A stretch of DNA of 64,000 bases from assembly GCF_018219155.1 (NCBI RefSeq), contig NZ_CP056123.1, positions 2,117,505 through 2,181,504 on the forward strand. Reading direction: 5' to 3'. The DNA is from Moritella sp. 24. Its GTDB lineage: Bacteria > Pseudomonadota > Gammaproteobacteria > Enterobacterales > Moritellaceae. The notes beneath the pieces are model-generated. The model saw only the letters and a program-made list of their open reading frames with translations. It ran no database searches and was not told where the DNA came from. The translations under genes were made by a program, and so were the position numbers. This document shows, in pieces, positions 1-64,000 of this stretch (its first letter is position 1; the number at the start of each line of letters is the position of its first letter).

Positions 1-249
1 GTCTGTTTTTAGACGAATGATCTAAACAAATTTGATCTAGATAACTATTCTGTATTTCTTTATGTATATCTTTCTATGTTTTTCAATATATCCTGTTACA
101 ATTGGTTTCATATGAAAGCGACATTGCTTCAATAAAAGAATATTTGTTTATAGTCACATTCACATAAAGCCAACGCTTTTTCTCATCTAGACTATAGATA
201 GAGCACGAAATTTATAAGAATATAAAATATCCCATACGGAGCTATAAGA

Positions 250-1662
250 ATGAAAAAGACTAAAATTGTTTGTACAATTGGTCCAAAAACTGAATCAGTA
301 GAGAAACTAACTGAGCTTGTTAACGCTGGCATGAATGTTATGCGTTTAAACTTCTCTCACGGTAACTTTGCTGAGCACTCAGGTCGAATTCAAAATATCC
401 GTCAAGTAAGTGAAAACCTAAATAAAAAAATCGCAGTATTACTGGATACAAAAGGTCCAGAAATTCGCACAATTAAGCTAGAGAATGGTGAAGACGTTAT
501 CTTGACCGTTGGTCAGTCATTTACTTTTACAACAGATATTAGTGTTGTCGGTAATAAAGATTGTGTTGCTGTAACTTATGCTGGTTTTGCTAAAGACCTT
601 AATCCTGGCGCAATCATTCTTGTTGATGACGGCTTGATTGAAATGGAAGTAACTGAAACAACAGAAACTGAAGTTAAGTGTAAAGTCTTAAACACAGGTG
701 CACTTGGTGAAAACAAAGGTGTTAACTTACCTAATATTAGCGTAGGTCTACCTGCATTATCTGAAAAAGATAAAGCTGACCTTGCATTTGGTTGTGAGCA
801 AGAAGTTGACTTTGTTGCTGCATCATTCATTCGTAAAGCTGATGATGTCAGAGAAATTCGCGACGTATTATTTAATAATGGCGGCGAAAACATTCAAATT
901 ATCTCTAAAATTGAAAACCAAGAAGGTGTAGATAATTTCGATGAGATTCTTGCTGAATCTGACGGTATCATGGTAGCTCGTGGCGATCTAGGTGTTGAGA
1001 TCCCTGTAGAAGAAGTGATCATGGCACAGAAGATGATGATCAAAAAATGTAATAAAGCAGGTAAAGTTGTAATTACTGCAACACAAATGCTTGATTCAAT
1101 GATCAGCAACCCACGCCCAACACGTGCAGAAGCAGGCGATGTAGCCAATGCTGTACTTGATGGCACTGATGCTGTAATGCTTTCTGGTGAAACTGCGAAA
1201 GGTAAATACCCAGTTGAAGCTGTATCTATCATGGCAAACATCTGTGAACGTACTGATAACTCAATGTCTTCTGACTTGGGTGCAAATATTGTTGCAAAAA
1301 GCATGCGTATTACAGAAGCTGTTTGTAAAGGTGCTGTAGAAACAACTGAAAAGTTATGTGCGCCACTGATTGTTGTTGCGACTCGTGGCGGTAAATCAGC
1401 TAAATCGGTACGTAAATACTTCCCGAAAGCAAATATCCTAGCGATTACAACTAACGAAAAAGCGGCACAACAGTTATGCTTAACGAAAGGTGTAAGCAGC
1501 TGTATCGTTGAACAGATTGATAGCACTGATGAGTTCTATCGTAAAGGTAAAGAACTTGCGTTAGCAACAGGGCTAGCAAAAGAAGGTGATATTGTTGTTA
1601 TGGTTTCAGGTGCGCTTGTTCCATCTGGTACAACAAATACATCGTCAGTTCACCAACTTTAA
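250..1662 (+). CDS. pykF: Pyruvate kinase I
   Basis: Cytoplasmic glycolytic enzyme that converts phosphoenolpyruvate and ADP to pyruvate and ATP. At 470 residues it has exactly the length of E. coli PykF. The N-terminus [10 protein letters not shown] and the RLNFSHG stretch are typical, the barrel carries the DTKGPEIRT segment and the active-site lysine in the [10 protein letters not shown] region, and the [10 protein letters not shown] and TATQMLDSM motifs are intact. An SD-like CGGAG lies about 8 nt before the ATG. The gene stands alone with its own terminator. I looked for a Cra operator upstream and did not see a convincing one. Family call is very secure; the choice of the type I (fructose-1,6-bisphosphate-activated) isozyme is by similarity to PykF. 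Confidence 0.97.
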
Positions 1663-1684
1663 GTTGTTAAATTGAAATTTATTT

Positions 1685-1711
1685 AAAGAGAGCGTATGCT
1701 CTCTTTTTTTA
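1685..1711 (+). terminator. Intrinsic terminator after pykF
   Basis: Stem AAAGAGAGC / GCTCTCTTT with a GTAT loop, followed directly by a run of T. It separates pykF from the patatin-like gene. Confidence 0.85.
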
Positions 1712-1742
1712 TGCCTATAATTTATAAGGATTAATAAGCTAT

Positions 1743-2579
1743 ATGGAGAGCACTCAACATAAAATTGGTCTGGTACTTTCTGGTGGCGGCGCTAAAGGGA
1801 TCGCGCACCTTGGTGTATTAAAGTACTTATTAGAGCAGGGGATTAAGCCTAACGTCATTGCTGGTACAAGCGCTGGTTCTATGGTCGGCGCACTTTATTG
1901 TTCTGGATTAGAAATTGAAGATATTCTACGATTCTTCATTGATGTTAAACCTTTTTCCTGGAAGTTTACTCGCGCTCGCGCAGGTTTTATTGATCCCGTT
2001 AAATTATATCCTGAAGTGTTAAAATACATACCTGAAGATAGTTTTGAACACCTCGATCCTGAATTGCGTATTGTTGCTACTAATATGTTACTGGGAAAAG
2101 AGCATATTTTTAAAGATGGCTCAGTCATTAATGCTTTATTGGCATCAGCAAGCTACCCCCTCGTTTTTTCGCCTATGGTTATTGATGATCAAGTATATTC
2201 GGATGGCGGTATTGTAAATCACTTTCCAGTGAGCGTGATTGAGGATGACTGTGACAAAATAATCGGTGTCTATGTATCACCGATACGTCAAGTCGAAGCT
2301 GAAGAACTATCTAGTATAAAAGACGTGGTATTACGTGCATTTACCTTGCAGGGTAGCGGTGCTGAATTAGAAAAGCTGTCGCAGTGTGATGTGCAAATTT
2401 ACCCTGAGGCTTTATTGAATTACAACACGTTTGCAACCGATGAAAAATCGTTACGTGAAATTTTCCAAATCGGTTATGAAGCCGCAAAAGATCAACATGA
2501 TAGTATTATTGAGTTAAAAGAAAGTTTAACTAGCAATAAGTCGACAAAGAATCCATTTGCAAGGTGGTTCGGTCATTAA
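1743..2579 (+). CDS. Patatin-like phospholipase (RssA-type)
   Basis: Predicted serine lipid acyl hydrolase of the bacterial patatin family (RssA/YchK-like), 278 residues. The oxyanion-hole motif SGGGAKG is near residues 12-18, the nucleophile elbow GTSAG (catalytic Ser about residue 43) follows, and the catalytic Asp lies in DGGIVNHFP (about residue 156). No signal peptide or membrane segment is visible, so it should be cytoplasmic or peripheral. The ATG is preceded by an AAGGA-type ribosome site. It follows the pykF terminator and precedes a VF530 gene by 65 nt. The substrate cannot be read from the sequence. Confidence 0.88.
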   Translation: MESTQHKIGLVLSGGGAKGIAHLGVLKYLLEQGIKPNVIAGTSAGSMVGALYCSGLEIEDILRFFIDVKPFSWKFTRARAGFIDPVKLYPEVLKYIPEDSFEHLDPELRIVATNMLLGKEHIFKDGSVINALLASASYPLVFSPMVIDDQVYSDGGIVNHFPVSVIEDDCDKIIGVYVSPIRQVEAEELSSIKDVVLRAFTLQGSGAELEKLSQCDVQIYPEALLNYNTFATDEKSLREIFQIGYEAAKDQHDSIIELKESLTSNKSTKNPFARWFGH

Positions 2580-2644
2580 TATTGTTAGCAAATCTTGTGT
2601 TATACTCACCAACAATTAATCTTAAATAATTTATCACGGTAAAC

Positions 2645-2863
2645 ATGACTCAAATAAATAATCCGCTTCACGGTATGACACTCGAAAAAGTAATTAACAG
2701 TCTTGTTGATAAATATGGTTGGGATGGACTTGGCTATTACGTGAATATTCGCTGTTTTACTGAAAACCCAAGTGTTAAGTCTAGCCTTAAATTTTTGCGA
2801 AAAACGCCTTGGGCACGTGATAAAGTTGAAGCGCTATATATAAAAATGGTTACTGAAGAATAA
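2645..2863 (+). CDS. VF530 family (DUF2132) small protein
   Basis: A 72-residue protein matching the VF530/DUF2132 family, recognisable from [10 protein letters not shown] at the start, a YGWDGLG motif and the FLRKTPWAR stretch near the C-terminus. The family is described as small putative DNA-binding proteins in marine gammaproteobacteria; no function is established. The start is the first ATG after a weak ribosome site. It lies downstream of the patatin-like gene on the same strand and may be cotranscribed with it. Confidence 0.8.
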
Positions 2864-2878
2864 ACCTTCCTTAATCAG

Positions 2879-2911
2879 CCTCTTGTTAATACAGTATTCA
2901 TTGGCAAGAGG
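2879..2911 (+). terminator. Possible stem-loop after the VF530 gene
   Basis: CCTCTTG and CAAGAGG pair across a 19-nt loop, followed only by TTTA. A weak terminator candidate. The remaining stretch to 3140 shows nothing else I can name; a clear terminator for the convergent motor operon is not visible. Confidence 0.3.
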
Positions 2912-3140
2912 TTTACCCCCATAAACGAGTAGATAAATTAAGTAGTTCAGCATCATTTCCCCTTACTCTATTAGACCATCATGCAATTGCGTTGCAAATT
3001 AGGTGGACGCTTTAACATTCGCGCATTTAAACATCAGTAAGTCAGTTTTAAAAAGGGATAATAAAGGGATAATGGAGCGTTTAATAAATGCACCCCCGAA
3101 TAATCGAGAGTACATTATTAATGACAATAACACGGAAGGT

Positions 3141-3806
3141 TTAAGGTCTGCGAATATAAATCACTGCACGGCGGTTTTCAGCTCTTGCTGCTGTTACATC
3201 TTGCGCTGTGCTTAATTCAACTTTAGGTCTTGAATCAGCATAGGCAACGGCTTTTAACTCTTGTTTCTTAACACCTTGCAATGCAAGACGTTTAACAATC
3301 GCTACAGCACGCGCACTTGATAACTCCCAGTTTGATGGATAGGTGAGGGTATGGATTGGAATATCATCCGTATGACCTTCTATTTCAACCATCTGGTTCT
3401 CAACATTAGAATTGTTGATGACTTCTGCTATCTGATCAATCACTGGTAACATCTGCGATTTTATTTGGGCATCACCAGAACCATAAAGTGCTTTATTAGC
3501 AAACTCAATTTTGATTCCTTTCTTATCAACACTGACGTCAGCTAATTCTGCCATGTCATTTTGTTCAAGCACACTCGTAATGTCTTTTTTTAATTCACTA
3601 AAAGGCATTGAGGTCTTTGTTGTGCTGGTAATCGATGTAATACCTTGTTCAAGCTCCTGTAAACGACCTTCGTTTACTTCCGATACACTAACCAGAATCA
3701 CAAAGAACGCTAGCAGTAATGTTATTGCATCACTGTATGTGACTAACCAACCATTATCGTCTTTATCGCTTAATGACGATGAAGCCGGAGGTCTTTTTAA
3801 TCTCAT
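3141..3806 (-). CDS. MotB/PomB-like stator subunit with OmpA domain
   Basis: A 221-residue B-type stator protein. The cytoplasmic N-terminus leads into one transmembrane helix (about residues 19-42) that carries WLVTYSDAITLLL. Asp26 sits where the ion-binding Asp of MotB (D32) and PomB (D24) sits. A linker of about 60 residues, with room for a plug, leads to a C-terminal OmpA/MotB peptidoglycan-binding domain with GHTDD (about 144-148) and NWELSSARA (about 159-167). It is shorter than flagellar MotB/PomB (about 300 residues). Its ATG overlaps the TGA of the MotA-like gene by 4 nt, so translation should be coupled. Last gene of the five-gene operon with a FliF-FliG fusion. TolR/ExbD-type or Zorya ZorB identity is less likely given the flagellar partners. 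Confidence 0.85.
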   Translation of the reverse strand: MRLKRPPASSSLSDKDDNGWLVTYSDAITLLLAFFVILVSVSEVNEGRLQELEQGITSITSTTKTSMPFSELKKDITSVLEQNDMAELADVSVDKKGIKIEFANKALYGSGDAQIKSQMLPVIDQIAEVINNSNVENQMVEIEGHTDDIPIHTLTYPSNWELSSARAVAIVKRLALQGVKKQELKAVAYADSRPKVELSTAQDVTAARAENRRAVIYIRRP

Positions 3807-4594
3807 TTACCTAACTCCGTCATTTTATGTTTAGGCGCGAGATAACAGTTTAATCTGTCCTGAATATACAGGTTATCTTTGTTTTCAGTGATTAACTGTA
3901 ATCCTGCTGTGATGATCTGACGTTCGAAGAAAATGCGGTGTTGTCTTCTTGCGATTCTAATTGCAGAGGGTTTGAAAAGTAGTTGGGCAAGTAATGTACC
4001 ATACAGTGTTGTAAGTAACGCGATTGCAAGGCCTTTACCTAGAGCAGCTAAATCACCTGTCATGTTATCTAGCATGATGATTAAACCAATTAGCGTACCG
4101 ACCATACCAAAACTAGGCGCGTAAGTCGCAAGGGTATTAATGACGTTAACGTGTTCACTTCTGCGTTGAAAATCACTTTCGTTTGTGTCATCAAGCATAC
4201 CTGCAAGATCTTTCGATTTATAACCTGTACCTAGTAACTCCATTGCGTTGATAATGAAGTCATCTTTTTTCTCTTTCTCAGTCAGGCTATTCTCTAACGC
4301 TGTAATACCTTGTTTCTTGTATATGTCATTCCATTCAATAATACGGTTAACAAGTTGCTTGAGTTGTTTATTCTGGTTCTTTTCGTCAAGCAAATTCACC
4401 ATCATTTCTGCAAATGCGGCCCAGATTAAACGAAATGAATAGCTAATTAATGTGGCACCAAAGCTACCACCAAGTACGATAACTAAACTAAACAAGCTAA
4501 CAAAAATAAGGTAGTTATCTGTGCTTTGTAAAATAGCGTAAGCAAACAGGCTGATTGCACCTAATATGCCAACGAAAGTACTAATTGAAATCAT
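3803..4594 (-). CDS. MotA/PomA-like stator subunit
   Basis: A 263-residue A-type stator protein with four membrane segments (about residues 5-22, 28-52, 150-175, 184-207) and a large cytoplasmic loop between the second and third. APSFGMVGTLIGL (Pro160) matches the third helix of MotA/PomA around MotA Pro173, and ALLTTLYG matches the fourth. In the loop, YKKQGITALE aligns by eye with PomA ARKGGFLALE, so basic residues (Lys93, Lys94) and Glu101 stand where PomA has torque residues R88, K89 and E96. It overlaps the MotB-like gene by 4 nt and starts 3 nt after the FliF-FliG fusion. The resemblance to PomA is stronger than to TolQ or ExbB. Confidence 0.88.
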   Translation of the reverse strand: MISISTFVGILGAISLFAYAILQSTDNYLIFVSLFSLVIVLGGSFGATLISYSFRLIWAAFAEMMVNLLDEKNQNKQLKQLVNRIIEWNDIYKKQGITALENSLTEKEKKDDFIINAMELLGTGYKSKDLAGMLDDTNESDFQRRSEHVNVINTLATYAPSFGMVGTLIGLIIMLDNMTGDLAALGKGLAIALLTTLYGTLLAQLLFKPSAIRIARRQHRIFFERQIITAGLQLITENKDNLYIQDRLNCYLAPKHKMTELGK

Positions 4595-4597
4595 CGG

Positions 4598-6421
4598 TTA
4601 TCCTTTTAAATCATTCATGCTGAAACGACCAGAATTAAGTAATTGTCTTATCGCAATCACAATTTCTTGTTGCGCTTTAGCTACTGTTTCTTGATCAGGT
4701 TCTTCAAGCTGTTTGATCTTAAATAGTAAGGCTGATTTTAATTTAACAGGCAGCTCAGTTAATACATGTTGAATTTGTTCTTCTTCTAAAGCGAATAGAC
4801 CAATTGCGACACTTTTACGTTCAATGTTGCGCAGTGCATCAGCGAGAACAAGTGTCGGAGTATTCAATAAGTCATCAAAGCAGTAGAATTGCTCACGTAT
4901 CTTCATGTATGTTTCTGGTGAACTTTCTTGAAGCTGTGTTAACAGTGTTTGCTGTTCGTTCACTGGTAGACGATCTAACATACCAAGCAGTAATTCAGTA
5001 CCATCTGCATTGATATGTTCGAAATCAGGTACCTGTTGTGATTTTTTAGCAAGACGTTGTGCAATTTCGTTAAACGTAGCAACAGGGAAATTATGGAACT
5101 GTCCTATTTCTACAGCAACAAGTGCGCGCTCAGTCGGACTTAGCTGCTTTAACACTGCTGTCGATTTTATCTCTTCAAGTTGCGTGAGAACTAATGCTTT
5201 AATTCTTGGTTGTTCTTCTTTAATTAACCAAGAAACCTGATTATCACTTAACTTTTGAAGGTAAGAGAATGGTTTGTGTGTAACTGATTGTGCATCATTT
5301 TCAATATGCGTAAGCAGTTGCAATAGATCATTGAGGCTCGTAATAAGCGCGGGATAATCTTTCTGTTCTTGTTGAAGATAATTAATGTATTGCGGTATTT
5401 CATGCACTAAGTTAGGGAAGATCGATGTGAATATAGAGCGACCCAGTGTTTGATAAGATGCCGCCAGTAGAGGCATGTTTTGCTCGTTCAATGCAATTTG
5501 AGCGACCGTTGATTGAATTTTTTCTGGCGATGCTAAGCTTAAACTAATAATACGTTGACGAAGCGCTTGTACATCTTGTTGCTGCTGCATGAGTAATGGT
5601 TCAGCAGTAGGTGGAGTGCTTTCGATTTCCGTATTTGGCTCTAATTTATTTTTATTGCGTAATAGTAGAATCAACAACATCAAAATTAAAGCCGCTAATA
5701 AAACCATTAACCAGTTTGCCCAATCCTGATACCAAGGAGTAACGGGTTGCTCTTCAAGTTCTTGAGCGATCGCTGCTGTTGGAAAATCAGTTGGTGTGAT
5801 AGTTAAAGTATCCCCTCTAAACGGGTTGTAGTTTAACTTTTCAGTCAATAAATTTCTCAAGAATACAACTTGTTCGTTATTAGCCGTATTTGTCACTAAT
5901 AACTTTGTGTGTAGCACTCTTAATTTTTTTTCTGAATCACCACTGTTTGCAAGTTGATTAGCTTGTGCCGCTTGGGTTTCTAATAATTCAGCTTGTTGAT
6001 TAATGGTTTGTTCCATCGCTGAAATTTGCGCTTGTGCTTGAGCTATTGCAGGATCTACAGTTTTTTCTTCTGACGATCCACGACTTGGCAGTGCAGGTAA
6101 ATCAAAATCATCCTCAGTATTTGAGCCCGAATTTGTAGGTGTTGGCCCATTTTGTGATGGGTTTACAGCTTGATTAGGTTTATAGCCTGATTGTTGTGGC
6201 TCGTTATAACCACTTGGTCCTTGGGCCAAAGGTGTCGTTAACACTTCAGCTCTAATTGAAAGTATAAAGCTATCATTCCCTAAGTAGGCAGCAATATCTC
6301 TATTTAGTCTTTCTTCTAACCCCTGGCTTAACTCGAGTGATTCAATTTCATTGGCGATTGCTTGTGGTGCAAGTACAAGTGATACAGCCAATAATGCGGA
6401 TTTTAAAATATTCATGTTCAT
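4598..6421 (-). CDS. FliF(C-terminal part)-FliG fusion, rotor of a motor-like complex
   Basis: A 607-residue protein that I align by eye to FliF followed by FliG. An N-terminal hydrophobic segment (1-24, cleavable-looking AIANE) precedes a short FliF-like helix/strand (30-62), a Pro/Gln/Asn-rich linker (64-120) and a coiled coil (125-160). Then come the FliF beta-collar end with YNPFRGDTLTI (198-208, compare FliF RGDTLNV), a transmembrane helix (236-255) and a FliF C-terminal helix (284-311). After that all three FliG parts follow: N (312-380), middle (384-460; KEEQPR in place of EHPQ) and C (475-605; REQFYCFDDLL resembles the FliG KMFVFEDLL region). In the torque helix the usual Asp pair appears replaced by FK (about 567-568). 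The FliF RBM1/RBM2 part is absent. Sits 3 nt from both neighbours in an operon with stators. Confidence 0.78.
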   Translation of the reverse strand: MNMNILKSALLAVSLVLAPQAIANEIESLELSQGLEERLNRDIAAYLGNDSFILSIRAEVLTTPLAQGPSGYNEPQQSGYKPNQAVNPSQNGPTPTNSGSNTEDDFDLPALPSRGSSEEKTVDPAIAQAQAQISAMEQTINQQAELLETQAAQANQLANSGDSEKKLRVLHTKLLVTNTANNEQVVFLRNLLTEKLNYNPFRGDTLTITPTDFPTAAIAQELEEQPVTPWYQDWANWLMVLLAALILMLLILLLRNKNKLEPNTEIESTPPTAEPLLMQQQQDVQALRQRIISLSLASPEKIQSTVAQIALNEQNMPLLAASYQTLGRSIFTSIFPNLVHEIPQYINYLQQEQKDYPALITSLNDLLQLLTHIENDAQSVTHKPFSYLQKLSDNQVSWLIKEEQPRIKALVLTQLEEIKSTAVLKQLSPTERALVAVEIGQFHNFPVATFNEIAQRLAKKSQQVPDFEHINADGTELLLGMLDRLPVNEQQTLLTQLQESSPETYMKIREQFYCFDDLLNTPTLVLADALRNIERKSVAIGLFALEEEQIQHVLTELPVKLKSALLFKIKQLEEPDQETVAKAQQEIVIAIRQLLNSGRFSMNDLKG

Positions 6422-6424
6422 CCT

Positions 6425-6988
6425 TTATTTAGTATCCAAGCGAGTTAATGCTTTCTGAACATCTTCGTATTCAGGATCAAGTTCTAAAGCTTGCTCCCAT
6501 GCGATTTTAGCCGCCGTATAGTCTTTCATTTTATAGTGCACGCTGCCTTTAAGAGCGTGAGCTTGTGCAAGACTAGGTGCCGCCTTAATTGCTTCTTCGA
6601 CTTCAGCTAATGCTTCTGGATAATATGTGTCCACTGCAAGCTGTTGAGCTTCAGATAATAAGCGAAGTGCTTTTCCCATGTCTTCAGGAGTTGGTTCTTC
6701 TTCATCTAATATATCTTCGAATAGGTCAAGATTATCTTGATTCGCTAACTGGTCTTCGGCATTAATTTCTTCATCTGTTTCCATTTCAAATATAATGTCG
6801 CTACCAAGCACATTGAAAGCGACTCTTGATTGATAATTCTGCCCTTGGTGCTCAAGAGTCAAGATACCTAATGGATTACCATCGGCATCTGATGCTGCGA
6901 CTTTAGGAGCGACCTGTTCAACGTTATTATTTTTAGTGCTACATGCAGTCAGCGTGATCAGCATGCACAGCGTAATTATTCTTTTCAT
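6425..6988 (-). CDS. Outer-membrane lipoprotein with TPR repeats
   Basis: A 187-residue protein with a lipoprotein signal: the lipobox LTAC puts the lipidated Cys at residue 16, and Ser at +2 predicts sorting to the outer membrane. A short strand-rich region (about 30-75) and an acidic linker (75-105) precede two tetratricopeptide-like helix pairs (about 108-185; AEVEEAIKAAPSLAQAHALKG and WEQALELDPEYEDV). It lies 11 nt after the outer-membrane protein gene and 3 nt before the FliF-FliG fusion. By context it could be an assembly or pilotin-like partner of the motor or its outer-membrane protein; that role is inference. Confidence 0.75.
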   Translation of the reverse strand: MKRIITLCMLITLTACSTKNNNVEQVAPKVAASDADGNPLGILTLEHQGQNYQSRVAFNVLGSDIIFEMETDEEINAEDQLANQDNLDLFEDILDEEEPTPEDMGKALRLLSEAQQLAVDTYYPEALAEVEEAIKAAPSLAQAHALKGSVHYKMKDYTAAKIAWEQALELDPEYEDVQKALTRLDTK

Positions 6989-6999
6989 ATTCCTAATCC

Positions 7000-8115
7000 T
7001 TAGAAGCGGTAGCCAAGTGTAATGTCGTAGCTTAAGCCACCAAATGTAACTGCGGGTGCATAGCCTGATTTCGAATCAATCTCTATATCATTTTCAGAAA
7101 TACTGATGATGCCCACTTCTAAGAAGCCATTATCAAGAAAGCTAATCTCTGTGCCTGCTCTAAATGCAACTGCGTGATAGTTATCAAATAACACTTGGCC
7201 AATACCGATGTAAGGTTTGAACTTAACTTTCTGGATCCAATCTGGTGCTAAGAAGAAAATACGACCTTCGATATTGACACCGGTTAGGCTAATCGTATCT
7301 GTTTTTTCAAGGTTTGTTACGACATCGAAGATAATCGCGTATTCAAGATTTGGTGTTAAGTCTGAAGACTGATAGTTACGTACACCAATTGTGGTGAATT
7401 TATCTACTTCTGTCATTGTGCCTGTATTTGTATTTAATCGTTTTGCTTCAAGTCCCCAGGCTCCTAAAGTCACCGCCCAGTTTGATTTTTCAAAGAACTC
7501 AATATCCGCTTCTTTTTCGACTGTTTCAGAGATGTTTTTAGTCCATATAACATCCATAGTCTTTGCATTAACAAGCTTTAATTGAACATCATAAACGTCG
7601 TCATGAACAGACGCGTCCCACATTAAGAAAGCGTTAGCGCGAATATCTTTAGCCATTGCTTGTAATTCTTTGTTTGTCTCGGCGCTATGTTTAACTCGCA
7701 CGCTGCCTTTTTTCACATTAACGTATGTTTTGGCACATTGAATGCAAGTTTTCACATTAATGTCATTATCGATAAGGCTGAGAGATAATTTGTTTTCGAT
7801 TAAACTTAATGTGGTTTTATCTAATTGGTGCTGTAATTTATTGCCGCTATGATATAAGGCAACATTTCTAATATTTTGTTCTGAAAGTTCCCATGGAAGC
7901 TCTCCCCAGATGTCTTTACGGTCAAGAAGATTTAAAAACACGAGGTATGATTTACTCGGTGTAATATTTGATGGAGCTAATGTGATTGCAGGTTGTTCTT
8001 CATTTATTGCATTTTCAGCTGAGTGACTTAACGGGATATAAGCGGTAAAAATTACAAAAAAAGAAGAGAGGTATAAAAATAATGATTTTTTTATACCAAA
8101 AAATGAGCGTGTCAT
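7000..8115 (-). CDS. Outer-membrane protein: CsgG/FlgO-like domain plus C-terminal beta-barrel
   Basis: A 371-residue exported protein with a signal peptide ending near residue 33. Residues 80-205 look like the CsgG/TolB-N fold found in FlgO, FlgT and LpoB: a helix-rich LSLIENKLSLSLI stretch, then YDVQLKLVNAKTMDVIW, plus a CIQC pair that could form a disulfide. Residues 210-371 alternate like beta-strands and end in YDITLGYRF, with the terminal Phe typical of BamA-inserted barrels. First gene of the motor operon. In Vibrio flagella FlgO, FlgP and FlgT form outer-membrane-linked rings; a comparable anchoring role here is inference. I do not recognise the full-length protein. Confidence 0.65.
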   Translation of the reverse strand: MTRSFFGIKKSLFLYLSSFFVIFTAYIPLSHSAENAINEEQPAITLAPSNITPSKSYLVFLNLLDRKDIWGELPWELSEQNIRNVALYHSGNKLQHQLDKTTLSLIENKLSLSLIDNDINVKTCIQCAKTYVNVKKGSVRVKHSAETNKELQAMAKDIRANAFLMWDASVHDDVYDVQLKLVNAKTMDVIWTKNISETVEKEADIEFFEKSNWAVTLGAWGLEAKRLNTNTGTMTEVDKFTTIGVRNYQSSDLTPNLEYAIIFDVVTNLEKTDTISLTGVNIEGRIFFLAPDWIQKVKFKPYIGIGQVLFDNYHAVAFRAGTEISFLDNGFLEVGIISISENDIEIDSKSGYAPAVTFGGLSYDITLGYRF

Positions 8116-8391
8116 GGAATGCCTTTTATAGTTATGCAGAGTTACACATATAAAACATATTTACATTATTGTTATATATCTATGTTTATACACTTAATTT
8201 TTAAGTTAATCATCGCGAATATTAATTGAAAATAATTGTAAATTATAGTGGCTGGGGCTATTAAATATTTTAAATTTGTGGGCTGTATAGGTAAATCGGA
8301 CTATAAAATGCGAGTAATGCAATATATATCAAATTTTACATTGGGGATGGTATCATTCCAGGAATAAACCTATTTGTATTAAAGGAATTTT
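8116..8391. promoter_or_regulatory. Divergent promoter region of the motor operon and AlaX-like gene
   Basis: A very AT-rich 276-nt gap between divergently transcribed genes, which must hold both promoters. Several A/T hexamers could serve as -10 boxes (for example TATAAA near 8304), but none has a pairing I would defend, and I see no sigma-54 or flagellar sigma-28 signature. Confidence 0.4.
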
Positions 8392-9276
8392 ATGTCTGCC
8401 GTTGTAACCCATCAAGTGCACCCAACAAAGGTGCTATTCAGCCAAGTAATCACAGAGTCTTTAGCTCATATACAATGGCTCGAAAAAACAGATGTCAGTA
8501 CATACGTTATTGTTGATCAAACGCCATTTCATCCTGTTAGTCACATCTGGCCTGATCATCCTGCAGATAAAGGCTGCCTATTATTAAAAGACGAACAATA
8601 TGATGTATTAGACTGTTTAACTGGTGCATTTGACGTTGAGAATAACAAATTATATGTCGGAGCTGATATCCCCGTTAAACGTGGCGAAGCAGGTTGGCAT
8701 TTTGTTGTTGTGCATGAGTTAGCACTTGATACGGCATTAGATATTAATAATGAAGTTAAATTGACCGTTGATAAAAGCTACCAGACAGCACTAAGCCGTG
8801 GCCATAGTGCAGGGCATTTAGCTTCATTTGCTTTGAATAAAATACTGGAACAAGACTATTGGCGAAAGGATGCATCGCGAAAAGATGCATTAAATAACCG
8901 TGATTTCCATTCTTATGCTCAAACATTCAGCTTGGTTTCTGAAAACAAATCAACTGATAACTACCGTTTAGGCAAGACATTGAAAAAAAGAGGACTTAAT
9001 GTCGCTGATATGCTGAATGATTTGGATGATATTCAAAACAAAATAAATGATGTGCTTGAAAATTGGGTTGCGACTAAATCACCTGTAGTAATGAGGCGTG
9101 AGGGCGATTTGCTTACGGACTCGCGATTTTGGTGTTGTGATCTTGGCAACGGAGAAAACATTATTATGCCTTGCGGTGGATCGCATGTTCAAAGCTTGCT
9201 TGAATATAAAAGAATAACGGTCGAGTTAACGGTTAAATCGGAACAAGATTTAGAAATGATTACGACAGCTGATTAA
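8392..9276 (+). CDS. AlaX-like aminoacyl-tRNA editing hydrolase
   Basis: A 294-residue protein related to the free-standing editing domains of alanyl-/threonyl-tRNA synthetases. The two zinc-binding signatures are visible: RGHSAGH (136-142, the HxxxH pair) and CGGSHV (261-266, the CxxxH pair). Such proteins hydrolyse mischarged tRNAs, typically Ser-tRNA(Ala), in the cytoplasm. The N-terminal 100 residues resemble the AlaRS-type beta-barrel that accompanies the domain. The ORF starts at an ATG with AAAGGAA ahead. It is divergent from the motor operon and ends in its own terminator. The substrate is not determinable from sequence; a more general metal-dependent hydrolase role is possible. Confidence 0.75.
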   Translation: MSAVVTHQVHPTKVLFSQVITESLAHIQWLEKTDVSTYVIVDQTPFHPVSHIWPDHPADKGCLLLKDEQYDVLDCLTGAFDVENNKLYVGADIPVKRGEAGWHFVVVHELALDTALDINNEVKLTVDKSYQTALSRGHSAGHLASFALNKILEQDYWRKDASRKDALNNRDFHSYAQTFSLVSENKSTDNYRLGKTLKKRGLNVADMLNDLDDIQNKINDVLENWVATKSPVVMRREGDLLTDSRFWCCDLGNGENIIMPCGGSHVQSLLEYKRITVELTVKSEQDLEMITTAD

Positions 9277-9299
9277 TAAAATCTCATCATATTAATAAT

Positions 9300-9322
9300 A
9301 AAGGCGCGTTTGCGCCTTTTTA
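9300..9322 (+). terminator. Intrinsic terminator after the AlaX-like gene
   Basis: AAGGCGC / GCGCCTT stem with a GTTT loop and a T run. Confidence 0.85.
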
Positions 9323-9365
9323 CTACCTGTTTAACAACTAATGCTTGATCAAAAACAAAGTAGGT

Positions 9366-9384
9366 GAGAATGCGATTGGTTATC
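9366..9384 (+). promoter_or_regulatory. Possible Fur box upstream of hutW
   Basis: The 19-mer GAGAATGCGATTGGTTATC matches the Fur consensus GATAATGATAATCATTATC at 13 of 19 positions by my count. It lies 37 nt before the hutW ATG. Heme-use genes are usually Fur-regulated, which is why I searched here; the match alone is modest. Confidence 0.4.
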
Positions 9385-9420
9385 ATTTGGTTTTCGTTGT
9401 TACTTGTTTGAGATTAAATT

Positions 9421-10743
9421 ATGATTTTAACACCAACCATGACAGGTATTTCTACGCCTGAACCATTAAAATATGCGTTTACTGTAAAAACAAGTGCGCA
9501 CTCTGCACGTTCGGGTAGCAGGCCCATCTCGATAACTCAAAGTGAATGGCAACAGTGGTGGTCTATAGAGAGTAATTCAGAAACGAGAGCGCTATATATC
9601 CATATCCCATTTTGCAGAAAGCGCTGTAGTTTCTGTAATTTTTTTGAAAATGGGGCTAAGCCAAGCCGTGTTACTGAATATGTGAATGCGCTTTGTCAGC
9701 AGCTAACTGACGCTGCTACCACTCAATTTATTACAAGTGTCCCATTTGATACTGTTTATATTGGTGGTGGTACACCAACAGATATGCAAGCTAACGAAAT
9801 ATTACAACTTGCAAATGTGATTCAATCTTTTCCATTGAAAAAAAATGCAGAAATTACCCTCGAAGGGCGTCTAAATGGTTTTACGAATGATAAATTCGAC
9901 GCGGCGATTGCTGGCGGTATCAATCGTTTTTCCTTTGGTGTGCAAAGTGTGAATACAGAAGTGAGACAAGCTGCAGGACGATTTGATGATGAGCAAACGA
10001 TACTACAACGTTTGTCTGAGCTTGCACAGCATCCGACTGCCACGATAGTTGCCGATCTTATCTTTGGATTACCAGGACAAACATTCGATATATGGACGCA
10101 TGATGTCGAAGCGATTATTAATACAGGTATTCATGGTGTCGATCTTTATCAATTAATTAACTTATCAGGGTCGCGTATGGATAACGCAGATAAAAAAGGA
10201 AAGTCTATAGAGAGAGCAGATAGTCAAGCACGATCAATGATGTATGCACAAGGCGCTGCACTGTTAGAAAAGAATGGATGGGAACGCTTATCTAATTGCC
10301 ATTGGCGCAGTGATAAACGTGAAAAAAGCTTATATAACACACTAGCAAAACAAGGCGTTGAAATTGTCCCTTTTGGTGCGGGCGCGGGCGGTAGTATTAA
10401 TGGCCATGGTGTAATGAATGGACGAGATCTATCAGCTTGGCACGACGCGATTAAAGCGGATGTAAAAGTACCTGGCATGATCATGTCTATAAATGAAAAG
10501 AACCATGTAGATAAAATCATTAAGAAGGGACTTGATGGGGGTACGCTAGGCTTAGCTGAATTTTCAATACCATTACGCAGGCATTTACAGCCATTATTCA
10601 TTAAGTGGCAAGAGAATGGGTTAGCTGAATTAGAAGACGATAAATTATATTTGACGTTAGCAGGGCGCTTTTGGAGTGTAAATATGCAGGCTGGGTTGTT
10701 TGAGTATTTAGCGACAAATCCTTTACTGGCTAAGGTCGCTTAA
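9421..10743 (+). CDS. hutW: Anaerobic heme-degrading radical SAM protein HutW/ChuW
   Basis: A 440-residue radical SAM enzyme of the HemN superfamily. The [4Fe-4S]-binding motif CRKRCSFC (Cys65, Cys69, Cys72; CX3CX2C) follows YIHIPF, and the SAM-binding GGGTPT, ADLIFGLPGQT and GVDLYQLINLSGS segments are present. An N-terminal extension of about 55 residues before the cluster and the HGVMNGRDL region near the C-terminus fit ChuW/HutW rather than coproporphyrinogen oxidase HemN. The family opens the heme ring without oxygen by radical methylation. Oddly, the usual partners HutX and HutZ and the TonB/heme-uptake genes are not adjacent. HemW-like activity is the main alternative. Confidence 0.82.
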   Translation: MILTPTMTGISTPEPLKYAFTVKTSAHSARSGSRPISITQSEWQQWWSIESNSETRALYIHIPFCRKRCSFCNFFENGAKPSRVTEYVNALCQQLTDAATTQFITSVPFDTVYIGGGTPTDMQANEILQLANVIQSFPLKKNAEITLEGRLNGFTNDKFDAAIAGGINRFSFGVQSVNTEVRQAAGRFDDEQTILQRLSELAQHPTATIVADLIFGLPGQTFDIWTHDVEAIINTGIHGVDLYQLINLSGSRMDNADKKGKSIERADSQARSMMYAQGAALLEKNGWERLSNCHWRSDKREKSLYNTLAKQGVEIVPFGAGAGGSINGHGVMNGRDLSAWHDAIKADVKVPGMIMSINEKNHVDKIIKKGLDGGTLGLAEFSIPLRRHLQPLFIKWQENGLAELEDDKLYLTLAGRFWSVNMQAGLFEYLATNPLLAKVA

Positions 10744-10749
10744 TATATG

Positions 10750-10780
10750 AATGCAAAGGCACTGAATATGCCTTTGCATT
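10750..10780. terminator. Shared stem-loop between convergent hutW and alaE
   Basis: Perfect 12-bp stem AATGCAAAGGCA / TGCCTTTGCATT with a 7-nt loop, lying between two gene ends. T-tracts are short on both sides, so efficiency is uncertain. Confidence 0.65.
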
Positions 10781-10787
10781 ATGTCTT

Positions 10788-11243
10788 TTAAGCACTGATA
10801 CCGGCATGATAGCCAGGTACACGAAATAGCTTACGGCATAAATCAAGAAATTGACCGTAAAATACCCCAACAAAGCAAGATACAACAGCGTTACTTGATA
10901 CTGCTGTTACTATCTGTGCGAAATCAGCCCCCACAGACAATAGAATTAATGCATAAACTGGTGATTGGAAAGATACATAAGCAAACGTATCACCAAATTG
11001 TTTTGTTAGTTTACTCTTAACTAATTTAGCGCTGCTCTTAATAATAAAGTCACGATATAAACCATATGGGTAAGCAATGGCAATATTCACTGGAATTGAA
11101 ACCATACGAGAAGCTAAAGATTGTTGAAACGACATCCCAGAGACAAAAATCTCAATCAACATGCCCACAACAAAACTAAATACTACCATTGCGAATGTGT
11201 CAGCTGCGGCATTACGGACGCAGAAAGGGGCTTTAACTTGCAC
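10788..11243 (-). CDS. alaE: L-alanine exporter AlaE
   Basis: A 151-residue inner-membrane protein close to E. coli AlaE (YgaW): ADTFAMVVF, a [18 protein letters not shown] stretch, [19 protein letters not shown] and AVSSNAVVS are all family hallmarks. About four membrane segments are visible. It exports L-alanine by proton antiport and keeps its internal level in check. The start is a GTG at 11243 with GGAG 7 nt upstream. Convergent with hutW. An AlaX-like editing gene lies 1.5 kb away, so two alanine-related functions flank hutW; any link is speculative. Confidence 0.9.
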
Positions 11244-11551
11244 TTGCTTATCTCCAACTAGGTTAATATCGTGTTTAAATCGTCTTGTTCATTACTTATA
11301 AACTGGATGTTTAGATATAAGTAGAATATGTGCGTATTAAATCACGTATTAAGTAGTTTTAATCGCTGAATTTAAGTTTGTTTTTAAGTTTTTTGTGTAT
11401 TTAATACTGGGAATGAATGAAAAACAGAGCGTAAATGCTGAGGAATATAAAACGTGGAACGAATTAATGTGACAAGCTTCAAATTACCGACCAAAACTAA
11501 CGGTCGGCATCTCGTAAATTGTAATTATTTGTTGACAGAGTGGTCAACCAA
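11244..11551. other. Intergenic region alaE / DUF2797 gene
   Basis: A 308-nt AT-rich gap that must hold the alaE promoter. Two short dyads lie near the DUF2797 end: CCGACC / GGTCGG (11487-11507) and GTTGAC / GTCAAC (11531-11548). Either could be a weak terminator for the DUF2797 gene or an operator. Nothing coding seen. Confidence 0.4.
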
Positions 11552-12391
11552 TTATGTTGTTAAGGTGATTTCATAGCTTGTAAATTTACGCATGTTTATC
11601 ACGCCTGTATCAAAAAACAGGTATTGACCTTTAATACCTTGTAATACACCAGTCACAACAGGCTCTTTATCGAAGTTGTGTGAAATGATTTTTGTTGGAT
11701 GTTCAGTAACAGGGTAGTTAATCGTCACAATGTCTTCTTCAAGCTCTTCAATTGCATCTAAGCCGTACATCATTTCTATATTACCTAACTGTTCTTCGAT
11801 AAGAGGCATTAGACGTGCTGCTTCAGCTTTTAAATCGATATCAGCGTTTTCGCCTTTCAGCATTGCGCGCCAATTGGTTTTATCACCGATGAATTCTGCA
11901 AGTGCAGTTTCAACTAATCCAGATATCAATCTTGTTTTAACTTTAAATATAGGTAAGCCCTGAGTCGCGCCTTGATCAATCCAACGTGTGGGCAATTGAG
12001 TGTGGCGAGTAATACCGACTTTTAATGCAGAGGTGTTAGAAAGGTAAACATAATGATCTGTCATACAAAAGTCATCAGCCCACTCTGGCTGACGGCAAGT
12101 ACCGTGTTCATAATGGCACGTTTCTGGTTTCATAATGCACATGTCACAACTTGCTAGTTTACGTGTACAAACGAAGCAGTGGCCTTGTGAATAGCTTTTC
12201 TTGGTTTTTTTTCCGCAGCTCAAGCAATGTATGTTGCCTGTGTGTGTCATTGTAATTGATTTACCGATAAATTCATTTAACGGAATAAGCGTATCGTCGA
12301 GTGGTAATTGGTAACTCACACTGCTATCTGCATTTAGAGTTGAAACCATTTTACTGATATGGCCGGTGTATGACATTTTATGATATTCCAT
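11552..12391 (-). CDS. DUF2797 protein with cysteine clusters and a GIY-YIG-like segment
   Basis: A 279-residue protein of the DUF2797 family. The N-terminal third has several Cys pairs suited to bind zinc (CLSCGKKTK...CFVC around 57-77, then CDMC and later CHYEHGTC around 83-100). After these, HYVYLSNTSALKVGITR (about 114-130) resembles the start of a GIY-YIG nuclease-like fold. The C-terminal part is strand-rich with no known motif. Function is unknown. The listed start is the first ATG; the ATG at 12376, followed by TGHISKM, is a likely alternative. Divergent from thrS. Confidence 0.72.
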   Translation of the reverse strand: MEYHKMSYTGHISKMVSTLNADSSVSYQLPLDDTLIPLNEFIGKSITMTHTGNIHCLSCGKKTKKSYSQGHCFVCTRKLASCDMCIMKPETCHYEHGTCRQPEWADDFCMTDHYVYLSNTSALKVGITRHTQLPTRWIDQGATQGLPIFKVKTRLISGLVETALAEFIGDKTNWRAMLKGENADIDLKAEAARLMPLIEEQLGNIEMMYGLDAIEELEEDIVTINYPVTEHPTKIISHNFDKEPVVTGVLQGIKGQYLFFDTGVINMRKFTSYEITLTT

Positions 12392-12548
12392 TGCTCGTGA
12401 AATTATAGAGGCTGTCGTTATTTGATAAATTGCGTATTTATTCTTTTATATAGCGATAAATTGACGCGAGATTAACAAAAGCCGTGTAATTATAAAGTAA
12501 TTCTATATAATACTTGGTCTGAAATTTCTTTCTACTTATAGTTTTACT

Positions 12549-12586
12549 TTTGGTTATTCGATTACAATTTGGTTTTTCGATTACAA
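12549..12586 (+). repeat. Tandem 19-nt repeat in the thrS leader/promoter
   Basis: Two abutting copies of TTTGGTTWTTCGATTACAA differing at one base, about 150 nt before thrS. Confidence 0.85.
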
Positions 12587-12694
12587 AACGTTCAGCTCAA
12601 ATTTCAGTTTATTAATGAGTGTTAGTCACTTGAACTTAACACTTAACTAAACATTATCGCTTGGTGTGTTATTCACACCATAATTTATGCAAAC

Positions 12695-12711
12695 GCTGCA
12701 TCGTAGGCAGC
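12695..12711 (+). promoter_or_regulatory. tRNA-Thr anticodon-arm mimic (thrS translational operator)
   Basis: A 5-bp stem GCTGC / GCAGC closes a 7-nt loop ATCGTAG. In tRNA numbering the loop has U at 33 and CGU at 34-36, a threonine anticodon. It ends 21 nt before the thrS ATG, just ahead of the AAGGA ribosome site. In E. coli ThrRS binds such an arm in its own mRNA and blocks ribosome entry. Assignment here rests on structure and position. Confidence 0.7.
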
Positions 12712-12732
12712 ATCACTGCAAAAGGATATAAA

Positions 12733-14667
12733 ATGCCTGTTATTACTCTTCCAGATGGCGCTCAGCGTCAATTTGACAATCCAGTATCTATTATGGATAT
12801 TGCCGCAGATATCAGCTCCGGTCTTGCTAAAGCGTGTATCGCTGGCCGTGTTAATGGGGAACGTGTTGACGCATGTGACCTGATCACTGAAGACGCTGCA
12901 ATCGAAATCATTACGTCTAAAGATGCCGATGGTCTAGAGATCCTACGCCACTCTTGTGCGCATTTACTTGGTCATGCTATTAAGCAATTATGGCCAAACA
13001 CCAAGATGGCTATTGGCCCTACCATTGATAAAGGCTTCTATTATGATGTCGATATGGAAGAACCAATTAGCGAAGCTGATTTAGCTAAGCTAGAAAAGCA
13101 CATGAACAAACTGGTTAAGACCAACTATCAAGTAATTAAGAAAGTTGTATCTTGGCAAGAAGCGCGTGACACGTTTGAAGAACGTGGTGAAACTTATAAA
13201 GTAGCGATCTTAGACGAGAACATCGGTAAAGATGAAACGCCTGCTTTATATTTCCATGAAGAATACGTAGATATGTGTCGTGGCCCGCACGTACCAGTAA
13301 TGAAGCATTGCCAGCATTTCAAATTAATGTCTGTTGCAGGCGCATACTGGCGCGGTAACTCAGACAATAAGATGTTACAACGTATATATGGTACAGCTTG
13401 GACTGATAAGAAAGAGCTAAAAGCATATATTCAACGTCTTGCTGAAGCTGAGAAGCGCGATCACCGTAAAATTGGTAAGCAACTTGATCTTTACCATATG
13501 CAAGAAGATGCACCGGGTATGGTGTTCTGGCATAATGACGGTTGGACTATTTTCCGTGAACTAGAAACGTTCATCCGTGAAAAATTACGTGACTTTAATT
13601 ACCAAGAAGTGAAAGGTCCACAAATCATGGATCGTAGCTTATGGGAAAAATCAGGTCACTGGGACAAATATGCAGACGGTATGTTCTGTACGCATTCGGA
13701 AAATCGTGAATACGCGATTAAACCAATGAACTGTCCTGGCCACGTACAGATTTATAACCAAGGTTTAAAATCTTACCGTGATTTACCATTACGTATGGCA
13801 GAGTTTGGCTCATGTCACCGTAATGAACCATCAGGCTCGTTACATGGCTTAATGCGTGTACGTGGTTTCACACAGGATGATGCCCACATCTTCTGTACTG
13901 AAAGCCAAATACAACAAGAAGTATCTGATTGTATTAAGATGGTTTTCGAAACGTATGAGACATTTGGTTTCGAAAATATTGAAATTAAACTTTCAACGCG
14001 CCCTGAAAATCGTGTTGGTAGTGATGAGACTTGGGATAAATCAGAAAAAGCACTTGCTGATGCATTAACTTCAAATGGCTTGACCTATGAAGTGCAAGAA
14101 GGCGAGGGTGCGTTCTATGGTCCTAAGATTGAATTTACTTTACATGATTGCTTAGATCGAGCATGGCAATGTGGTACAATTCAGCTAGACTTCTCAATGC
14201 CTGAGAAATTAGGTGCTGAATATGTGTGTGAAAATAATGGTCGTGACACGCCTGTTATGATTCACCGCGCGATTTTAGGTTCACTTGAGCGCTTCATCGG
14301 TATCTTAATTGAAGAGTATGCAGGATTATTCCCTACTTGGATCTCACCTGTTCAAGCAGTTGTAATGAATATTACAGACAAACAGGCTGTTTTTGCTACA
14401 GAATTTGTAGAAAAAATGAAGAAAGTAGGCATTAGAGCAAAATTAGACTTGAGAAATGAGAAGATAGGCTTTAAAATCCGCGAACATACTTTGAAACGTG
14501 TGCCATATCTTTTGGTCATCGGCGATAAAGAAGTCGAGTCAGGAGAAATAGCAGTACGTACTCGTAAGGGTGTTGACTTAGGTACTATGAAGTTAGATGA
14601 TTTCATCAGTAAATTACAAACTGAAGTCAGCAGCCGCGGTAAAACAACTTTGGAGGATTCGTTATAA
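12733..14667 (+). CDS. thrS: Threonyl-tRNA synthetase
   Basis: Class II synthetase that charges tRNA-Thr, cytoplasmic, 644 residues, the usual length. An N-terminal TGS domain (1-62, [14 protein letters not shown]) precedes the editing domain with [10 protein letters not shown] (about 73-82) and the zinc/catalytic core ([12 protein letters not shown], motif 2 FRNEPSG-type [12 protein letters not shown], motif 3 AILGSLERF), then the anticodon-binding domain. I place the start at the ATG at 12733, preceded by AAAGGA, because the upstream reading frame runs through the operator hairpins. The TAA overlaps the infC start. The leader suggests feedback control of translation by ThrRS itself. Confidence 0.97.
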
Positions 14668-15206
14668 AAGGCGGAAAAAAAGGTCAACAACAAACGACCA
14701 GACAACATCGTATCAACGAAGAAATTCGTATACCAGAATGTCGCTTAAACGGTGCTGATGGTGAAGTGATTGGAATCGTATCTATAAGAGAAGCTCTTGC
14801 TATCGCAGAAGAAGCAAGTTTAGATCTTGTAGAAATTAGCCCGAATGCCGAGCCTCCTGTTTGCCGTGTCATGGATTACGGTAAATTTATATACGAGAAA
14901 AGTAAATCTGTTAAAGAGCAGAAGAAAAAGCAAGTTCGGGTTCAGGTTAAGGAAATAAAATTCCGTCCTGGAACTGACACCGGCGATTATCAGGTAAAAC
15001 TACGCAACCTGACTCGCTTCCTCGAAGAAGGTAACAAAGCGAAAATTACGCTGCGTTTCCGAGGTCGAGAAATGGCGCACCAGAGCTTAGGCTTTGATCT
15101 TCTAAATCGTATTAAAGACGATCTAAAAGAAATTGCAGTCGTGGAGGCTTTCCCGAAAATGGAAGGTCGTCAAGCTGTAATGGTGTTAGCCCCAAAAAAG
15201 AAATAG
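14664..15206 (+). CDS. infC: Translation initiation factor IF-3 (apparent ATA start)
   Basis: IF-3 proofreads start-codon selection on the 30S subunit and keeps subunits apart. Reading from the ATA at 14664 gives 180 residues beginning (f)MKGGKKGQQ, matching the length and N-terminus of E. coli IF-3 (MKGGK). GGAGG lies 7 nt upstream, inside the end of thrS, and the ATA overlaps the thrS stop (TTATAA). No ATG or GTG occurs in frame until deep inside the N-domain (14766). E. coli infC uses AUU, the basis of its autoregulation; AUA should be similarly discriminated. The [21 protein letters not shown] and [10 protein letters not shown] segments are typical. Confidence 0.93.
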
Positions 15207-15224
15207 TAGGTGCTTCCAAGTAAT

Positions 15225-15244
15225 ATGAGTACGTAAGTACTCAT
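15225..15244 (+). promoter_or_regulatory. Perfect stem-loop with GTAA loop between infC and rpmI
   Basis: ATGAGTAC / GTACTCAT with a GUAA (GNRA-type) tetraloop. No T run follows, so it is not a terminator. It lies in the region where E. coli carries the L20-responsive rpmI leader structures; a role in that control or in mRNA processing is inference. Confidence 0.5.
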
Positions 15245-15290
15245 GTTCGCCTTACTGTTATTCATTAATATTCAACAATGCGGAGTTATA

Positions 15291-15485
15291 ATGCCTAAGT
15301 TGAAATCGAATAAAGGCGCTGCAAAGCGCTTTAAGAAAACCGCTAATGGTTTTAAACGCAAACAGTCTCACCTACGTCATATTTTGACCAAGAAGAGCAC
15401 TAAACGTAAACGTCACCTTCGTGGTACGCAAATGGTTGCAAAGTGTGATGTTGCATCTGTTTCACGTATGCTTCCATACGCTTAA
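15291..15485 (+). CDS. rpmI: 50S ribosomal protein L35
   Basis: A very basic 64-residue ribosomal protein ([17 protein letters not shown]... with [15 protein letters not shown]), matching L35. The true start is the ATG at 15291 after a GGAG site; an upstream in-frame ATG at 15243 lies in the infC-rpmI spacer and would add 16 non-conserved residues. Part of the infC-rpmI-rplT operon, in which L20 represses rpmI and rplT translation in E. coli. Confidence 0.97.
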
Positions 15486-15512
15486 TTTTAGATATAAAAG
15501 AGGAAAATAGTT

Positions 15513-15869
15513 ATGCCTAGAGTTAAACGCGGTGTTGTTGCACGTGCTCGTCATAAGAAAGTTTTAAAACAAGCTAAAGGTTATTACGGAGCTCGTTCAC
15601 GAGTTTACCGTGTTGCTTTCCAAGCAGTTACAAAAGCTGGTCAATATGCTTACCGTGACCGTCGTCAACGTAAACGTCAATTCCGTCAATTATGGATTAC
15701 ACGTATTAACGCTGCTGCACGTCAAAATGGTATGTCTTACAGCCGTTTCATTAATGGCCTTAAACACGCCTCTATTGAAATCGATCGTAAGATCTTAGCA
15801 GACATTGCTGTATTCGATAAAGCGGCATTTACTGTACTAGTAAATAAAGCAAAAGAAGCTGTTGCTTAA
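15513..15869 (+). CDS. rplT: 50S ribosomal protein L20
   Basis: A 118-residue basic protein, standard for L20 ([36 protein letters not shown]). It binds 23S rRNA early in large-subunit assembly and in E. coli represses its own operon. It follows rpmI by 27 nt with AGAGGA as ribosome site and is followed by a strong terminator. pheS does not follow directly, unlike in E. coli. Confidence 0.98.
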
Positions 15870-15890
15870 TTTAAATTAAGTAATTGTTAT

Positions 15891-15917
15891 TAAAAGGAGG
15901 CTTAGGCCTCCTTTTTT
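15891..15917 (+). terminator. Intrinsic terminator after rplT
   Basis: Ten-bp stem AAAAGGAGGC / GCCTCCTTTT with TTAG loop and trailing T run. Confidence 0.92.
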
Positions 15918-16086
15918 AGTTTTTGAACAACTGAATTAATAGAAAATACCTATAAGTTATTAATACCCTCGACTTATAATATAGCTATAAAGTCCTGCTA
16001 ACAGTCCCTTCTATATACTTGCATAATGCTTTTCTGTAATATAAATTTATCAATTTTAAATATTATTGTGATAGATATTCAAATTT

Positions 16087-18969
16087 ATGCGTTATTTATT
16101 GTCTTTACTTCTCCTTATTGCTTTTCATAGTACTTTTGCGCGAGCTGAAGGTATTGCTATTGATCAAAATTTTAAAGTAGACCACCTCAGTTCATCAATA
16201 AAATATTTTGAAGATAAAACTAATTCATACACATTTGATTATTTATCGCAAAGACAGTCTGCGGTTCCTTGGGTAAGTAGTAAAGAAGAGCACTTTAACT
16301 TTGGTTTTTCTGATAGTACATTTTGGTTTCAGGGTGAGATAGTGAACAAGTCAGGTGTTGATAAATATCTGATTATAGATTTCGGTGATTCACTATTAGA
16401 TAAGATTGATCTTTATCTTATTGGTGGCGATGGTAATATCACAGCTAAAAGCCTAGGCACTCGTCGACATGATGACGATAATATGTCTAATTTAACCTTT
16501 GCAACGGGCTTTAAAATAGAAGCGAATGAAAGCATTAATTATTTCATTCGTCTTAAAACAACTGCTTTTTTACAAACCCCCCTCATGATATGGAATGCTA
16601 ACGATTTTATTGATAACCAATCACAGCATAAATTAATGGTAGGTATATTTACCGGTCTATTTTTGATGATGATATGTTATCTCGTGTTCTTATATATACA
16701 CCTACATGAACCTCGATTACTTCAATATGTATTATTCATTGTGTGCTATCTCGCTGTTATATGGATTATAGAAGGTTTTGGTTTCGTGTATAACCTTCCT
16801 TTTATTACTGAATATTATGATGCGATAATTATTATATTAATGGGTATTATTGGGCTAAACCTCAGCTTATTTGCGCGTCAACTATTGAAGTTGAGATACC
16901 GTTCTTGGTTTTCTACATTCATTAAAATGCTGATTATTTTTTCGTTTGTTGTTATTGCAAGTCCGCTGTTGTTCTCATTCAAAATCAGTATTATATTAAT
17001 TTCTGTTCTAGCTTTAGGTCTTACAATACTGACAATTGTATGTGGCTTATTTTTTATCCATGATGAGTCAAAAGAAGTACGTTTTTATGTTTTATCATTA
17101 GTGTATTTCATACTTGGCATTGATATACATATCCTTACTCGTTTTGGATTGCTAGGCCAGTATGAATTTTCTGACTATACTTCGGCATTGTCAGCGCTTG
17201 TCGTATTGATTTATCTATGCTGGAACTTTGCAAAGCAAATGGCTCGTGACAGAATCATAAAGAAAGATGTTGAAAAGCAAATGACATCAGTGAATGAGCG
17301 TTACTACAGTGTATTTCAAAATGCAGCAGAGGGTATGTTCACCACGACGATAGACGGTGAGATATTAGCGATTAACAAATCTATGTGTCGATTATTGGGC
17401 TTTATCAACCTTGAGGATATGAAAAAATCGGGTAATTTTAAAGCGGATGAATTTTATGCGGACCCGCATCTTCGAGAAAAAATAATTGAATCACTGCGCA
17501 TTGAGGGTGAAATTAATAGTATTGAGATGTCTGGTTATGACCGTTATGGTGAAATATTCCATGGCGAAATTAATATGCGATTAAATATTCAGCCCGATAT
17601 AACCGTTATTGATGGCTCATTTGTCAATACAACGAAGCGTAAACAACATGAAATTAAACTTGAGTCGATTGCTAAATATGATCAATTAACAGGGTTAGTT
17701 AATCGTACACACTTTGAGAAGCTAGTTGGTCTGTCATTAGAAAGTAACCGTTCGGTTTTAGAAGATAACATATTACTTTACATGGACTTAGACCAGTTTA
17801 AATTAGTTAACGATATCTGTGGACATGATGTCGGTGATTCCTTACTGAAAAAAATAACGGTTGTTTTAAAATCATTCCTTGATGAAAATGCAATATTAGC
17901 GCGTCTTGGAGGGGATGAATTTGGCATTCTGCTTAATAAAACTAACTTTGATGATGCGCTTGAAGTTGCAGATACGATCCGCTGCGGTATTGAAGATTTT
18001 AGATTTACACATAATGCACGACACTTTGTATTAGGGGCAAGTATTGGTGTTGTTACTTTAGATGAATCAATTGAGAATTTTTCACAAGCATTAAGCCTTG
18101 CAGACACAGCGTGCTTTACAGCGAAGGAGCAGGGGCGTAATCGCATTCATGTATACAGTAAAAGTAACGACGTGATGCTTGGACACCAGCGTGAAATGCG
18201 TTGGATCGGCGTCCTGCGTGAAGCGCTAGATGCAAATAGATTCGAACTTGCCTTCCAAACGATTCAACCCTTATCACCTTTAGTGGATGAAGGCTATCGA
18301 TATGAAATATTACTTAGATTAAGAGATGAACAAGGCAACTTGCAATCTCCGAGTGAGTTTATTGCTGCCGCTGAAAATTATAATTTCATGTCACAATTAG
18401 ACCGTTGGGTAGTTAAAACATACTGCCAATGGTTGTCTTCAAACCCTAACCATCTTTCTATGCTTAGTTCAGCTTCCATTAACTTATGTGGGCAATCTTT
18501 AGTTGATAGAAGTATGCATTCATATATAGAGAAAACAATCACAACGTACGGTATTCCGCCTGAAAAACTCTGTTTTGAAATTACAGAAAGTCAGGCGATC
18601 ATGGACTTTGATCAAACAATTTTATTCATGAATAAATTTAAGGCATTAGGTTGTCGATTCAGTTTAGATGATTTTGGAAGTGGTTTTTCTTCATATAGTT
18701 ATATTAAACGACTTCCGATTGATCAACTTAAAATTGATGGTTCATTTGTTGAAAATATCGAGACAGATAACATTGATTACACTATGGTTAAGTCATTTAA
18801 TGACATTGCAAAGGCTGTTAACATCAAAACGGTTGCTGAATATGTAGAAAATGAAAACATCAAAAATATCCTGTCTGGAATAGGTATTGATTATGTTCAA
18901 GGCTATTTAATAGCCAAACCTGCACTTTTAGTCGATTTAGTTGATAATGAACAACTTGATTCTGCTTAA
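16087..18969 (+). CDS. Membrane GGDEF-EAL protein with 7TMR-DISM sensor and PAS domain
   Basis: A 960-residue cyclic-di-GMP enzyme. Signal peptide (1-21), periplasmic 7TMR-DISMED2-type domain (about 28-175), seven membrane segments (about 185-385), a coiled linker, PAS (about 405-515), GGDEF (about 530-695) and EAL (about 710-955). The cyclase motif GGDEF is intact (about residue 608). The product-inhibition I-site RxxD is replaced by DENA. The EAL motif reads EIL (YEILLRL, about 740), and the metal/catalytic residues in NLCGQ, FEITES, DDFGSGFSS, KIDGSF and QGYLIAKP are kept, so phosphodiesterase activity is plausible. No SD is evident before the ATG. Inserted between rplT and pheS, which are contiguous in E. 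coli. Confidence 0.92.
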   Translation: MRYLLSLLLLIAFHSTFARAEGIAIDQNFKVDHLSSSIKYFEDKTNSYTFDYLSQRQSAVPWVSSKEEHFNFGFSDSTFWFQGEIVNKSGVDKYLIIDFGDSLLDKIDLYLIGGDGNITAKSLGTRRHDDDNMSNLTFATGFKIEANESINYFIRLKTTAFLQTPLMIWNANDFIDNQSQHKLMVGIFTGLFLMMICYLVFLYIHLHEPRLLQYVLFIVCYLAVIWIIEGFGFVYNLPFITEYYDAIIIILMGIIGLNLSLFARQLLKLRYRSWFSTFIKMLIIFSFVVIASPLLFSFKISIILISVLALGLTILTIVCGLFFIHDESKEVRFYVLSLVYFILGIDIHILTRFGLLGQYEFSDYTSALSALVVLIYLCWNFAKQMARDRIIKKDVEKQMTSVNERYYSVFQNAAEGMFTTTIDGEILAINKSMCRLLGFINLEDMKKSGNFKADEFYADPHLREKIIESLRIEGEINSIEMSGYDRYGEIFHGEINMRLNIQPDITVIDGSFVNTTKRKQHEIKLESIAKYDQLTGLVNRTHFEKLVGLSLESNRSVLEDNILLYMDLDQFKLVNDICGHDVGDSLLKKITVVLKSFLDENAILARLGGDEFGILLNKTNFDDALEVADTIRCGIEDFRFTHNARHFVLGASIGVVTLDESIENFSQALSLADTACFTAKEQGRNRIHVYSKSNDVMLGHQREMRWIGVLREALDANRFELAFQTIQPLSPLVDEGYRYEILLRLRDEQGNLQSPSEFIAAAENYNFMSQLDRWVVKTYCQWLSSNPNHLSMLSSASINLCGQSLVDRSMHSYIEKTITTYGIPPEKLCFEITESQAIMDFDQTILFMNKFKALGCRFSLDDFGSGFSSYSYIKRLPIDQLKIDGSFVENIETDNIDYTMVKSFNDIAKAVNIKTVAEYVENENIKNILSGIGIDYVQGYLIAKPALLVDLVDNEQLDSA

Positions 18970-18999
18970 GTACTAGCACTTCAGCTTACTTTTAAGTAA

Positions 19000-20043
<1,044 letters not shown>

Positions 20044-20057
20044 GATAGGACACTATA

Positions 20058-22445
20058 ATGAAATTCAGTAATGAATGGTTACAAACTTGGGTTAAACCAG
20101 GTCTTACAAACGAAGAGCTAGCGCATCAAATTACAATGGCTGGCCTTGAAGTTGACGGTATTGATGCCGTTGCTGGTGATTTCACTGGTATCGTTGTAGG
20201 TCACGTTGTTGAATGTGGTCAGCATCCAGATGCAGATAAATTACAAGTAACTAAAATCGATATTGGTGCAGAAGAGCTAATCGACATCGTATGTGGCGCA
20301 TCTAACTGCCGTGCAGGCCTTAAAGTTGCTGTTGCAACTGTAGGCGCTGTATTACCTGGCGATTTCAAAATTAAGAAAGCTAAACTACGTGGTCAACCAT
20401 CACACGGTATGCTTTGTTCTGAATCTGAAATGGGCATGGCTGAATCAGCTGACGGTATCATCGAGTTACCTGCAGATGCAATCCCGGGTACTTGTATTCG
20501 TGAATTCCTTGGCCTAGACGATGTGACTATTGAAGTTGATCTAACACCTAACCGTGCTGATTGCTTAAGCATCGCTGGTATCGCTCGTGAAGTCGGTGTA
20601 TTAAACAACATCGCAGTAACAGCGCCAGAATGGACCAATGCAACAGAAATAAGTACAGAGACAGTAAATGTTTCTGTAACAGCGACAGAGCAATGCCCTC
20701 GTTACCTTGGTCGTGTGATCAGTAACTTAGATATGAGCGCTAAAACACCTTTATGGATGGTTGAGCGTTTACGTCGTTGTGGCACTCGTTCAATCGATCC
20801 TGTTGTTGACGTTACTAACTATGTATTGTTAGAACTTGGTCAACCGATGCATGCATTTGATCTTGCAACATTAACAGGCGCGATTAATGTTCGTCTTGCT
20901 AACCAAGATGAAAAATTAACGCTGCTTGATGGTAACGAAGTTAAGCTAAATGACAATACGCTTGTTATTGCTGATGACTCTGGTGCTATCGCAATGGCTG
21001 GTATCTTCGGCGGCGAAAAAACAGGTGTAACGACTGCAACTAGCTCTATCTTATTAGAGTCTGCATTCTTTAGCCCGTTAGCGATCACTGGTCGTGCTCG
21101 TGCGTATGGTCTACATACTGATTCTTCACACCGTTTTGAACGTGGTGTTGACTCTGAACTTCAATACCAAGCAATGGAACGTGCGACACAGTTAATCGTT
21201 GAAATTTGTGGTGGTGAAGTAGCACCAGTTGTTGATGTAACAACAGAAGCGACATTACCGAAGCATGCACCAATTAACTTACGTCGTCATCAATTAGATA
21301 AAGTAATTGGTTTCCATATTGAAGACGAAAAAGTAACTGACATTTTAAACACGCTAGGTCTAGCACCTACGTTTGAAAATGACACTTGGACTGTTACGTC
21401 ACCAGCATTCCGCTTCGATATCGAAGTTGAAGTTGATCTAATTGAAGAAGTAGCACGTGTATTTGGTTACAACAATATTCCAAATATGGCACCTGTTGCT
21501 CCATTAAAGATGACAGACCATAACGAAGCGACATTACCTGTTCGTCGTATTCGTGATTTAATGGTTGACCGTGGATTCCAAGAAGCAATTACATATAGCT
21601 TCGTTGATCCAAAACGTCAATTATTACTACACCCTGAGGCAGATCAACTTACATTGCCACATCCAATCTCGATTGAAATGTCAGCAATGCGCGTTAGTAT
21701 GTTCACTGGTTTAGTTGAAGCAGTTGTTGCTAACCAAAAACGTCAGCAACAACGTATTCGTTTGTTTGAAACTGGTCTTACATTTATTAAAGATGAATCA
21801 GTTGAAAACGGTGTACTACAAGTACCTATGCTTGGTGCAATTATTGCGGGTACTGCGAATGCTGAATCATGGAATCAAGAAAGTAAGTCTGTAGACTATT
21901 TCGACCTTAAAGGTGATTTAGACGCGCTATTAGACCAGACATGTAATACTGATGCATTTGTACTTAAACGTGCAAGTCACCCAGGCTTACATCCAGGTCA
22001 AAGTGCTGAAATCTTCTGTGAAGGTCGATCTGTTGGTCACATTGGTGCTATCCATCCTTCATTAGAGAAGAAGTTAGGACTAAATAGCTCAACGATTATT
22101 CTTGAGATTGAACTAGCTACATTAACATCTCGCAACCTACCGCAAGCTGTTGAAGTTTCTAAGTTTCCTGCTAACCGTCGTGACATTGCAATGATCGTTA
22201 AAGACGATGTTCATGCTGGTGATGTTCTTAACTTCATCAAAAAAGTTGGCGGGAATCAGTTAGTTGGCATAAACTTGTTTGATGTATACCAAGGTACTGG
22301 TGTTGCAGAAGGTCATAAGAGCCTAGCAATCAGCTTAACCTTACAAGATATCTCACGCACCTTGGAAGAAAAAGAAATATCTGAAGCAGTAAGTAATGTT
22401 GTGGACGCTATTTCATCTGAATTCAATGCATCCTTGAGGGATTAA
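20058..22445 (+). CDS. pheT: Phenylalanyl-tRNA synthetase beta subunit
   Basis: A 795-residue partner of PheS. The N-terminal OB-type tRNA-binding domain (about 40-150; [15 protein letters not shown]) precedes the B3/B4 editing region, the B5 domain, the synthetase-like core ([17 protein letters not shown]) and the C-terminal ferredoxin-fold anticodon domain ([12 protein letters not shown]). The editing domain removes Tyr from mischarged tRNA-Phe. Overall length is the usual one and nothing is missing. The gene ends 3 nt before ihfA. Confidence 0.98.
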
Positions 22446-22448
22446 TTT

Positions 22449-22742
22449 ATGGCACTAACCAAAGCTGATATTGCTGAAACTTTATTTAACGACGTTGGTC
22501 TGAGTAAACGTGAATCTAAAGAAATGGTAGAAGCTTTCTTTGAAGAGATTCGTTTATCTTTAGAGCTTAACGAGCAAGTTAAAATATCTGGTTTTGGTAA
22601 TTTTGACCTTCGTGATAAAGGGGAACGACCTGGTCGTAATCCTAAAACAGGTGAAGATATACCAATTACAGCTCGTCGCGTAGTGACTTTTAAACCTGGT
22701 CAGAAGTTGAAAGCGAAAGTTGAAACTATCTCAAAAGATTAG
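22449..22742 (+). CDS. ihfA: Integration host factor alpha subunit
   Basis: A 97-residue nucleoid protein of the HU/IHF family that bends DNA as a heterodimer with IhfB. The arm signature [27 protein letters not shown] contains the intercalating Pro (RNPKTG). N-terminal [13 protein letters not shown] and the [12 protein letters not shown] segment match IhfA rather than HU. It is cotranscribed with pheT (3-nt gap), the standard arrangement, and followed by a strong terminator. Confidence 0.97.
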
Positions 22743-22760
22743 AGTTTAAATTTGATAAGA

Positions 22761-22786
22761 AAAAACCGGCTTTCGCCGGTTTTTTT
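22761..22786 (+). terminator. Intrinsic terminator after ihfA
   Basis: AAAACCGGC / GCCGGTTTT stem, TTTC loop, T run. A second dyad TACCCTAC / GTAGGGTA at 22833-22864 has no T run and is of unknown use. Confidence 0.92.
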
Positions 22787-22885
22787 ATGCCTGTAATATA
22801 CTCATATTCTAATATGATCTTCTCTTTAATTTTACCCTACAATGTAGTTAAACAGAGTAGGGTAGCAAATAAAGAGAGAAGCTAA

Positions 22886-24445
22886 TTAGCCACCAAGTTT
22901 ATCTGATGCGATATGGTATTCAGGATCTTCGATTAAATTAACTTCAATCATATCACCTGCACGTTTCATTAGTTGTTTACACTCTAATGAAAGGTGACGA
23001 AGGTGTAATACTTTGCCAGCAGCCACGTAGCGTTCTGCTAATGTATCAATCGCTTCAATTGCAGAGTGATCACAAACACGTGAGTTAGCAAAATCAATGA
23101 TTACGTCTTGCGGATCATTTGTAGTATCAAATAGCTCTAAAAAGTGACTAACAGAACCGAAGAATAATGGACCATTCACTTTATATACTTTGCTACCAGA
23201 CTCTTCTGTAGATGTTTCTGCATTGATGTGTGATGCATGTTCCCATGCAAAACGTAATGCTGAAACAATTACACCAATGATTACTGCCACAGCTAGATCC
23301 GTGAACACTGTTACAACAGTAACGAGTACGATGACAAATGTATCTGCTTTTGGAATCTTACGAATTACACGGAATGTAGCCCATTCAAATGTACCAATCA
23401 CAACCATGAACATAACACCCACAAGTGCAGCTAGTGGAATAACTTCAATTAGTGAAGAGAAGAATAGAATGAATAGCAATAGTGAGATAGCTGCAGTGAT
23501 ACCAGACAAACGACCACGACCACCAGAGTTGATGTTGATCATTGATTGACCGATCATTGCACAACCACCCATAGCACCAAAGAAACCGTTAACGATGTTT
23601 GAAGCGCCTTGTGCAACACATTCTCGGTTACCTTTACCACGTGTACCAGTCATTTCATCAATAACTGTTAATGTTAGCAATGATTCAATAAGACCAACCG
23701 CAGCAAGAATTAATGAATAAGGTAGAATGATATAAAGTGTTTCTAATGTGAACGGTACACTTGGAATGCTAAAGCTTGGTAGTGAACCAGAAATAGTCGC
23801 GTTATCATCGCCAGTCATCGATCTAACGAAGTCAACAACGGTACGAGTGTCTAGACCCATGTAATAAACAATTAGCGTTACTGTTACAATCGCAACAAGT
23901 GAAGATGGCACTGCTTTTGTTAGTTTTGGTAGGAAATGAATGATTGCCATTGTAAGTGCAACAAGACCTAACATGATATAAAGTTGTGAACCTTGTAACC
24001 AAGCTAGATCGCCATTAGTATCAATAAATTTGAATTGACCTAGTTGCGCTAAGAAAATAACAATAGCTAGACCGTTCACAAACCCCATCATTACAGGGTG
24101 TGGTACGATTCGAATAAATTTACCTAGCTTGAATACACCTGCAAGAACTTGCAATAAACCAGCAAGCACAACAGCGGCAAATAAATATTGCACGCCATTT
24201 TCAGCTACAAGCGACACCATTACAACTGCCATTGCACCTGTAGCACCAGAGATCATACCTGGACGGCCACCAAAAATAGCAGTGATTAAACCGACCATAA
24301 ATGCAGCATATAAGCCTACTAGTGGTTCTACACCTGCAACAAAAGCAAATGCAACTGCTTCTGGTACAAGCGCTAGCGCCACCGTTAAACCAGATAGAAC
24401 ATCATTTTTAACTGATGCTATGGAATATTTTGGAAATTCAAACAT
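22886..24445 (-). CDS. SulP/SLC26 family anion transporter with STAS domain
   Basis: A 519-residue inner-membrane protein with about 10-14 transmembrane segments (residues 12-400) and a C-terminal cytoplasmic STAS domain (about 415-510; [20 protein letters not shown]). Family hallmarks are [24 protein letters not shown] near the N-terminus and [17 protein letters not shown] in the core. Members carry sulfate, bicarbonate (BicA) or dicarboxylates (DauA); the ion cannot be chosen here, and no sulfate or carbonic anhydrase gene is adjacent. It stands alone, convergent with ihfA and downstream of the rne terminators. Confidence 0.9.
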
Positions 24446-24488
24446 AAATTTTAAGTTACCGAGTTGTCATTAATGAATAAAAAATAAA

Positions 24489-24515
24489 AGGATGATGCAA
24501 GTCCTGCATCATCCT
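24489..24515 (-). terminator. Second terminator downstream of rne
   Basis: Eleven-bp stem AGGATGATGCA / TGCATCATCCT with a 5-nt loop; on the minus strand it is followed by TTTATTTTTTATT. It sits just before the sulP gene, so rne read-through is doubly blocked. Confidence 0.75.
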
Positions 24516-24521
24516 AGTTAC

Positions 24522-24550
24522 TAAAAAAGCCGCATTGTATGCGGCTTTTT
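24522..24550 (-). terminator. Intrinsic terminator of rne
   Basis: Twelve-bp stem AAAAAGCCGCAT / ATGCGGCTTTTT with a 3-nt loop and T run on the minus strand, 22 nt after the rne stop. Confidence 0.9.
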
Positions 24551-24571
24551 AATTTTAGCTAATTGTTATTA

Positions 24572-27500
24572 TTATTTAGCTAATGTGGTTGGCGATATGC
24601 TTTGTGAAGAAGCAAATTGACTACCACCTGGTCCAGCTGTGACATCAATAGATGCACGTTGAACAATACCTACTTTAGCAACAAAGTTACTAGTTGAAGG
24701 TGCCACTTGTTGAGGTGTTGCCATCTTAACAGTGTAGTTAACTTTCTTTGAAACTGTACCTTGTGCTAATAATGCAGGCTGAGGTGTAACTTCAATTGCT
24801 TTGTAAGCAACTGGTGTTTCAACAACAACTGGCGTTTCAGTAACAACTGGTGTTTCAACAACAACTGGCGTTTCAGCAACAACTGGTGTTTCAGCAACAG
24901 CTGGCGTTTCAGCAACAACTGGCGTTTCAGCAACAACTGGTGTTTCAACAACAACTGGCGTTTCAGCAACAACTGGTGTTTCAACAACAACTGGCGTTTC
25001 AGCAACAACTGGTGTTTCAGTTACAACTGGTGTTTCAGCAACAACTGGTGTTTCAGCAACAACTGGTGTTTCAGTTACAACTGGTGTTTCAGTTACAACT
25101 GGTGCGTGTCCTGGGCGAGTTGCTGGCGCAGTGTGCATTTGACGAGTGACAGATTTAGTTTCAATCTTAACTCGCTCAGTAGATGGCTTAGCAGTTGGTG
25201 TAACAACATCAGCTACTTCATTAGCTACAGGCGCTGGCTTAGCTGCAACAGCTGTGTGCATTACAGGTTTAGCTGCTGGAGCAGTAACAGGTTTAGCTGC
25301 TGGAGCAGTAACAGGTTTAGTTGCTGGAGCAGTAACAGGTTTAGTTGCTGGAGCAGTAACAGGTTTAGTTGCTGGAGCAGTAACAGGCTTAGTTGCTGGA
25401 GCAGTAACAGGCTTAGTTGCTGGAGCAGTAACAGGCTTAGTTGCTGGAGCAGTAACAGGTTTAGCTACTTCAGCCGTAACAGGCTTAGTTACTTCAGCAG
25501 TAGCAGGCTTAGTTACTTCAGCAGTAGCAGGCTTAGTTACTTCAGCCGTAACAGGCTTAGTTACTTCAGCAGTAACAGGCTTAGTTACTTCAGCAGTAAC
25601 AGGCTTAGTTACTTCAGCAGTAGCAGGCTTAGTTGCTTTAGCCGTAACTGGCTTAGCTACTTTAGCCGTAACAGGTTTAGTTACTTCAGTAGTTGCTGTC
25701 GCTGTGTCATCTAATTTAACTTTAACAGCTTCGTTATTTCTAGGCTGTTTAGAACCACGACGAGTACGCTTAGGTTGCGCATTTGCATCAGGTTTAGGCT
25801 TGCTAGCAGCTTCTGTAGTTGCAGATTGCTCTGATTCTACGTTAGCTTTCTGTTGAGTGTTATTTACACGTACTTTTTTACGCATGTTGCGGCGTTGACG
25901 ACGTTCAGCTAAAACAGCTTGATTTTGCGGGCTGTTTTCTTCTTTAGTCTCTTGAGTTTGTGTAGTCTCTTTAACTTGATTATTCGATTTTTGTTTTCTT
26001 TCGAATTTATTTTGCTGTTTTACTTCAACATTTTCGTTGCTATTAGCATCTTGTTGTTTGTTTTCAGCATTTTCAGGATTACGAGGCTTGCGGTTGCGAC
26101 GGTTGCGCGGTTTGCGAGGCTCATCGTTATTACGGCTAGTTGGAGCTTTATCCGTAACTACTTTTTTAGGCGCTTCTTTAACCGTTTCTTTTACAGTTTC
26201 TTTTACTTCGACTTTTTCATCGCTAGTAAAGAAACCAGAAATCGCTTTACCTATGCGGCTAAATACAGACTCTTTTTCAACAGCAGGTGCCGTTGTTTTA
26301 GCTTGTACAGTTGCTTTCGCTTTTGGTTGTTGCGCAGGTTTTTTAACGGCTGCTTTCGATTTTTCTGATTTATTTTCAGGTGTATTGATTTGCTTAACTA
26401 ATGGTTGAACTGTTTCGTTATTTACTTTTGGCTCATAACGAGTGAATTCACGTGATTTAGTTAGCTCAGTACTTGAAAGTTCAGCGCTGTCTTCATCAGC
26501 TTTAACACGAGAAACTTCAAAATGAGGTGTTTCTAAATTCTCATTTGGAATAATAAAGCTTTTCACTTTATAACGTTTTTCTAAACGTAAGATTGAATTA
26601 CGTTTTTCATTTAGTAAGTAAGCTGCAACTGGAACTGGTACTTGAGCAACAATGTGATTTGTGTTTTCTTTTAGCGATTCTTCTTCGATTAAACGTAGAA
26701 TAGAAAGCGCTAAAGACTCATTATCACGAATCGTTCCTTGACCATTACAACGAGGACAAACGTGTGTGCTTGACTCACCAAGAGAAGGGCGGATACGTTG
26801 GCGAGACATTTCCATCAAACCGAATCGTGAAATACGGCCTAGTTGAATACGAGCTCGATCTTGGCGGACTGCATCACGTAAGCAATTTTCTACTTCACGT
26901 TGGTTTTTAACTGGACCCATATCGATAAAATCGATAACAACAAGACCACCTAAATCACGAAGACGTAATTGACGAGCAACTTCATCTGCCGCTTCTAAGT
27001 TAGTATTTAAGGCTGTTTCTTCAATATCACCACCGCGTGTTGCACGTGCAGAGTTAATATCGATAGACGTTAAGGCTTCAGTTGGGTCAATAACAATTGA
27101 GCCACCAGACGGTAGGCGAACTTCACGTTGGAACGCTGATTCGATTTGTGTTTCAATCTGGTAATGATTGAATAAAGGCACGTCACCTTGATACAATTTA
27201 ATGCGGTCCATGAAGTCTGGACGAATTAACTTGATGCGATTTTTTGCTTCTTCGAATGCTTTCGGGTGATCAATTAAGATTTCACCGATATCACGACGAA
27301 GATAATCACGAATGGCGCGAGCGATTACATTACTTTCTTGGTGTATTAAAAAAGTACCTTGACGGTCTTTTGCACTGTCTTGAATTGCTTGCCAATGGTT
27401 AAGTAGAACCTTAAGGTCCCAATCTAACTCTTCTGCAGATTTACCAACACCAGCGGTACGAACAATAAGTCCCATGCCTTCAGGTAATTCTAATGTAGCA

Positions 27501-27967
27501 AGAGCAGATTTAAGCTCTGTACGTTCATCACCTTCAATGCGACGAGAAATACCACCTGCACGAGGGTTGTTTGGCATTAGAACAAGATAACTACCAGCTA
27601 AGCTAATAAATGTAGTTAATGCTGCACCTTTATTGCCACGTTCTTCTTTTTCGATCTGTACAATTACTTCAGTACCTTCAGCAACAACATCCTTAATGCT
27701 CGGACGTCCACGTTGCTTACCTGAACCTTGTTTAAAGTAAGTGCGAGAGATTTCTTTAAGAGGAAGGAAACCGTGGCGGTCTGCACCATAGTCAACAAAA
27801 GCAGCTTCTAAACTTGGTTCTACACGGGTGATTTTACCTTTGTAGATGTTTGCTTTCTTTTGTTCGTGACCAGGGCTTTCAATATCTAGATCATAAAGGC
27901 GTTGCCCATCAACAAGCGCAACGCGCAACTCTTCTTTTTGAGTTGCATTAATTAACATTCTTTTCAT
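24572..27967 (-). CDS. rne: Ribonuclease E with an expanded repeat-rich tail
   Basis: Essential endoribonuclease for mRNA decay and rRNA/tRNA maturation, scaffold of the degradosome. 1131 residues. The catalytic half matches E. coli RNase E: start [11 protein letters not shown]1 domain (about 35-125), 5' sensor and RNase H-like parts, the DNase I-like metal site (VIDFIDMG, and NTNLEAADE upstream) and the Zn-link [11 protein letters not shown] near 400. The unstructured C-terminal half has basic Arg/Pro-rich RNA-binding stretches ([18 protein letters not shown]). It then carries 17 octapeptide units of the type [16 protein letters not shown] and 16 hexapeptide units VV(A/T/V)ETP before an RNase E-like end. 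Confidence 0.96.
24812..25099 (-). repeat. 18-nt tandem repeat array coding VVxETP in rne
   Basis: Sixteen units of 18 nt, each encoding VV(A/T/V)ETP. Very little synonymous variation between units suggests recent expansion. Confidence 0.9.
25271..25678 (-). repeat. 24-nt tandem repeat array coding KPVTAxxx in rne
   Basis: Seventeen units of 24 nt. Nine are of the K/E type ([16 protein letters not shown]) and eight of the [16 protein letters not shown] type, indicating two rounds of local duplication. Confidence 0.9.
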
Positions 27968-28507
27968 TTTATTATTACTTATAAATTAATTTTCATGCTT
28001 GAATAAATTAGTTAGACGTACATCAGGCCTTGTGTCTGTAAGATAATCAACCTCTCGGCTGTTTAAATTAAGGCGCTGTTAGATGCTCTAAATGTGATCA
28101 AGTGTCTTACGATTATTTCTGCACTCATTAGATTCCATCAATAACTAACGTGTATAATTGCATTCGAAAAGGTGCCATACATAGAAATTGAATTGTGGGG
28201 AGGTGGTATCCAGTTGGATAAATGAAACTCCCTATCAATGTACACCTTATATACAAAATGTATGCTAAAAACCCGCAGCAAGAATAACGACATCCTGGTT
28301 ATTCTGAAATTATTGATATAAATAAATGATTATTTACCTCAATAGCAGATATACTAAAGCCATTATTATTCTTGGCTGTATTTTTTTAGCAGTACAGAGG
28401 GTATTATCCCATTGCCTGTATTAATATAGCAAGTTAACTTTCCACTCAATTAGAAATATTTTTCAAATTGATACTTAAACGCATTTGAGTTAGACAATAA
28501 AATAATT
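27968..28507. promoter_or_regulatory. rne leader and divergent rne/rluC promoter region
   Basis: A 540-nt non-coding gap between divergent genes. In E. coli rne has a long 5' UTR whose hairpins let RNase E cut and limit its own mRNA, and rluC lies divergent to it as here. A long minus-strand leader is therefore expected. I see only a small dyad (TATCCA / TGGATA, 28207-28220) and no reading frame. Confidence 0.5.
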
Positions 28508-29461
28508 ATGACCGATAAAATTTCACCAAAAGTAGAATTTGTAACTATTACTGAAGATTATCAAGGACAACGAATTGATAACTTTTTACGCACCCGATTA
28601 AAAGGTGTACCAAAAAGTATGATTTATCGCATCATACGTAAAGGTGAGGTGAGAGTTAATAAAGGTAGAATTAAACCTGAGTATAAATTACAGCCAGAAG
28701 ACATCGTTCGCGTACCACCGGTTCGAGTTTCAGAAACAGAAGCTATTTCACCGTCAGCAAACTTAGATTCTGTCCGCGCGTTAGAATCTCAAATCATATA
28801 CGAAGATAACTATTTAATCGTTATCAATAAGCCATCAGGTATGGCTGTACATGGTGGTAGTGGTTTAAGCTTTGGTTTAATTGAAGGCTTACGTGCTATT
28901 CGCCCTGATAGTAAATTCCTTGAGCTAGTACACCGTTTAGATCGTGATACGTCTGGTTGTTTACTTGTTGCAAAGAAACGCAGCACGCTAAAAGCACTAC
29001 ATGAGCAATTGCGTTTAAAAACAATGCAAAAAGATTATCAAGCACTTGTTGCTGGCGCATGGCCGCGTAGTACTAAGGTTGTAAATGCACCTTTATTAAA
29101 AAATACAGTTAGTTCGGGCGAACGAATTGTACGTGTTGATGAAGAAGGTAAACAATCTCAGACACGTTTTAAAATTATTCAACGCTATGAGCACGGCACT
29201 TTGGTTCAAGCTAGCCCTATTACGGGTAGAACACACCAAATTCGTGTGCACACGCTACATGCAGGCCACCCTATTGCTTGTGATGATAAGTATGGCGATA
29301 AAGAGTTTACGCAGCGTATGAATGGCCTAGGCTTAAGACGCCTGTTTTTACACGCAGCTCGCTTACAATTCTTTAATCCTGGTACTGAAGAAATACAAGA
29401 AGTAGAAGCACCACTAGATATGGCGTTAGTTAAAGCGTTAGAAAAACTGAAAAAGTGTTAA
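28508..29461 (+). CDS. rluC: 23S rRNA pseudouridine synthase C
   Basis: Converts uridines 955, 2504 and 2580 (E. coli numbering) of 23S rRNA to pseudouridine. 317 residues with an N-terminal S4 RNA-binding domain (about 18-80; QRIDNFLRTRLKGVPKSMIYR) and an RluA-type catalytic domain whose motif HRLDRDTSG (about 141-149) holds the catalytic Asp. RTHQIRVH near the C-terminus is also typical. Divergent from rne as in E. coli. RluD and RluA are less likely given this location and the N-terminal extension. Confidence 0.95.
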   Translation: MTDKISPKVEFVTITEDYQGQRIDNFLRTRLKGVPKSMIYRIIRKGEVRVNKGRIKPEYKLQPEDIVRVPPVRVSETEAISPSANLDSVRALESQIIYEDNYLIVINKPSGMAVHGGSGLSFGLIEGLRAIRPDSKFLELVHRLDRDTSGCLLVAKKRSTLKALHEQLRLKTMQKDYQALVAGAWPRSTKVVNAPLLKNTVSSGERIVRVDEEGKQSQTRFKIIQRYEHGTLVQASPITGRTHQIRVHTLHAGHPIACDDKYGDKEFTQRMNGLGLRRLFLHAARLQFFNPGTEEIQEVEAPLDMALVKALEKLKKC

Positions 29462-29503
29462 TCGTATAAGCTATTAAGTGTTACTCACTCAATAGCATTT
29501 GAT

Positions 29504-29537
29504 AAAAAAGCCAGTGTCGATGATACTGGCTTTTTTT
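29504..29537. terminator. Terminator after rluC, shared with yceF
   Basis: AAAAAGCCAGT / ACTGGCTTTTT stem with T run on both strands, between convergent genes. Confidence 0.88.
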
Positions 29538-29569
29538 ATGTTCAAAATTTGGCTTAAGTTGGTCTCTAT

Positions 29570-30157
29570 TTAACCTTCTAAAACGTTATAGCCTTGTTCT
29601 TGTAGAATTTCTACTAGGCTAATTAGGGGCAGCCCAATTAAAGTATTCGGGTCTTTACCTTCTAACTTAGAAAATAATGCGATGCCAAGTCCCTCACACA
29701 TAAAACTCCCAGCGCAATTGTAAGGTTGCTCAGTCTCTAAATAATAACGAATTTGATTATCTGTAAGTGCTCTAAAATGCACAATAAATTGTTCAACTAT
29801 CGTATTTGTCTGATTCGTGCATTGATTTACAACAGAAAGACCGGTGTAAAAAGTTATCTTTTGTGCAGAAACGGCAGATAATTGTGCAAAAGCTGTTTCA
29901 AAATTACCTGGTTTACCTATTATTTCGTTATTAATGACACAAACCTGATCCGATCCGATCGATATTGAGTTATTATACTCCCGACTGGCAGCTTTAGCTT
30001 TTTCTAGTGCTAGACGTGATACTAGCATTTCAGCTGTTTCGTTTGGCTTGACGGTTTCATCAACTTTTGGGTTGAAGGTATCGAAAGGGCAGTTTAGTTT
30101 TTCTAAAATCTGTTTACGGAATGGCGATGTTGAAGCAAGGATCAGTTTAGGTCTCAT
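29570..30157 (-). CDS. yceF: Maf family nucleotide pyrophosphatase (YceF)
   Basis: A 195-residue Maf-fold protein. E. coli YceF hydrolyses 7-methyl-GTP, probably cleaning the nucleotide pool. Start MRPKLILASTSPFRKQIL gives the SxxR phosphate-binding motif; DE(T)V near residues 33-35, ALEKA, SDQVC (catalytic Asp) and GKP follow. The location divergent from yceD-rpmF-plsX is the usual one and picks YceF over YhdE. Confidence 0.9.
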   Translation of the reverse strand: MRPKLILASTSPFRKQILEKLNCPFDTFNPKVDETVKPNETAEMLVSRLALEKAKAASREYNNSISIGSDQVCVINNEIIGKPGNFETAFAQLSAVSAQKITFYTGLSVVNQCTNQTNTIVEQFIVHFRALTDNQIRYYLETEQPYNCAGSFMCEGLGIALFSKLEGKDPNTLIGLPLISLVEILQEQGYNVLEG

Positions 30158-30288
30158 GGTTTATCTATCATCAATTATTTAATTATTTGATGATTTTAAC
30201 GACAAGTGATCTATTTTTGTAGGGAATTTTGATTTTTTTTCATTTTCCTTTTGACTCTAACAACATGAATCTATATTATCCGCAACCT

Positions 30289-30810
30289 ATGAAAAAGGTA
30301 AAACTACCAGTAACTGTTGATCCTTATCGTACCGCTCAACAAAGATTGGATTTCAACACTAGTGTTGAAGCCCGTCTGTTGAAACGTATTACGGATGCAA
30401 CGGCAGGTGAACCAAGTGATGCTCAGGTATCAATATCGTTCAGTAAAGACAATCAAGGTCTTATAGTGATACAGGGTAGCGTATCTCTAACCGTTAACCT
30501 TGAATGTCAGCGCTGTGGCGAGATATTTGAACAAGCTTGTGAAACCGAATTTAGATATAGTCCTGTGAAAAATGATTCTCAGGTCGAAGATCTGCCAGAT
30601 GCTTATGAGCCCATTGAATTGGACGCAAATGGCGAAATCAATCCAGTTTCATTTATTGAAGATGAAGTGATCATAAATCTGCCTCTTGTTGCTTTGCACG
30701 AAGAGAAAGATTGTTCAGTGAATCCGAATGAGATGAGTTTTGGAGAAATAGAGCCTGCTGATGAGCAGCCCAACCCATTTGCAGCTTTATCTGAATTAAA
30801 GCGCAAGTAA
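30289..30810 (+). CDS. yceD: YceD (DUF177) 23S rRNA accumulation protein
   Basis: A 173-residue DUF177 protein; in plants and bacteria the family supports 23S rRNA accumulation. I place the start at the ATG at 30289 (MKKVKLPVTVDPYRTA), which aligns with the E. coli N-terminus; the longer frame from a TTG at 30229 is not conserved. The zinc-like LECQRCGEIF pair, SPV(K/R)ND and the C-terminal PNPFAALSELKRK are family marks. It precedes rpmF by 16 nt, the near-universal arrangement. Confidence 0.92.
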   Translation: MKKVKLPVTVDPYRTAQQRLDFNTSVEARLLKRITDATAGEPSDAQVSISFSKDNQGLIVIQGSVSLTVNLECQRCGEIFEQACETEFRYSPVKNDSQVEDLPDAYEPIELDANGEINPVSFIEDEVIINLPLVALHEEKDCSVNPNEMSFGEIEPADEQPNPFAALSELKRK

Positions 30811-30826
30811 TTAGGAGTATAGGTCA

Positions 30827-30997
30827 ATGGCCGTACAAAAAAGTAAAGTAACTCGTTCACGCCGTGGTCAACGTCGTTCACATGACGCTCTAACTGCAGC
30901 AGCTACAACTGTTGACGTGACTTCTGGTGAAACTCACCTACGTCACAATGTAACAGCTGATGGTTACTACAAAGGCGTTAAAGTAATTAACAAATAA
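30827..30997 (+). CDS. rpmF: 50S ribosomal protein L32
   Basis: A 56-residue protein beginning [17 protein letters not shown] and ending [11 protein letters not shown], clearly L32. It has an AGGAG ribosome site and lies between yceD and plsX, coupling ribosome and lipid genes as in E. coli. Confidence 0.97.
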
Positions 30998-31006
30998 GTT
31001 ATTACT

Positions 31007-32020
31007 TTGCCTAATCTAACAATTGCGTTAGATGTCATGGGGGGCGATTTCGGCCCCCATGTCACCATCCCAGCCGCAATAAATATACTTAAAAAGTATA
31101 AAAACCTTTCTATTTACCTTGTCGGTAACGAAGCTGAAATAATTCCTTTATTACAGAATACTTCTACGTCTTTAAAATCCCGTTACACTATTATTCCGAG
31201 TATCGATGATATACCCATGGATCTTGCACCTGCGTTATCACTACGCAATTATAAGCAATCCTCTATGCGTATGGCATTGAATCTTGTTCGAGAAGGGCAA
31301 GCGCAAGCCTGTGTCAGTGCTGGTAATACTGGCGCGTTAATGGTGCTTTCTCGACATCTACTTAAAGTACTTCCTTTTGTCGATAGACCCGCGTTAGTTT
31401 CAACTCTTCCTTCGGTGACTAAACAACCTGTATATATGCTAGATCTTGGTGTTAATGTGAGTTGTGATGCTGATGCATTATTCCAATTCGCGTTAATGGG
31501 GTCAGCACTTGCTGAACATGTTGGCAATATAGATAATCCACGTGTTGCTTTACTTAATGTCGGACAAGAAGATATTAAGGGCAATGATTTGGTCAAACGT
31601 GCAGCGCAACTGTTAGCTGAACATCAAGATTTAAACTATATTGGCTTTATTGAAGGTAATGATATTTTCTCTGGTAAAGCGGATGTCATTGTATGTGATG
31701 GTTTTACAGGCAATGTTGCATTAAAAACAAGTGAAGGTGTTGTTGACCTGGTTATTTCTCAACTAACATCTGTATCAAATAAGAACATATTTACTAAATT
31801 ATTATCATTATTGGTCAAACCACTAATAATGAACAGTCTTAAACGTTTGAAACCCGACCAGTATAACGGAGCAACTTTGTTAGGATTACCGGGTATTGTA
31901 ATTAAGAGTCATGGTAATGCCGAACAGGTTGCCTTTGAATTTGCAATTGAACAGGCTGTAAAAGAAGTTAAAAGTGGGTTAGTAGATAAAATATCCACAA
32001 GTCTTGATGTTATTGATTAA
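31007..32020 (+). CDS. plsX: Phosphate acyltransferase PlsX
   Basis: Makes acyl-phosphate from acyl-ACP for the PlsX/PlsY route to lysophosphatidate. 337 residues with ALDVMGGDFGP at the start, QACVSAGNTGALM, VCDGFTGNVALK and DQYNGATLLGL in order. The start is a TTG at 31007, only 9 nt after the rpmF stop; the next ATG (31037) would cut into the conserved ALDVMGGD motif. The next gene is fabD, not fabH as is usual. Confidence 0.95.
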   Translation: MPNLTIALDVMGGDFGPHVTIPAAINILKKYKNLSIYLVGNEAEIIPLLQNTSTSLKSRYTIIPSIDDIPMDLAPALSLRNYKQSSMRMALNLVREGQAQACVSAGNTGALMVLSRHLLKVLPFVDRPALVSTLPSVTKQPVYMLDLGVNVSCDADALFQFALMGSALAEHVGNIDNPRVALLNVGQEDIKGNDLVKRAAQLLAEHQDLNYIGFIEGNDIFSGKADVIVCDGFTGNVALKTSEGVVDLVISQLTSVSNKNIFTKLLSLLVKPLIMNSLKRLKPDQYNGATLLGLPGIVIKSHGNAEQVAFEFAIEQAVKEVKSGLVDKISTSLDVID

Positions 32021-32151
32021 GATTGGCTTTCTATCATTTAATTTGCCTCTTCTCTTGAAAAATTCAATCGTTATCCTCATATTACTTTCTAGTTAGATAA
32101 GTTCATTCTCAAATTGATACATGAATCTTTGTTAATTTTTATAGGTAATTT
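32021..32151 (+). other. plsX-fabD spacer where fabH is normally found
   Basis: A 131-nt AT-rich gap with no coding remnant of fabH in any frame that I can see. It probably carries a leader or promoter for fabD. Confidence 0.6.
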
Positions 32152-33075
32152 ATGTCAAAGTATGCAGTAGTATTCCCAGGTCAAGGTTCACAAGTGATAG
32201 GTATGCTTGGTGATCTAGCTCCAGAACATCCAATCGTTGAGCAAACATTTGCTCAAGCAAGTGAAGTTCTTGGTTATGACTTATGGGAGTTAGTGCAAAA
32301 TGGAACAGCTGAAGAATTAGGCCAAACTCATATTACGCAACCCGCATTATTAACGACGTCTGTTGCATTGTGGCGAATTGCCGCAGTAAAAGAAACGTTT
32401 AAGCCATCATTGGTTGCTGGTCATAGTTTAGGTGAATATTCAGCACTTGTTTGTGCAGGTGTGATTAAGTTTGAAGATGCAATCGCACTTGTTGAGTTAC
32501 GTGGAGAATTAATGCAGCAAGCGGTGCCACAAGGCATTGGTGCAATGGCGGCCGTTATCGGATTAGATAACGATGCGATCATTGCAGCGTGTGAAAAAGC
32601 GGCTGAAGATGAAGTCGTTTCTGCTGTAAACTTTAACTCTCCAGGTCAGGTTGTGATTGCTGGTAATAAAGCGGCAGTAGCTCGTGCTTCTGAACTTTGT
32701 GTTGAAGGGGGGGCTCGACGCGTAATGCCTTTACCAGTAAGCGTGCCTTCGCATTGTTCATTGATGAAGCCTGCTGCTGATGAATTAAAAATAGCATTAG
32801 AAAAAGTGACGTTTAATGCTCCAGTAATCAAATTAATTAATAATGTTGATGTTGCGTCACCTGTTGATGCAGACAGCATTAAAGATGCGCTTATACGTCA
32901 GCTTTATATGCCAGTACGCTGGACAGAAGTAATCGAAACAATGGCGAAAGAAGACATCACTGCATTGTATGAATTTGGTCCAGGAAAAGTACTTACAGGT
33001 CTTGTGAAACGAATTGATAAAACAATTAAAGGCAGTGCAGTAAATAATCAAGCAACAATTGCTGATTTTGCATAA
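32152..33075 (+). CDS. fabD: Malonyl-CoA:ACP transacylase
   Basis: Transfers malonyl groups from CoA to ACP for fatty acid elongation. 307 residues with the oxyanion-hole PGQGSQ near residue 10, the nucleophile GHSLGEYSAL (Ser about 92), and catalytic His in VPSHCSLM (about 200). Standard length. Start of the fabD-fabG-acpP-fabF run. Confidence 0.97.
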   Translation: MSKYAVVFPGQGSQVIGMLGDLAPEHPIVEQTFAQASEVLGYDLWELVQNGTAEELGQTHITQPALLTTSVALWRIAAVKETFKPSLVAGHSLGEYSALVCAGVIKFEDAIALVELRGELMQQAVPQGIGAMAAVIGLDNDAIIAACEKAAEDEVVSAVNFNSPGQVVIAGNKAAVARASELCVEGGARRVMPLPVSVPSHCSLMKPAADELKIALEKVTFNAPVIKLINNVDVASPVDADSIKDALIRQLYMPVRWTEVIETMAKEDITALYEFGPGKVLTGLVKRIDKTIKGSAVNNQATIADFA

Positions 33076-33091
33076 CAGTAGGAATAGTTAA

Positions 33092-33826
33092 ATGAGTTTT
33101 TCAGGTAAAACAGTACTTGTTACTGGTGCAAGCCGTGGTATTGGTCGTGCAATCGCGGAACATTTCGCGAAATTAGGTGCCAAAGTTATTGGTACTGCAA
33201 CATCGGCACAAGGTGCTGAGCGTATCGGTGCTTATTTAGGCGATGCTGGATTTGGTTTAGAACTAAATGTAACGAATCAAGATTCAGTTGATGCATTATA
33301 TGCTGAAATCAAAACCCAAGTGGGTCACATTGATATTCTAGTTAATAATGCGGGCATTACAGCAGATAATATTTTCTTACGTATGAAAGAAGATGAATGG
33401 TGTAATGTTATCGACACTAACTTGACCTCTTTATATCGTTTATGTAAGCCTTGCTTACGCGGAATGATGAAGCAACGTTTTGGCCGTATCATTAACATTG
33501 GTTCTGTTGTTGGTTCAACAGGCAATGGTGGTCAAGCAAACTATGCAGCAGCTAAGTCTGGTTTATTAGGCTTTACTAAATCGCTTGCAAGTGAAGTTGC
33601 ATCTCGAGGCATCACTGTAAACGCAGTAGCTCCTGGTTTTATCGAAACTGATATGACAGCAGAGTTAACGGAAGAACAAAAACAAACAATATTAGCTCAA
33701 GTACCAACCAGTCGTCTTGGTAGTACAACTGAGATAGCTGAAACTGTTGGATTTTTAGCATCTGATGGTGCAAGCTATATCACGGGTGAAACCATCCATG
33801 TAAATGGCGGAATGTACATGGCATAG
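33092..33826 (+). CDS. fabG: 3-oxoacyl-ACP reductase
   Basis: NADPH-dependent short-chain dehydrogenase that reduces beta-ketoacyl-ACP. 244 residues. The cofactor motif TGASRGIGRAIA (about 10-21), NNAGIT, catalytic Ser in INIGSVVGS and the YAAAKSG tyrosine/lysine pair (about 151-155) are all present. 16 nt after fabD. Confidence 0.97.
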   Translation: MSFSGKTVLVTGASRGIGRAIAEHFAKLGAKVIGTATSAQGAERIGAYLGDAGFGLELNVTNQDSVDALYAEIKTQVGHIDILVNNAGITADNIFLRMKEDEWCNVIDTNLTSLYRLCKPCLRGMMKQRFGRIINIGSVVGSTGNGGQANYAAAKSGLLGFTKSLASEVASRGITVNAVAPGFIETDMTAELTEEQKQTILAQVPTSRLGSTTEIAETVGFLASDGASYITGETIHVNGGMYMA

Positions 33827-33969
33827 CCATTTATATTTGATCTTGTTTATAAATTTGCGAGCTTTTTCAACATTCGTGGTTTGACCACCAAGTTAAGGCT
33901 TGCAAGTTCATGAGTAATCAATAAACTACTAATCAAAAGCTTTATATTTTTTTAAAGGAAAAGTAAAAC

Positions 33970-34206
33970 ATGAGTAACTACGAAGAACGCGTAAAAAAAA
34001 TCATTATCGAACAACTAGGTGTTAAAGAAGACGAAGTTAAAAACGAAGCTTCTTTCGTTGATGACTTAGGTGCGGATTCTCTAGATACAGTTGAACTTGT
34101 TATGGCTCTAGAAGAAGAATTTGATACTGATATCCCAGATGATGAAGCAGAGAAAATCACTACTGTTCAAGCTGCAATCGACTACGTTGTTTCTAGCGCT
34201 GAATAA
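33970..34206 (+). CDS. acpP: Acyl carrier protein
   Basis: A 78-residue acidic protein that carries fatty acyl chains on a phosphopantetheine attached to the Ser in [12 protein letters not shown] (about residue 37). AAAGGAAAA precedes the ATG. The 143-nt gap after fabG and the terminator after the gene suggest it makes its own abundant short transcript. Confidence 0.98.
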
Positions 34207-34277
34207 TTCAGCTGATTAGTTTCTCAACGAGAGATAATCAAAATGAAGTTGTTTTAATAATGACTTTATAAATTTAT

Positions 34278-34306
34278 AAAAGCGGTCGCAAGACCGCTTT
34301 TTTTTT
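34278..34306 (+). terminator. Intrinsic terminator between acpP and fabF
   Basis: AAAGCGGTC / GACCGCTTT stem with a GCAA (GNRA) loop and nine T, ending only about 20 nt before the fabF start. fabF expression must rely on read-through or a promoter inside or near acpP. Confidence 0.9.
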
Positions 34307-34325
34307 GCCTATTTGGAGAACGAGT

Positions 34326-35570
34326 GTGGCTAATAGAAGAGTTGTAATTACAGGATTAGGTATTGTTTCACCGGTTGGCAACACTGTTGCGTCATCATGG
34401 GAAGCAATAAAATCTGGTACCAGCGGCATTGAAAATATTGAGCACTTTGATACCACTAATTTTTCAACCAAGTTTGCTGGCTTAGTTAACGATTTTGATG
34501 CTGAGGCTGTTGGCATTAATCGTAAAGACTGCCGTAAAATGGATTTATTTATTCAGTACGGTATTGCCGCTGCAGAACAAGCAATACAAGATTCAGGTTT
34601 AACGATTACAGACGAGATTGCAACCCGAGTTGGTACTGCAATTGGTTCAGGTATTGGTGGCCTTGGTCTTATCGAGCAAAATGTGCATAGTTTTGTTAAA
34701 GGCGGTGCGCGCAAAGTAAGTCCATTTTTTGTCCCATCGACAATTGTAAATATGGTTGCAGGCCATGTATCTATTCGTAATAACCTTAAAGGTCCAAATA
34801 TTGCGATCGCAACAGCATGTACATCAGGTACGCATTGTATCGGGCAGTCAGCTCGTATGATTGCATATGGTGATGCAGATGTCATGGTTGCAGGTGGCGC
34901 TGAAAAAGGCTCAACTGAAATGGGTATGGCCGGTTTTGGTTCAGCGAAAGCATTATCAACACGTAATGACGAACCACAAAAAGCAAGTCGACCTTGGGAT
35001 AAAGACCGTGATGGCTTTGTACTTGGCGATGGTGCTGGTGTGTTAGTGATGGAAGAGTATGAACATGCTGTCGCTCGTGGAGCTACGATTTATGCTGAGC
35101 TAGTTGGATTTGGCATGAGTGGCGATGCATTTCATATGACATCACCACCAGAAGATGGTGCAGGTGCGGCGTTATCAATGAATAATGCGATTGCAGATGC
35201 TGGAATCCAAGCCAATGAAATTGGTTATGTGAATGCGCATGGCACATCAACACCTGCAGGCGATAAAGCAGAAACTGCAGCGGTTAAATCTGTTTTTGGT
35301 GATCATGCTTATAAACTTGCAGTCAGTTCGACTAAATCAATGACGGGTCATCTTCTTGGTGCAGCAGGCGCAATTGAAGCTATCTTTACGATCCTTGCAT
35401 TAAGAGATCAAATATTACCGCCAACAATTAACTTGGAAAATCCGAGTGAAGGTTGTGATCTGGATTATGTAACAGATGGTGCGCGTGCAGTGAATATGGA
35501 ATATGCGCTATCAAACTCATTTGGTTTTGGTGGTACTAACGGTTCGCTTTTATTTAAAAAAGCGGATTAA
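34326..35570 (+). CDS. fabF: 3-oxoacyl-ACP synthase II
   Basis: Elongating condensing enzyme, 414 residues from the GTG at 34326, which has GGAG 7 nt upstream and gives [12 protein letters not shown], matching E. coli FabF. Active-site Cys in [10 protein letters not shown] (about 163), His in [11 protein letters not shown] (about 303) and His in [11 protein letters not shown] (about 340). Separated from acpP by a terminator. Confidence 0.96.
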
Positions 35571-35647
35571 GATATCAACACGATGACTTTCGACAGCTAA
35601 TTATTCAGTTTGTTACATAATTAGGTGTTTTTAGTTATTTGATATGC

Positions 35648-35678
35648 ACATGCAAGGTGATTAACGCACCTTGCATGT
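35648..35678 (+). terminator. Stem-loop after fabF
   Basis: Perfect 12-bp stem ACATGCAAGGTG / CACCTTGCATGT with a 7-nt loop, then ATCAAACAATTTTT. Probable terminator although the T run is delayed. No pabC follows, unlike in E. coli. Confidence 0.6.
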
Positions 35679-35736
35679 ATCAAACAATTTTTCATTGGTG
35701 TAAAATGTGTGCTGAATTTAATTTACGCATTGAGCC

Positions 35737-36735
35737 ATGAAAAAGATAATTACTGCTATTTCGTTACTGTTTACCATCCTATTAATTGCATGCGTACTTT
35801 TTTATTCACGCTATCAATCATTTGTTTCTATCGAGCGCGTAACTGCCGACCATATTCTCACTGTTTCACCTGGTGATACTGCACAATCTATTGCTAACAA
35901 GATGCTCGAAGAGATCGACTTAGAATCTAAGGTGTTTTTACGTGTCTTTTTTAAGCAGAACCCGGGTATTACGAATATTAAACTGGGTTCTTATAAAGTA
36001 ACTGCTGGTTGGGATTTTAAAACATTATTTGAACATCTTGAATCAGGTGATGAATTCCAACATAAAATTACATTTATTGAAGGCTCTACATTCAAGGAAT
36101 GGCGCCAGCAGCTAGTGAATGTTTCGGGTCTTGTAAATGACACTGCTGATTTATCTGAAAAAGAATTAGCGCAGTTCTTACAAATTGAAAATCCTAAGCT
36201 TGAAGGCTTAATGCTGCCTGAAACTTATTTTTATCCGCAGGGTACGCTTGTTTCAGCACTATATTTAAAGTCACACAAAAAATTACAGGCTTATTTAGAG
36301 CAGGCTTGGGAAACAAGAGACAAGAATTTACCGTTGAAGACTCCTTACGAGGCGTTAATTCTCGCATCTATTATTGAAAAAGAAACAGGATTAGAAAGCG
36401 AAAGAACAACGGTTGCATCAGTTTTTATTAACCGATTGAATAAACGTATGCGTTTACAAACGGACCCAACCGTTATTTATGGTATGGGCGATGACTACAA
36501 AGGTAATATTCGTCGTAAACATTTACGTCAAAAAACAGATTATAACACTTACGTGATTAGAGGTTTACCACCGACACCGATTGCAATGGTTGGTAAAACG
36601 TCTATTGATGCAGCATTACATCCGGCAAAAACAAATTACTTATATTTTGTTGCCAGTGGTGATGGTGGTCATTATTTTTCAAAGAATTTAAAAGAACACA
36701 ATCGTGCTGTTCGTAAATACATTTTAAAGAAATAA
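35737..36735 (+). CDS. mltG: Endolytic murein transglycosylase MltG
   Basis: Inner-membrane enzyme that cuts nascent peptidoglycan and helps end glycan strand synthesis. 332 residues with an N-terminal transmembrane helix (about 5-24), a LysM-like subdomain ([15 protein letters not shown]) and the YceG catalytic domain with the general-acid Glu in IIEKETG (about 214), [16 protein letters not shown] and [12 protein letters not shown]. It is two nt from the longest tmk frame, the usual order. Confidence 0.93.
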
Positions 36736-36751
36736 ATTGAAGAGAGTTATT

Positions 36752-37396
36752 GTGCAAGCAAAATTTTTAGTAATTGAAGGCCTTGAAGGCGCAGGTAAAA
36801 GTACAGCAGTAAGTACCGTTATTAGCTGGTTAGCAGAGCAGGGGATCACAGATGTGATCACAACACGTGAACCCGGTGGTACTAAACTTGCCGAAAAAAT
36901 GCGTGCGATTGTTAAAGAGGTGAATACCGAAGAGCCATTAACCAAGTCGGCAGAGCTGATGTTAATGTATGCTGCTCGTGCACAACTAGTTGAAAACGTG
37001 ATTAAACCTGCGCTTGCAAAAGGACAGTGGGTTGTTGGTGATCGCCACGATTTATCTTCTATTGCTTATCAAGGTGGTGGTCGTGGTTTCGATATCGATG
37101 TATTGAATACATTACGCCAAGTTGCAATCGGTGACTTTAAACCAGATGTGACATTATTATTAGACATCGATCCGGCTGTGGGTTTGCAACGTGCTAAGGT
37201 TCGCGGAGAGTTAGATCGCATCGAACTAGAACAGTTGTCATTTTTCCAACGTATTGGTGCTAAATATAGAGAACTTGCTGCAGCAGATGACACGATTTTC
37301 AGTGTGGATGCTGGTCAGGACATTGAAAATGTTCAAACACAAATCCGAGATACATTAATGGCTAATGTTCATTGTAATCAAAAGAACGTTGATTAA
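36752..37396 (+). CDS. tmk: Thymidylate kinase
   Basis: Phosphorylates dTMP to dTDP. 214 residues from the GTG at 36752, which has a GAAGAGAG ribosome site; an in-frame TTG at 36737 adds five residues that do not align. P-loop [16 protein letters not shown] and the DRHDLSS segment are intact. Its TAA overlaps the holB ATG (TAATG). Confidence 0.94.
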
Positions 37397-38367
37397 TGTT
37401 ATATCCTTGGTTATTACCTCATTGGGAAAAACAGCAAACGCAAATGACTGCAGGTCGTTTACATCATGCGTTGTTTATTACTAGTGCGAGCGGTATGGGC
37501 AAATTGTCGTATGCGCAGACACTTGCCCAAACTTTATTATGTAAAGAACCGATCGGCTGGGAACCTTGTCATCAGTGTCACCCTTGCCAATTATTAGAAA
37601 CGAGTGTTCATCCCGATTATTACTTAGTATCCACGGAACCCGGTAAAATAATTGGTGTGGATCAAATAAGACATATTAGCCAAAAGTTGAATGAACGATC
37701 TCAGCTTGCAGGAAATAAAGTCGTTATTATTGAGCATGCTGAAAGTTTTAATTTAGCATCAGCGAATGCTTTATTAAAAACACTCGAAGAACCGAGTGAT
37801 GGCAGTTACATTATTTTGCTGGCTGAAAATAAATCACAGGTATTACCAACAATCTACAGTCGTTGTCAGAAGTTGCATATACCTGCGCCGCCAGAGCAAG
37901 AAACATTAACGTGGCTACAGCAACAGTTCCCGATAGAAAGTCCAACACTCACCGCTATTCGAATTAATCACGGCGCACCTTTGCACACGCTAAGCTATTT
38001 AAATAACGGTGATGATGATTTGCGTAAAGAGATCTTCTCTAATATCACATTACTAACGCAACAGCCCGCAGCTATTACGCGATTATGTGAAATTATTTCG
38101 GACCGCACGTTAGAAAAGCTATCTTGGTTACAATTTATCTTACTCGACTTACAAAAAGTAATTCGAGGTGTAGGGCGTGATTACATTGTTAACGCGGACC
38201 AACTTGATTGGTTAACGAACTTTTCAAGTCAACTATCACAAGATAAGATTACTCAACTACAATCAGAGTTAACAGAACTGCGTCAGCTATTAATGCAAAA
38301 TAATAATTTAACTGCTGAAACACTTGTGCTGTCATTTTTGATCAAACTTAAAAGATTTATAAATTAA
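37396..38367 (+). CDS. holB: DNA polymerase III delta' subunit
   Basis: Clamp-loader subunit of the replicase, 323 residues. A degenerate P-loop SASGMGKLSYA, a zinc module CHQCHPCQLL (about 58-67), a DEAD-box-like region replaced by VVIIEHAESFN and ANALLKTLEEPS are typical of delta', which does not bind ATP. Translationally coupled to tmk; one nt before ycfH. Confidence 0.93.
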   Translation: MLYPWLLPHWEKQQTQMTAGRLHHALFITSASGMGKLSYAQTLAQTLLCKEPIGWEPCHQCHPCQLLETSVHPDYYLVSTEPGKIIGVDQIRHISQKLNERSQLAGNKVVIIEHAESFNLASANALLKTLEEPSDGSYIILLAENKSQVLPTIYSRCQKLHIPAPPEQETLTWLQQQFPIESPTLTAIRINHGAPLHTLSYLNNGDDDLRKEIFSNITLLTQQPAAITRLCEIISDRTLEKLSWLQFILLDLQKVIRGVGRDYIVNADQLDWLTNFSSQLSQDKITQLQSELTELRQLLMQNNNLTAETLVLSFLIKLKRFIN

Positions 38368-38368
38368 T

Positions 38369-39142
38369 ATGCTAGTAGATTCTCATTGCCACTTAGATGG
38401 CTTAAATTACGATTCAATTCATACTGACCTTGCAGATGTTGTTAACAAAGCAACTGAGCGCGGTGTTTCTCATTTATTAAGTGTGTCAGTGACGTTACCG
38501 CGTTTTAAAACAATGCTGTCGTTGATTTCGGAGTTTGATAACATTCATGCTTCGTGTGGTGTTCACCCACTTAACCTTGAAGACGATTATGAGAAATCAG
38601 AGCTATTGTCATTAGCTGCAAACGAAAAAGTTGTCGCGATTGGTGAAACAGGTTTAGATTATTTTTATTCGCCTGAGAATAAAGAGATTCAAGAAGCATC
38701 ATTTCGTAACCACATCCAAGTAGCGATTGAATTAGGTAAGCCACTTATCATTCACTCTCGTGGTGCTGTTGACGATACGCTTCGTATCTTAAAAGAAGAA
38801 GGCGCAGAAAAAGTCGGGGGCGTTATTCACTGTTTCACTGAATCTGACGCGATGGCTGCTGCAGTATTGGAAATGGGCTTTTATATTTCTATTTCAGGTA
38901 TTGTTACGTTTAAATCAGCAAAAGACTTACAAGAAGTAGTGAAGACAATACCTGCTAACCGATTGTTAGTTGAAACAGATTCGCCTTATTTAGCGCCAGT
39001 ACCTTACCGCGGTAAAGAAAATCAACCTGCGTATGTTCGTGCTGTAGCTGAATTCGTTGCTGATTTACGTGGTGTAAGCTTCGCGGAATTAGCTGAATCA
39101 ACGACAGAGAACTACTTTAAGCTGTTTAACGCTAAAAAGTAA
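38369..39142 (+). CDS. ycfH: TatD family metal-dependent hydrolase YcfH
   Basis: A 257-residue TIM-barrel enzyme of the TatD group. Metal ligands are visible in DSHCHLD at the start, GETGLDYFY, IIHSRGA, GVIHCFTE and VETDSPYLAP. Family members act as 3'-5' DNA exonucleases or deaminase-like hydrolases; the substrate of YcfH is unsettled. End of the mltG-tmk-holB-ycfH run; the pilZ gene that some relatives have between holB and ycfH is not present. Confidence 0.92.
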   Translation: MLVDSHCHLDGLNYDSIHTDLADVVNKATERGVSHLLSVSVTLPRFKTMLSLISEFDNIHASCGVHPLNLEDDYEKSELLSLAANEKVVAIGETGLDYFYSPENKEIQEASFRNHIQVAIELGKPLIIHSRGAVDDTLRILKEEGAEKVGGVIHCFTESDAMAAAVLEMGFYISISGIVTFKSAKDLQEVVKTIPANRLLVETDSPYLAPVPYRGKENQPAYVRAVAEFVADLRGVSFAELAESTTENYFKLFNAKK

Positions 39143-39204
39143 TATCGTACTAATACCTATACTCGTCTCTGATATAGCATCTTGACGGAACTTAGGCATA
39201 TACT

Positions 39205-39235
39205 ACACTCAATTTTTGACGATAGAGTTGAGTGT
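39205..39235. terminator. Stem-loop after ycfH
   Basis: ACACTCAA / TTGAGTGT with a 15-nt loop and no T run after it. Weak terminator or unknown structure. Confidence 0.35.
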
Positions 39236-39290
39236 GGTATTATCTCCACAAATTTATGGACCTGTTTGATCATTTAATATTACATGTCGA

Positions 39291-39330
39291 TAAGTTAACA
39301 GTACTATCTTAATAAGTTACAGTACTATCT
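39291..39330 (+). repeat. Direct repeat upstream of the DUF2960 gene
   Basis: TAAGTTAACAGTACTATCT and TAAGTTACAGTACTATCT, separated by 3 nt and differing by one base deletion. About 50-90 nt before the DUF2960 start. Confidence 0.85.
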
Positions 39331-39379
39331 CGATATTCTTGTGACGAACTATCGAATTCAATTATTATTTGGAGGCATT

Positions 39380-39631
39380 TTGGCTCACCTAGTTACCTAT
39401 ACGTATAAAAAAGAAGATAAGAAAATTCCATTTTCATACAGACAGTTCCACCATATCTATGAAGCGGCTGCAGCAGCAGAAGGCATCGACCTAACGCAGT
39501 ATTTGATCATGGAAAAACAAGTTGAAGATGTATCTAAAGGTACGAAAGCGGTAAGAGAATTCCGTAAAAACCACTTTACTAAATTAGGCTTTAGTAACGT
39601 TTGGTTTATTAAAGATGGTATTGAAGAGTAA
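39380..39631 (+). CDS. DUF2960 family small protein
   Basis: An 83-residue protein from the TTG at 39380, which has a perfect GGAGG 5 nt upstream and gives (M)AHLVTYTYKKED. The upstream extension to 39341 has no ribosome site. The EGIDLTQYLIMEKQV, GTKAVREFR and FTKLGFSN stretches fit DUF2960, found in Vibrio and Shewanella relatives, function unknown. No membrane segment or signal peptide. Confidence 0.75.
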   Translation: MAHLVTYTYKKEDKKIPFSYRQFHHIYEAAAAAEGIDLTQYLIMEKQVEDVSKGTKAVREFRKNHFTKLGFSNVWFIKDGIEE

Positions 39632-39672
39632 TTGATTAAATAATAATTCTTAAATAGTCAAAAAGATTAAAT

Positions 39673-39700
39673 AATGGGTGATCAAAGAAGATCACCCATT
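39673..39700. terminator. Bidirectional terminator between DUF2960 and Hsp70 genes
   Basis: Eleven-bp stem AATGGGTGATC / GATCACCCATT with a 6-nt loop between convergent genes. The minus-strand side is followed by ATTTAATCTTTTT. Confidence 0.75.
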
Positions 39701-39717
39701 CAAGTCAATAATAAACC

Positions 39718-42528
39718 CTACGACAGTAACGTTAAACCAGTTGGTAAACTGTCACCAAAAATACGCTTCATTACCGTTTCATCAGAAACCTGTACATCAC
39801 GTACTAATTCTAACCAAGACTCCGATAGTTTATTTTGCGTTAGTTTTTCTATCACCGCATCTCTGACTTTATCTTGAATATCGATTTCTCTGTCGCCAGT
39901 TTTTCTTGCGATCATCACTGCTGAGAAAGCTATATGCGGTTCTTTCTGCCAGTCGGCATCGATAATCGTATTTAGCCATGTCTCTGCAATATGGCGAGGA
40001 ACAACGTTATGTTGGCTACCATAAAAGGCAACACGAGAAGCGATACGCCCTAATGCCCACCAATGTAATTGCTGATTTTGTGGTTTTTTGAGTTTAGCGA
40101 GTAGATACTCACCAAACTCAACTTTTAGCGCCACTGGAATATGCTCTAATGAAGCTGCTAGTCGGATAATATCATCGTAGCTACGTTGTTTAGCTTGGTT
40201 GATTATTTTCGCGTGCTTATTGCTGTCTTCTACAAAATATACAGAGATCGTATCGTATATTTCAATCTGCTGTTGCTCATTTAAGCCACCTGCAATACGA
40301 CGCCATAAATTCCACCAATCACTCCAAGACTGTGTCGATTTATTGTATTGAATCGCTGATTTGAACGTTGGCCAGATCTGCTCAATACGCCAATCATCAG
40401 CAGGGTAGCCAAAGCCAGGACGAAGCAGGAAGCTGGTTAATTTAAGCCAATTACGTTCATGTTGCTCTGTTCGACGACGGTTTTTAGCAAACTGTAGGCA
40501 AGGTGCTGCAAGTTCACGTAGTAGGTCTGTATCCCACGTGTCGCGTTTACCTAGGCGTTTATCAAGATCGTTACGTAACGATTTGACTAATTTAGGATCA
40601 CTTTTCTTACTACTTGCACCGTATACAGCTTCAATCAATTTGATCGCATCAGGTAGGTTAGGGTGACGCTGTTTAATATCAGCGATATCCTGTGAATCAT
40701 TACCTGCGGACTTATTTGATAAACTCGGGCGAACAGAAAATTCAAGAGCCCAACGTTGCTTGCTGTTTGTTTCACTTACGCATTCAAGCTGTAAAGTACC
40801 TATGCTACTTAGCTTGCAAGATAGATAAACAGATTCAAAACGTTTGTGATCTTTGTGCTCTGGAATAGTAACAACAAAAGGAGGCAATGGTGTTTTACCT
40901 TTTAATTCAGTCTCAAATTCTTTTCCAACTATATCACCCGGCTTGAAATTACTTTCATGGCTTGTAGTGGCAAGATTAAAACGGATTGGCTCACCAATGG
41001 TTAATGAGAACAAACGGCTATCTAAATTAATGACTTTTTCATCTTCAGTACCTTTTGGAAGTAGGCAAATTGATTGTGTTTTACCTGAGCGGTCAGTAAT
41101 TTCAATAAAGTAATTACGTGGGCTACCACCGCCTATTTGTTTCTGTTTACCCATTTTAGCAAAGCCAAATTCAACGGCACCGTAAGCAACGGACAGATCT
41201 GGATTACCATTATGTAGCATTTGGATCTTTTGTTGTTTCCAGCTAGATAGTACTTTGTCTATTTGTAGCTTAACTTGTCGGCTATTAAAAATACCACCAT
41301 TAACAAGTACAGCTGCAGGTACAACGGCTGGATCATAGTCATCGCTTGCTGCTACGTCATAATATGTATGGATGAACTCGGCAATGTGTTTTGAAATAGC
41401 AGGATCTGATGTATAAGGTAAACCAAATTCAACCACCGCATTTTTTCGATGTGTCGGTAATTCATTAAATGAACTATTTGGCAAAAAGCCATTAAAGACC
41501 ATATCAACAACTTCATTTTTGGTCAGCTCACACTTTTTAGATTGTGCAATAAGCTTTGAACCACGGCCAAGTAAAGTAATAGAAGTGGTACTTGGTGGCT
41601 GCTCTGATAAAAAGAGTTCTTTTGCTTGGCGTGTCTGCTGAATTAATTGACCGAGAGCGGCTGACTGCAAGCGCTGATCTGGTGATATTCTTGATTCGAC
41701 AATATGTGCTAGAGCTAAATCTATATTATCGCCACCCAGCATTAAATGATCGCCAACTGCAACACGGTTTAAATTCAATTCACCGTGATCTAATGACATC
41801 TCAATTAAGCTAAGATCGGTTGTACCACCGCCTATATCACAAACAAGCATGGTTTTATCTTGTTCAATCAAATCTGTTTTAGCTTGTTTGTTACGGTGAT
41901 ACCAGTCATAACAAACAGCTTGTGGTTCTTCAAGTAGCGTTACGTTTGTTAAGCCAACAAGATCGGCTGCGGCAAGTGTTAATGCGCGAGCTGTATCATT
42001 GAAAGAAGCAGGGACAGTAATGGTAATGTTTTGATCTGCGAGCTGGTGATCTGGGTTGTGATAATTCCAAGCAGATTGGAAATGGGCAAGATAACTGGCG
42101 CTGGCAATAACAGGCGATACTTTTTCGATATTATCTTCAACAGCCCAAGGGAGAATAGCGGCTTGTGCATCGATACTTGGATGAGATAACCAGCTTTTAG
42201 CGCTTGATACTAAGCGGCCTTTGGTTTTTGTGCCTAAATCACGCGCCCATTGGCCCACGATAACATTGGTGATTTCACCGTTAAATTCATTCTTTTTCCA
42301 AGGTAAAATACAATCGCTTGGCGCAATTTCATTATCGTTGAAATGATAGCGGAATGAAGGGAGCAACGGTTTTCTTGCTACTTCGCCAGGACCAACCAAT
42401 TGGTCGACTAAGAATACAGAAGCACTGGCTTGATAATCATCGATATTTTTATAAGAAAGAACACTGTGTGTGGTGCCAAGATCGATGCCAATTACAAATT
42501 GCGCTGTTTTAGAAACAGGTGAGGGCAT
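39718..42528 (-). CDS. Large Hsp70-family protein with C-terminal extension
   Basis: A 936-residue DnaK relative. The ATPase domain (about 10-450) has IGIDLGTTHSVLSY, the phosphate-2 loop DIGGGTTDLSL (about 233) and the adenosine motif LVNGGIFNSRQ (about 413). A divergent substrate-domain-like region (about 480-610) leads to a helical extension (about 630-936) with many Trp/Arg residues, as in the DUF3731-type Hsp70 proteins. The start at 42528 has GGAG 6 nt upstream and is preferred to the ATG at 42540. It is the third gene of an operon with DUF2760 and a smaller Hsp70. No DnaJ or GrpE partner is nearby; client unknown. Confidence 0.85.
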   Translation of the reverse strand: MPSPVSKTAQFVIGIDLGTTHSVLSYKNIDDYQASASVFLVDQLVGPGEVARKPLLPSFRYHFNDNEIAPSDCILPWKKNEFNGEITNVIVGQWARDLGTKTKGRLVSSAKSWLSHPSIDAQAAILPWAVEDNIEKVSPVIASASYLAHFQSAWNYHNPDHQLADQNITITVPASFNDTARALTLAAADLVGLTNVTLLEEPQAVCYDWYHRNKQAKTDLIEQDKTMLVCDIGGGTTDLSLIEMSLDHGELNLNRVAVGDHLMLGGDNIDLALAHIVESRISPDQRLQSAALGQLIQQTRQAKELFLSEQPPSTTSITLLGRGSKLIAQSKKCELTKNEVVDMVFNGFLPNSSFNELPTHRKNAVVEFGLPYTSDPAISKHIAEFIHTYYDVAASDDYDPAVVPAAVLVNGGIFNSRQVKLQIDKVLSSWKQQKIQMLHNGNPDLSVAYGAVEFGFAKMGKQKQIGGGSPRNYFIEITDRSGKTQSICLLPKGTEDEKVINLDSRLFSLTIGEPIRFNLATTSHESNFKPGDIVGKEFETELKGKTPLPPFVVTIPEHKDHKRFESVYLSCKLSSIGTLQLECVSETNSKQRWALEFSVRPSLSNKSAGNDSQDIADIKQRHPNLPDAIKLIEAVYGASSKKSDPKLVKSLRNDLDKRLGKRDTWDTDLLRELAAPCLQFAKNRRRTEQHERNWLKLTSFLLRPGFGYPADDWRIEQIWPTFKSAIQYNKSTQSWSDWWNLWRRIAGGLNEQQQIEIYDTISVYFVEDSNKHAKIINQAKQRSYDDIIRLAASLEHIPVALKVEFGEYLLAKLKKPQNQQLHWWALGRIASRVAFYGSQHNVVPRHIAETWLNTIIDADWQKEPHIAFSAVMIARKTGDREIDIQDKVRDAVIEKLTQNKLSESWLELVRDVQVSDETVMKRIFGDSLPTGLTLLS

Positions 42529-42547
42529 TAAAAACTCCATATAATAA

Positions 42548-42572
42548 AACTCAGGGCAAAGTGCCCTGAGTT
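42548..42572 (-). terminator. Hairpin between the two Hsp70 genes
   Basis: Eleven-bp stem AACTCAGGGCA / TGCCCTGAGTT with a 3-nt loop, followed on the minus strand by TTTATTAT and then at once by the ribosome site of the downstream Hsp70 gene. Likely a partial terminator or mRNA-stability element that sets the ratio of the two proteins. Confidence 0.65.
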
Positions 42573-42636
42573 AAGTATACATTTAGCTATATAATCTGTA
42601 ATGCTAAATTATGTTTATTGATGTACTGTTTGCACC

Positions 42637-44451
42637 TTATTGGCGAACAGTAAGCTCAATTTCCCAAGCTTCATCACTATCGCTTGCGATAGCTTCAACT
42701 CTAAGCGTACCGACTTCAGTGACTGTGACTGAAAGTGACACTGGAACAACATCACCACTGTTACGTGAACTTGTTTCAAGTGATACTTCGATATCAGGTA
42801 ACTGGTCAAGTTCATCTGGTTGCCAGAAATCAAGGTGTGTACCAACCACATCGTCGCGGCGAACCGTTGAACCAAAGAACTTAAATTTAACCGGTTGACC
42901 AACAACTAAACCAAACTGATGCGTTGTTACATCTACATTTGAACCTTCTTCAAGGCCAAATGGTGCGATACATACCGCTTCAAGTGGTGCTTCAAATCCA
43001 GGGATTGCAGGCATTGAGCTTTCAACACCCACATAGTATGCACTTGCTAAACCGCCCTTAATACGAACGCCTTTACCTTGTTTCGCATAGCCGTGGTAAC
43101 ACGCGCCATTTGCAACAGCAAGGTCAAGATCAATACCCGTTAATAGCACTGCTTCTTCTTCAACATCAGCAGACACTAACCAGCTATTGATAATCCCCAT
43201 CAGCTTATCGCTAATCGCATTTGACTTAAATACGCCACCGTTAAATAGCACGGCAGTTGGCTTAATGAAGTCACCTGCGTCAGTTTCTAATGCGTCGTGT
43301 TGTTTATTTAAGAAGTGAGCAATGTGTTTCGTGATTGCTGCATCTTGTGCATATGGTAAACCGATTTGAGTCAGAGCAGTACGTGTACTCTGTTGTGGCA
43401 TTTCTGTCACAGCAGTTTCAGGGAAGAAACCATCGAGAATAGTTTGTTGTACTTCTTCACGTGTTAATTCAGTTTGCATCGTACCAGCAATGAGCTTAGA
43501 GCCACGGCTTGGGATAACGATTGGCATTGAATCAATGTCGTTATCTGATAACAACTGTTCTTTCGCATCACGACATGCATGTGTGATAGCTTGAATCTGC
43601 CAAGGCTGTAATTGTTTGCCTTCTTGCATCAATTTCATTTTAAGACGGTAAGCAAGGGCTAAATCCATGTTATCACCGCCAAGTAGGATATGCTCACCTA
43701 CTGCAACACGGGATAATGTTAAATTGCCTTCCGATTCTTCAACTGAAATTAATGATAAATCGGTTGTACCGCCACCGATATCGACAACTAGGATCGTATC
43801 GCCAACTTCAACCTGCTCACGCCAGTCGTCACCACATGCTTCTAACCAGCTGTATACAGCTGCTTGTGGTTCTTCCAGTAGATTTAAATGTTTAAGGTTT
43901 AAATCTTGTGCCGCTTGCGCTGTTAAGTTACGCGCCGCTGGATCAAATGATGCAGGAATTGTGATCGTAACATCTTGCTCTGAGATAGGTGCATCTGGGT
44001 GAGCATCATTCCAAGCTGCTGCTAAGTGATTTAGATATTGGCTTGTTGCAGTAACAGGTGAGATCTTTTCAATTTCATCAGGGCTTGAGAAAGGTAAGAT
44101 CGCATCGTGTGGACTTACTGTTGCGTGACTTAACCAGCTTTTTGCACTTGATACTAAACGTATCGGTGTTTTTAAACCAAGTTGACGTGCTACATCACCC
44201 ACAAGTTCAGTGTTTTCACCGTCCCAAGGTAATGGTGTTTGATCTTGGCTGATTTCGTCTTCATGTGCTTGATACACAAATGAAGGTAACTGGTATTTTT
44301 CAGTCACAGAACCCGGTGCAGATAATTGTGGAATTGCAAACAGCTGTTTTGCTACTTGGTCAGATTCATCTGTTAGGTCTATGTATGATAATACACAGTG
44401 TGTTGTCCCTAAATCGATACCGATACTGTATGTTGCGTTTACTTCACTCAT
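42637..44451 (-). CDS. Hsp70-family protein (short paralogue)
   Basis: A 604-residue DnaK relative. IGIDLGTTHCVLSY at the N-terminus, DIGGGTTDLSL (about 225) and LFNGGVFKSN (about 405) mark a complete ATPase domain; the C-terminal 130 residues form a divergent beta-type substrate region (EIELTVRQ end) with no helical lid. It lacks the 300-residue extension of its neighbour. Its ATG overlaps the DUF2760 stop (ATGA), so the two are translated together. YegD/HscC-like rather than DnaK. Confidence 0.85.
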   Translation of the reverse strand: MSEVNATYSIGIDLGTTHCVLSYIDLTDESDQVAKQLFAIPQLSAPGSVTEKYQLPSFVYQAHEDEISQDQTPLPWDGENTELVGDVARQLGLKTPIRLVSSAKSWLSHATVSPHDAILPFSSPDEIEKISPVTATSQYLNHLAAAWNDAHPDAPISEQDVTITIPASFDPAARNLTAQAAQDLNLKHLNLLEEPQAAVYSWLEACGDDWREQVEVGDTILVVDIGGGTTDLSLISVEESEGNLTLSRVAVGEHILLGGDNMDLALAYRLKMKLMQEGKQLQPWQIQAITHACRDAKEQLLSDNDIDSMPIVIPSRGSKLIAGTMQTELTREEVQQTILDGFFPETAVTEMPQQSTRTALTQIGLPYAQDAAITKHIAHFLNKQHDALETDAGDFIKPTAVLFNGGVFKSNAISDKLMGIINSWLVSADVEEEAVLLTGIDLDLAVANGACYHGYAKQGKGVRIKGGLASAYYVGVESSMPAIPGFEAPLEAVCIAPFGLEEGSNVDVTTHQFGLVVGQPVKFKFFGSTVRRDDVVGTHLDFWQPDELDQLPDIEVSLETSSRNSGDVVPVSLSVTVTEVGTLRVEAIASDSDEAWEIELTVRQ

Positions 44452-45092
44452 AGTTCAACCTCTGCCGCAGCAACGATATTAGCGTTGTGGCCTTGTGCCA
44501 GTTTAGGTAGATTCACGTTGCTAATCTTCCAGCCTTGGTGGACTAAAATACCACGGTATGGTGCTGAACCAAGTACGTTACCAACTAGTTTAATTTCTGA
44601 TGGATTAAAACCTTCAGTGATCGTTACTTGGCTTTCTTCTTCTTCACTGCGAATTGGTGTGAATGTGAAGTATTCATTGATTACTTTTTTGCTGCCCGTA
44701 TGAATAATTCGTGCTGCTGCGCCAATTTGTTCATCTGTTGCACTTGTTAAGTCTTCTTGAATGAAGTCAACAAAACGTGCTTCATTTTGTAATAGTGATA
44801 AAAGCTGACATGCGGCAGCTGGACTTGCTTCTTGTAGGGGTGCTTTGATTTCAACAATCTTTTCAACTTCAACGATTCTTTCAACGTCTACGTGTTTGAT
44901 TACCTCTACCTCAACAATTTTTTCAACTTCCACTTCTACTTTTTTCTCAACAATCTTTTCTACTTCAACTGTTTTTTTACCACCTCGAAGTAACGTTATT
45001 AATAGCAAGATTAACGTTATCGCGAATAAGGTGACATGCGCAGCATCTGGGCCGGCTGGTAATTCAGAGATATTTGTAAGGTCGAAATTCAT
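44448..45092 (-). CDS. DUF2760 protein, membrane-anchored partner of the Hsp70 pair
   Basis: A 214-residue protein. A short N-terminus leads into one transmembrane helix (about 20-38). Next is a striking Val/Glu/Lys-rich region (about 42-90) built from repeats like VEKIVEVEV, probably a rigid strand or coiled stalk. The C-terminal domain (about 95-214) matches DUF2760 (CQLLSLLQNEARFVDFIQEDL, GFNPSEIKLVGNV, GILVHQGWKI). DUF2760 genes commonly precede such Hsp70 pairs. It could tether the chaperones to the inner membrane; that is inference. Confidence 0.8.
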   Translation of the reverse strand: MNFDLTNISELPAGPDAAHVTLFAITLILLLITLLRGGKKTVEVEKIVEKKVEVEVEKIVEVEVIKHVDVERIVEVEKIVEIKAPLQEASPAAACQLLSLLQNEARFVDFIQEDLTSATDEQIGAAARIIHTGSKKVINEYFTFTPIRSEEEESQVTITEGFNPSEIKLVGNVLGSAPYRGILVHQGWKISNVNLPKLAQGHNANIVAAAEVEL

Positions 45093-45189
45093 ATATTTTA
45101 CTCAAGTTTGTATAAATCAATATTAACGACGATTTTATCATAGTTATTAATCTAGCGGAGCATAATGTGATTTTTTAGCTTATTTAGCC

Positions 45190-45231
45190 TGTAGTTAGGG
45201 ACAAATAATATGTAGTTAGGAACAAAGAATA
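45190..45231 (-). repeat. 21-nt tandem repeat upstream of the Hsp70 operon
   Basis: TGTAGTTAGGGACAAATAAT-A followed directly by TGTAGTTAGGAACAAAGAAT-A, two differences in 21 positions. The 21-nt period is two helical turns, about 100-140 nt before the DUF2760 start. Confidence 0.85.
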
Positions 45232-45292
45232 GCCATTTTAGCTGGAATAATTAGAAACATATTTTTAAGATTAGTGATTTATTAAAAATAAA

Positions 45293-45329
45293 TAAAAAAA
45301 AGCCCAATACAAATCCTTGTAGTGAGCTT
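45293..45329 (-). terminator. Intrinsic terminator of rsmF
   Basis: On the minus strand AAGCTCACTACAA pairs with TTGTATTGGGCTT (one mismatch, one wobble), GGAT loop, followed by seven T. Confidence 0.85.
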
Positions 45330-45431
45330 AGGGAAACTGTCATTCTTGTAATATTAAATATAGTAAATAATTTACGTATATCAAACTGGCATTAAAATAG
45401 TGTGTGATACATCATAAAATGAGCTGTGACA

Positions 45432-46892
45432 TTACTCATTAAATAGGTTGTTATCACGAACAAGATCACGTGGATAGTTGTTCTTCAAACGCTGATTCAC
45501 TCGTTTACCAAGACCCAGTACACTACCTTCTAGCAGCACAACAAGTTCACCTTGTAATTCATCGAGGTTATCGATTTCGATATCTGAGAAACTGATATCA
45601 CGACCCATGATGTATTGCTTTGCTTGTTCGATATCCAGTGATACGGCATTTTTGTCACATTGATGGCCGAATGTACGCGCCCATTCATGTTGTGCGCGGA
45701 AGCCTTTTTTAAACTTCTCGGCAATCTTAATACCGATACGGTCAAATTTAAACTTGCCGATGAACGCTGGGAATTCTTTCGGGAATAACCAGATTTCACT
45801 ATCTCGGTGATAGAAGACGCCACTTTCAAATTCAAAGCTGAATGTCTCGCGGAAGTAATCACGGATCGCGTCGTTCTCAATGCGGCTTACTGGGCTGAAT
45901 GGGAATATTAAACGCTTTTTCTTTTTAATTGGGCGTAATTTCAGAGACTCTTTCTTTGTGAACTTAGCAACGAAGAAACCTTCACTGTCATAAATCTGTG
46001 GCCATACGTGTAAAAAGCCTTCCGATGTTAAGCAATCATTCGCTGTAGGGAATAAATCGTTTAGTGGGATAACTTCTGCATTATCTGGGTACAAGTCCAT
46101 TAGATGCTGGCATACCGCTTGGTTTTCTGTTTCGTTTAACGTACAGGTTGAATAAATTAATGTGCCGCCTGGTTTTAACGCTTTAAACGCACTTTCAATT
46201 AATTCTTTCTGTATATCGGCAATTTCATTGATACTGTCGATAGACCAATTAAGCATGGCTTTGTCGTCTTTACGGATCGCGCCTTCGCCTGAACATGGTG
46301 CATCAAGTAATACTGCGTCAAATAGCTCAGGTAACCATGTACCAAATACATTGGCATCATAATGACTCAGTGCAATATTTTTAATACCACAGCGTTGGAT
46401 ATTGGCACTTAACACTTTCAAACGACTTGAAGATAATTCGTTAGCAACGATGAAGTTATTGTTGTTACATAATGCTGCAATTTGGCTCGTTTTAGAACCC
46501 GGTGCGGATGCACAATCAAGAATTGTATCGTATTGAGCTGTTGTACCTGATACTTGTTCTTTGAATAATGCTGTAACAGGCAGCATTGAACTTGCTTCTT
46601 GAATATAGAAAAGACCTGCGATATGTTCCCAGCTATTACCTAGCTTAGTGTCAGTGTTTTCTTGTTGTAACCAAAAGCCTTCTTCACACCATGGGATAGG
46701 TGTTAGATTCCATTGTTTTGTCTTTGCTAATTCGGTGAATTCCGCAACAGAAATTTTAAGTGTGTTAACACGAACGCTGGTTTTTAAGGGCGTTTTACAA
46801 GACGTAATAAAATCATCCATAGAAAGGTGTTCAGGGATGATACTACTCATTAGAGTAAGGTAATCTTCAGGCAATTTAATATTAGAATGCAC
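45432..46892 (-). CDS. rsmF: 16S rRNA m5C1407 methyltransferase
   Basis: SAM-dependent RNA methyltransferase (YebU), 486 residues. The catalytic domain has the SAM motif DCASAPGSKTSQ (about 122-133), LDAPCSGEGA (about 192) with one catalytic Cys and YSTCTLNETEN (about 246) with the other. The C-terminal region holds a PUA-like part. Neighbours letB and letA are the same as around E. coli yebU-yebT-yebS, which supports RsmF over RsmB. Confidence 0.94.
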   Translation of the reverse strand: MHSNIKLPEDYLTLMSSIIPEHLSMDDFITSCKTPLKTSVRVNTLKISVAEFTELAKTKQWNLTPIPWCEEGFWLQQENTDTKLGNSWEHIAGLFYIQEASSMLPVTALFKEQVSGTTAQYDTILDCASAPGSKTSQIAALCNNNNFIVANELSSSRLKVLSANIQRCGIKNIALSHYDANVFGTWLPELFDAVLLDAPCSGEGAIRKDDKAMLNWSIDSINEIADIQKELIESAFKALKPGGTLIYSTCTLNETENQAVCQHLMDLYPDNAEVIPLNDLFPTANDCLTSEGFLHVWPQIYDSEGFFVAKFTKKESLKLRPIKKKKRLIFPFSPVSRIENDAIRDYFRETFSFEFESGVFYHRDSEIWLFPKEFPAFIGKFKFDRIGIKIAEKFKKGFRAQHEWARTFGHQCDKNAVSLDIEQAKQYIMGRDISFSDIEIDNLDELQGELVVLLEGSVLGLGKRVNQRLKNNYPRDLVRDNNLFNE

Positions 46893-46932
46893 TTTGCAGG
46901 CTCAATTAAGAAAGAAGTGTCTATTTTACCAT

Positions 46933-46978
46933 ATACCCCAACTACTTCAAGTTTGGGATACTTGAGGTAGTGGGGTAT
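46933..46978. repeat. Long inverted repeat between letB and rsmF (REP-like)
   Basis: Arms ATACCCCAACTACTTCAAGT and ACTTGAGGTAGTGGGGTAT pair over about 19 bp with one bulge and one wobble, 7-nt loop. No T run on either side. Its style suggests a dispersed palindromic element rather than a terminator. Confidence 0.7.
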
Positions 46979-46987
46979 CGCATTATT

Positions 46988-49699
46988 TTATTTAGCGGGG
47001 TTGTGAATTTTGCTGTTCCATTTTAACCAATCAGGATCCACTTCTTGTGCTAATTTGAATTGTGAGAATGGTGCAGCCAATTTACTGTTTTTATCTGGGG
47101 TTGGCGTTGCAAAGGCAATACCGCCCGCTAAGATCGTTTTTAACGACTCAGCTTTTAAGGTAGCACCAGTAAGACCAATATCTACATTAAAGCCTGATAC
47201 GGCCCAGAATTGGCTATCGTTATGAACCAGATGTCTATATTCAGGTTGGATATTAAGTGTGATTAATACCTTGTCCCCTGACTCTGCGAGTTCTGAGTGA
47301 GTGATTGAACCGACTTCTATCTGGCGGTAATAAACAGATGTACCCGCTGTTAATCCCATTAGTCGAGCACTAGACAGCGTAACAGACAAGCCAACTTCTT
47401 CAGCAGCAATGTCAGGGGCTGCATTGAGTACATTAAAGCGTTTCACTTTATTGCCTTCACCCTTGGTGACATTGATATATGCTCCAGAGAGTATTGTATC
47501 CGCATTTTTGATACCGTCTAAACCGACTTCTATACGTTCTAACCAGTATTGACTGCCCTGACGCGTAAAGTAATTTGCATAGTCGGTATCTAATTTAGCA
47601 GTGGCTTCAATAAACCCTTGGTCGACTTTTAATTTGATGTCACTGACTTCACCCACTTTTATACCTTTATGCTTTAGCTCTGTGCCGATATTAATATCTG
47701 AGCCAGAATCAAACGTTAAGGTAATTGCAGGTCGATTATCCGTTGCAGCTTCAAAACTACGGAAAAGCTTGTAATGACTGCGTTTTGATTTTGCTAAACT
47801 GACTTTATTGGCATTAACTGGTTTGATGTTATCAAAGTTAATGCCACCAGCAGCAATAGTAAGCAGTGACTCTGTTTGTACTTGTAGATTGCTGAGGCTA
47901 CCAGAGATCTCGATACCTGATACATCCCAAAATACGCTATTTTTGTTAATAAGGTGTGCGTATTGACTCAGAATGTCTAGTGTAATAATGACATGCTCAT
48001 TATCTGGCGCTAAGCGGAACTCTGCAACCGAGCCTACCACTAACTTACGGTAGTATACTGGCGCACCGTTAGAGATAACGTGATTCGGTTTACTGACGAG
48101 AGTAATAGACTTGTTTGCTTTAAAGGCATTGTTACCTAATTTAGCCAGTGCTAAAGAAGGGTAAAGTCGATATTGTTGATTTTTAGTTTTCGCTTTAAAC
48201 GCAGGGTTGTTAACAAGCTCGATACCACCACTGACTAACGCTGCGATAGGCGCTGACTTTATATTGACCCCCGAAATGCCTGCATTTACAGATACGCCGC
48301 TGATATTGATAAAGCGTGATGATGCAGTCAATAAGTGTGCATAGTCTTGATAAAGATTAACATTTAAATCGATTAAATTTGTTTTCGTGTTAAATACTAC
48401 GTGGCTAATATGACCAATCGGATAATTCTTGTAGTAGATCTTATTACCAACGGCAAGGCCATTAGCATCATTAGCTGAGATGGAAATTTGCTTACTCGGT
48501 ATGAGATCGTCAACGTTCGATACTAAATCAAACGTTGTTTTTAACTCTCCTTGCCCTGGGGTAAAAAGAATATAATTACCAGTAACAAGATTCGCCACAT
48601 TTTTACTTTCAGAAAGCGATAGTCGTGCTTTTTCAACCCAGAACTGGGCTCCATCACGCAAGAGCTCTTCAATTTCTGGGTCTACATCAGCGATAGCTGT
48701 CGCGGACTGTTCTGAACCAGGCGTTGTTGGCAATATTGATGGGATGATGACTTGCTTTATTTCACCGACTTTTTGTCCATCTAAATAGATATTGTTGCCA
48801 GCCTTGATATCGTTACTGTTGCTCAATTTAAATTCAACTTGTAACGCACGTTCTGCATCACTGATACTACTATATAGTGTATACAGTTGCTCATCTGATG
48901 CGGTTTTACCCTCTGCTGGAGAGTCAAATGCGATAGCACCACTAATAATGGCGGTTAAACTTTCAGTCTCAACCTTGATACCATCAAAACCAAACTCGGC
49001 ATTGATGCCACTTGCATTCCAGAAGCGTGAGGTATCTTTGACGAGATAGCCATATTGTTTCTTGATTACGGCTTCGATCATTATTTGATCTGTCACTTTG
49101 TCGAGTGTGAAATTATGTACTTGGCCAACAGGGATCTTCTTATAAAACACTTCAGAACCAGGTCGTACAGATGCCAGCTTATCTGCGGTTAAATGGACAA
49201 TGAGTCCTTCATCTGGTGGATTGTTCGGGGCATTTTGAACTGCGGTGAATTCGACACTGAACTCTCCGTTACCAGGCAATAAATCAATGTAGTTACCAGT
49301 GACAAGCGCATCTAAACCTGAAATACCGGCAATTGAGGCTTTAGGTGCAACTAACCAAAACTGTGTATTACTACGCAGTACTTGTTCTGCTTTGTTATCT
49401 ATTTCAGCTGTAATGTATACACCTTTTAGATCATCATCTAAGGCGATGTTTTTCACTTTACCGATAATTAAACCTTGGTATTTGACCAGTGTTTTACCTG
49501 CGACAATACCATTTGCGTTGGAGAAGTGTACGCGAATCTCAATGCCTGATTGGGCAATGCTTTGATACATTAAGTAGATCCCAAGAACTATCGCCACAAT
49601 GGGTAGCAACCAGATAGGGGACATTACATTCGGTTTGTGTAATACCGGTTTTGGCGCATTACAGTTTTCCGGCATCTCTGGCTCGTTATTTTCTTTCAT
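46988..49699 (-). CDS. letB: LetB/YebT-type seven-MCE-domain lipid transport tube
   Basis: A 903-residue protein with an N-terminal transmembrane helix (about 27-48) and seven consecutive MCE domains starting near residues 52, 168, 290, 405, 525, 650 and 770, each with a VYYK-type strand and (V/I)G(Q/E/H/S) turn. Seven is the number in E. coli LetB (YebT), which stacks as a hexameric tunnel across the periplasm for lipid movement; PqiB has three. The start overlaps the end of the upstream letA half by 14 nt, consistent with one complex. Confidence 0.92.
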   Translation of the reverse strand: MKENNEPEMPENCNAPKPVLHKPNVMSPIWLLPIVAIVLGIYLMYQSIAQSGIEIRVHFSNANGIVAGKTLVKYQGLIIGKVKNIALDDDLKGVYITAEIDNKAEQVLRSNTQFWLVAPKASIAGISGLDALVTGNYIDLLPGNGEFSVEFTAVQNAPNNPPDEGLIVHLTADKLASVRPGSEVFYKKIPVGQVHNFTLDKVTDQIMIEAVIKKQYGYLVKDTSRFWNASGINAEFGFDGIKVETESLTAIISGAIAFDSPAEGKTASDEQLYTLYSSISDAERALQVEFKLSNSNDIKAGNNIYLDGQKVGEIKQVIIPSILPTTPGSEQSATAIADVDPEIEELLRDGAQFWVEKARLSLSESKNVANLVTGNYILFTPGQGELKTTFDLVSNVDDLIPSKQISISANDANGLAVGNKIYYKNYPIGHISHVVFNTKTNLIDLNVNLYQDYAHLLTASSRFINISGVSVNAGISGVNIKSAPIAALVSGGIELVNNPAFKAKTKNQQYRLYPSLALAKLGNNAFKANKSITLVSKPNHVISNGAPVYYRKLVVGSVAEFRLAPDNEHVIITLDILSQYAHLINKNSVFWDVSGIEISGSLSNLQVQTESLLTIAAGGINFDNIKPVNANKVSLAKSKRSHYKLFRSFEAATDNRPAITLTFDSGSDINIGTELKHKGIKVGEVSDIKLKVDQGFIEATAKLDTDYANYFTRQGSQYWLERIEVGLDGIKNADTILSGAYINVTKGEGNKVKRFNVLNAAPDIAAEEVGLSVTLSSARLMGLTAGTSVYYRQIEVGSITHSELAESGDKVLITLNIQPEYRHLVHNDSQFWAVSGFNVDIGLTGATLKAESLKTILAGGIAFATPTPDKNSKLAAPFSQFKLAQEVDPDWLKWNSKIHNPAK

Positions 49700-50309
49700 T
49701 TTTATGGTTTAAATCCCAAATTAAACGTGTGTCAAAACTTTCAGCGGCTAAGATTGTCAAGACGACAACTAATCCAAAGCAAGTTGCTCCATATCCGGGA
49801 TCAACAGAGAGTAAATTTCCTCGGTTAATCACCGCGACCATAATTGATATAACAAACAAATCCATGATGGACCATTTCCCGATCCAATGAATGGCATTAA
49901 ATAGTAATAGTTTTCGTTTTGCTGAAATGAATATTTTATTTTGAACTGACAATAAAATAAGCATTAGACCGATGATTTTAAACAAGGGCACTAAAATTGA
50001 GGCGACAAAAATAATGATCGCAATACCAAGGTTATCACTTTGGGCTAATGCTATCGTGCCCGACATGATGGTATCTGGTGTTTCTTGTCCCGTACTTGTG
50101 AGTGTACTTATCGGTAAAAAGTTCGCTGGAATCATCATTATTGCAGCGCTGATCAAGTACGCCCATGTTTTTTGAATACTGCGGGGAATTCGAAAGTGGA
50201 CGCGGGTAAAGCAACGAGGGCAGCGTTGACGTTTAACATCCTGTTTTACACTAATGAGTAAATTACATTCGTGGCATTTCGCAATTTGATTATCTTTCGC
50301 GTTTTGCAT
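49686..50309 (-). CDS. letA: LetA/PqiA-type membrane protein, second half
   Basis: A 207-residue PqiA-domain protein with a zinc-ribbon-like start (CHEC, CPRC at about 15-36) and four membrane segments (about 50-70, 93-118, 130-150, 165-190). It equals the C-terminal half of E. coli LetA (YebS, about 427 residues). It overlaps the preceding half by 20 nt and letB by 14 nt. LetA is the inner-membrane partner of LetB. Working as two polypeptides is inferred from the intact frames. Confidence 0.85.
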   Translation of the reverse strand: MQNAKDNQIAKCHECNLLISVKQDVKRQRCPRCFTRVHFRIPRSIQKTWAYLISAAIMMIPANFLPISTLTSTGQETPDTIMSGTIALAQSDNLGIAIIIFVASILVPLFKIIGLMLILLSVQNKIFISAKRKLLLFNAIHWIGKWSIMDLFVISIMVAVINRGNLLSVDPGYGATCFGLVVVLTILAAESFDTRLIWDLNHKNERK

Positions 50310-50904
50310 TTTTTTCCATCTTTTGCCAGAAAAGTTCTAGGTTTAGCCCATACATGATAAGGCTCGAAATAAACATGAGTGACACAAAACTCAGTAAACC
50401 GAGTTGAAACTCGATATCAGCGATATCGGATAGTTTAAATACCGCAATTAAAAAGCTAACGAGGTAAACTTCGAGCATGCTCCATTCGGTAAAAAAATTA
50501 ACCAGTTTGAGCAATAATATTAACTGTGGTGTATTTCGTTTGGTTAGTAGTAATAAACAAACTTGTGCAAGACAAGAAAGAAATAGAAAAGGCGCTATAA
50601 AGCTGCAAAATATAACCAGTAAACCAACAAAATAAAATTTCTTCTGAAATAGAACCCATGCACCTTGAATAAGTGTTGCAGAATCTTCAACGCCTAGCAT
50701 GGTAATTGTAAACATGGGAAACACATTTGCGATCACAACAAGAATAAGTCCAGTGATTGAAAGTGCTAAAATGGTGCTAATAGAAAATAGTGTATTCGTA
50801 TATAACAGAGAGTTACAGCGAGGGCAGTGCGCATGCTTATTTTTTGCTATAGCGATATGATCTACAATCAGATCACATTTATTACAGACACTAATATTCG
50901 ACAT
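50290..50904 (-). CDS. letA: LetA/PqiA-type membrane protein, first half
   Basis: A 204-residue PqiA-domain protein with CNKC and CPRC pairs (about 6-32) and four membrane segments (about 45-70, 95-120, 130-150, 165-190). It corresponds to the N-terminal half of E. coli LetA. Both halves start with their own zinc ribbon and ATG, and the frames overlap by 20 nt, so this is a split gene rather than a damaged one. A sequencing frameshift is the main alternative. Confidence 0.85.
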   Translation of the reverse strand: MSNISVCNKCDLIVDHIAIAKNKHAHCPRCNSLLYTNTLFSISTILALSITGLILVVIANVFPMFTITMLGVEDSATLIQGAWVLFQKKFYFVGLLVIFCSFIAPFLFLSCLAQVCLLLLTKRNTPQLILLLKLVNFFTEWSMLEVYLVSFLIAVFKLSDIADIEFQLGLLSFVSLMFISSLIMYGLNLELFWQKMEKNAKRER

Positions 50905-51584
50905 TTATACCCGCCAACAGCTAATTTCATTATGCTATTTCTTGAAATGACTTCTTATATAGAAATCTAGCACATTTATATTGCGTTATTAATAGCATTA
51001 TTTTATTGCAAATATCAACAGTATCACAAGTTTATCATCATTGGTTTCTGTCAAAGCAGGACTTATTTAGTATGTAGTATCTATAATAAGCATATTTTAT
51101 GTATTGTTTACGTTATTGCTCTAATTTGAAGTTGCGCCATTGTTGCCCCAAAATGTGTTAGAGCTTTAATTCACTCACAGTATGTACATATCAATTTTCC
51201 ATACATTTGTTTATGGATTCTATTAAATAAATGCTTAGTAATTTCAATAGACCTAGATTGGCTTTATTTGTAAGCACTCTAGATATTAACTTGTTGATTT
51301 ATATGTGATCCATCTGTGTTTTCGTTGTTTGTACGGACCTGTATAAATAACGGCATTCTGTATATCGAAATAAGAAATAAGAAATAATAAATAATACTAA
51401 TCAATGATAAATATTGTGTAAATCATTGTTATTGAATAACAATTTAATAACCACCCCTTTAACGCTAGTGATTTTCTAGGTATTATACGGAATTCCGTAA
51501 AATACCTTGTTAATTGTTAAGGGAAGCCTGCTGTACTTGAAGCATGCAATATATTCATTACAAATCAGTTTGTAGGAGTTAATA
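50905..51584. other. Long non-coding region between letA and the cassette array
   Basis: A 680-nt, very AT-rich stretch with no reading frame of note. It must hold the letA promoter. Near the cassette side are a small hairpin TTGTTATT / AATAACAA (51427-51442) and a 30-bp palindrome at 51478-51507. No integrase gene and no convincing attI site is visible. Confidence 0.6.
51478..51507. repeat. 30-bp near-perfect palindrome
   Basis: AGGTATTATACGGAA and TTCCGTAAAATACCT are inverted copies with one mismatch and no spacer, about 80 nt before the LRAT gene. It could be an operator for a dimeric repressor or the end of a mobile unit. Confidence 0.8.
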
Positions 51585-52157
51585 ATGAAGTTGAGAATTG
51601 GCGATCATCTGTTGGTTTCAAGAAAAGTTTATACTCATCACGGTATTTATGTTGGTAATAATCAAGTTATTCATTACAGTGGCCTTGCTGATGGCTTGCA
51701 ATCTGGTCCAGTTTTAAAAACTTCGCTTACAGATTTTACTGGTGGTGAAGTTCTCCACAAAAGAGAATATCAAAATCCTAGCTATAGCCGATCACAGATT
51801 GTGAATCGAGCTGAAAGTCGCTTAGGTGAGCTGTTATATAATGTACATTCAAATAACTGCGAGCATTTCTGTTGTTGGACTGTAACCGGAAAACACACGG
51901 AAGTAGTTGAGACTATCGTGGGGGCTTTATCGCCAATGGGAGAGATTATTAGCAATGTAGCCACCACAGTTAAAGCCGTAAATACTGGTGATACCGAAAT
52001 CATCAAAAGTTCAACAAAAAAAATGGCGCTAACTACCGCTGAAAAAACCGCTCTTGCTGCAACGACAATTGTAGGTAGTGCAACAGCTCCAATTGTAGCT
52101 CCAATCGCTGGCGTTGGTTACATGGCAATAAAGCTCTATCGTAAACTAAAAAACTAA
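51585..52157 (+). CDS. LRAT-domain protein, probable integron cassette gene
   Basis: A 190-residue protein of the LRAT (lecithin:retinol acyltransferase)/NlpC-P60-like thiol fold. The triad is visible: His19 in THHGIYVG, His30 in VIHYSG, and Cys92 in NCEHFCCW. LRAT relatives move acyl chains or cleave ester/amide bonds of lipids; bacterial roles are mostly unknown. The C-terminal 40 residues (about 150-182, Ala/Gly/Val-rich) could insert in or associate with a membrane. The ORF has a TAGGAG ribosome site, and its TAA lies within the TAACAA start of an attC-like site, as usual for gene cassettes. Confidence 0.8.
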   Translation: MKLRIGDHLLVSRKVYTHHGIYVGNNQVIHYSGLADGLQSGPVLKTSLTDFTGGEVLHKREYQNPSYSRSQIVNRAESRLGELLYNVHSNNCEHFCCWTVTGKHTEVVETIVGALSPMGEIISNVATTVKAVNTGDTEIIKSSTKKMALTTAEKTALAATTIVGSATAPIVAPIAGVGYMAIKLYRKLKN

Positions 52158-52254
52158 CAAGTCATTTAAAGGGACGCAAAAAGCTGGTTTTGCTTCTCCG
52201 TCGCTAAGTTTAGCCAGCAATTTTTCGCTGCTTAATTAGGCGCTAGGTTACATT
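52152..52254 (+). repeat. attC site 1 (cassette recombination site, Vibrio type)
   Basis: Starts AACTAACAAGTCATTTAAAG and ends GGCGCTAGGTTACAT. The two ends pair as an imperfect hairpin (TAAC with GTTA, AAAAAGCTGG with CCAGCAATTTTT, outer L boxes), with CTGG...CTAAGTTTAGCCAG in the centre. The left core matches RYYYAAC and the right core GTTRRRY at six of seven positions each. The length, about 100 nt, is in the attC range and the internal sequence resembles Vibrio superintegron repeats I remember. Confidence 0.75.
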
Positions 52255-52272
52255 TGGATTAGGAGTTAGTGG

Positions 52273-53217
52273 ATGATTGGAAATGGTATCGTGACGTCAG
52301 CTTATGCTGTCAATGTAACAGCTTCAAAATTATCTATTTCGGCTGATATAACTCCCGAGCATTTGAGGTACTTTTGTTTATATTGGGATGAAATCGCACT
52401 TATAGACGCCTTTCCAATACGCTGTGAGTTAGATAAAGAGAAAGAGTTACTAAATAAAGCTGGTATTTTGTCTTTGAAAACGGCAAATAATCCGGATTGG
52501 GAGCCAGATTTAGGCTATGTTAAGTGGACTGGAGGTGGACTATACTGCGATCCGACACAACAATCCACGATGGATCCATTTGGCCAGCAACTGGTAAAGT
52601 ATCTCCAAAATGATCACTTTTTACTAGCAAGTGAGAAAATGGGAGAGCTAATTAAAAAAGATCCAACAAAGTGGACCATTCATCAAAATGGTAGTGAGTT
52701 AATTTTACCTAAAGAGCACGAAGTAGAGCAATTAACTGCAAAAATGGAGCTGAAAAATTGCTTACCTGTACCAAGAGCTGATATTCCTTTAGAAACCATT
52801 TTAGACTTTAAATGTAAACGTTCTGATGAGTTGCTTGCTCTTGATGATACCCTGACAGAGTTGTACCTCAAAATTACAAACTCTAATGACTCAAATACTG
52901 CGAGTAACTATTATGTTAAGAAATTAAATAATGCTATTTCAGACCTTAATATTGTTAGTAATGAAAAATTTGGCTTTTGTAACTTTGCCAATTTCAGTGT
53001 ATCTCGAGAGCTGAGTACCGCTTCAGTTGTTGGAGGTTTTACTTTTAGTCATTTTTTTGAAGATCCCATGTTTAAGCTAGGGGCTTTTATTTTTGGCGGA
53101 GCTGCTTCAAGCATTAAGGTTACTGCAACTAAAACGAAAGAGCATAAAGATGCCATAGGAGCAAGCCAGCTATCATACTTGTCTTCTATTACTAAATGCG
53201 GGATAACACCTAGCTAA
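52273..53217 (+). CDS. DUF6236-like protein, probable integron cassette gene
   Basis: A 314-residue protein. The opening GNGIVTSAYAVNVT and ITPEHLRYFCLYWDEIALID resemble the N-terminus of DUF6236 proteins, whose function is unknown. The middle is helical and charged. Near the C-terminus a Gly/Ala/Phe-rich patch (about 248-282) could be a membrane or hydrophobic segment. AGGAG precedes the ATG, 20 nt after attC site 1, and the stop TAA is part of another TAACAAGTC motif. The placement is typical for a cassette ORF. Family assignment is tentative. Confidence 0.6.
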   Translation: MIGNGIVTSAYAVNVTASKLSISADITPEHLRYFCLYWDEIALIDAFPIRCELDKEKELLNKAGILSLKTANNPDWEPDLGYVKWTGGGLYCDPTQQSTMDPFGQQLVKYLQNDHFLLASEKMGELIKKDPTKWTIHQNGSELILPKEHEVEQLTAKMELKNCLPVPRADIPLETILDFKCKRSDELLALDDTLTELYLKITNSNDSNTASNYYVKKLNNAISDLNIVSNEKFGFCNFANFSVSRELSTASVVGGFTFSHFFEDPMFKLGAFIFGGAASSIKVTATKTKEHKDAIGASQLSYLSSITKCGITPS

Positions 53218-53270
53218 CAAGTCGTTAAACGCGTACACGTGAACAGCTGTCATTGGAAACTCTAGGGAGC
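53212..53270 (+). repeat. attC-like site 2 (left half only)
   Basis: AGCTAACAAGTCGTTAAACG repeats the left end of site 1 (TAACAAGTC.TTAAA), again overlapping a stop codon. I cannot find a matching right half with a GTTRRRY core before the next ORF, so the site may be truncated or degenerate. Confidence 0.45.
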
Positions 53271-53275
53271 AGCAG

Positions 53276-53551
53276 ATGGATCGGAGAAGGCGAATTGAGT
53301 GGTTACGAGTTCAAAAGAAAGGATTTTTTAGACATTACTTAGGTCATGGTCTAGGTTTTTGCATTCCATTTATATTTGGAGGTGCTTTTGTTAGGAATGA
53401 GTTTTATTTAGACTTGTCTCCATTTATTTCGTACAGAGTCTATTTAATCACCTTACTTGGAGCTATGTTTTTTGCTGGTTGTGACTGGTACTTTAAAAGC
53501 CGAGAGTATAAAAAATACAAAGAAAAAATGGCACTTAAAAATGACTCATAA
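53276..53551 (+). CDS. Small two-helix membrane protein, cassette ORF
   Basis: A 91-residue protein I do not recognise. A basic N-terminus (MDRRRRIEWLRVQKKG) is followed by two hydrophobic segments (about 24-42 and 52-72) and a Lys-rich tail, so both ends should face the cytoplasm. It stands between attC-like sites 2 and 3 on the same strand as the other cassette genes. The start has AGGGAGCAGC as a plausible ribosome site. Confidence 0.6.
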   Translation: MDRRRRIEWLRVQKKGFFRHYLGHGLGFCIPFIFGGAFVRNEFYLDLSPFISYRVYLITLLGAMFFAGCDWYFKSREYKKYKEKMALKNDS

Positions 53552-53690
53552 CAAACCGTTTAAAATGACTAGGCACGCTTAGCACTTTTACTTGGTCTAG
53601 TTGCGTGATTACGGCGTTCAGTTTAAGTTAGAGGGATAAGTCATTGATAGTGATGAAAACGTCCTATCTTTGTCGTTGAACGTTACTTCA
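53549..53690 (+). repeat. attC-like site 3 (VCR-like)
   Basis: Begins TAACAAACCGTTTAAAATGA, overlapping the stop codon. It contains GCGTGATTACGGCGTTCAGT-TTAAGTTAG, which resembles the middle of Vibrio cholerae repeats, and its far end GTTGAACGTTA pairs roughly with the start. About 140 nt; right boundary uncertain. Confidence 0.5.
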
Positions 53691-54054
53691 TAACAAGGCG
53701 TTAATCTCATTTACCAATACTTTCTGTAATGCGAGTTATACCATTTAAAGTTTCAATTCTAAGCCATTTCTGTCCACGAATGAGTTAGATTAACCGCTCT
53801 ACTGCAATCTATTCATATTTATTATCCATATATTTTCTCGTGTGGGGAATAGGAGTGATTTGTAATATCACAACAACACACGCGATGTTACTCTTGTAGT
53901 GACTTGTATCCCATATTAAAAAAGCATTTACCAACCTCTGCAATCCACATTAAACATGCCCTTCTTACCACCTGAAATTTCTGAATAACAAGTTTTTCAC
54001 ATTTTCAGTGGTAACTTAGCTTCAGTTCTAACTGTTGTAGGTTGAAATAAGACT
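53552..54054. other. Non-coding region from cassette array to ferric-reductase gene
   Basis: Contains attC-like site 3 and, at 53691-53706, a fourth TAACAAGGCGTTAATC motif that could be the start of a further degenerate site or the end of site 3. From 53707 to 54054 I see no gene or structure beyond the promoter space for the flavocytochrome. Confidence 0.5.
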
Positions 54055-55359
54055 ATGAATATAAATTTAATGCTAACTTTTGGCATTGTGCTCGTCACTT
54101 TGCTTGTTCCTATTAGCGCGTTGCAAGTAGGGGCCGCAACACTTGAATGGTCTAAGTTCTGGCAGATACGTACTTATCTAGTGAATTACAGCGGTATCGT
54201 ATCTATGATTTTGATGTCGATGTGTATCACTCTTTCTGTTAAGCACTGGCCATTAGAACGTTGGCTTGGTGGGCTAGACAAGCAGTACCGATTACACAAG
54301 TATCTTGGTATTTCGGCAGTATTCTCGGTTCTGTTTCATTGGATGTCATTTTTGAGCGATGATTTTGCAATGGATCTTGGGTATGTTGCAGCTAAGGATG
54401 AAACCTATCCGTTTTGGAAACTCATAGACTCTTTGGGTGATCCCGCTCAGCTCATCGGAGAATTCGGTTTTTATTTTTCCGCTGCTTTCGTTCTGATTGC
54501 TTGGATTAAAAAGTTCAAACATAACGTGTTTCAGTTAACACATAAGGTACTTCCTTACCTTTACCTGTTGTTGGTATTGCACATGATTATGTTCTTTGAC
54601 GCTAGCTTATGGCTGAGCTTTCCCGGCGCAATACTTTTTATCGTGAGTGGACTAGCGACGGTTGGTTGTTTAATCACTATATTTAACTTGAATGGCACAA
54701 AAAAACGCTATAAAGCTCAAGTTAAAGATATTAAACCAATAAACAATGGTATTGAGGTGACGCTTAAGATTGACGCTCCTGAGTTTGTTTATCAATCTGG
54801 TCAGTTTGCTTTTGTGGGGTTCGATGACAAAGAACGGCCACACCCATTTAGTTTGGCGTCTCCCTATCACAATGATGGTAATGTACGCCTGATGATTAAA
54901 GCCAATGGTGATTATACTAATTCGCTCATGAATACCCTAGCTGTTGGCCAAATGGCTCAGATTGAAGGCCCTTATGGTTGTTTTAATTTTCAAGACGATG
55001 CTCATCAACATATCTGGTTTGCTGCGGGCATAGGTATCGCGCCATTCTTAACTGCGATAGAGATGGTAGGAAAGGCGAAGGTTGTAAACTTGTTCTACAG
55101 CTATCGAGAGGAAGACAAAACACTTTTGGCTGAGTTACAGCAAAGAGCCAAACAGGTAGGTATTTCTTTGCATTTGAGGAATACCAGCGTTGAGGATCGA
55201 TTCAGCAGTGAAGAGGTTATCAGCTACGTTGAAAAAATAACACATTGCAGCGTATGGTTCTGTGGTCCCTCCGAGCTTGGCAAAACACTTGAAAGAGATT
55301 TCATCAAAGCAAACCTCCCAGCAAGATCATTTCATAGAGAGCTGTTTGAATTTAGATAA
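54055..55359 (+). CDS. Ferric-reductase-like flavocytochrome (FRE/NOX type)
   Basis: A 434-residue inner-membrane protein. Six membrane segments span about 5-215 and carry two His pairs suited to bind two b-hemes: His81/His95 (RLHKYLG...LFHW) and His163/His176 (LTHKVLP...VLHM). The C-terminal part is a ferredoxin-reductase module with an FAD-binding HPFSLASP, a GPYG turn and an NAD(P)-binding GIGIAPFLTAI. It should move electrons from NAD(P)H across the membrane to ferric iron, oxygen or a quinol-type acceptor. It stands alone, just after the cassette array. Confidence 0.85.
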   Translation: MNINLMLTFGIVLVTLLVPISALQVGAATLEWSKFWQIRTYLVNYSGIVSMILMSMCITLSVKHWPLERWLGGLDKQYRLHKYLGISAVFSVLFHWMSFLSDDFAMDLGYVAAKDETYPFWKLIDSLGDPAQLIGEFGFYFSAAFVLIAWIKKFKHNVFQLTHKVLPYLYLLLVLHMIMFFDASLWLSFPGAILFIVSGLATVGCLITIFNLNGTKKRYKAQVKDIKPINNGIEVTLKIDAPEFVYQSGQFAFVGFDDKERPHPFSLASPYHNDGNVRLMIKANGDYTNSLMNTLAVGQMAQIEGPYGCFNFQDDAHQHIWFAAGIGIAPFLTAIEMVGKAKVVNLFYSYREEDKTLLAELQQRAKQVGISLHLRNTSVEDRFSSEEVISYVEKITHCSVWFCGPSELGKTLERDFIKANLPARSFHRELFEFR

Positions 55360-55886
55360 GAATGACGTTTCATTTATCTTTAAGTTCAAGTCTGCTAGGT
55401 CTGTTCTGACTCAGATTGCAATGAGATGGAAATAGTAGTGTCGTGGTACAGTGAATTTAGCCTCAATTAAATGGCGTTATTACTTATAACCACGGCATGA
55501 TGCATCAAAACCCAGATATGCTGTTAATTAAACTATAATCAAGCCAAGCTGTGGATTTCGTAAACTGCTGGTGGCGTACATGCCTAAAAGATATTTTCTT
55601 TAATCACATATGTTTGCTGTATATGGAGTACTGGTTAAATCATACGATTTTGATGTTTCTTCTGTTCCCATTATAGCTCGCAATCATCATTATGACGGTG
55701 TCTGATTCAGGCGTGAAGGTTATTGAACGAATAATTATTCTCTCTTAATGGGGTGCTGTACTCTTGTTGGCAACGGTATAGACGCAGAACGAGTCTAATT
55801 TAGATTAAATAATTATCAATCACTTGAATAAATACGTAATACTAAATACACTGTCATAATATACAGTGTATTTAGGGGATTGGTTC
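55360..55886. other. Non-coding region ferric-reductase gene / yebG
   Basis: A 527-nt gap with no reading frame that I can support. The only clear element is the LexA operator of yebG at its right end. Length and lack of content suggest the junction of an insertion. Confidence 0.5.
55842..55875 (+). promoter_or_regulatory. LexA (SOS) box of yebG within a 34-bp palindrome
   Basis: CTGT-N8-ACAG (55851-55866) matches the LexA consensus CTG-N10-CAG. The arms extend to perfect 13-bp inverted repeats CTAAATACACTGT / ACAGTGTATTTAG. It ends 11 nt before the yebG ATG, so bound LexA would block the start region directly. Confidence 0.88.
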
Positions 55887-56198
55887 ATGGCCGTAATAGT
55901 AAAGTATGTAGTTGAACGAAATGGTGTGGAAAAAATGACGTCGACAAGTAAAAAAGAAGCAGATGCATATGACAAGATGTTAGATGTAGCAGATGGTCTA
56001 ACAGATTTTATCAGCACATCATCACTTGAGATCGATGATCGTCTTACCGAAGAATTAGCATTATACCTAGCGCAAAACAGCGCATCATTACAGCTAATCT
56101 TAAAAGGCGGTAAATTAAAAGCGTCTGAAGAGAGCGAAGAAAAGACACCAAAAGCTAAAAAAGCCTCAAAAAGCGCGGCAGAAAAAGAAGCGGCTTAA
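55887..56198 (+). CDS. yebG: SOS-induced protein YebG
   Basis: A 103-residue YebG homologue: MAVIVKYVVERNGVEKM, TSKKEADAYDKMLD and a Lys/Ala/Glu-rich tail correspond to E. coli YebG (about 96 residues). It is a LexA-controlled, DNA-damage-inducible protein of unclear mechanism. I use the ATG at 55887 since the upstream start at 55866 would lie within the operator. It precedes proQ. Confidence 0.92.
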   Translation: MAVIVKYVVERNGVEKMTSTSKKEADAYDKMLDVADGLTDFISTSSLEIDDRLTEELALYLAQNSASLQLILKGGKLKASEESEEKTPKAKKASKSAAEKEAA

Positions 56199-56403
56199 TC
56201 TTTCATACGCTTAATTATTGTTTGCGAAAGCATAAAAAATCACCAGAATAGTTATTTTTTAACACCTTTTCGGGTTAAGTTAGCGGATTAAAGATAGCAT
56301 TTAATTGCAATCGCTCTATAATAGCGATAAATTTTATACATGCGATATAACATAATTACCATTACGTTATATCAGAACAATTAGAAGTAATTTAAGGTCA
56401 TTC

Positions 56404-57036
56404 ATGGAAAACATTGAAAAGCTAAAAAATAGCAAAGAAGTTATCGCTTACCTGGTAGAAATATTCCCAAAATGTTTCACGGCAAAGGGCGAAGCTAAAC
56501 CGCTAAAAATTGGCATTTTTCAAGATCTGGCTGAGCGTCTAAAAGAAGACTCTAAAGTTAGTAAAACATTATTACGTACGGCACTTCGTCAGTATACTGC
56601 AAGCTGGCGTTATCTTCACGGCGCTAAAAAAGATGCTGTACGAGTAGACTTAGATGGCAACGACGCAGGTGTTTTAGATGCAGAGCACATTGAGCATGCA
56701 CAAAAAACACTTGAAGAAAGCAAAACTAAATTCTTCGCTGAACGTAATAAGAAAAATGCAGAACAGAAGGCTAAAACTGAAAAGCAAAAACCTGCTGTTA
56801 AAAGAGCTCCTAAAAAAGTAGCTAAAAAATCTGCTCCTAAAGCAGACAATAAACCTACAATTAAAGTTGAACGCCCAGTAAATGAAGCGGAACTTAAATC
56901 AGGTCAATCTGTCAAAGTTGTAATTGGCAAAGCACCGGTACAAGCAACTATCGTTGAAGTATCTAAAGATGGTGTTCAAGTTCAACTACTTTCTGGACTT
57001 TCTCTAAAAGTAAAAAAAGAGCACCTTTTTGTATAA
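56404..57036 (+). CDS. proQ: RNA chaperone ProQ
   Basis: A 210-residue RNA-binding protein that matches small RNAs to mRNAs and stabilises 3' ends. The FinO/ProQ domain (about 8-120) shows [34 protein letters not shown] Lys/Ala-rich linker (about 120-160) leads to the C-terminal Tudor-like domain ([26 protein letters not shown]). Upstream of prc as in E. coli. Confidence 0.96.
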
Positions 57037-57149
57037 AGCAATAAGAGTGTTTTGAATTTTTAATAGTTGAGTGCTGGCTAAATATATGAATTTTAGCCAA
57101 TACTTGACTATTATTAATTTAGCGTTACTTATTCTCAAAAGGATTTTTA

Positions 57150-59150
57150 ATGAAAAAAGTTTTAAAAAGAACTTTTATCAGTGCCTCGGTACTATTGGCT
57201 ACACATGCCTACGCATTCGACCCAGCCATTTCAATTCAAGAACTCCCAACACTAAAGCAAGAAGCTCAGCATTCTGAAGCAAGTAAACGTCTCGTTAATC
57301 TATTTACACGCTCTCACTATAAATCCCTTGATTTTGATGACACCTTTGCTGTTGAAGTTTTTGATCGTTATTTAAAACAACTCGATGCTTACCGCACTAT
57401 ATTTTTGCAAAGCGACATAGATAGCTTTAATAAATATGCACTGTCATTTAAAAAGGATTTTCGTCAAGGACGCTTAGCCCCAGCTTACGATATTTATTCT
57501 GTTGGCTTACAACGTCGTTATGAGCGTTTTGCATATGCATTAACGCTACTTGATACCGAAATCAAGTTTGATAGCGATGACGAATATTATTTCGACACAT
57601 CTGAATTAGATTGGGCGAAATCAACTGAAGAGTTGAATGAACTTTGGCGTCAAAAAGTTAAATATGAAGCACTTAACTTAAAGCTGACTGGTAAAGATTG
57701 GCCAGAGATTCAAAAATTACTGCATAAACGCTACGATACTGCAATTAAGCGCTTAAAACAGACGCAAAGTGAAGATGTATTCCAAACATTGATGAACTCT
57801 TATGCGCGCAGTATTGAACCGCACACGTCTTATTTATCACCGCGTAATGCTGACCGTTTTAAAACAGAAATGAACCTGTCTTTAGAAGGTATCGGTGCAG
57901 TATTACAAACAATAGATGACTATACTGTTATTCGTTCTCTCGTTGCTGGTGGCCCAGCTGATACAACGAAAGAACTTAAAGCAGAAGATAAAATTGTTGG
58001 TGTTGCACAAGATGATAAAACGATTGTTGATATTGTTGGTTGGCGTCTTGATGACGTAGTCGACAAAATTAAAGGCCCGAAAGGGACTAAAGTTCGTCTT
58101 GAAATTGTCCGTGGTGAAGGAGCGAGTGCTAAACACAAAATCGTTGAAATCATTCGTGACAAAGTTCGCTTAGAAGACCGCGCTGCAAAATCGAAAATTA
58201 TCGATGTTGAAGGCGAGAAAGTGGGTGTTATTGAAATACCAAGTTTCTACGACGGCTTAACTAAAAATGTATTAACCGAGCTAACGAAGCTAAAAGAAGA
58301 CAACGTTAGCTCTATCATTATTGATCTACGCGATAATGGTGGTGGTGCATTAAAAGAAGCAAACTTACTTTCTGGTTTGTTCTTTGATTCTGGTCCAACG
58401 GTACAAGTACGAGATGCGAGAAACAAAGTCAATGTACTTGAAGATCGTGATGGTAAAACATATTACGATGGTCCACTTGTTGTACTTGTTAACCGATACA
58501 GTGCATCAGCATCTGAGATTTTTGCCGCTGCATTGCAAGATTATGGCCGCGCATTAGTCGTTGGTGAGCAAACATTTGGTAAAGGTACAGTGCAACAGCA
58601 CAGAACCTTAGCTCGTTTGTATGATCTTTATGACAAGCCAATTGGTAGTGTTCAATATACTATTTCTAAGTTCTACCGCATTAATGGTGGTAGTACGCAG
58701 TTACGTGGTGTATTACCTGATATCACTTTCCCATCTGCAGTTAATCCTGAAGATACGGGTGAATCAATTGAAGATAATGCGTTAGCTTGGGATCAAATCC
58801 GTAAAGCAAGTTATGAGCAATCGTTAGCACTACAATCAAAAGTAGCTGCATTAACAGAAAGCCATAACAAACGTGTTGCAGTTAATCCTGAGTTTAGTTA
58901 TATCCAAGAGGATATTATTAAATATAAACAGGAACTTGATAGTAAAACAATTTCTTTAAAAGAGTCTGTGCGTATTAAAGAACGTGAAGAAAACGAATCT
59001 ACTCGTTTGAAACGTTTAAATGAGCGCTTAGAAAGAAAAGAATTGCCGACGGTCGAATCATTCGATGATAAACCTGAAGACTTCGAGTTTGATGATGCAT
59101 TCCTATTAGAAACCGCTAATATTGCGATCGACCTAACTAAATCAAAATAA
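57150..59150 (+). CDS. prc: Tail-specific periplasmic protease Prc
   Basis: Processes PBP3 and degrades MepS and other periplasmic proteins. 666 residues with a signal peptide (1-22), an N-terminal helical region, a PDZ domain (about 240-325; LSLEGIGAVLQ) and the S41 catalytic domain with the Ser in NRYSASASEIFAAAL (about 450) and Lys in GEQTFGKGTVQ (about 475). The C-terminal helical part is complete. It is preceded by an AAAGGA ribosome site. The nearby LetAB genes are in the same region in E. coli. Confidence 0.96.
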   Translation: MKKVLKRTFISASVLLATHAYAFDPAISIQELPTLKQEAQHSEASKRLVNLFTRSHYKSLDFDDTFAVEVFDRYLKQLDAYRTIFLQSDIDSFNKYALSFKKDFRQGRLAPAYDIYSVGLQRRYERFAYALTLLDTEIKFDSDDEYYFDTSELDWAKSTEELNELWRQKVKYEALNLKLTGKDWPEIQKLLHKRYDTAIKRLKQTQSEDVFQTLMNSYARSIEPHTSYLSPRNADRFKTEMNLSLEGIGAVLQTIDDYTVIRSLVAGGPADTTKELKAEDKIVGVAQDDKTIVDIVGWRLDDVVDKIKGPKGTKVRLEIVRGEGASAKHKIVEIIRDKVRLEDRAAKSKIIDVEGEKVGVIEIPSFYDGLTKNVLTELTKLKEDNVSSIIIDLRDNGGGALKEANLLSGLFFDSGPTVQVRDARNKVNVLEDRDGKTYYDGPLVVLVNRYSASASEIFAAALQDYGRALVVGEQTFGKGTVQQHRTLARLYDLYDKPIGSVQYTISKFYRINGGSTQLRGVLPDITFPSAVNPEDTGESIEDNALAWDQIRKASYEQSLALQSKVAALTESHNKRVAVNPEFSYIQEDIIKYKQELDSKTISLKESVRIKEREENESTRLKRLNERLERKELPTVESFDDKPEDFEFDDAFLLETANIAIDLTKSK

Positions 59151-59170
59151 ACCACTTCTCTTTTTACTAT

Positions 59171-59199
59171 AAGTGCAGCAAAATGCTGCACTTTCTCCT
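59171..59199 (+). terminator. Terminator after prc
   Basis: Ten-bp stem AAGTGCAGCA / TGCTGCACTT with an AAA loop, followed by TCTCCTTT. Confidence 0.75.
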
Positions 59200-59239
59200 T
59201 TATTCTACGTCTCTATCCGCCGATAGATTAGGACTTTAA

Positions 59240-61852
59240 ATGACAGTTCAGCCGAATGCCAAGCATTTAAAAGATTACACTGCGCCAAATTATTTCATCG
59301 ACAGTATCGATCTTGATTTTGATCTTCACGACACAAAAACAAAAGTAGTTTCTATTAACAAGGTACGCCGTAGTGGTAATCATAATGACCCACTGATTCT
59401 TGATGGTGTTGACCTTACTTTATTATCAGTTGCTATTGATGGCCACAATATTGATAACTATTTAGTTAAAGATAACCAACTGATTATTTCAGATTTACCA
59501 CCAGAATGTGTATTGATCATTGAAACAGAAGTAAACCCGCAAGCAAACACAAGTTTGGAAGGATTGTATAAATCTGCTGATGCATTTTGTACACAGTGTG
59601 AGTCTGAAGGTTTCAGAAAAATCACCTATTATTTAGACCGCCCAGATGTACTTGCTGTATTCAGTACTAAGATCACGGCAGATAAAGCTGCATTCCCTTA
59701 TTTATTATCGAATGGTAATAGCGTTGATAGTGGTGACTTAGATAATGGTCGTCATTGGGTTCAATGGCGTGACCCTTATCCAAAACCAGCGTATTTATTT
59801 GCGTTAGTTGCGGGTGATTTTGATGTATTAAGAGATAACTACATCACCACATCAGGTCGTGATGTAAAGTTAGAGCTATTTGTAGATAAAGGTAATTTAA
59901 ACCGTGGTCACCATGCTGTTGAATCGTTAAAAAATTCAATGAAGTGGGATGAAGACCGCTTTGGTTTAGAGTATGACCTTGATGTATATATGATTGTAGC
60001 TGTTGATTTCTTTAACATGGGCGCAATGGAAAATAAGGGACTTAACGTATTCAACTCTAAATATGTGTTAGCGGATGCAGCAAGTGCAACAGACGTTGAT
60101 TATTTAGGTATTGAAGCCGTTATTGGTCATGAATATTTCCATAACTGGACAGGTAACCGTATTACTTGTCGAGATTGGTTCCAATTAAGTTTAAAAGAAG
60201 GTTTAACGGTTTTCCGTGACCAAGAATTTAGTTCAGATCTGGGTTCTCGTGCCGTTAACCGTATTCAAAACGTGAAAGTATTGCGTTCAGCGCAGTTCCC
60301 TGAAGATGCAGGTCCAATGGCGCATCCAATTCGCCCAGCTTCTGTGATTGAAATGAATAATTTCTATACAGCGACTGTTTATAACAAGGGCGCTGAAGTT
60401 ATTCGCATGATTCACACGCTACTTGGTGAGCAGAATTTCCGTGCGGGTATGGATCTATACTTCGAGCGTCATGATGGCCAAGCGGTAACGTGTGATGATT
60501 TTGTTGCATCAATGCAAGATGCATCAGGTGTTGATCTGACTTTATTTAAAAATTGGTATTCGCAATCTGGAACACCACAAGTAACTGTAACTGATAATTA
60601 TGATGCTAAAAGCAATACATACACATTATCAATGCAGCAACATACGCCGATCACTGCGGATCAAAAAGTAAAACAAATATTACACATTCCTGTTGATATT
60701 GAATTACTTGACGAGCAGGGTAATAAAATTGAATTAACCAGCGAAGGTAAGCCTGTTCATCATGTATTAAACCTGACTGAAAAGCAGCAGGATTTTGTAT
60801 TTGAAAATGTAACATCGGCACCAACACCAAGCCTATTCAGAGAGTTTTCTGCACCTGTTAAGCTTAACTATGCTTATACAAATGAACAGCTTACGATGTT
60901 AATGGTTCATGCAAGTAATGACTTTGCTCGTTGGGATGCATCACAATTATTGATTAACAAGCATGTTGTTGAAAATGTAGCGCGAGTTCATGATAAGCAG
61001 CCACTTGAATTACCGACTGTTTTTGGACAAGCGTTTGCTGATTTAGTGAAGAACGTTGAACTTGATCCTGCTTTAAAAGCTGAAATGCTTCAGTTCCCAT
61101 CAACGAATAGCCTTATGGGATTATTCGATGAAGTCGATGTTGATGCGTTACTGACTGTATCTGCCTTTATTAAATCAGAAATGGCGACGAGTGTAGCGGA
61201 AACATGTACAGCAATTTATGCTGCAATGCCTAAGCGCGCTTACGAAGTTGAACATACGCATATTGCCCAGCGTTCACTGAAAAACGTTTGTCTTGAGTAT
61301 ATTTCTCTTGCAGGGATCGCAGATGTTAATGCATTGGTGCTAGCACAGTTTGAACAGTCAGATAACATGACCGATACAATGGGTGCAATAAGTGCAGCAA
61401 ATAAAGCACAATTGCCTTGTTTACAAACAATGTTATCAACCTTTGAAACGAACTGGGCGCATGATGGCTTAGTGATGGACAAGTGGTTTGTACAAATTGG
61501 TGTTAGCCCGAGTGAAGACTGCCTGTCGGTTGTGAAAGACACATTAAACCATGGTAGTTTTTCTTTAGCGAATCCAAATCGTACACGTTCATTAATCGGT
61601 AGTTTTTCTGCGTTAAACACAAAAGCATTTCATGCGATAGACGGCAGTGGTTATGTTTTCTTAACTGATATTTTATGTCAACTGAATAGCAGTAACCCGC
61701 AAGTAGCTTCTCGATTAATTACACCGCTTATTGAGTTTAAGAAATTTGATTCAGTACGTCAGGAATTAATGAAAGAACAACTGATCCGTTTAAGTAAAAT
61801 TGATGGCCTGGCTGCCGATTTGTTTGAAAAAATAGATCGTGCTCTAGCTTAG
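59240..61852 (+). CDS. pepN: Aminopeptidase N
   Basis: Zinc M1 aminopeptidase of the cytoplasm, 870 residues, the E. coli length. The substrate-anchoring GAMENKG (about 258) and the zinc site GHEYFHNWTGNR (HExxH, about 295) with a downstream Glu in LKEGLTVFRDQEF are intact. N-terminal beta domain and C-terminal helical ring domains are full size. Alone, with a weak stem-loop AGTGGGTAT / ATACCCACT (61905-61943) after it. Confidence 0.97.
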   Translation: MTVQPNAKHLKDYTAPNYFIDSIDLDFDLHDTKTKVVSINKVRRSGNHNDPLILDGVDLTLLSVAIDGHNIDNYLVKDNQLIISDLPPECVLIIETEVNPQANTSLEGLYKSADAFCTQCESEGFRKITYYLDRPDVLAVFSTKITADKAAFPYLLSNGNSVDSGDLDNGRHWVQWRDPYPKPAYLFALVAGDFDVLRDNYITTSGRDVKLELFVDKGNLNRGHHAVESLKNSMKWDEDRFGLEYDLDVYMIVAVDFFNMGAMENKGLNVFNSKYVLADAASATDVDYLGIEAVIGHEYFHNWTGNRITCRDWFQLSLKEGLTVFRDQEFSSDLGSRAVNRIQNVKVLRSAQFPEDAGPMAHPIRPASVIEMNNFYTATVYNKGAEVIRMIHTLLGEQNFRAGMDLYFERHDGQAVTCDDFVASMQDASGVDLTLFKNWYSQSGTPQVTVTDNYDAKSNTYTLSMQQHTPITADQKVKQILHIPVDIELLDEQGNKIELTSEGKPVHHVLNLTEKQQDFVFENVTSAPTPSLFREFSAPVKLNYAYTNEQLTMLMVHASNDFARWDASQLLINKHVVENVARVHDKQPLELPTVFGQAFADLVKNVELDPALKAEMLQFPSTNSLMGLFDEVDVDALLTVSAFIKSEMATSVAETCTAIYAAMPKRAYEVEHTHIAQRSLKNVCLEYISLAGIADVNALVLAQFEQSDNMTDTMGAISAANKAQLPCLQTMLSTFETNWAHDGLVMDKWFVQIGVSPSEDCLSVVKDTLNHGSFSLANPNRTRSLIGSFSALNTKAFHAIDGSGYVFLTDILCQLNSSNPQVASRLITPLIEFKKFDSVRQELMKEQLIRLSKIDGLAADLFEKIDRALA

Positions 61853-62115
61853 TCTAATCTTTAAGCAACGTATTAACATTTAGTTAAACGTTTGTTTTAT
61901 AAAAAGTGGGTATTTTGACCAATTTCGGTGTCATATACCCACTATAAGTTATATGTTGATTTTTTATTCTTAAAAAGCTGCATTTATCTTTCTATCTTGT
62001 TGCCTCTGTAGCATTTTTATTACAATTATTAATGTTAGAATGCCCGCTTGAATTACCCTCATAAGTTACTTTTTTAGCTAGACTTAATAAAAACAAGATT
62101 TAAAGGATTGCTAGT

Positions 62116-64000
62116 ATGTTGAATAAAACGCCTATTCCTGTGTTATTGGAAAACGTGATCAGCCTTGTAAAGACAAAAGTAGATGTAAAAAATAATACAT
62201 TGGTTGAGCAGTTTGTCACTGCGTTATATGCTGGAATGAGGCAAGAAGATCTTTCTACGCGTAGCGATAGTGATCTGTATTGTGCTGCAATTAGTTTATG
62301 GAATCGATTAAACAGCAGTAACAATAGCGGCCCTGATATTTGTGTTTATAACCCTGAAATTAGTTCAAATGGTTGGCAGTCAACACATACGATTGTAGAA
62401 ATCATCGTACCTGACTCACCATTTTTGACTGAATCTGTAATGATGGCGTTATCTCGACTTGGCGTAATCTCGCATTTGATGTTACATCAGCCAATTGCAT
62501 TAAAACGAGATGTAGAAGGCCGTGTAAATAAAATTTTAACGAATCCTAAAAATGCAAAAAATTTCACTTCTGAAACTGTATTTTTAATTGAAATCGATCG
62601 TCAGTCAGAAAGCAGCAAATTAGATGCGATTAGTGCAGAGTTGAATTCTGTATTAAATGAAGTTGCTTTAGCTGTTGGTGATTGGTCTCCGATGCAAGAT
62701 AAATTAACGTCTGTTATTGAACTGTTATCTTCGCGACCGAAACAAAAAGGTATCGATTATTCAGATACGCTTAAATTCTTAAAATGGTTATGCGACCATA
62801 ATTTCACTTTACTGGGCTATCGTCACTACGATATTGAAGCAATCAAAGGCGATTACGTGATTACGCCTGATTGCGATTCAAGCCTGGGTATCATGAAGAA
62901 CTCAGTCAACAATCAAGGCTACCGTTTAGCTAATTTGTCTACAGATGCAAGACGTGAAGTATTATCACAAAACACGCTGATCTTAACGAAGAGTGATGCA
63001 AAGTCTCGTGTACATAGACCCGCTAATATTGATTATATCGGCATTAAACTATTTGATGAAAATAATAATGTGATTGGTGAAGAGCGATTTATTGGTTTAT
63101 ATGCATCATCGATATACAACAGTAGTGCAATCGACATTCCACTGATTAGCGACAAAATTAAACGAGTACTTGTTGCATCGGGTTATAACCCTGCAAACCA
63201 CTCGTATAAAGCGTTACTTAATATTCTAGAAACGTACCCACGTGATGAAATTATTCAATCTAGCGAAGCTGATATTTTACACTGTGCGTTAGGTGTTCTG
63301 CATATGCAGGATCGTGATCAAGTTAAACTTTTTGTACGTAAAGACTTATTCGGTCGTTATTACTCTTGCATGGTATACGTGACGAAAGAGCGCTACAACA
63401 CGCGTTTACGTCAAAAAACACAGCAAGTATTAGCGGACTATTTAGGTAGCGACAAAGAAGTTGAGTTTAATACGTATTTCTCTGAAGGTAATATGGCTAG
63501 AACACATTATCTTGTGCATGTTGATCAAAATGATAAAGAAATGACAGTGAATATTTCAGACATTGAACAAAACCTAAGTGAAGCGGCGAAGTCTTGGGAT
63601 GATAAGTTTAAAACTGCGATTGTAAGCCATTACGGTGAAGAAAAAGGGCGTTACTTATCTGAGCAGTATGGTCATGCTTTCCCGCAATCATACAAAGAGC
63701 ATGTACTACCAAACTCTGCTGTTGCTGACATCATTAAATTAGAAACGTTATCAGCTGAACATAAGCTTGAAATGATCTTCTATCGTGCACAAGAAGAAGA
63801 GCATGATTCTAATCACGTACGTTTAAAATTATTCCATAAAGATCATCCAATTCACTTATCAGATGTACTACCTATGTTAGAAAACATGGGCCTGAAAGTA
63901 TTGGGTGAAACACCATTTAAAGTAAAAACAGCTGACGGTACTGTATATTGGGTACTTGATTTTACCATGCTTTATACGGGTGATAATGTACTTGATACTA
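62116..64000 (+). CDS. gdhB: NAD-dependent glutamate dehydrogenase, large type (5' part)
   Basis: The frame is open from the ATG at 62116 to the window edge (628 codons) with AAAGGA upstream. The sequence fits the N-terminal part of the 180-kDa class of NAD-glutamate dehydrogenases (about 1600 residues): VEIIVPDSPFLTESVMMALSRL, FLKWLCDHNFTLLGYRHY, the LGVLHMQDRDQVKLFVRKDLFGRY run and YTGDNVLD. The first part carries ACT-like regulatory segments; the catalytic dehydrogenase domain lies beyond the window. It oxidises glutamate to 2-oxoglutarate and ammonia, often as an allosteric hexamer. Confidence 0.93.
   Translation, partial: MLNKTPIPVLLENVISLVKTKVDVKNNTLVEQFVTALYAGMRQEDLSTRSDSDLYCAAISLWNRLNSSNNSGPDICVYNPEISSNGWQSTHTIVEIIVPDSPFLTESVMMALSRLGVISHLMLHQPIALKRDVEGRVNKILTNPKNAKNFTSETVFLIEIDRQSESSKLDAISAELNSVLNEVALAVGDWSPMQDKLTSVIELLSSRPKQKGIDYSDTLKFLKWLCDHNFTLLGYRHYDIEAIKGDYVITPDCDSSLGIMKNSVNNQGYRLANLSTDARREVLSQNTLILTKSDAKSRVHRPANIDYIGIKLFDENNNVIGEERFIGLYASSIYNSSAIDIPLISDKIKRVLVASGYNPANHSYKALLNILETYPRDEIIQSSEADILHCALGVLHMQDRDQVKLFVRKDLFGRYYSCMVYVTKERYNTRLRQKTQQVLADYLGSDKEVEFNTYFSEGNMARTHYLVHVDQNDKEMTVNISDIEQNLSEAAKSWDDKFKTAIVSHYGEEKGRYLSEQYGHAFPQSYKEHVLPNSAVADIIKLETLSAEHKLEMIFYRAQEEEHDSNHVRLKLFHKDHPIHLSDVLPMLENMGLKVLGETPFKVKTADGTVYWVLDFTMLYTGDNVLDT

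Follow-up and report, generated by a model that had tools for sequence, protein, structure and literature searches.

FliG is usually seen solely as a part of the bacterial flagellum. In that setting its EHPQ motif binds FliM, and the RBM2 domain of FliF holds the export gate. The contacts between stator and FliG in E. coli, as given in PMC12505986, are R90-D288/D289 and E98-R281, and a survey of MotAB homologs described there groups flagellar-associated stators in one clade (FIT). FliF and FliG have also been joined in a single chain: PMC11481574 reports that engineered fusions form MS-rings, that one Salmonella fusion is called functional and that a Vibrio fusion holds whole FliF and FliG, these fusions being laboratory constructs or mutants. 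Here we analyse a set of five genes from Moritella, seen in marine bacteria and in others as well, for which searches of open-library papers returned no description. It places a FliF/FliG/MotAB rotor-stator set apart from flagellar genes, which suggests an undescribed envelope machine. We hold with moderate confidence that this machine is a stand-alone, ion-driven rotary motor of the flagellum type, coupled to an outer-membrane complex and working on the envelope.

The set occupies positions 3141 to 8115 of the window (the whole 64,000-nucleotide stretch that was analysed). The five ORFs, all on the minus strand and spaced by 11, 3, 3 and -4 nt, are confirmed as an earlier note on this DNA had placed them. 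Gene 1 (7000..8115) encodes a predicted outer-membrane protein of 371 aa, gene 2 (6425..6988) a lipoprotein of 187 aa with a C-terminal TPR region (TPR_2, 3.6e-7), and gene 3 (4598..6421) a FliF-FliG fusion of 607 aa that opens with a signal-like sequence. They are followed by a MotA/PomA-type stator subunit of 263 aa (gene 4, 3803..4594; MotA_ExbB, 2.2e-19) and a MotB-type subunit of 221 aa (gene 5, 3141..3806; MotB_plug, 8.2e-14; OmpA, 3.8e-14). The Moritella host has its own flagellar FliF, FliG, FliM and FlhA, and this FliG lies 1.35 Mb from the operon. A profile scan of 25 neighbouring ORFs, a subset of those in the window, detected no flagellar family, and neither these ORFs nor the five operon proteins include rod, hook, filament or type III export genes. 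The operon does not lie beside a flagellar cluster, an arrangement that would have gone against the earlier note. A promoter and terminator scan of the locus returned no more than shuffled sequences did. In an empty-site check, pykA, patatin and VF530 were present in all six Moritella genomes examined, while a search for the far side in the species that lack the operon did not locate it.

The architecture of the set is well supported, and the FliG relation of the fusion emerges from sequence, profile and structure searches alike. Pfam detects FliG_M (residues 394-464, 5030..5242, minus strand; 9.3e-14) and FliG_C (residues 496-601, 4619..4936, minus strand; 8.7e-16), both past their cut-offs; a PDB profile matches FliG at 3.1e-33, hhalign does so with 99.6% probability (E 7.6e-25), and all 13 chains found by Foldseek at E<=0.001 are FliG. 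Residues 274-384 (5270..5602, minus strand) are a helical region, according to the model, at the position of FliG_N; hhalign of this region alone is not significant (E 0.13), and the FliG_N score in Pfam, only 1e-4 and under the cut-off, falls on the M/C region. The FliF part has no Pfam match. It aligns to 12 flagellar FliF sequences with 98.1% hhalign probability (E 1.4e-13, the best of 50 column shuffles reaching 0.062), a PDB profile search of the fusion recovers FliF 6scn at 1.6e-12, and Foldseek also lists FliF RBM3 rings, weakly (E 0.04-0.22, probability 0.90-1.00). It consists of an RBM3 (S-ring) domain with a long variable mid-loop (residues 25-214, 5780..6349, minus strand), recognised by hhalign and by how helices and strands follow one another in the model, and of a transmembrane helix (residues 231-257, 5651..5731, minus strand) that is the counterpart of FliF TM2. 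The aligned FliF profile positions run from about 202 to 481 of 567, an alignment in which RBM1 and RBM2 find no counterpart in the fusion. The earlier claim of a FliF-FliG fusion thus stands for FliG M and C and for the relation to FliF, of which only RBM3 and TM2 are present; the protein does not hold a full-length FliF with RBM1, RBM2, RBM3 and two transmembrane helices. The overall confidence of the model of the fusion is low (pLDDT 65, pTM 0.28).

Against PDB profiles of MotA and PomA the gene 4 product scores down to 1e-37. It carries the torque residues K93 and E101, and its T167, T195/T196 and P209 match PomA, while gene 5 encodes the channel residue Asp26 and an OmpA-like domain. Among the operon members the equivalent of MotA R88 is basic in 19 of 19 and that of E96 acidic in 18 of 19, and MotB retains the channel Asp and the pattern W-x-x-T-Y-x-D in all 19. 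In NCBIfam the A subunit reaches 3.2e-39 with PomA and 2.2e-39 with MotP versus 0.014 with TolQ and 0.007 with ExbB, scores that lie under the cut-offs of every listed equivalog. Judged by profiles and residues, rather than by a place in the tree of PMC12505986, the stator is of the flagellar type, with a PomA/MotP-like A subunit, torque residues and a B subunit that has the channel Asp and an OmpA domain. This bears out the PomA-like and PomB-like genes named in the earlier note. The operon MotAs form a single clade (support 100/100) that excludes the 15 further MotA/PomA rows in the sample, and the operon stator appears to serve a non-flagellar use.

The equivalent of Salmonella R281 (K560 in the window fusion) is basic in all 17 members that have an operon stator and whose C-terminus is readable, and non-basic in 3/3 members that have no adjoining stator. 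Elsewhere in the torque patch of the members with an operon stator, K264 is found in none of 17, D288 is acidic in 3/17 and D289 in 11/17, and the equivalent of R297 is basic in 2/17; in the window fusion the D288/D289 positions hold F and K. From these alignments, two torque contacts are kept where the stator is co-encoded, and the other torque residues mostly are not. The EHPQ motif is absent in 21/21 readable members, the window fusion having EQPR in its place.

For the 371-aa protein, residues ~58-204 are predicted to form an LpoB/PelC/GNA1162-like domain with a CxxC pair, and residues ~209-371 a small OmpA-like barrel. The AlphaFold model has a mean pLDDT of 72.5, with most barrel blocks at 84-95, and VIA-align relates it to LpoB (Z 11.3), GNA1162 (9.5), PelC (8.7) and small barrels (up to 16.3). 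Superposition of the soluble domain on LpoB gives an rmsd of 3.2 over 127 residues (Foldseek 1.4e-5), and TolB is among the Foldseek matches of this domain. The CxxC pair recurs in all 19 homologs examined. Pfam reports nothing past its cut-off for the three homologs scanned, this protein included. The lipoprotein has the sequence LTAC, which we take to be a lipobox by its motif; the pattern is missed in two of 20 homologs (L087 and L130). The claim of an outer-membrane protein and a lipoprotein is accordingly upheld as a prediction: a TPR lipoprotein with a lipobox, and an LpoB-like domain joined to a putative barrel. The gammaproteobacterial lipoprotein family matches neither flagellar FliF (E 0.57) nor the RBM3 part of its own set (E 0.075). 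A 451-aa lipoprotein of the SAR324/delta group, in turn, aligns with its family's own N-terminus/RBM3 twice, in registers that overlap (E 2.6e-8 and 6.6e-7, where the best of 50 letter shuffles reached 0.024). On one reading this protein would be two RBM3 repeats, and its match hints at stacked RBM3 rings. Comparisons with flagellar FliF are not significant for the 451-aa and 417-aa SAR324/delta proteins (E 0.035 and 0.32) or for a 430-aa protein of locus L085 (0.028).

Such an outer-membrane domain, with its LpoB-like fold and its TolB match, would also suit a Tol-Pal-like machine that does not fully rotate, in which the stator conducts ions and moves or strains a fixed assembly of FliFG, lipoprotein and outer-membrane protein, and so pulls or remodels the envelope. 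That the FliG charge patch is partly gone agrees with this, as does a partner in one lineage: all five operons with the G445 gene order begin with a Sel1-SPOR protein (Pfam on one of them), SPOR being a binder of septal peptidoglycan; this partner fits the favoured rotary motor as well. However, a rotor ring would be superfluous there, the stator is of the PomA/MotP rather than the TolQ/ExbB type, and the set retains a FliG rotor as well as R281 and R88/E96. We regard a non-rotating machine as rather unlikely.

Searches located the fused protein in 22 genomes of Gammaproteobacteria and the SAR324/delta group. The neighbourhood survey proposed in the earlier note recovers the complete five-gene set side by side in 19 of them, in two gene orders; so regular a set is more than chance. 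The SAR324/delta members and L085 have no adjoining stator. Elsewhere in a SAR324 genome lies a MotA/MotB-MotB cluster that, by its sequence, resembles an ordinary flagellar stator. One class match (G505) was rejected as a member, since the protein reads as FimV-like. Plasmids gave no match to the set, nor did viral contigs searched with three alignments, in scans that use short patterns and exclude little; phage or plasmid cargo was set aside within that limit.

FliM is present in 19 of the 22 hosts, and the set therefore probably coexists with a flagellum in most cells. It might thus assist the flagellum of its own cell, acting as a decoy rotor, a brake, a stator reservoir or an extra ring that tunes the motor. 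FlgT, a part of the Vibrio H-ring, offers a further hint in that direction: one homolog of the outer-membrane protein has a weak FlgT_M match (0.0087, under the cut-off), although Pfam finds none for the window protein. Yet FliM was not found in three hosts, nor FlhA in the same three among ten tested; of these, one genome reaches 67% completeness, in another no MotB was detected, and the last is a MAG of 810 contigs. MAGs with neither FliM nor FlhA detected include one 93% complete that carries the operon stator (G413) and one 98% complete that holds the fused protein (G490). In one genus only 3 of 11 species have the operon and all 11 have flagellar FliG. Together with the separate stator clade, the loss of EHPQ and the distance from the flagellar FliG, this makes an accessory role quite improbable. 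The stand-alone motor of the earlier note gains from the same hosts and from the lack of a flagellar cluster nearby.

A motor and an outer-membrane barrel encoded in one operon could also mean that the rotor drives an outer-membrane complex in order to move, expose or feed a surface protein, encoded next to the set or elsewhere, in gliding, adhesion or nutrient scavenging. MotAB relatives do power gliding in other bacteria (AglRS, named in PMC12505986). In the Oleispira lineage, seven of ten loci (L082, L086 and L130-L134, and not L081, L135 or L136) have an alkaline phosphatase gene 117-309 nt beyond MotB and on its strand. These enzymes are PhoA-type in three loci and of the unrelated PhoX type in four (Pfam, BLAST), and several have lipoprotein-like starts and collagen-like stretches. 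However, no such neighbour is shared by the Moritella or the G445 lineage, and the phosphatases may simply occupy a common genomic region in that one lineage. The loci inspected, where most neighbours lay outside the Pfam scan, yielded no adhesin, and the modelled barrel is small. A surface motor of this kind has, in our estimate, a low probability.

Few parts and a rare distribution, with a shortened FliFG in L133, might instead be expected if a second flagellar system had decayed and left a remnant. Speaking against a relic, dN/dS is 0.03-0.15 for pairs with the window, at dS values of 0.95-1.6 that are near saturation. The same five genes, two of them non-flagellar, recur in 19 genomes, the aligned members share the same trimming and fusion, and the genes co-diverge (r 0.92-0.98, partly what shared ancestry alone gives); decay is extremely improbable. 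The 19 complete copies and dN/dS lead us to reject chance or misread ORFs, and dN/dS, with the distance to FliG and the scan of 25 neighbours, to reject a remnant of a flagellar cluster. As for descent, the set may put the FliF/FliG/MotAB core to use a second time and independently, in a periplasm-spanning envelope machine, possibly one descended from a module of rotor and stator that predates the export apparatus or arose alongside it. The separate operon MotA clade, placed in an unrooted tree, and the return of RBM3-like sequence in the SAR324/delta lipoprotein are compatible with this. A flagellum that was trimmed later would explain them just as well; we hold the independent origin to be unlikely. 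If true, it would be a living flagellar motor without the secretion half.

In the stand-alone motor that we favour, FliF-FliG subunits would form an inner-membrane ring, with a periplasmic RBM3 S-ring and a cytoplasmic FliG M/C ring. Stators of MotA and MotB, anchored to peptidoglycan by the OmpA-like domain of MotB, would push FliG_C and turn the ring, and FliM/FliN would be dispensable. Because RBM1 and RBM2 are missing, the ring would house no export gate. We infer the formation and rotation of the ring, and its task in the envelope, from this composition. The TPR lipoprotein and the barrel protein with its LpoB domain may form an outer-membrane complex above the ring; their contact with it is a guess from gene neighbourhood. 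Such a complex would receive or resist torque, so that the output would be mechanical work on the envelope and not filament export or rotation.

A conserved rotor and stator with outer-membrane partners of their own and no export system would mean that the core of the flagellar motor can stand alone. The set could serve as a minimal five-protein system for studies of torque generation, and bears on how the flagellum came to unite its motor with its secretion half. It also points to a possible unknown form of mechanical work by Gram-negative bacteria on the outer membrane or peptidoglycan.

Compared with the flagellar motor, the set shares a FliG rotor with a MotAB-type stator, and in particular FliF RBM3 and TM2, FliG_M/C, the channel Asp of MotA/MotB, the Thr and Pro residues of PomA, and the R88/E96 and R281 equivalents. 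It differs in having no RBM1/RBM2, FliM/FliN, export gate, rod, hook or filament, in its fused FliF and FliG, its own lipoprotein and outer-membrane protein, the lost EHPQ and its own stator clade, and in its presence in genomes that gave no match for FliM or FlhA. The FliF-FliG fusions engineered in, or known from mutants of, Salmonella and Vibrio (PDB 8z4d) are likewise one chain, whereas the present fusion is natural, trimmed and conserved across lineages. With Tol-Pal and ExbBD-TonB the set has in common a motor of the MotA/TolQ/ExbB superfamily, outer-membrane partners and an LpoB/TolB-like fold; unlike them it combines a flagellar-type stator, whose MotA is outside the TolQ/ExbB class of A subunits, with a FliG rotor, and no TolA/TonB-like rod is seen among the five genes. 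Zorya, GldLM and AglRQS are also 5:2 motors of the MotAB type outside the flagellum, and we know of no FliF/FliG rotor in any of them. MotB of the set matches ZorB at 1.3e-18, but its MotA, of 263 aa where ZorA has a long cytoplasmic tail, matches ZorA only at 0.002 and none of the five proteins matches ZorC, ZorD or ZorE, which rules out a Zorya defence system. Finally, the soluble domain of the outer-membrane protein has the fold of LpoB, PelC and GNA1162 (Z 11.3, 8.7 and 9.5), and is set apart from them by its fusion to a small barrel and its conserved CxxC.

The five genes lie on the minus strand of the window in the transcription order OMP (outer-membrane protein, 7000-8115), lipoprotein (6425-6988), FliF-FliG fusion (4598-6421), MotA (3803-4594) and MotB (3141-3806), and the gaps of 11, 3, 3 and -4 nt described in the earlier note were confirmed. 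The operon is located at ~2.12 Mb on contig 1 of the genome, and the flagellar genes of the same genome at 3.474 Mb (FliG, adjoined by the flagellar FliF), 3.468 Mb (FliM) and 3.461 Mb (FlhA). None of the 25 window ORFs scanned around the operon matched a flagellar family. A 294-aa protein without Pfam match (8392-9276) adjoins the operon in all three operon-bearing Moritella. The opposite flank varies among them: in two, the fusion lies ~72-76 kb from a patatin gene. In one Moritella (L149, genome G010), the match to the patatin-like gene holds an in-frame TAA. Elsewhere in the window, two adjacent Hsp70-like proteins, one with DUF3731, are encoded on the minus strand (39718-44451), a few kb from a protein with MlaD repeats (46988-49699).

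The 607-residue protein had been read as related to both FliF and FliG, and Pfam, profile and PDB searches bear this out, with the FliF share comprising RBM3 and TM2; RBM1 and RBM2 are no part of it. FliG_M and FliG_C score above the Pfam cut-off, and no Pfam family does so in residues 1-390. In a profile-profile comparison, residues 1-262 matched positions 202-481 of a profile of 12 flagellar FliF rows (probability 98.1%, E 1.4e-13; best E in 50 column shuffles 0.062). Independent support for this likeness comes from a search of the class with the N-terminal profile, which matched in 18 of 369 genomes. Four matches are fused proteins, one reads as FimV-like, and the remaining 13 are open frames of 533-612 aa matched only at ~positions 176-265 (the RBM3b/TM2 part), 12 of them long frames with an RGD motif. 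A PDB profile search with 11 fusion homologs recovered FliG (3.1e-33) and FliF (1.6e-12). The structure model of the fusion, of low overall confidence (pLDDT 65, pTM 0.28), retrieved 13 chains at E<=0.001 with Foldseek, all FliG, and matched FliF RBM3 rings weakly (E 0.04-0.22, probability 0.90-1.00). The region at the place of FliG_N is predicted to be helical and is not demonstrably FliG_N.

Judged by its sequence, the stator pair is of the flagellar type: NCBIfam gives MotP 2.2e-39 and PomA 3.2e-39 versus ExbB 0.007 and TolQ 0.014, scores under the cut-off for every family listed. The lipoprotein contains TPR according to Pfam and presumably a lipobox, assigned by motif. The model of the 371-aa OMP predicts an LpoB/GNA1162/PelC-like domain (Z 11.3, 9.5 and 8.7, respectively) and a small barrel (Z up to 16.3) closest to PagL, OprF, NspA and OmpA, whose barrels are 8-stranded. 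A CxxC pair, perhaps a disulfide or metal site, occurs in all 19 OMP homologs examined; in the window protein it falls within the LpoB-like domain.

The fused protein is present in 22 distinct genomes: three Moritella, one Thalassolituus MAG, two Oleispira MAGs, seven further genomes of the order that includes an Oleispira MAG, five of the order that includes an Ectothiorhodospiraceae MAG (the latter among the five), two other gammaproteobacterial MAGs and two SAR324/delta MAGs. The survey of the five-gene neighbourhood that the earlier note had proposed found all five genes adjacent in 19 of these, in one of which (L129) the contig end cuts the fusion. In the other three loci, the fusion has neither stator nor OMP beside it (L085), has no stator beside it (L087), or is entered by the contig start (L088). 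Two gene orders occur, OMP-lipoprotein-fusion-MotA-MotB versus Sel1-SPOR protein-MotA-MotB-OMP-lipoprotein-fusion. The fusion was found in 3/11 genomes of the genus, 3/394 of the order (E<=1e-20) and 4/369 of the class; a phylum sample had matches in 208/398 genomes, and among the matches listed only the window genome has the fusion, the other rows having the length of flagellar FliG. Frequencies were 5/13 in the order of genome G445 and 8/293 in that of G1088, and a pattern-limited scan of genome contigs gave 10 loci. The set is thus rare and patchy.

FliM is present in 19 of the 22 hosts, all searched, and thus in the majority, and FlhA in 7 of the 10 searched. Neither was found in the hosts of L083 (G1100, 67% complete), L084 (G413, 93%, 810 contigs) and L085 (G490, 98%). 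This suggests that the set can exist without a flagellum, with one MAG as the main evidence for the stator-bearing case. The operon MotB is the sole MotB detected in G413, and no MotB was detected in G490. Domain, distribution and host FliM/FlhA evidence sustain two parts of the earlier reading as a stand-alone motor: its architecture and, as probable, its independence from the flagellum.

Torque positions were mapped via Salmonella FliG and Vibrio PomA, whose R88 and E96 we take to be equivalent to the E. coli MotA torque positions. The torque contacts in E. coli are R90-D288/D289 and E98-R281, according to PMC12505986. The operon MotA is basic at the R88 position in 19/19 and acidic at the E96 position in 18/19. 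The FliG R281 position is basic in all 17 members whose operon includes a stator and whose C-terminus is readable, and is T, Q and Q in the three members without an adjacent stator (two lineages). The other positions of the patch are kept less well: D289 is acidic in 11/17 and D288 in 3/17, with K264 at 0/17 and R297 at 2/17; EHPQ, the FliM-binding motif of flagellar FliG, occurs in 0/21 readable fusion members. The residue pattern fits a functional stator-rotor contact that has diverged from that of the flagellum, possibly to prevent cross-talk. In L133 (8145-9821) the fusion is C-terminally shortened, with a 309-nt gap to MotA; a frameshift or stop codon in this assembly is the probable cause, and the near-identical L132 and L134 are full-length. 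The operon MotAs form a single clade (19 of 34 rows, 100/100) in a tree whose program warned of long branches. The five proteins co-diverge (r 0.92-0.98, 17 loci), as shared descent would also give. The dN/dS of the window genes is 0.03-0.15 at dS 0.95-1.6, near saturation (four genes against two Moritella relatives, the OMP against one), and 0.07-0.34 between the two relatives (four genes, low divergence).

In 7 of the 10 Oleispira-lineage loci an alkaline phosphatase gene follows 117-309 nt 3' of MotB on the same strand; none was seen in Moritella or G445-lineage loci. It is of the PhoA type in L130 (12103-15469), L133 (2686-6049) and L134 (2186-5549) and of the unrelated PhoX type in L082 (13471-15372), L086 (13490-15382), L131 (3720-5585) and L132 (4224-6077), typed by Pfam for L130, L131 and L132 and by BLAST for the others. 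Unrelated phosphatases in one position may hint at a role connected with the surface or with phosphate. Several have lipoprotein-like starts and collagen-like stretches. A Sel1-SPOR protein heads the operon in 5/5 loci of one lineage and is also co-encoded with the set in L085 (~496-526 aa; L083:4972-6552, L089:1569-3140, L085:6331-7827 and L127-L129); Pfam on one gave Sel1 1.8e-41 and SPOR 1.6e-4, above cut-off. This partner possibly links the set to the septum or denuded peptidoglycan. L085 also encodes, 5' of the fusion, a FliG-less 430-aa protein (2660-3952) resembling the RBM3 and TM part of the family, which may be a second ring. In the SAR324/delta locus L087, the fusion is preceded by two proteins of lipoprotein type, 451 and 417 aa long (1596-4207). 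The 451-aa protein aligns with the family N-terminus in two registers that overlap (E 2.6e-8 and 6.6e-7; 50 shuffles gave 0.024 at best), and not with flagellar FliF (E 0.035), and apparently holds two copies of RBM3-like sequence; the 417-aa protein is homologous to the lipoprotein of the gammaproteobacterial sets (E 4.8e-14) and has TPR repeats. Two further SAR324/delta loci have two side-by-side MotB-like genes (L138:6861-9071, L137:6806-8139), and the L138 pair follows a single MotA.

We propose that ion flow through MotAB would turn the fusion ring, whose torque would pass to an outer-membrane complex of the lipoprotein and OMP. The double match of the 451-aa lipoprotein, beside a lipoprotein homolog, hints at RBM3-type rings stacked from the inner to the outer membrane. 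The LpoB-like domain of the OMP, together with the SPOR partner, leads us to infer work on peptidoglycan or the envelope. No natural FliF-FliG fusion or such operon is described in the open-access literature searched. PMC12505986 assigns flagellar-associated stators to a single clade across 205 genomes, and the passages of it consulted here describe no FliG-bearing non-flagellar system. The set is not a flagellum, since it lacks full-length FliF and the EHPQ motif, and no rod, hook, filament or type III export genes were found among the neighbouring ORFs scanned. We rate it as a new kind of machine built from known kinds of parts, with a motor core that probably works like that of the bacterial flagellum.
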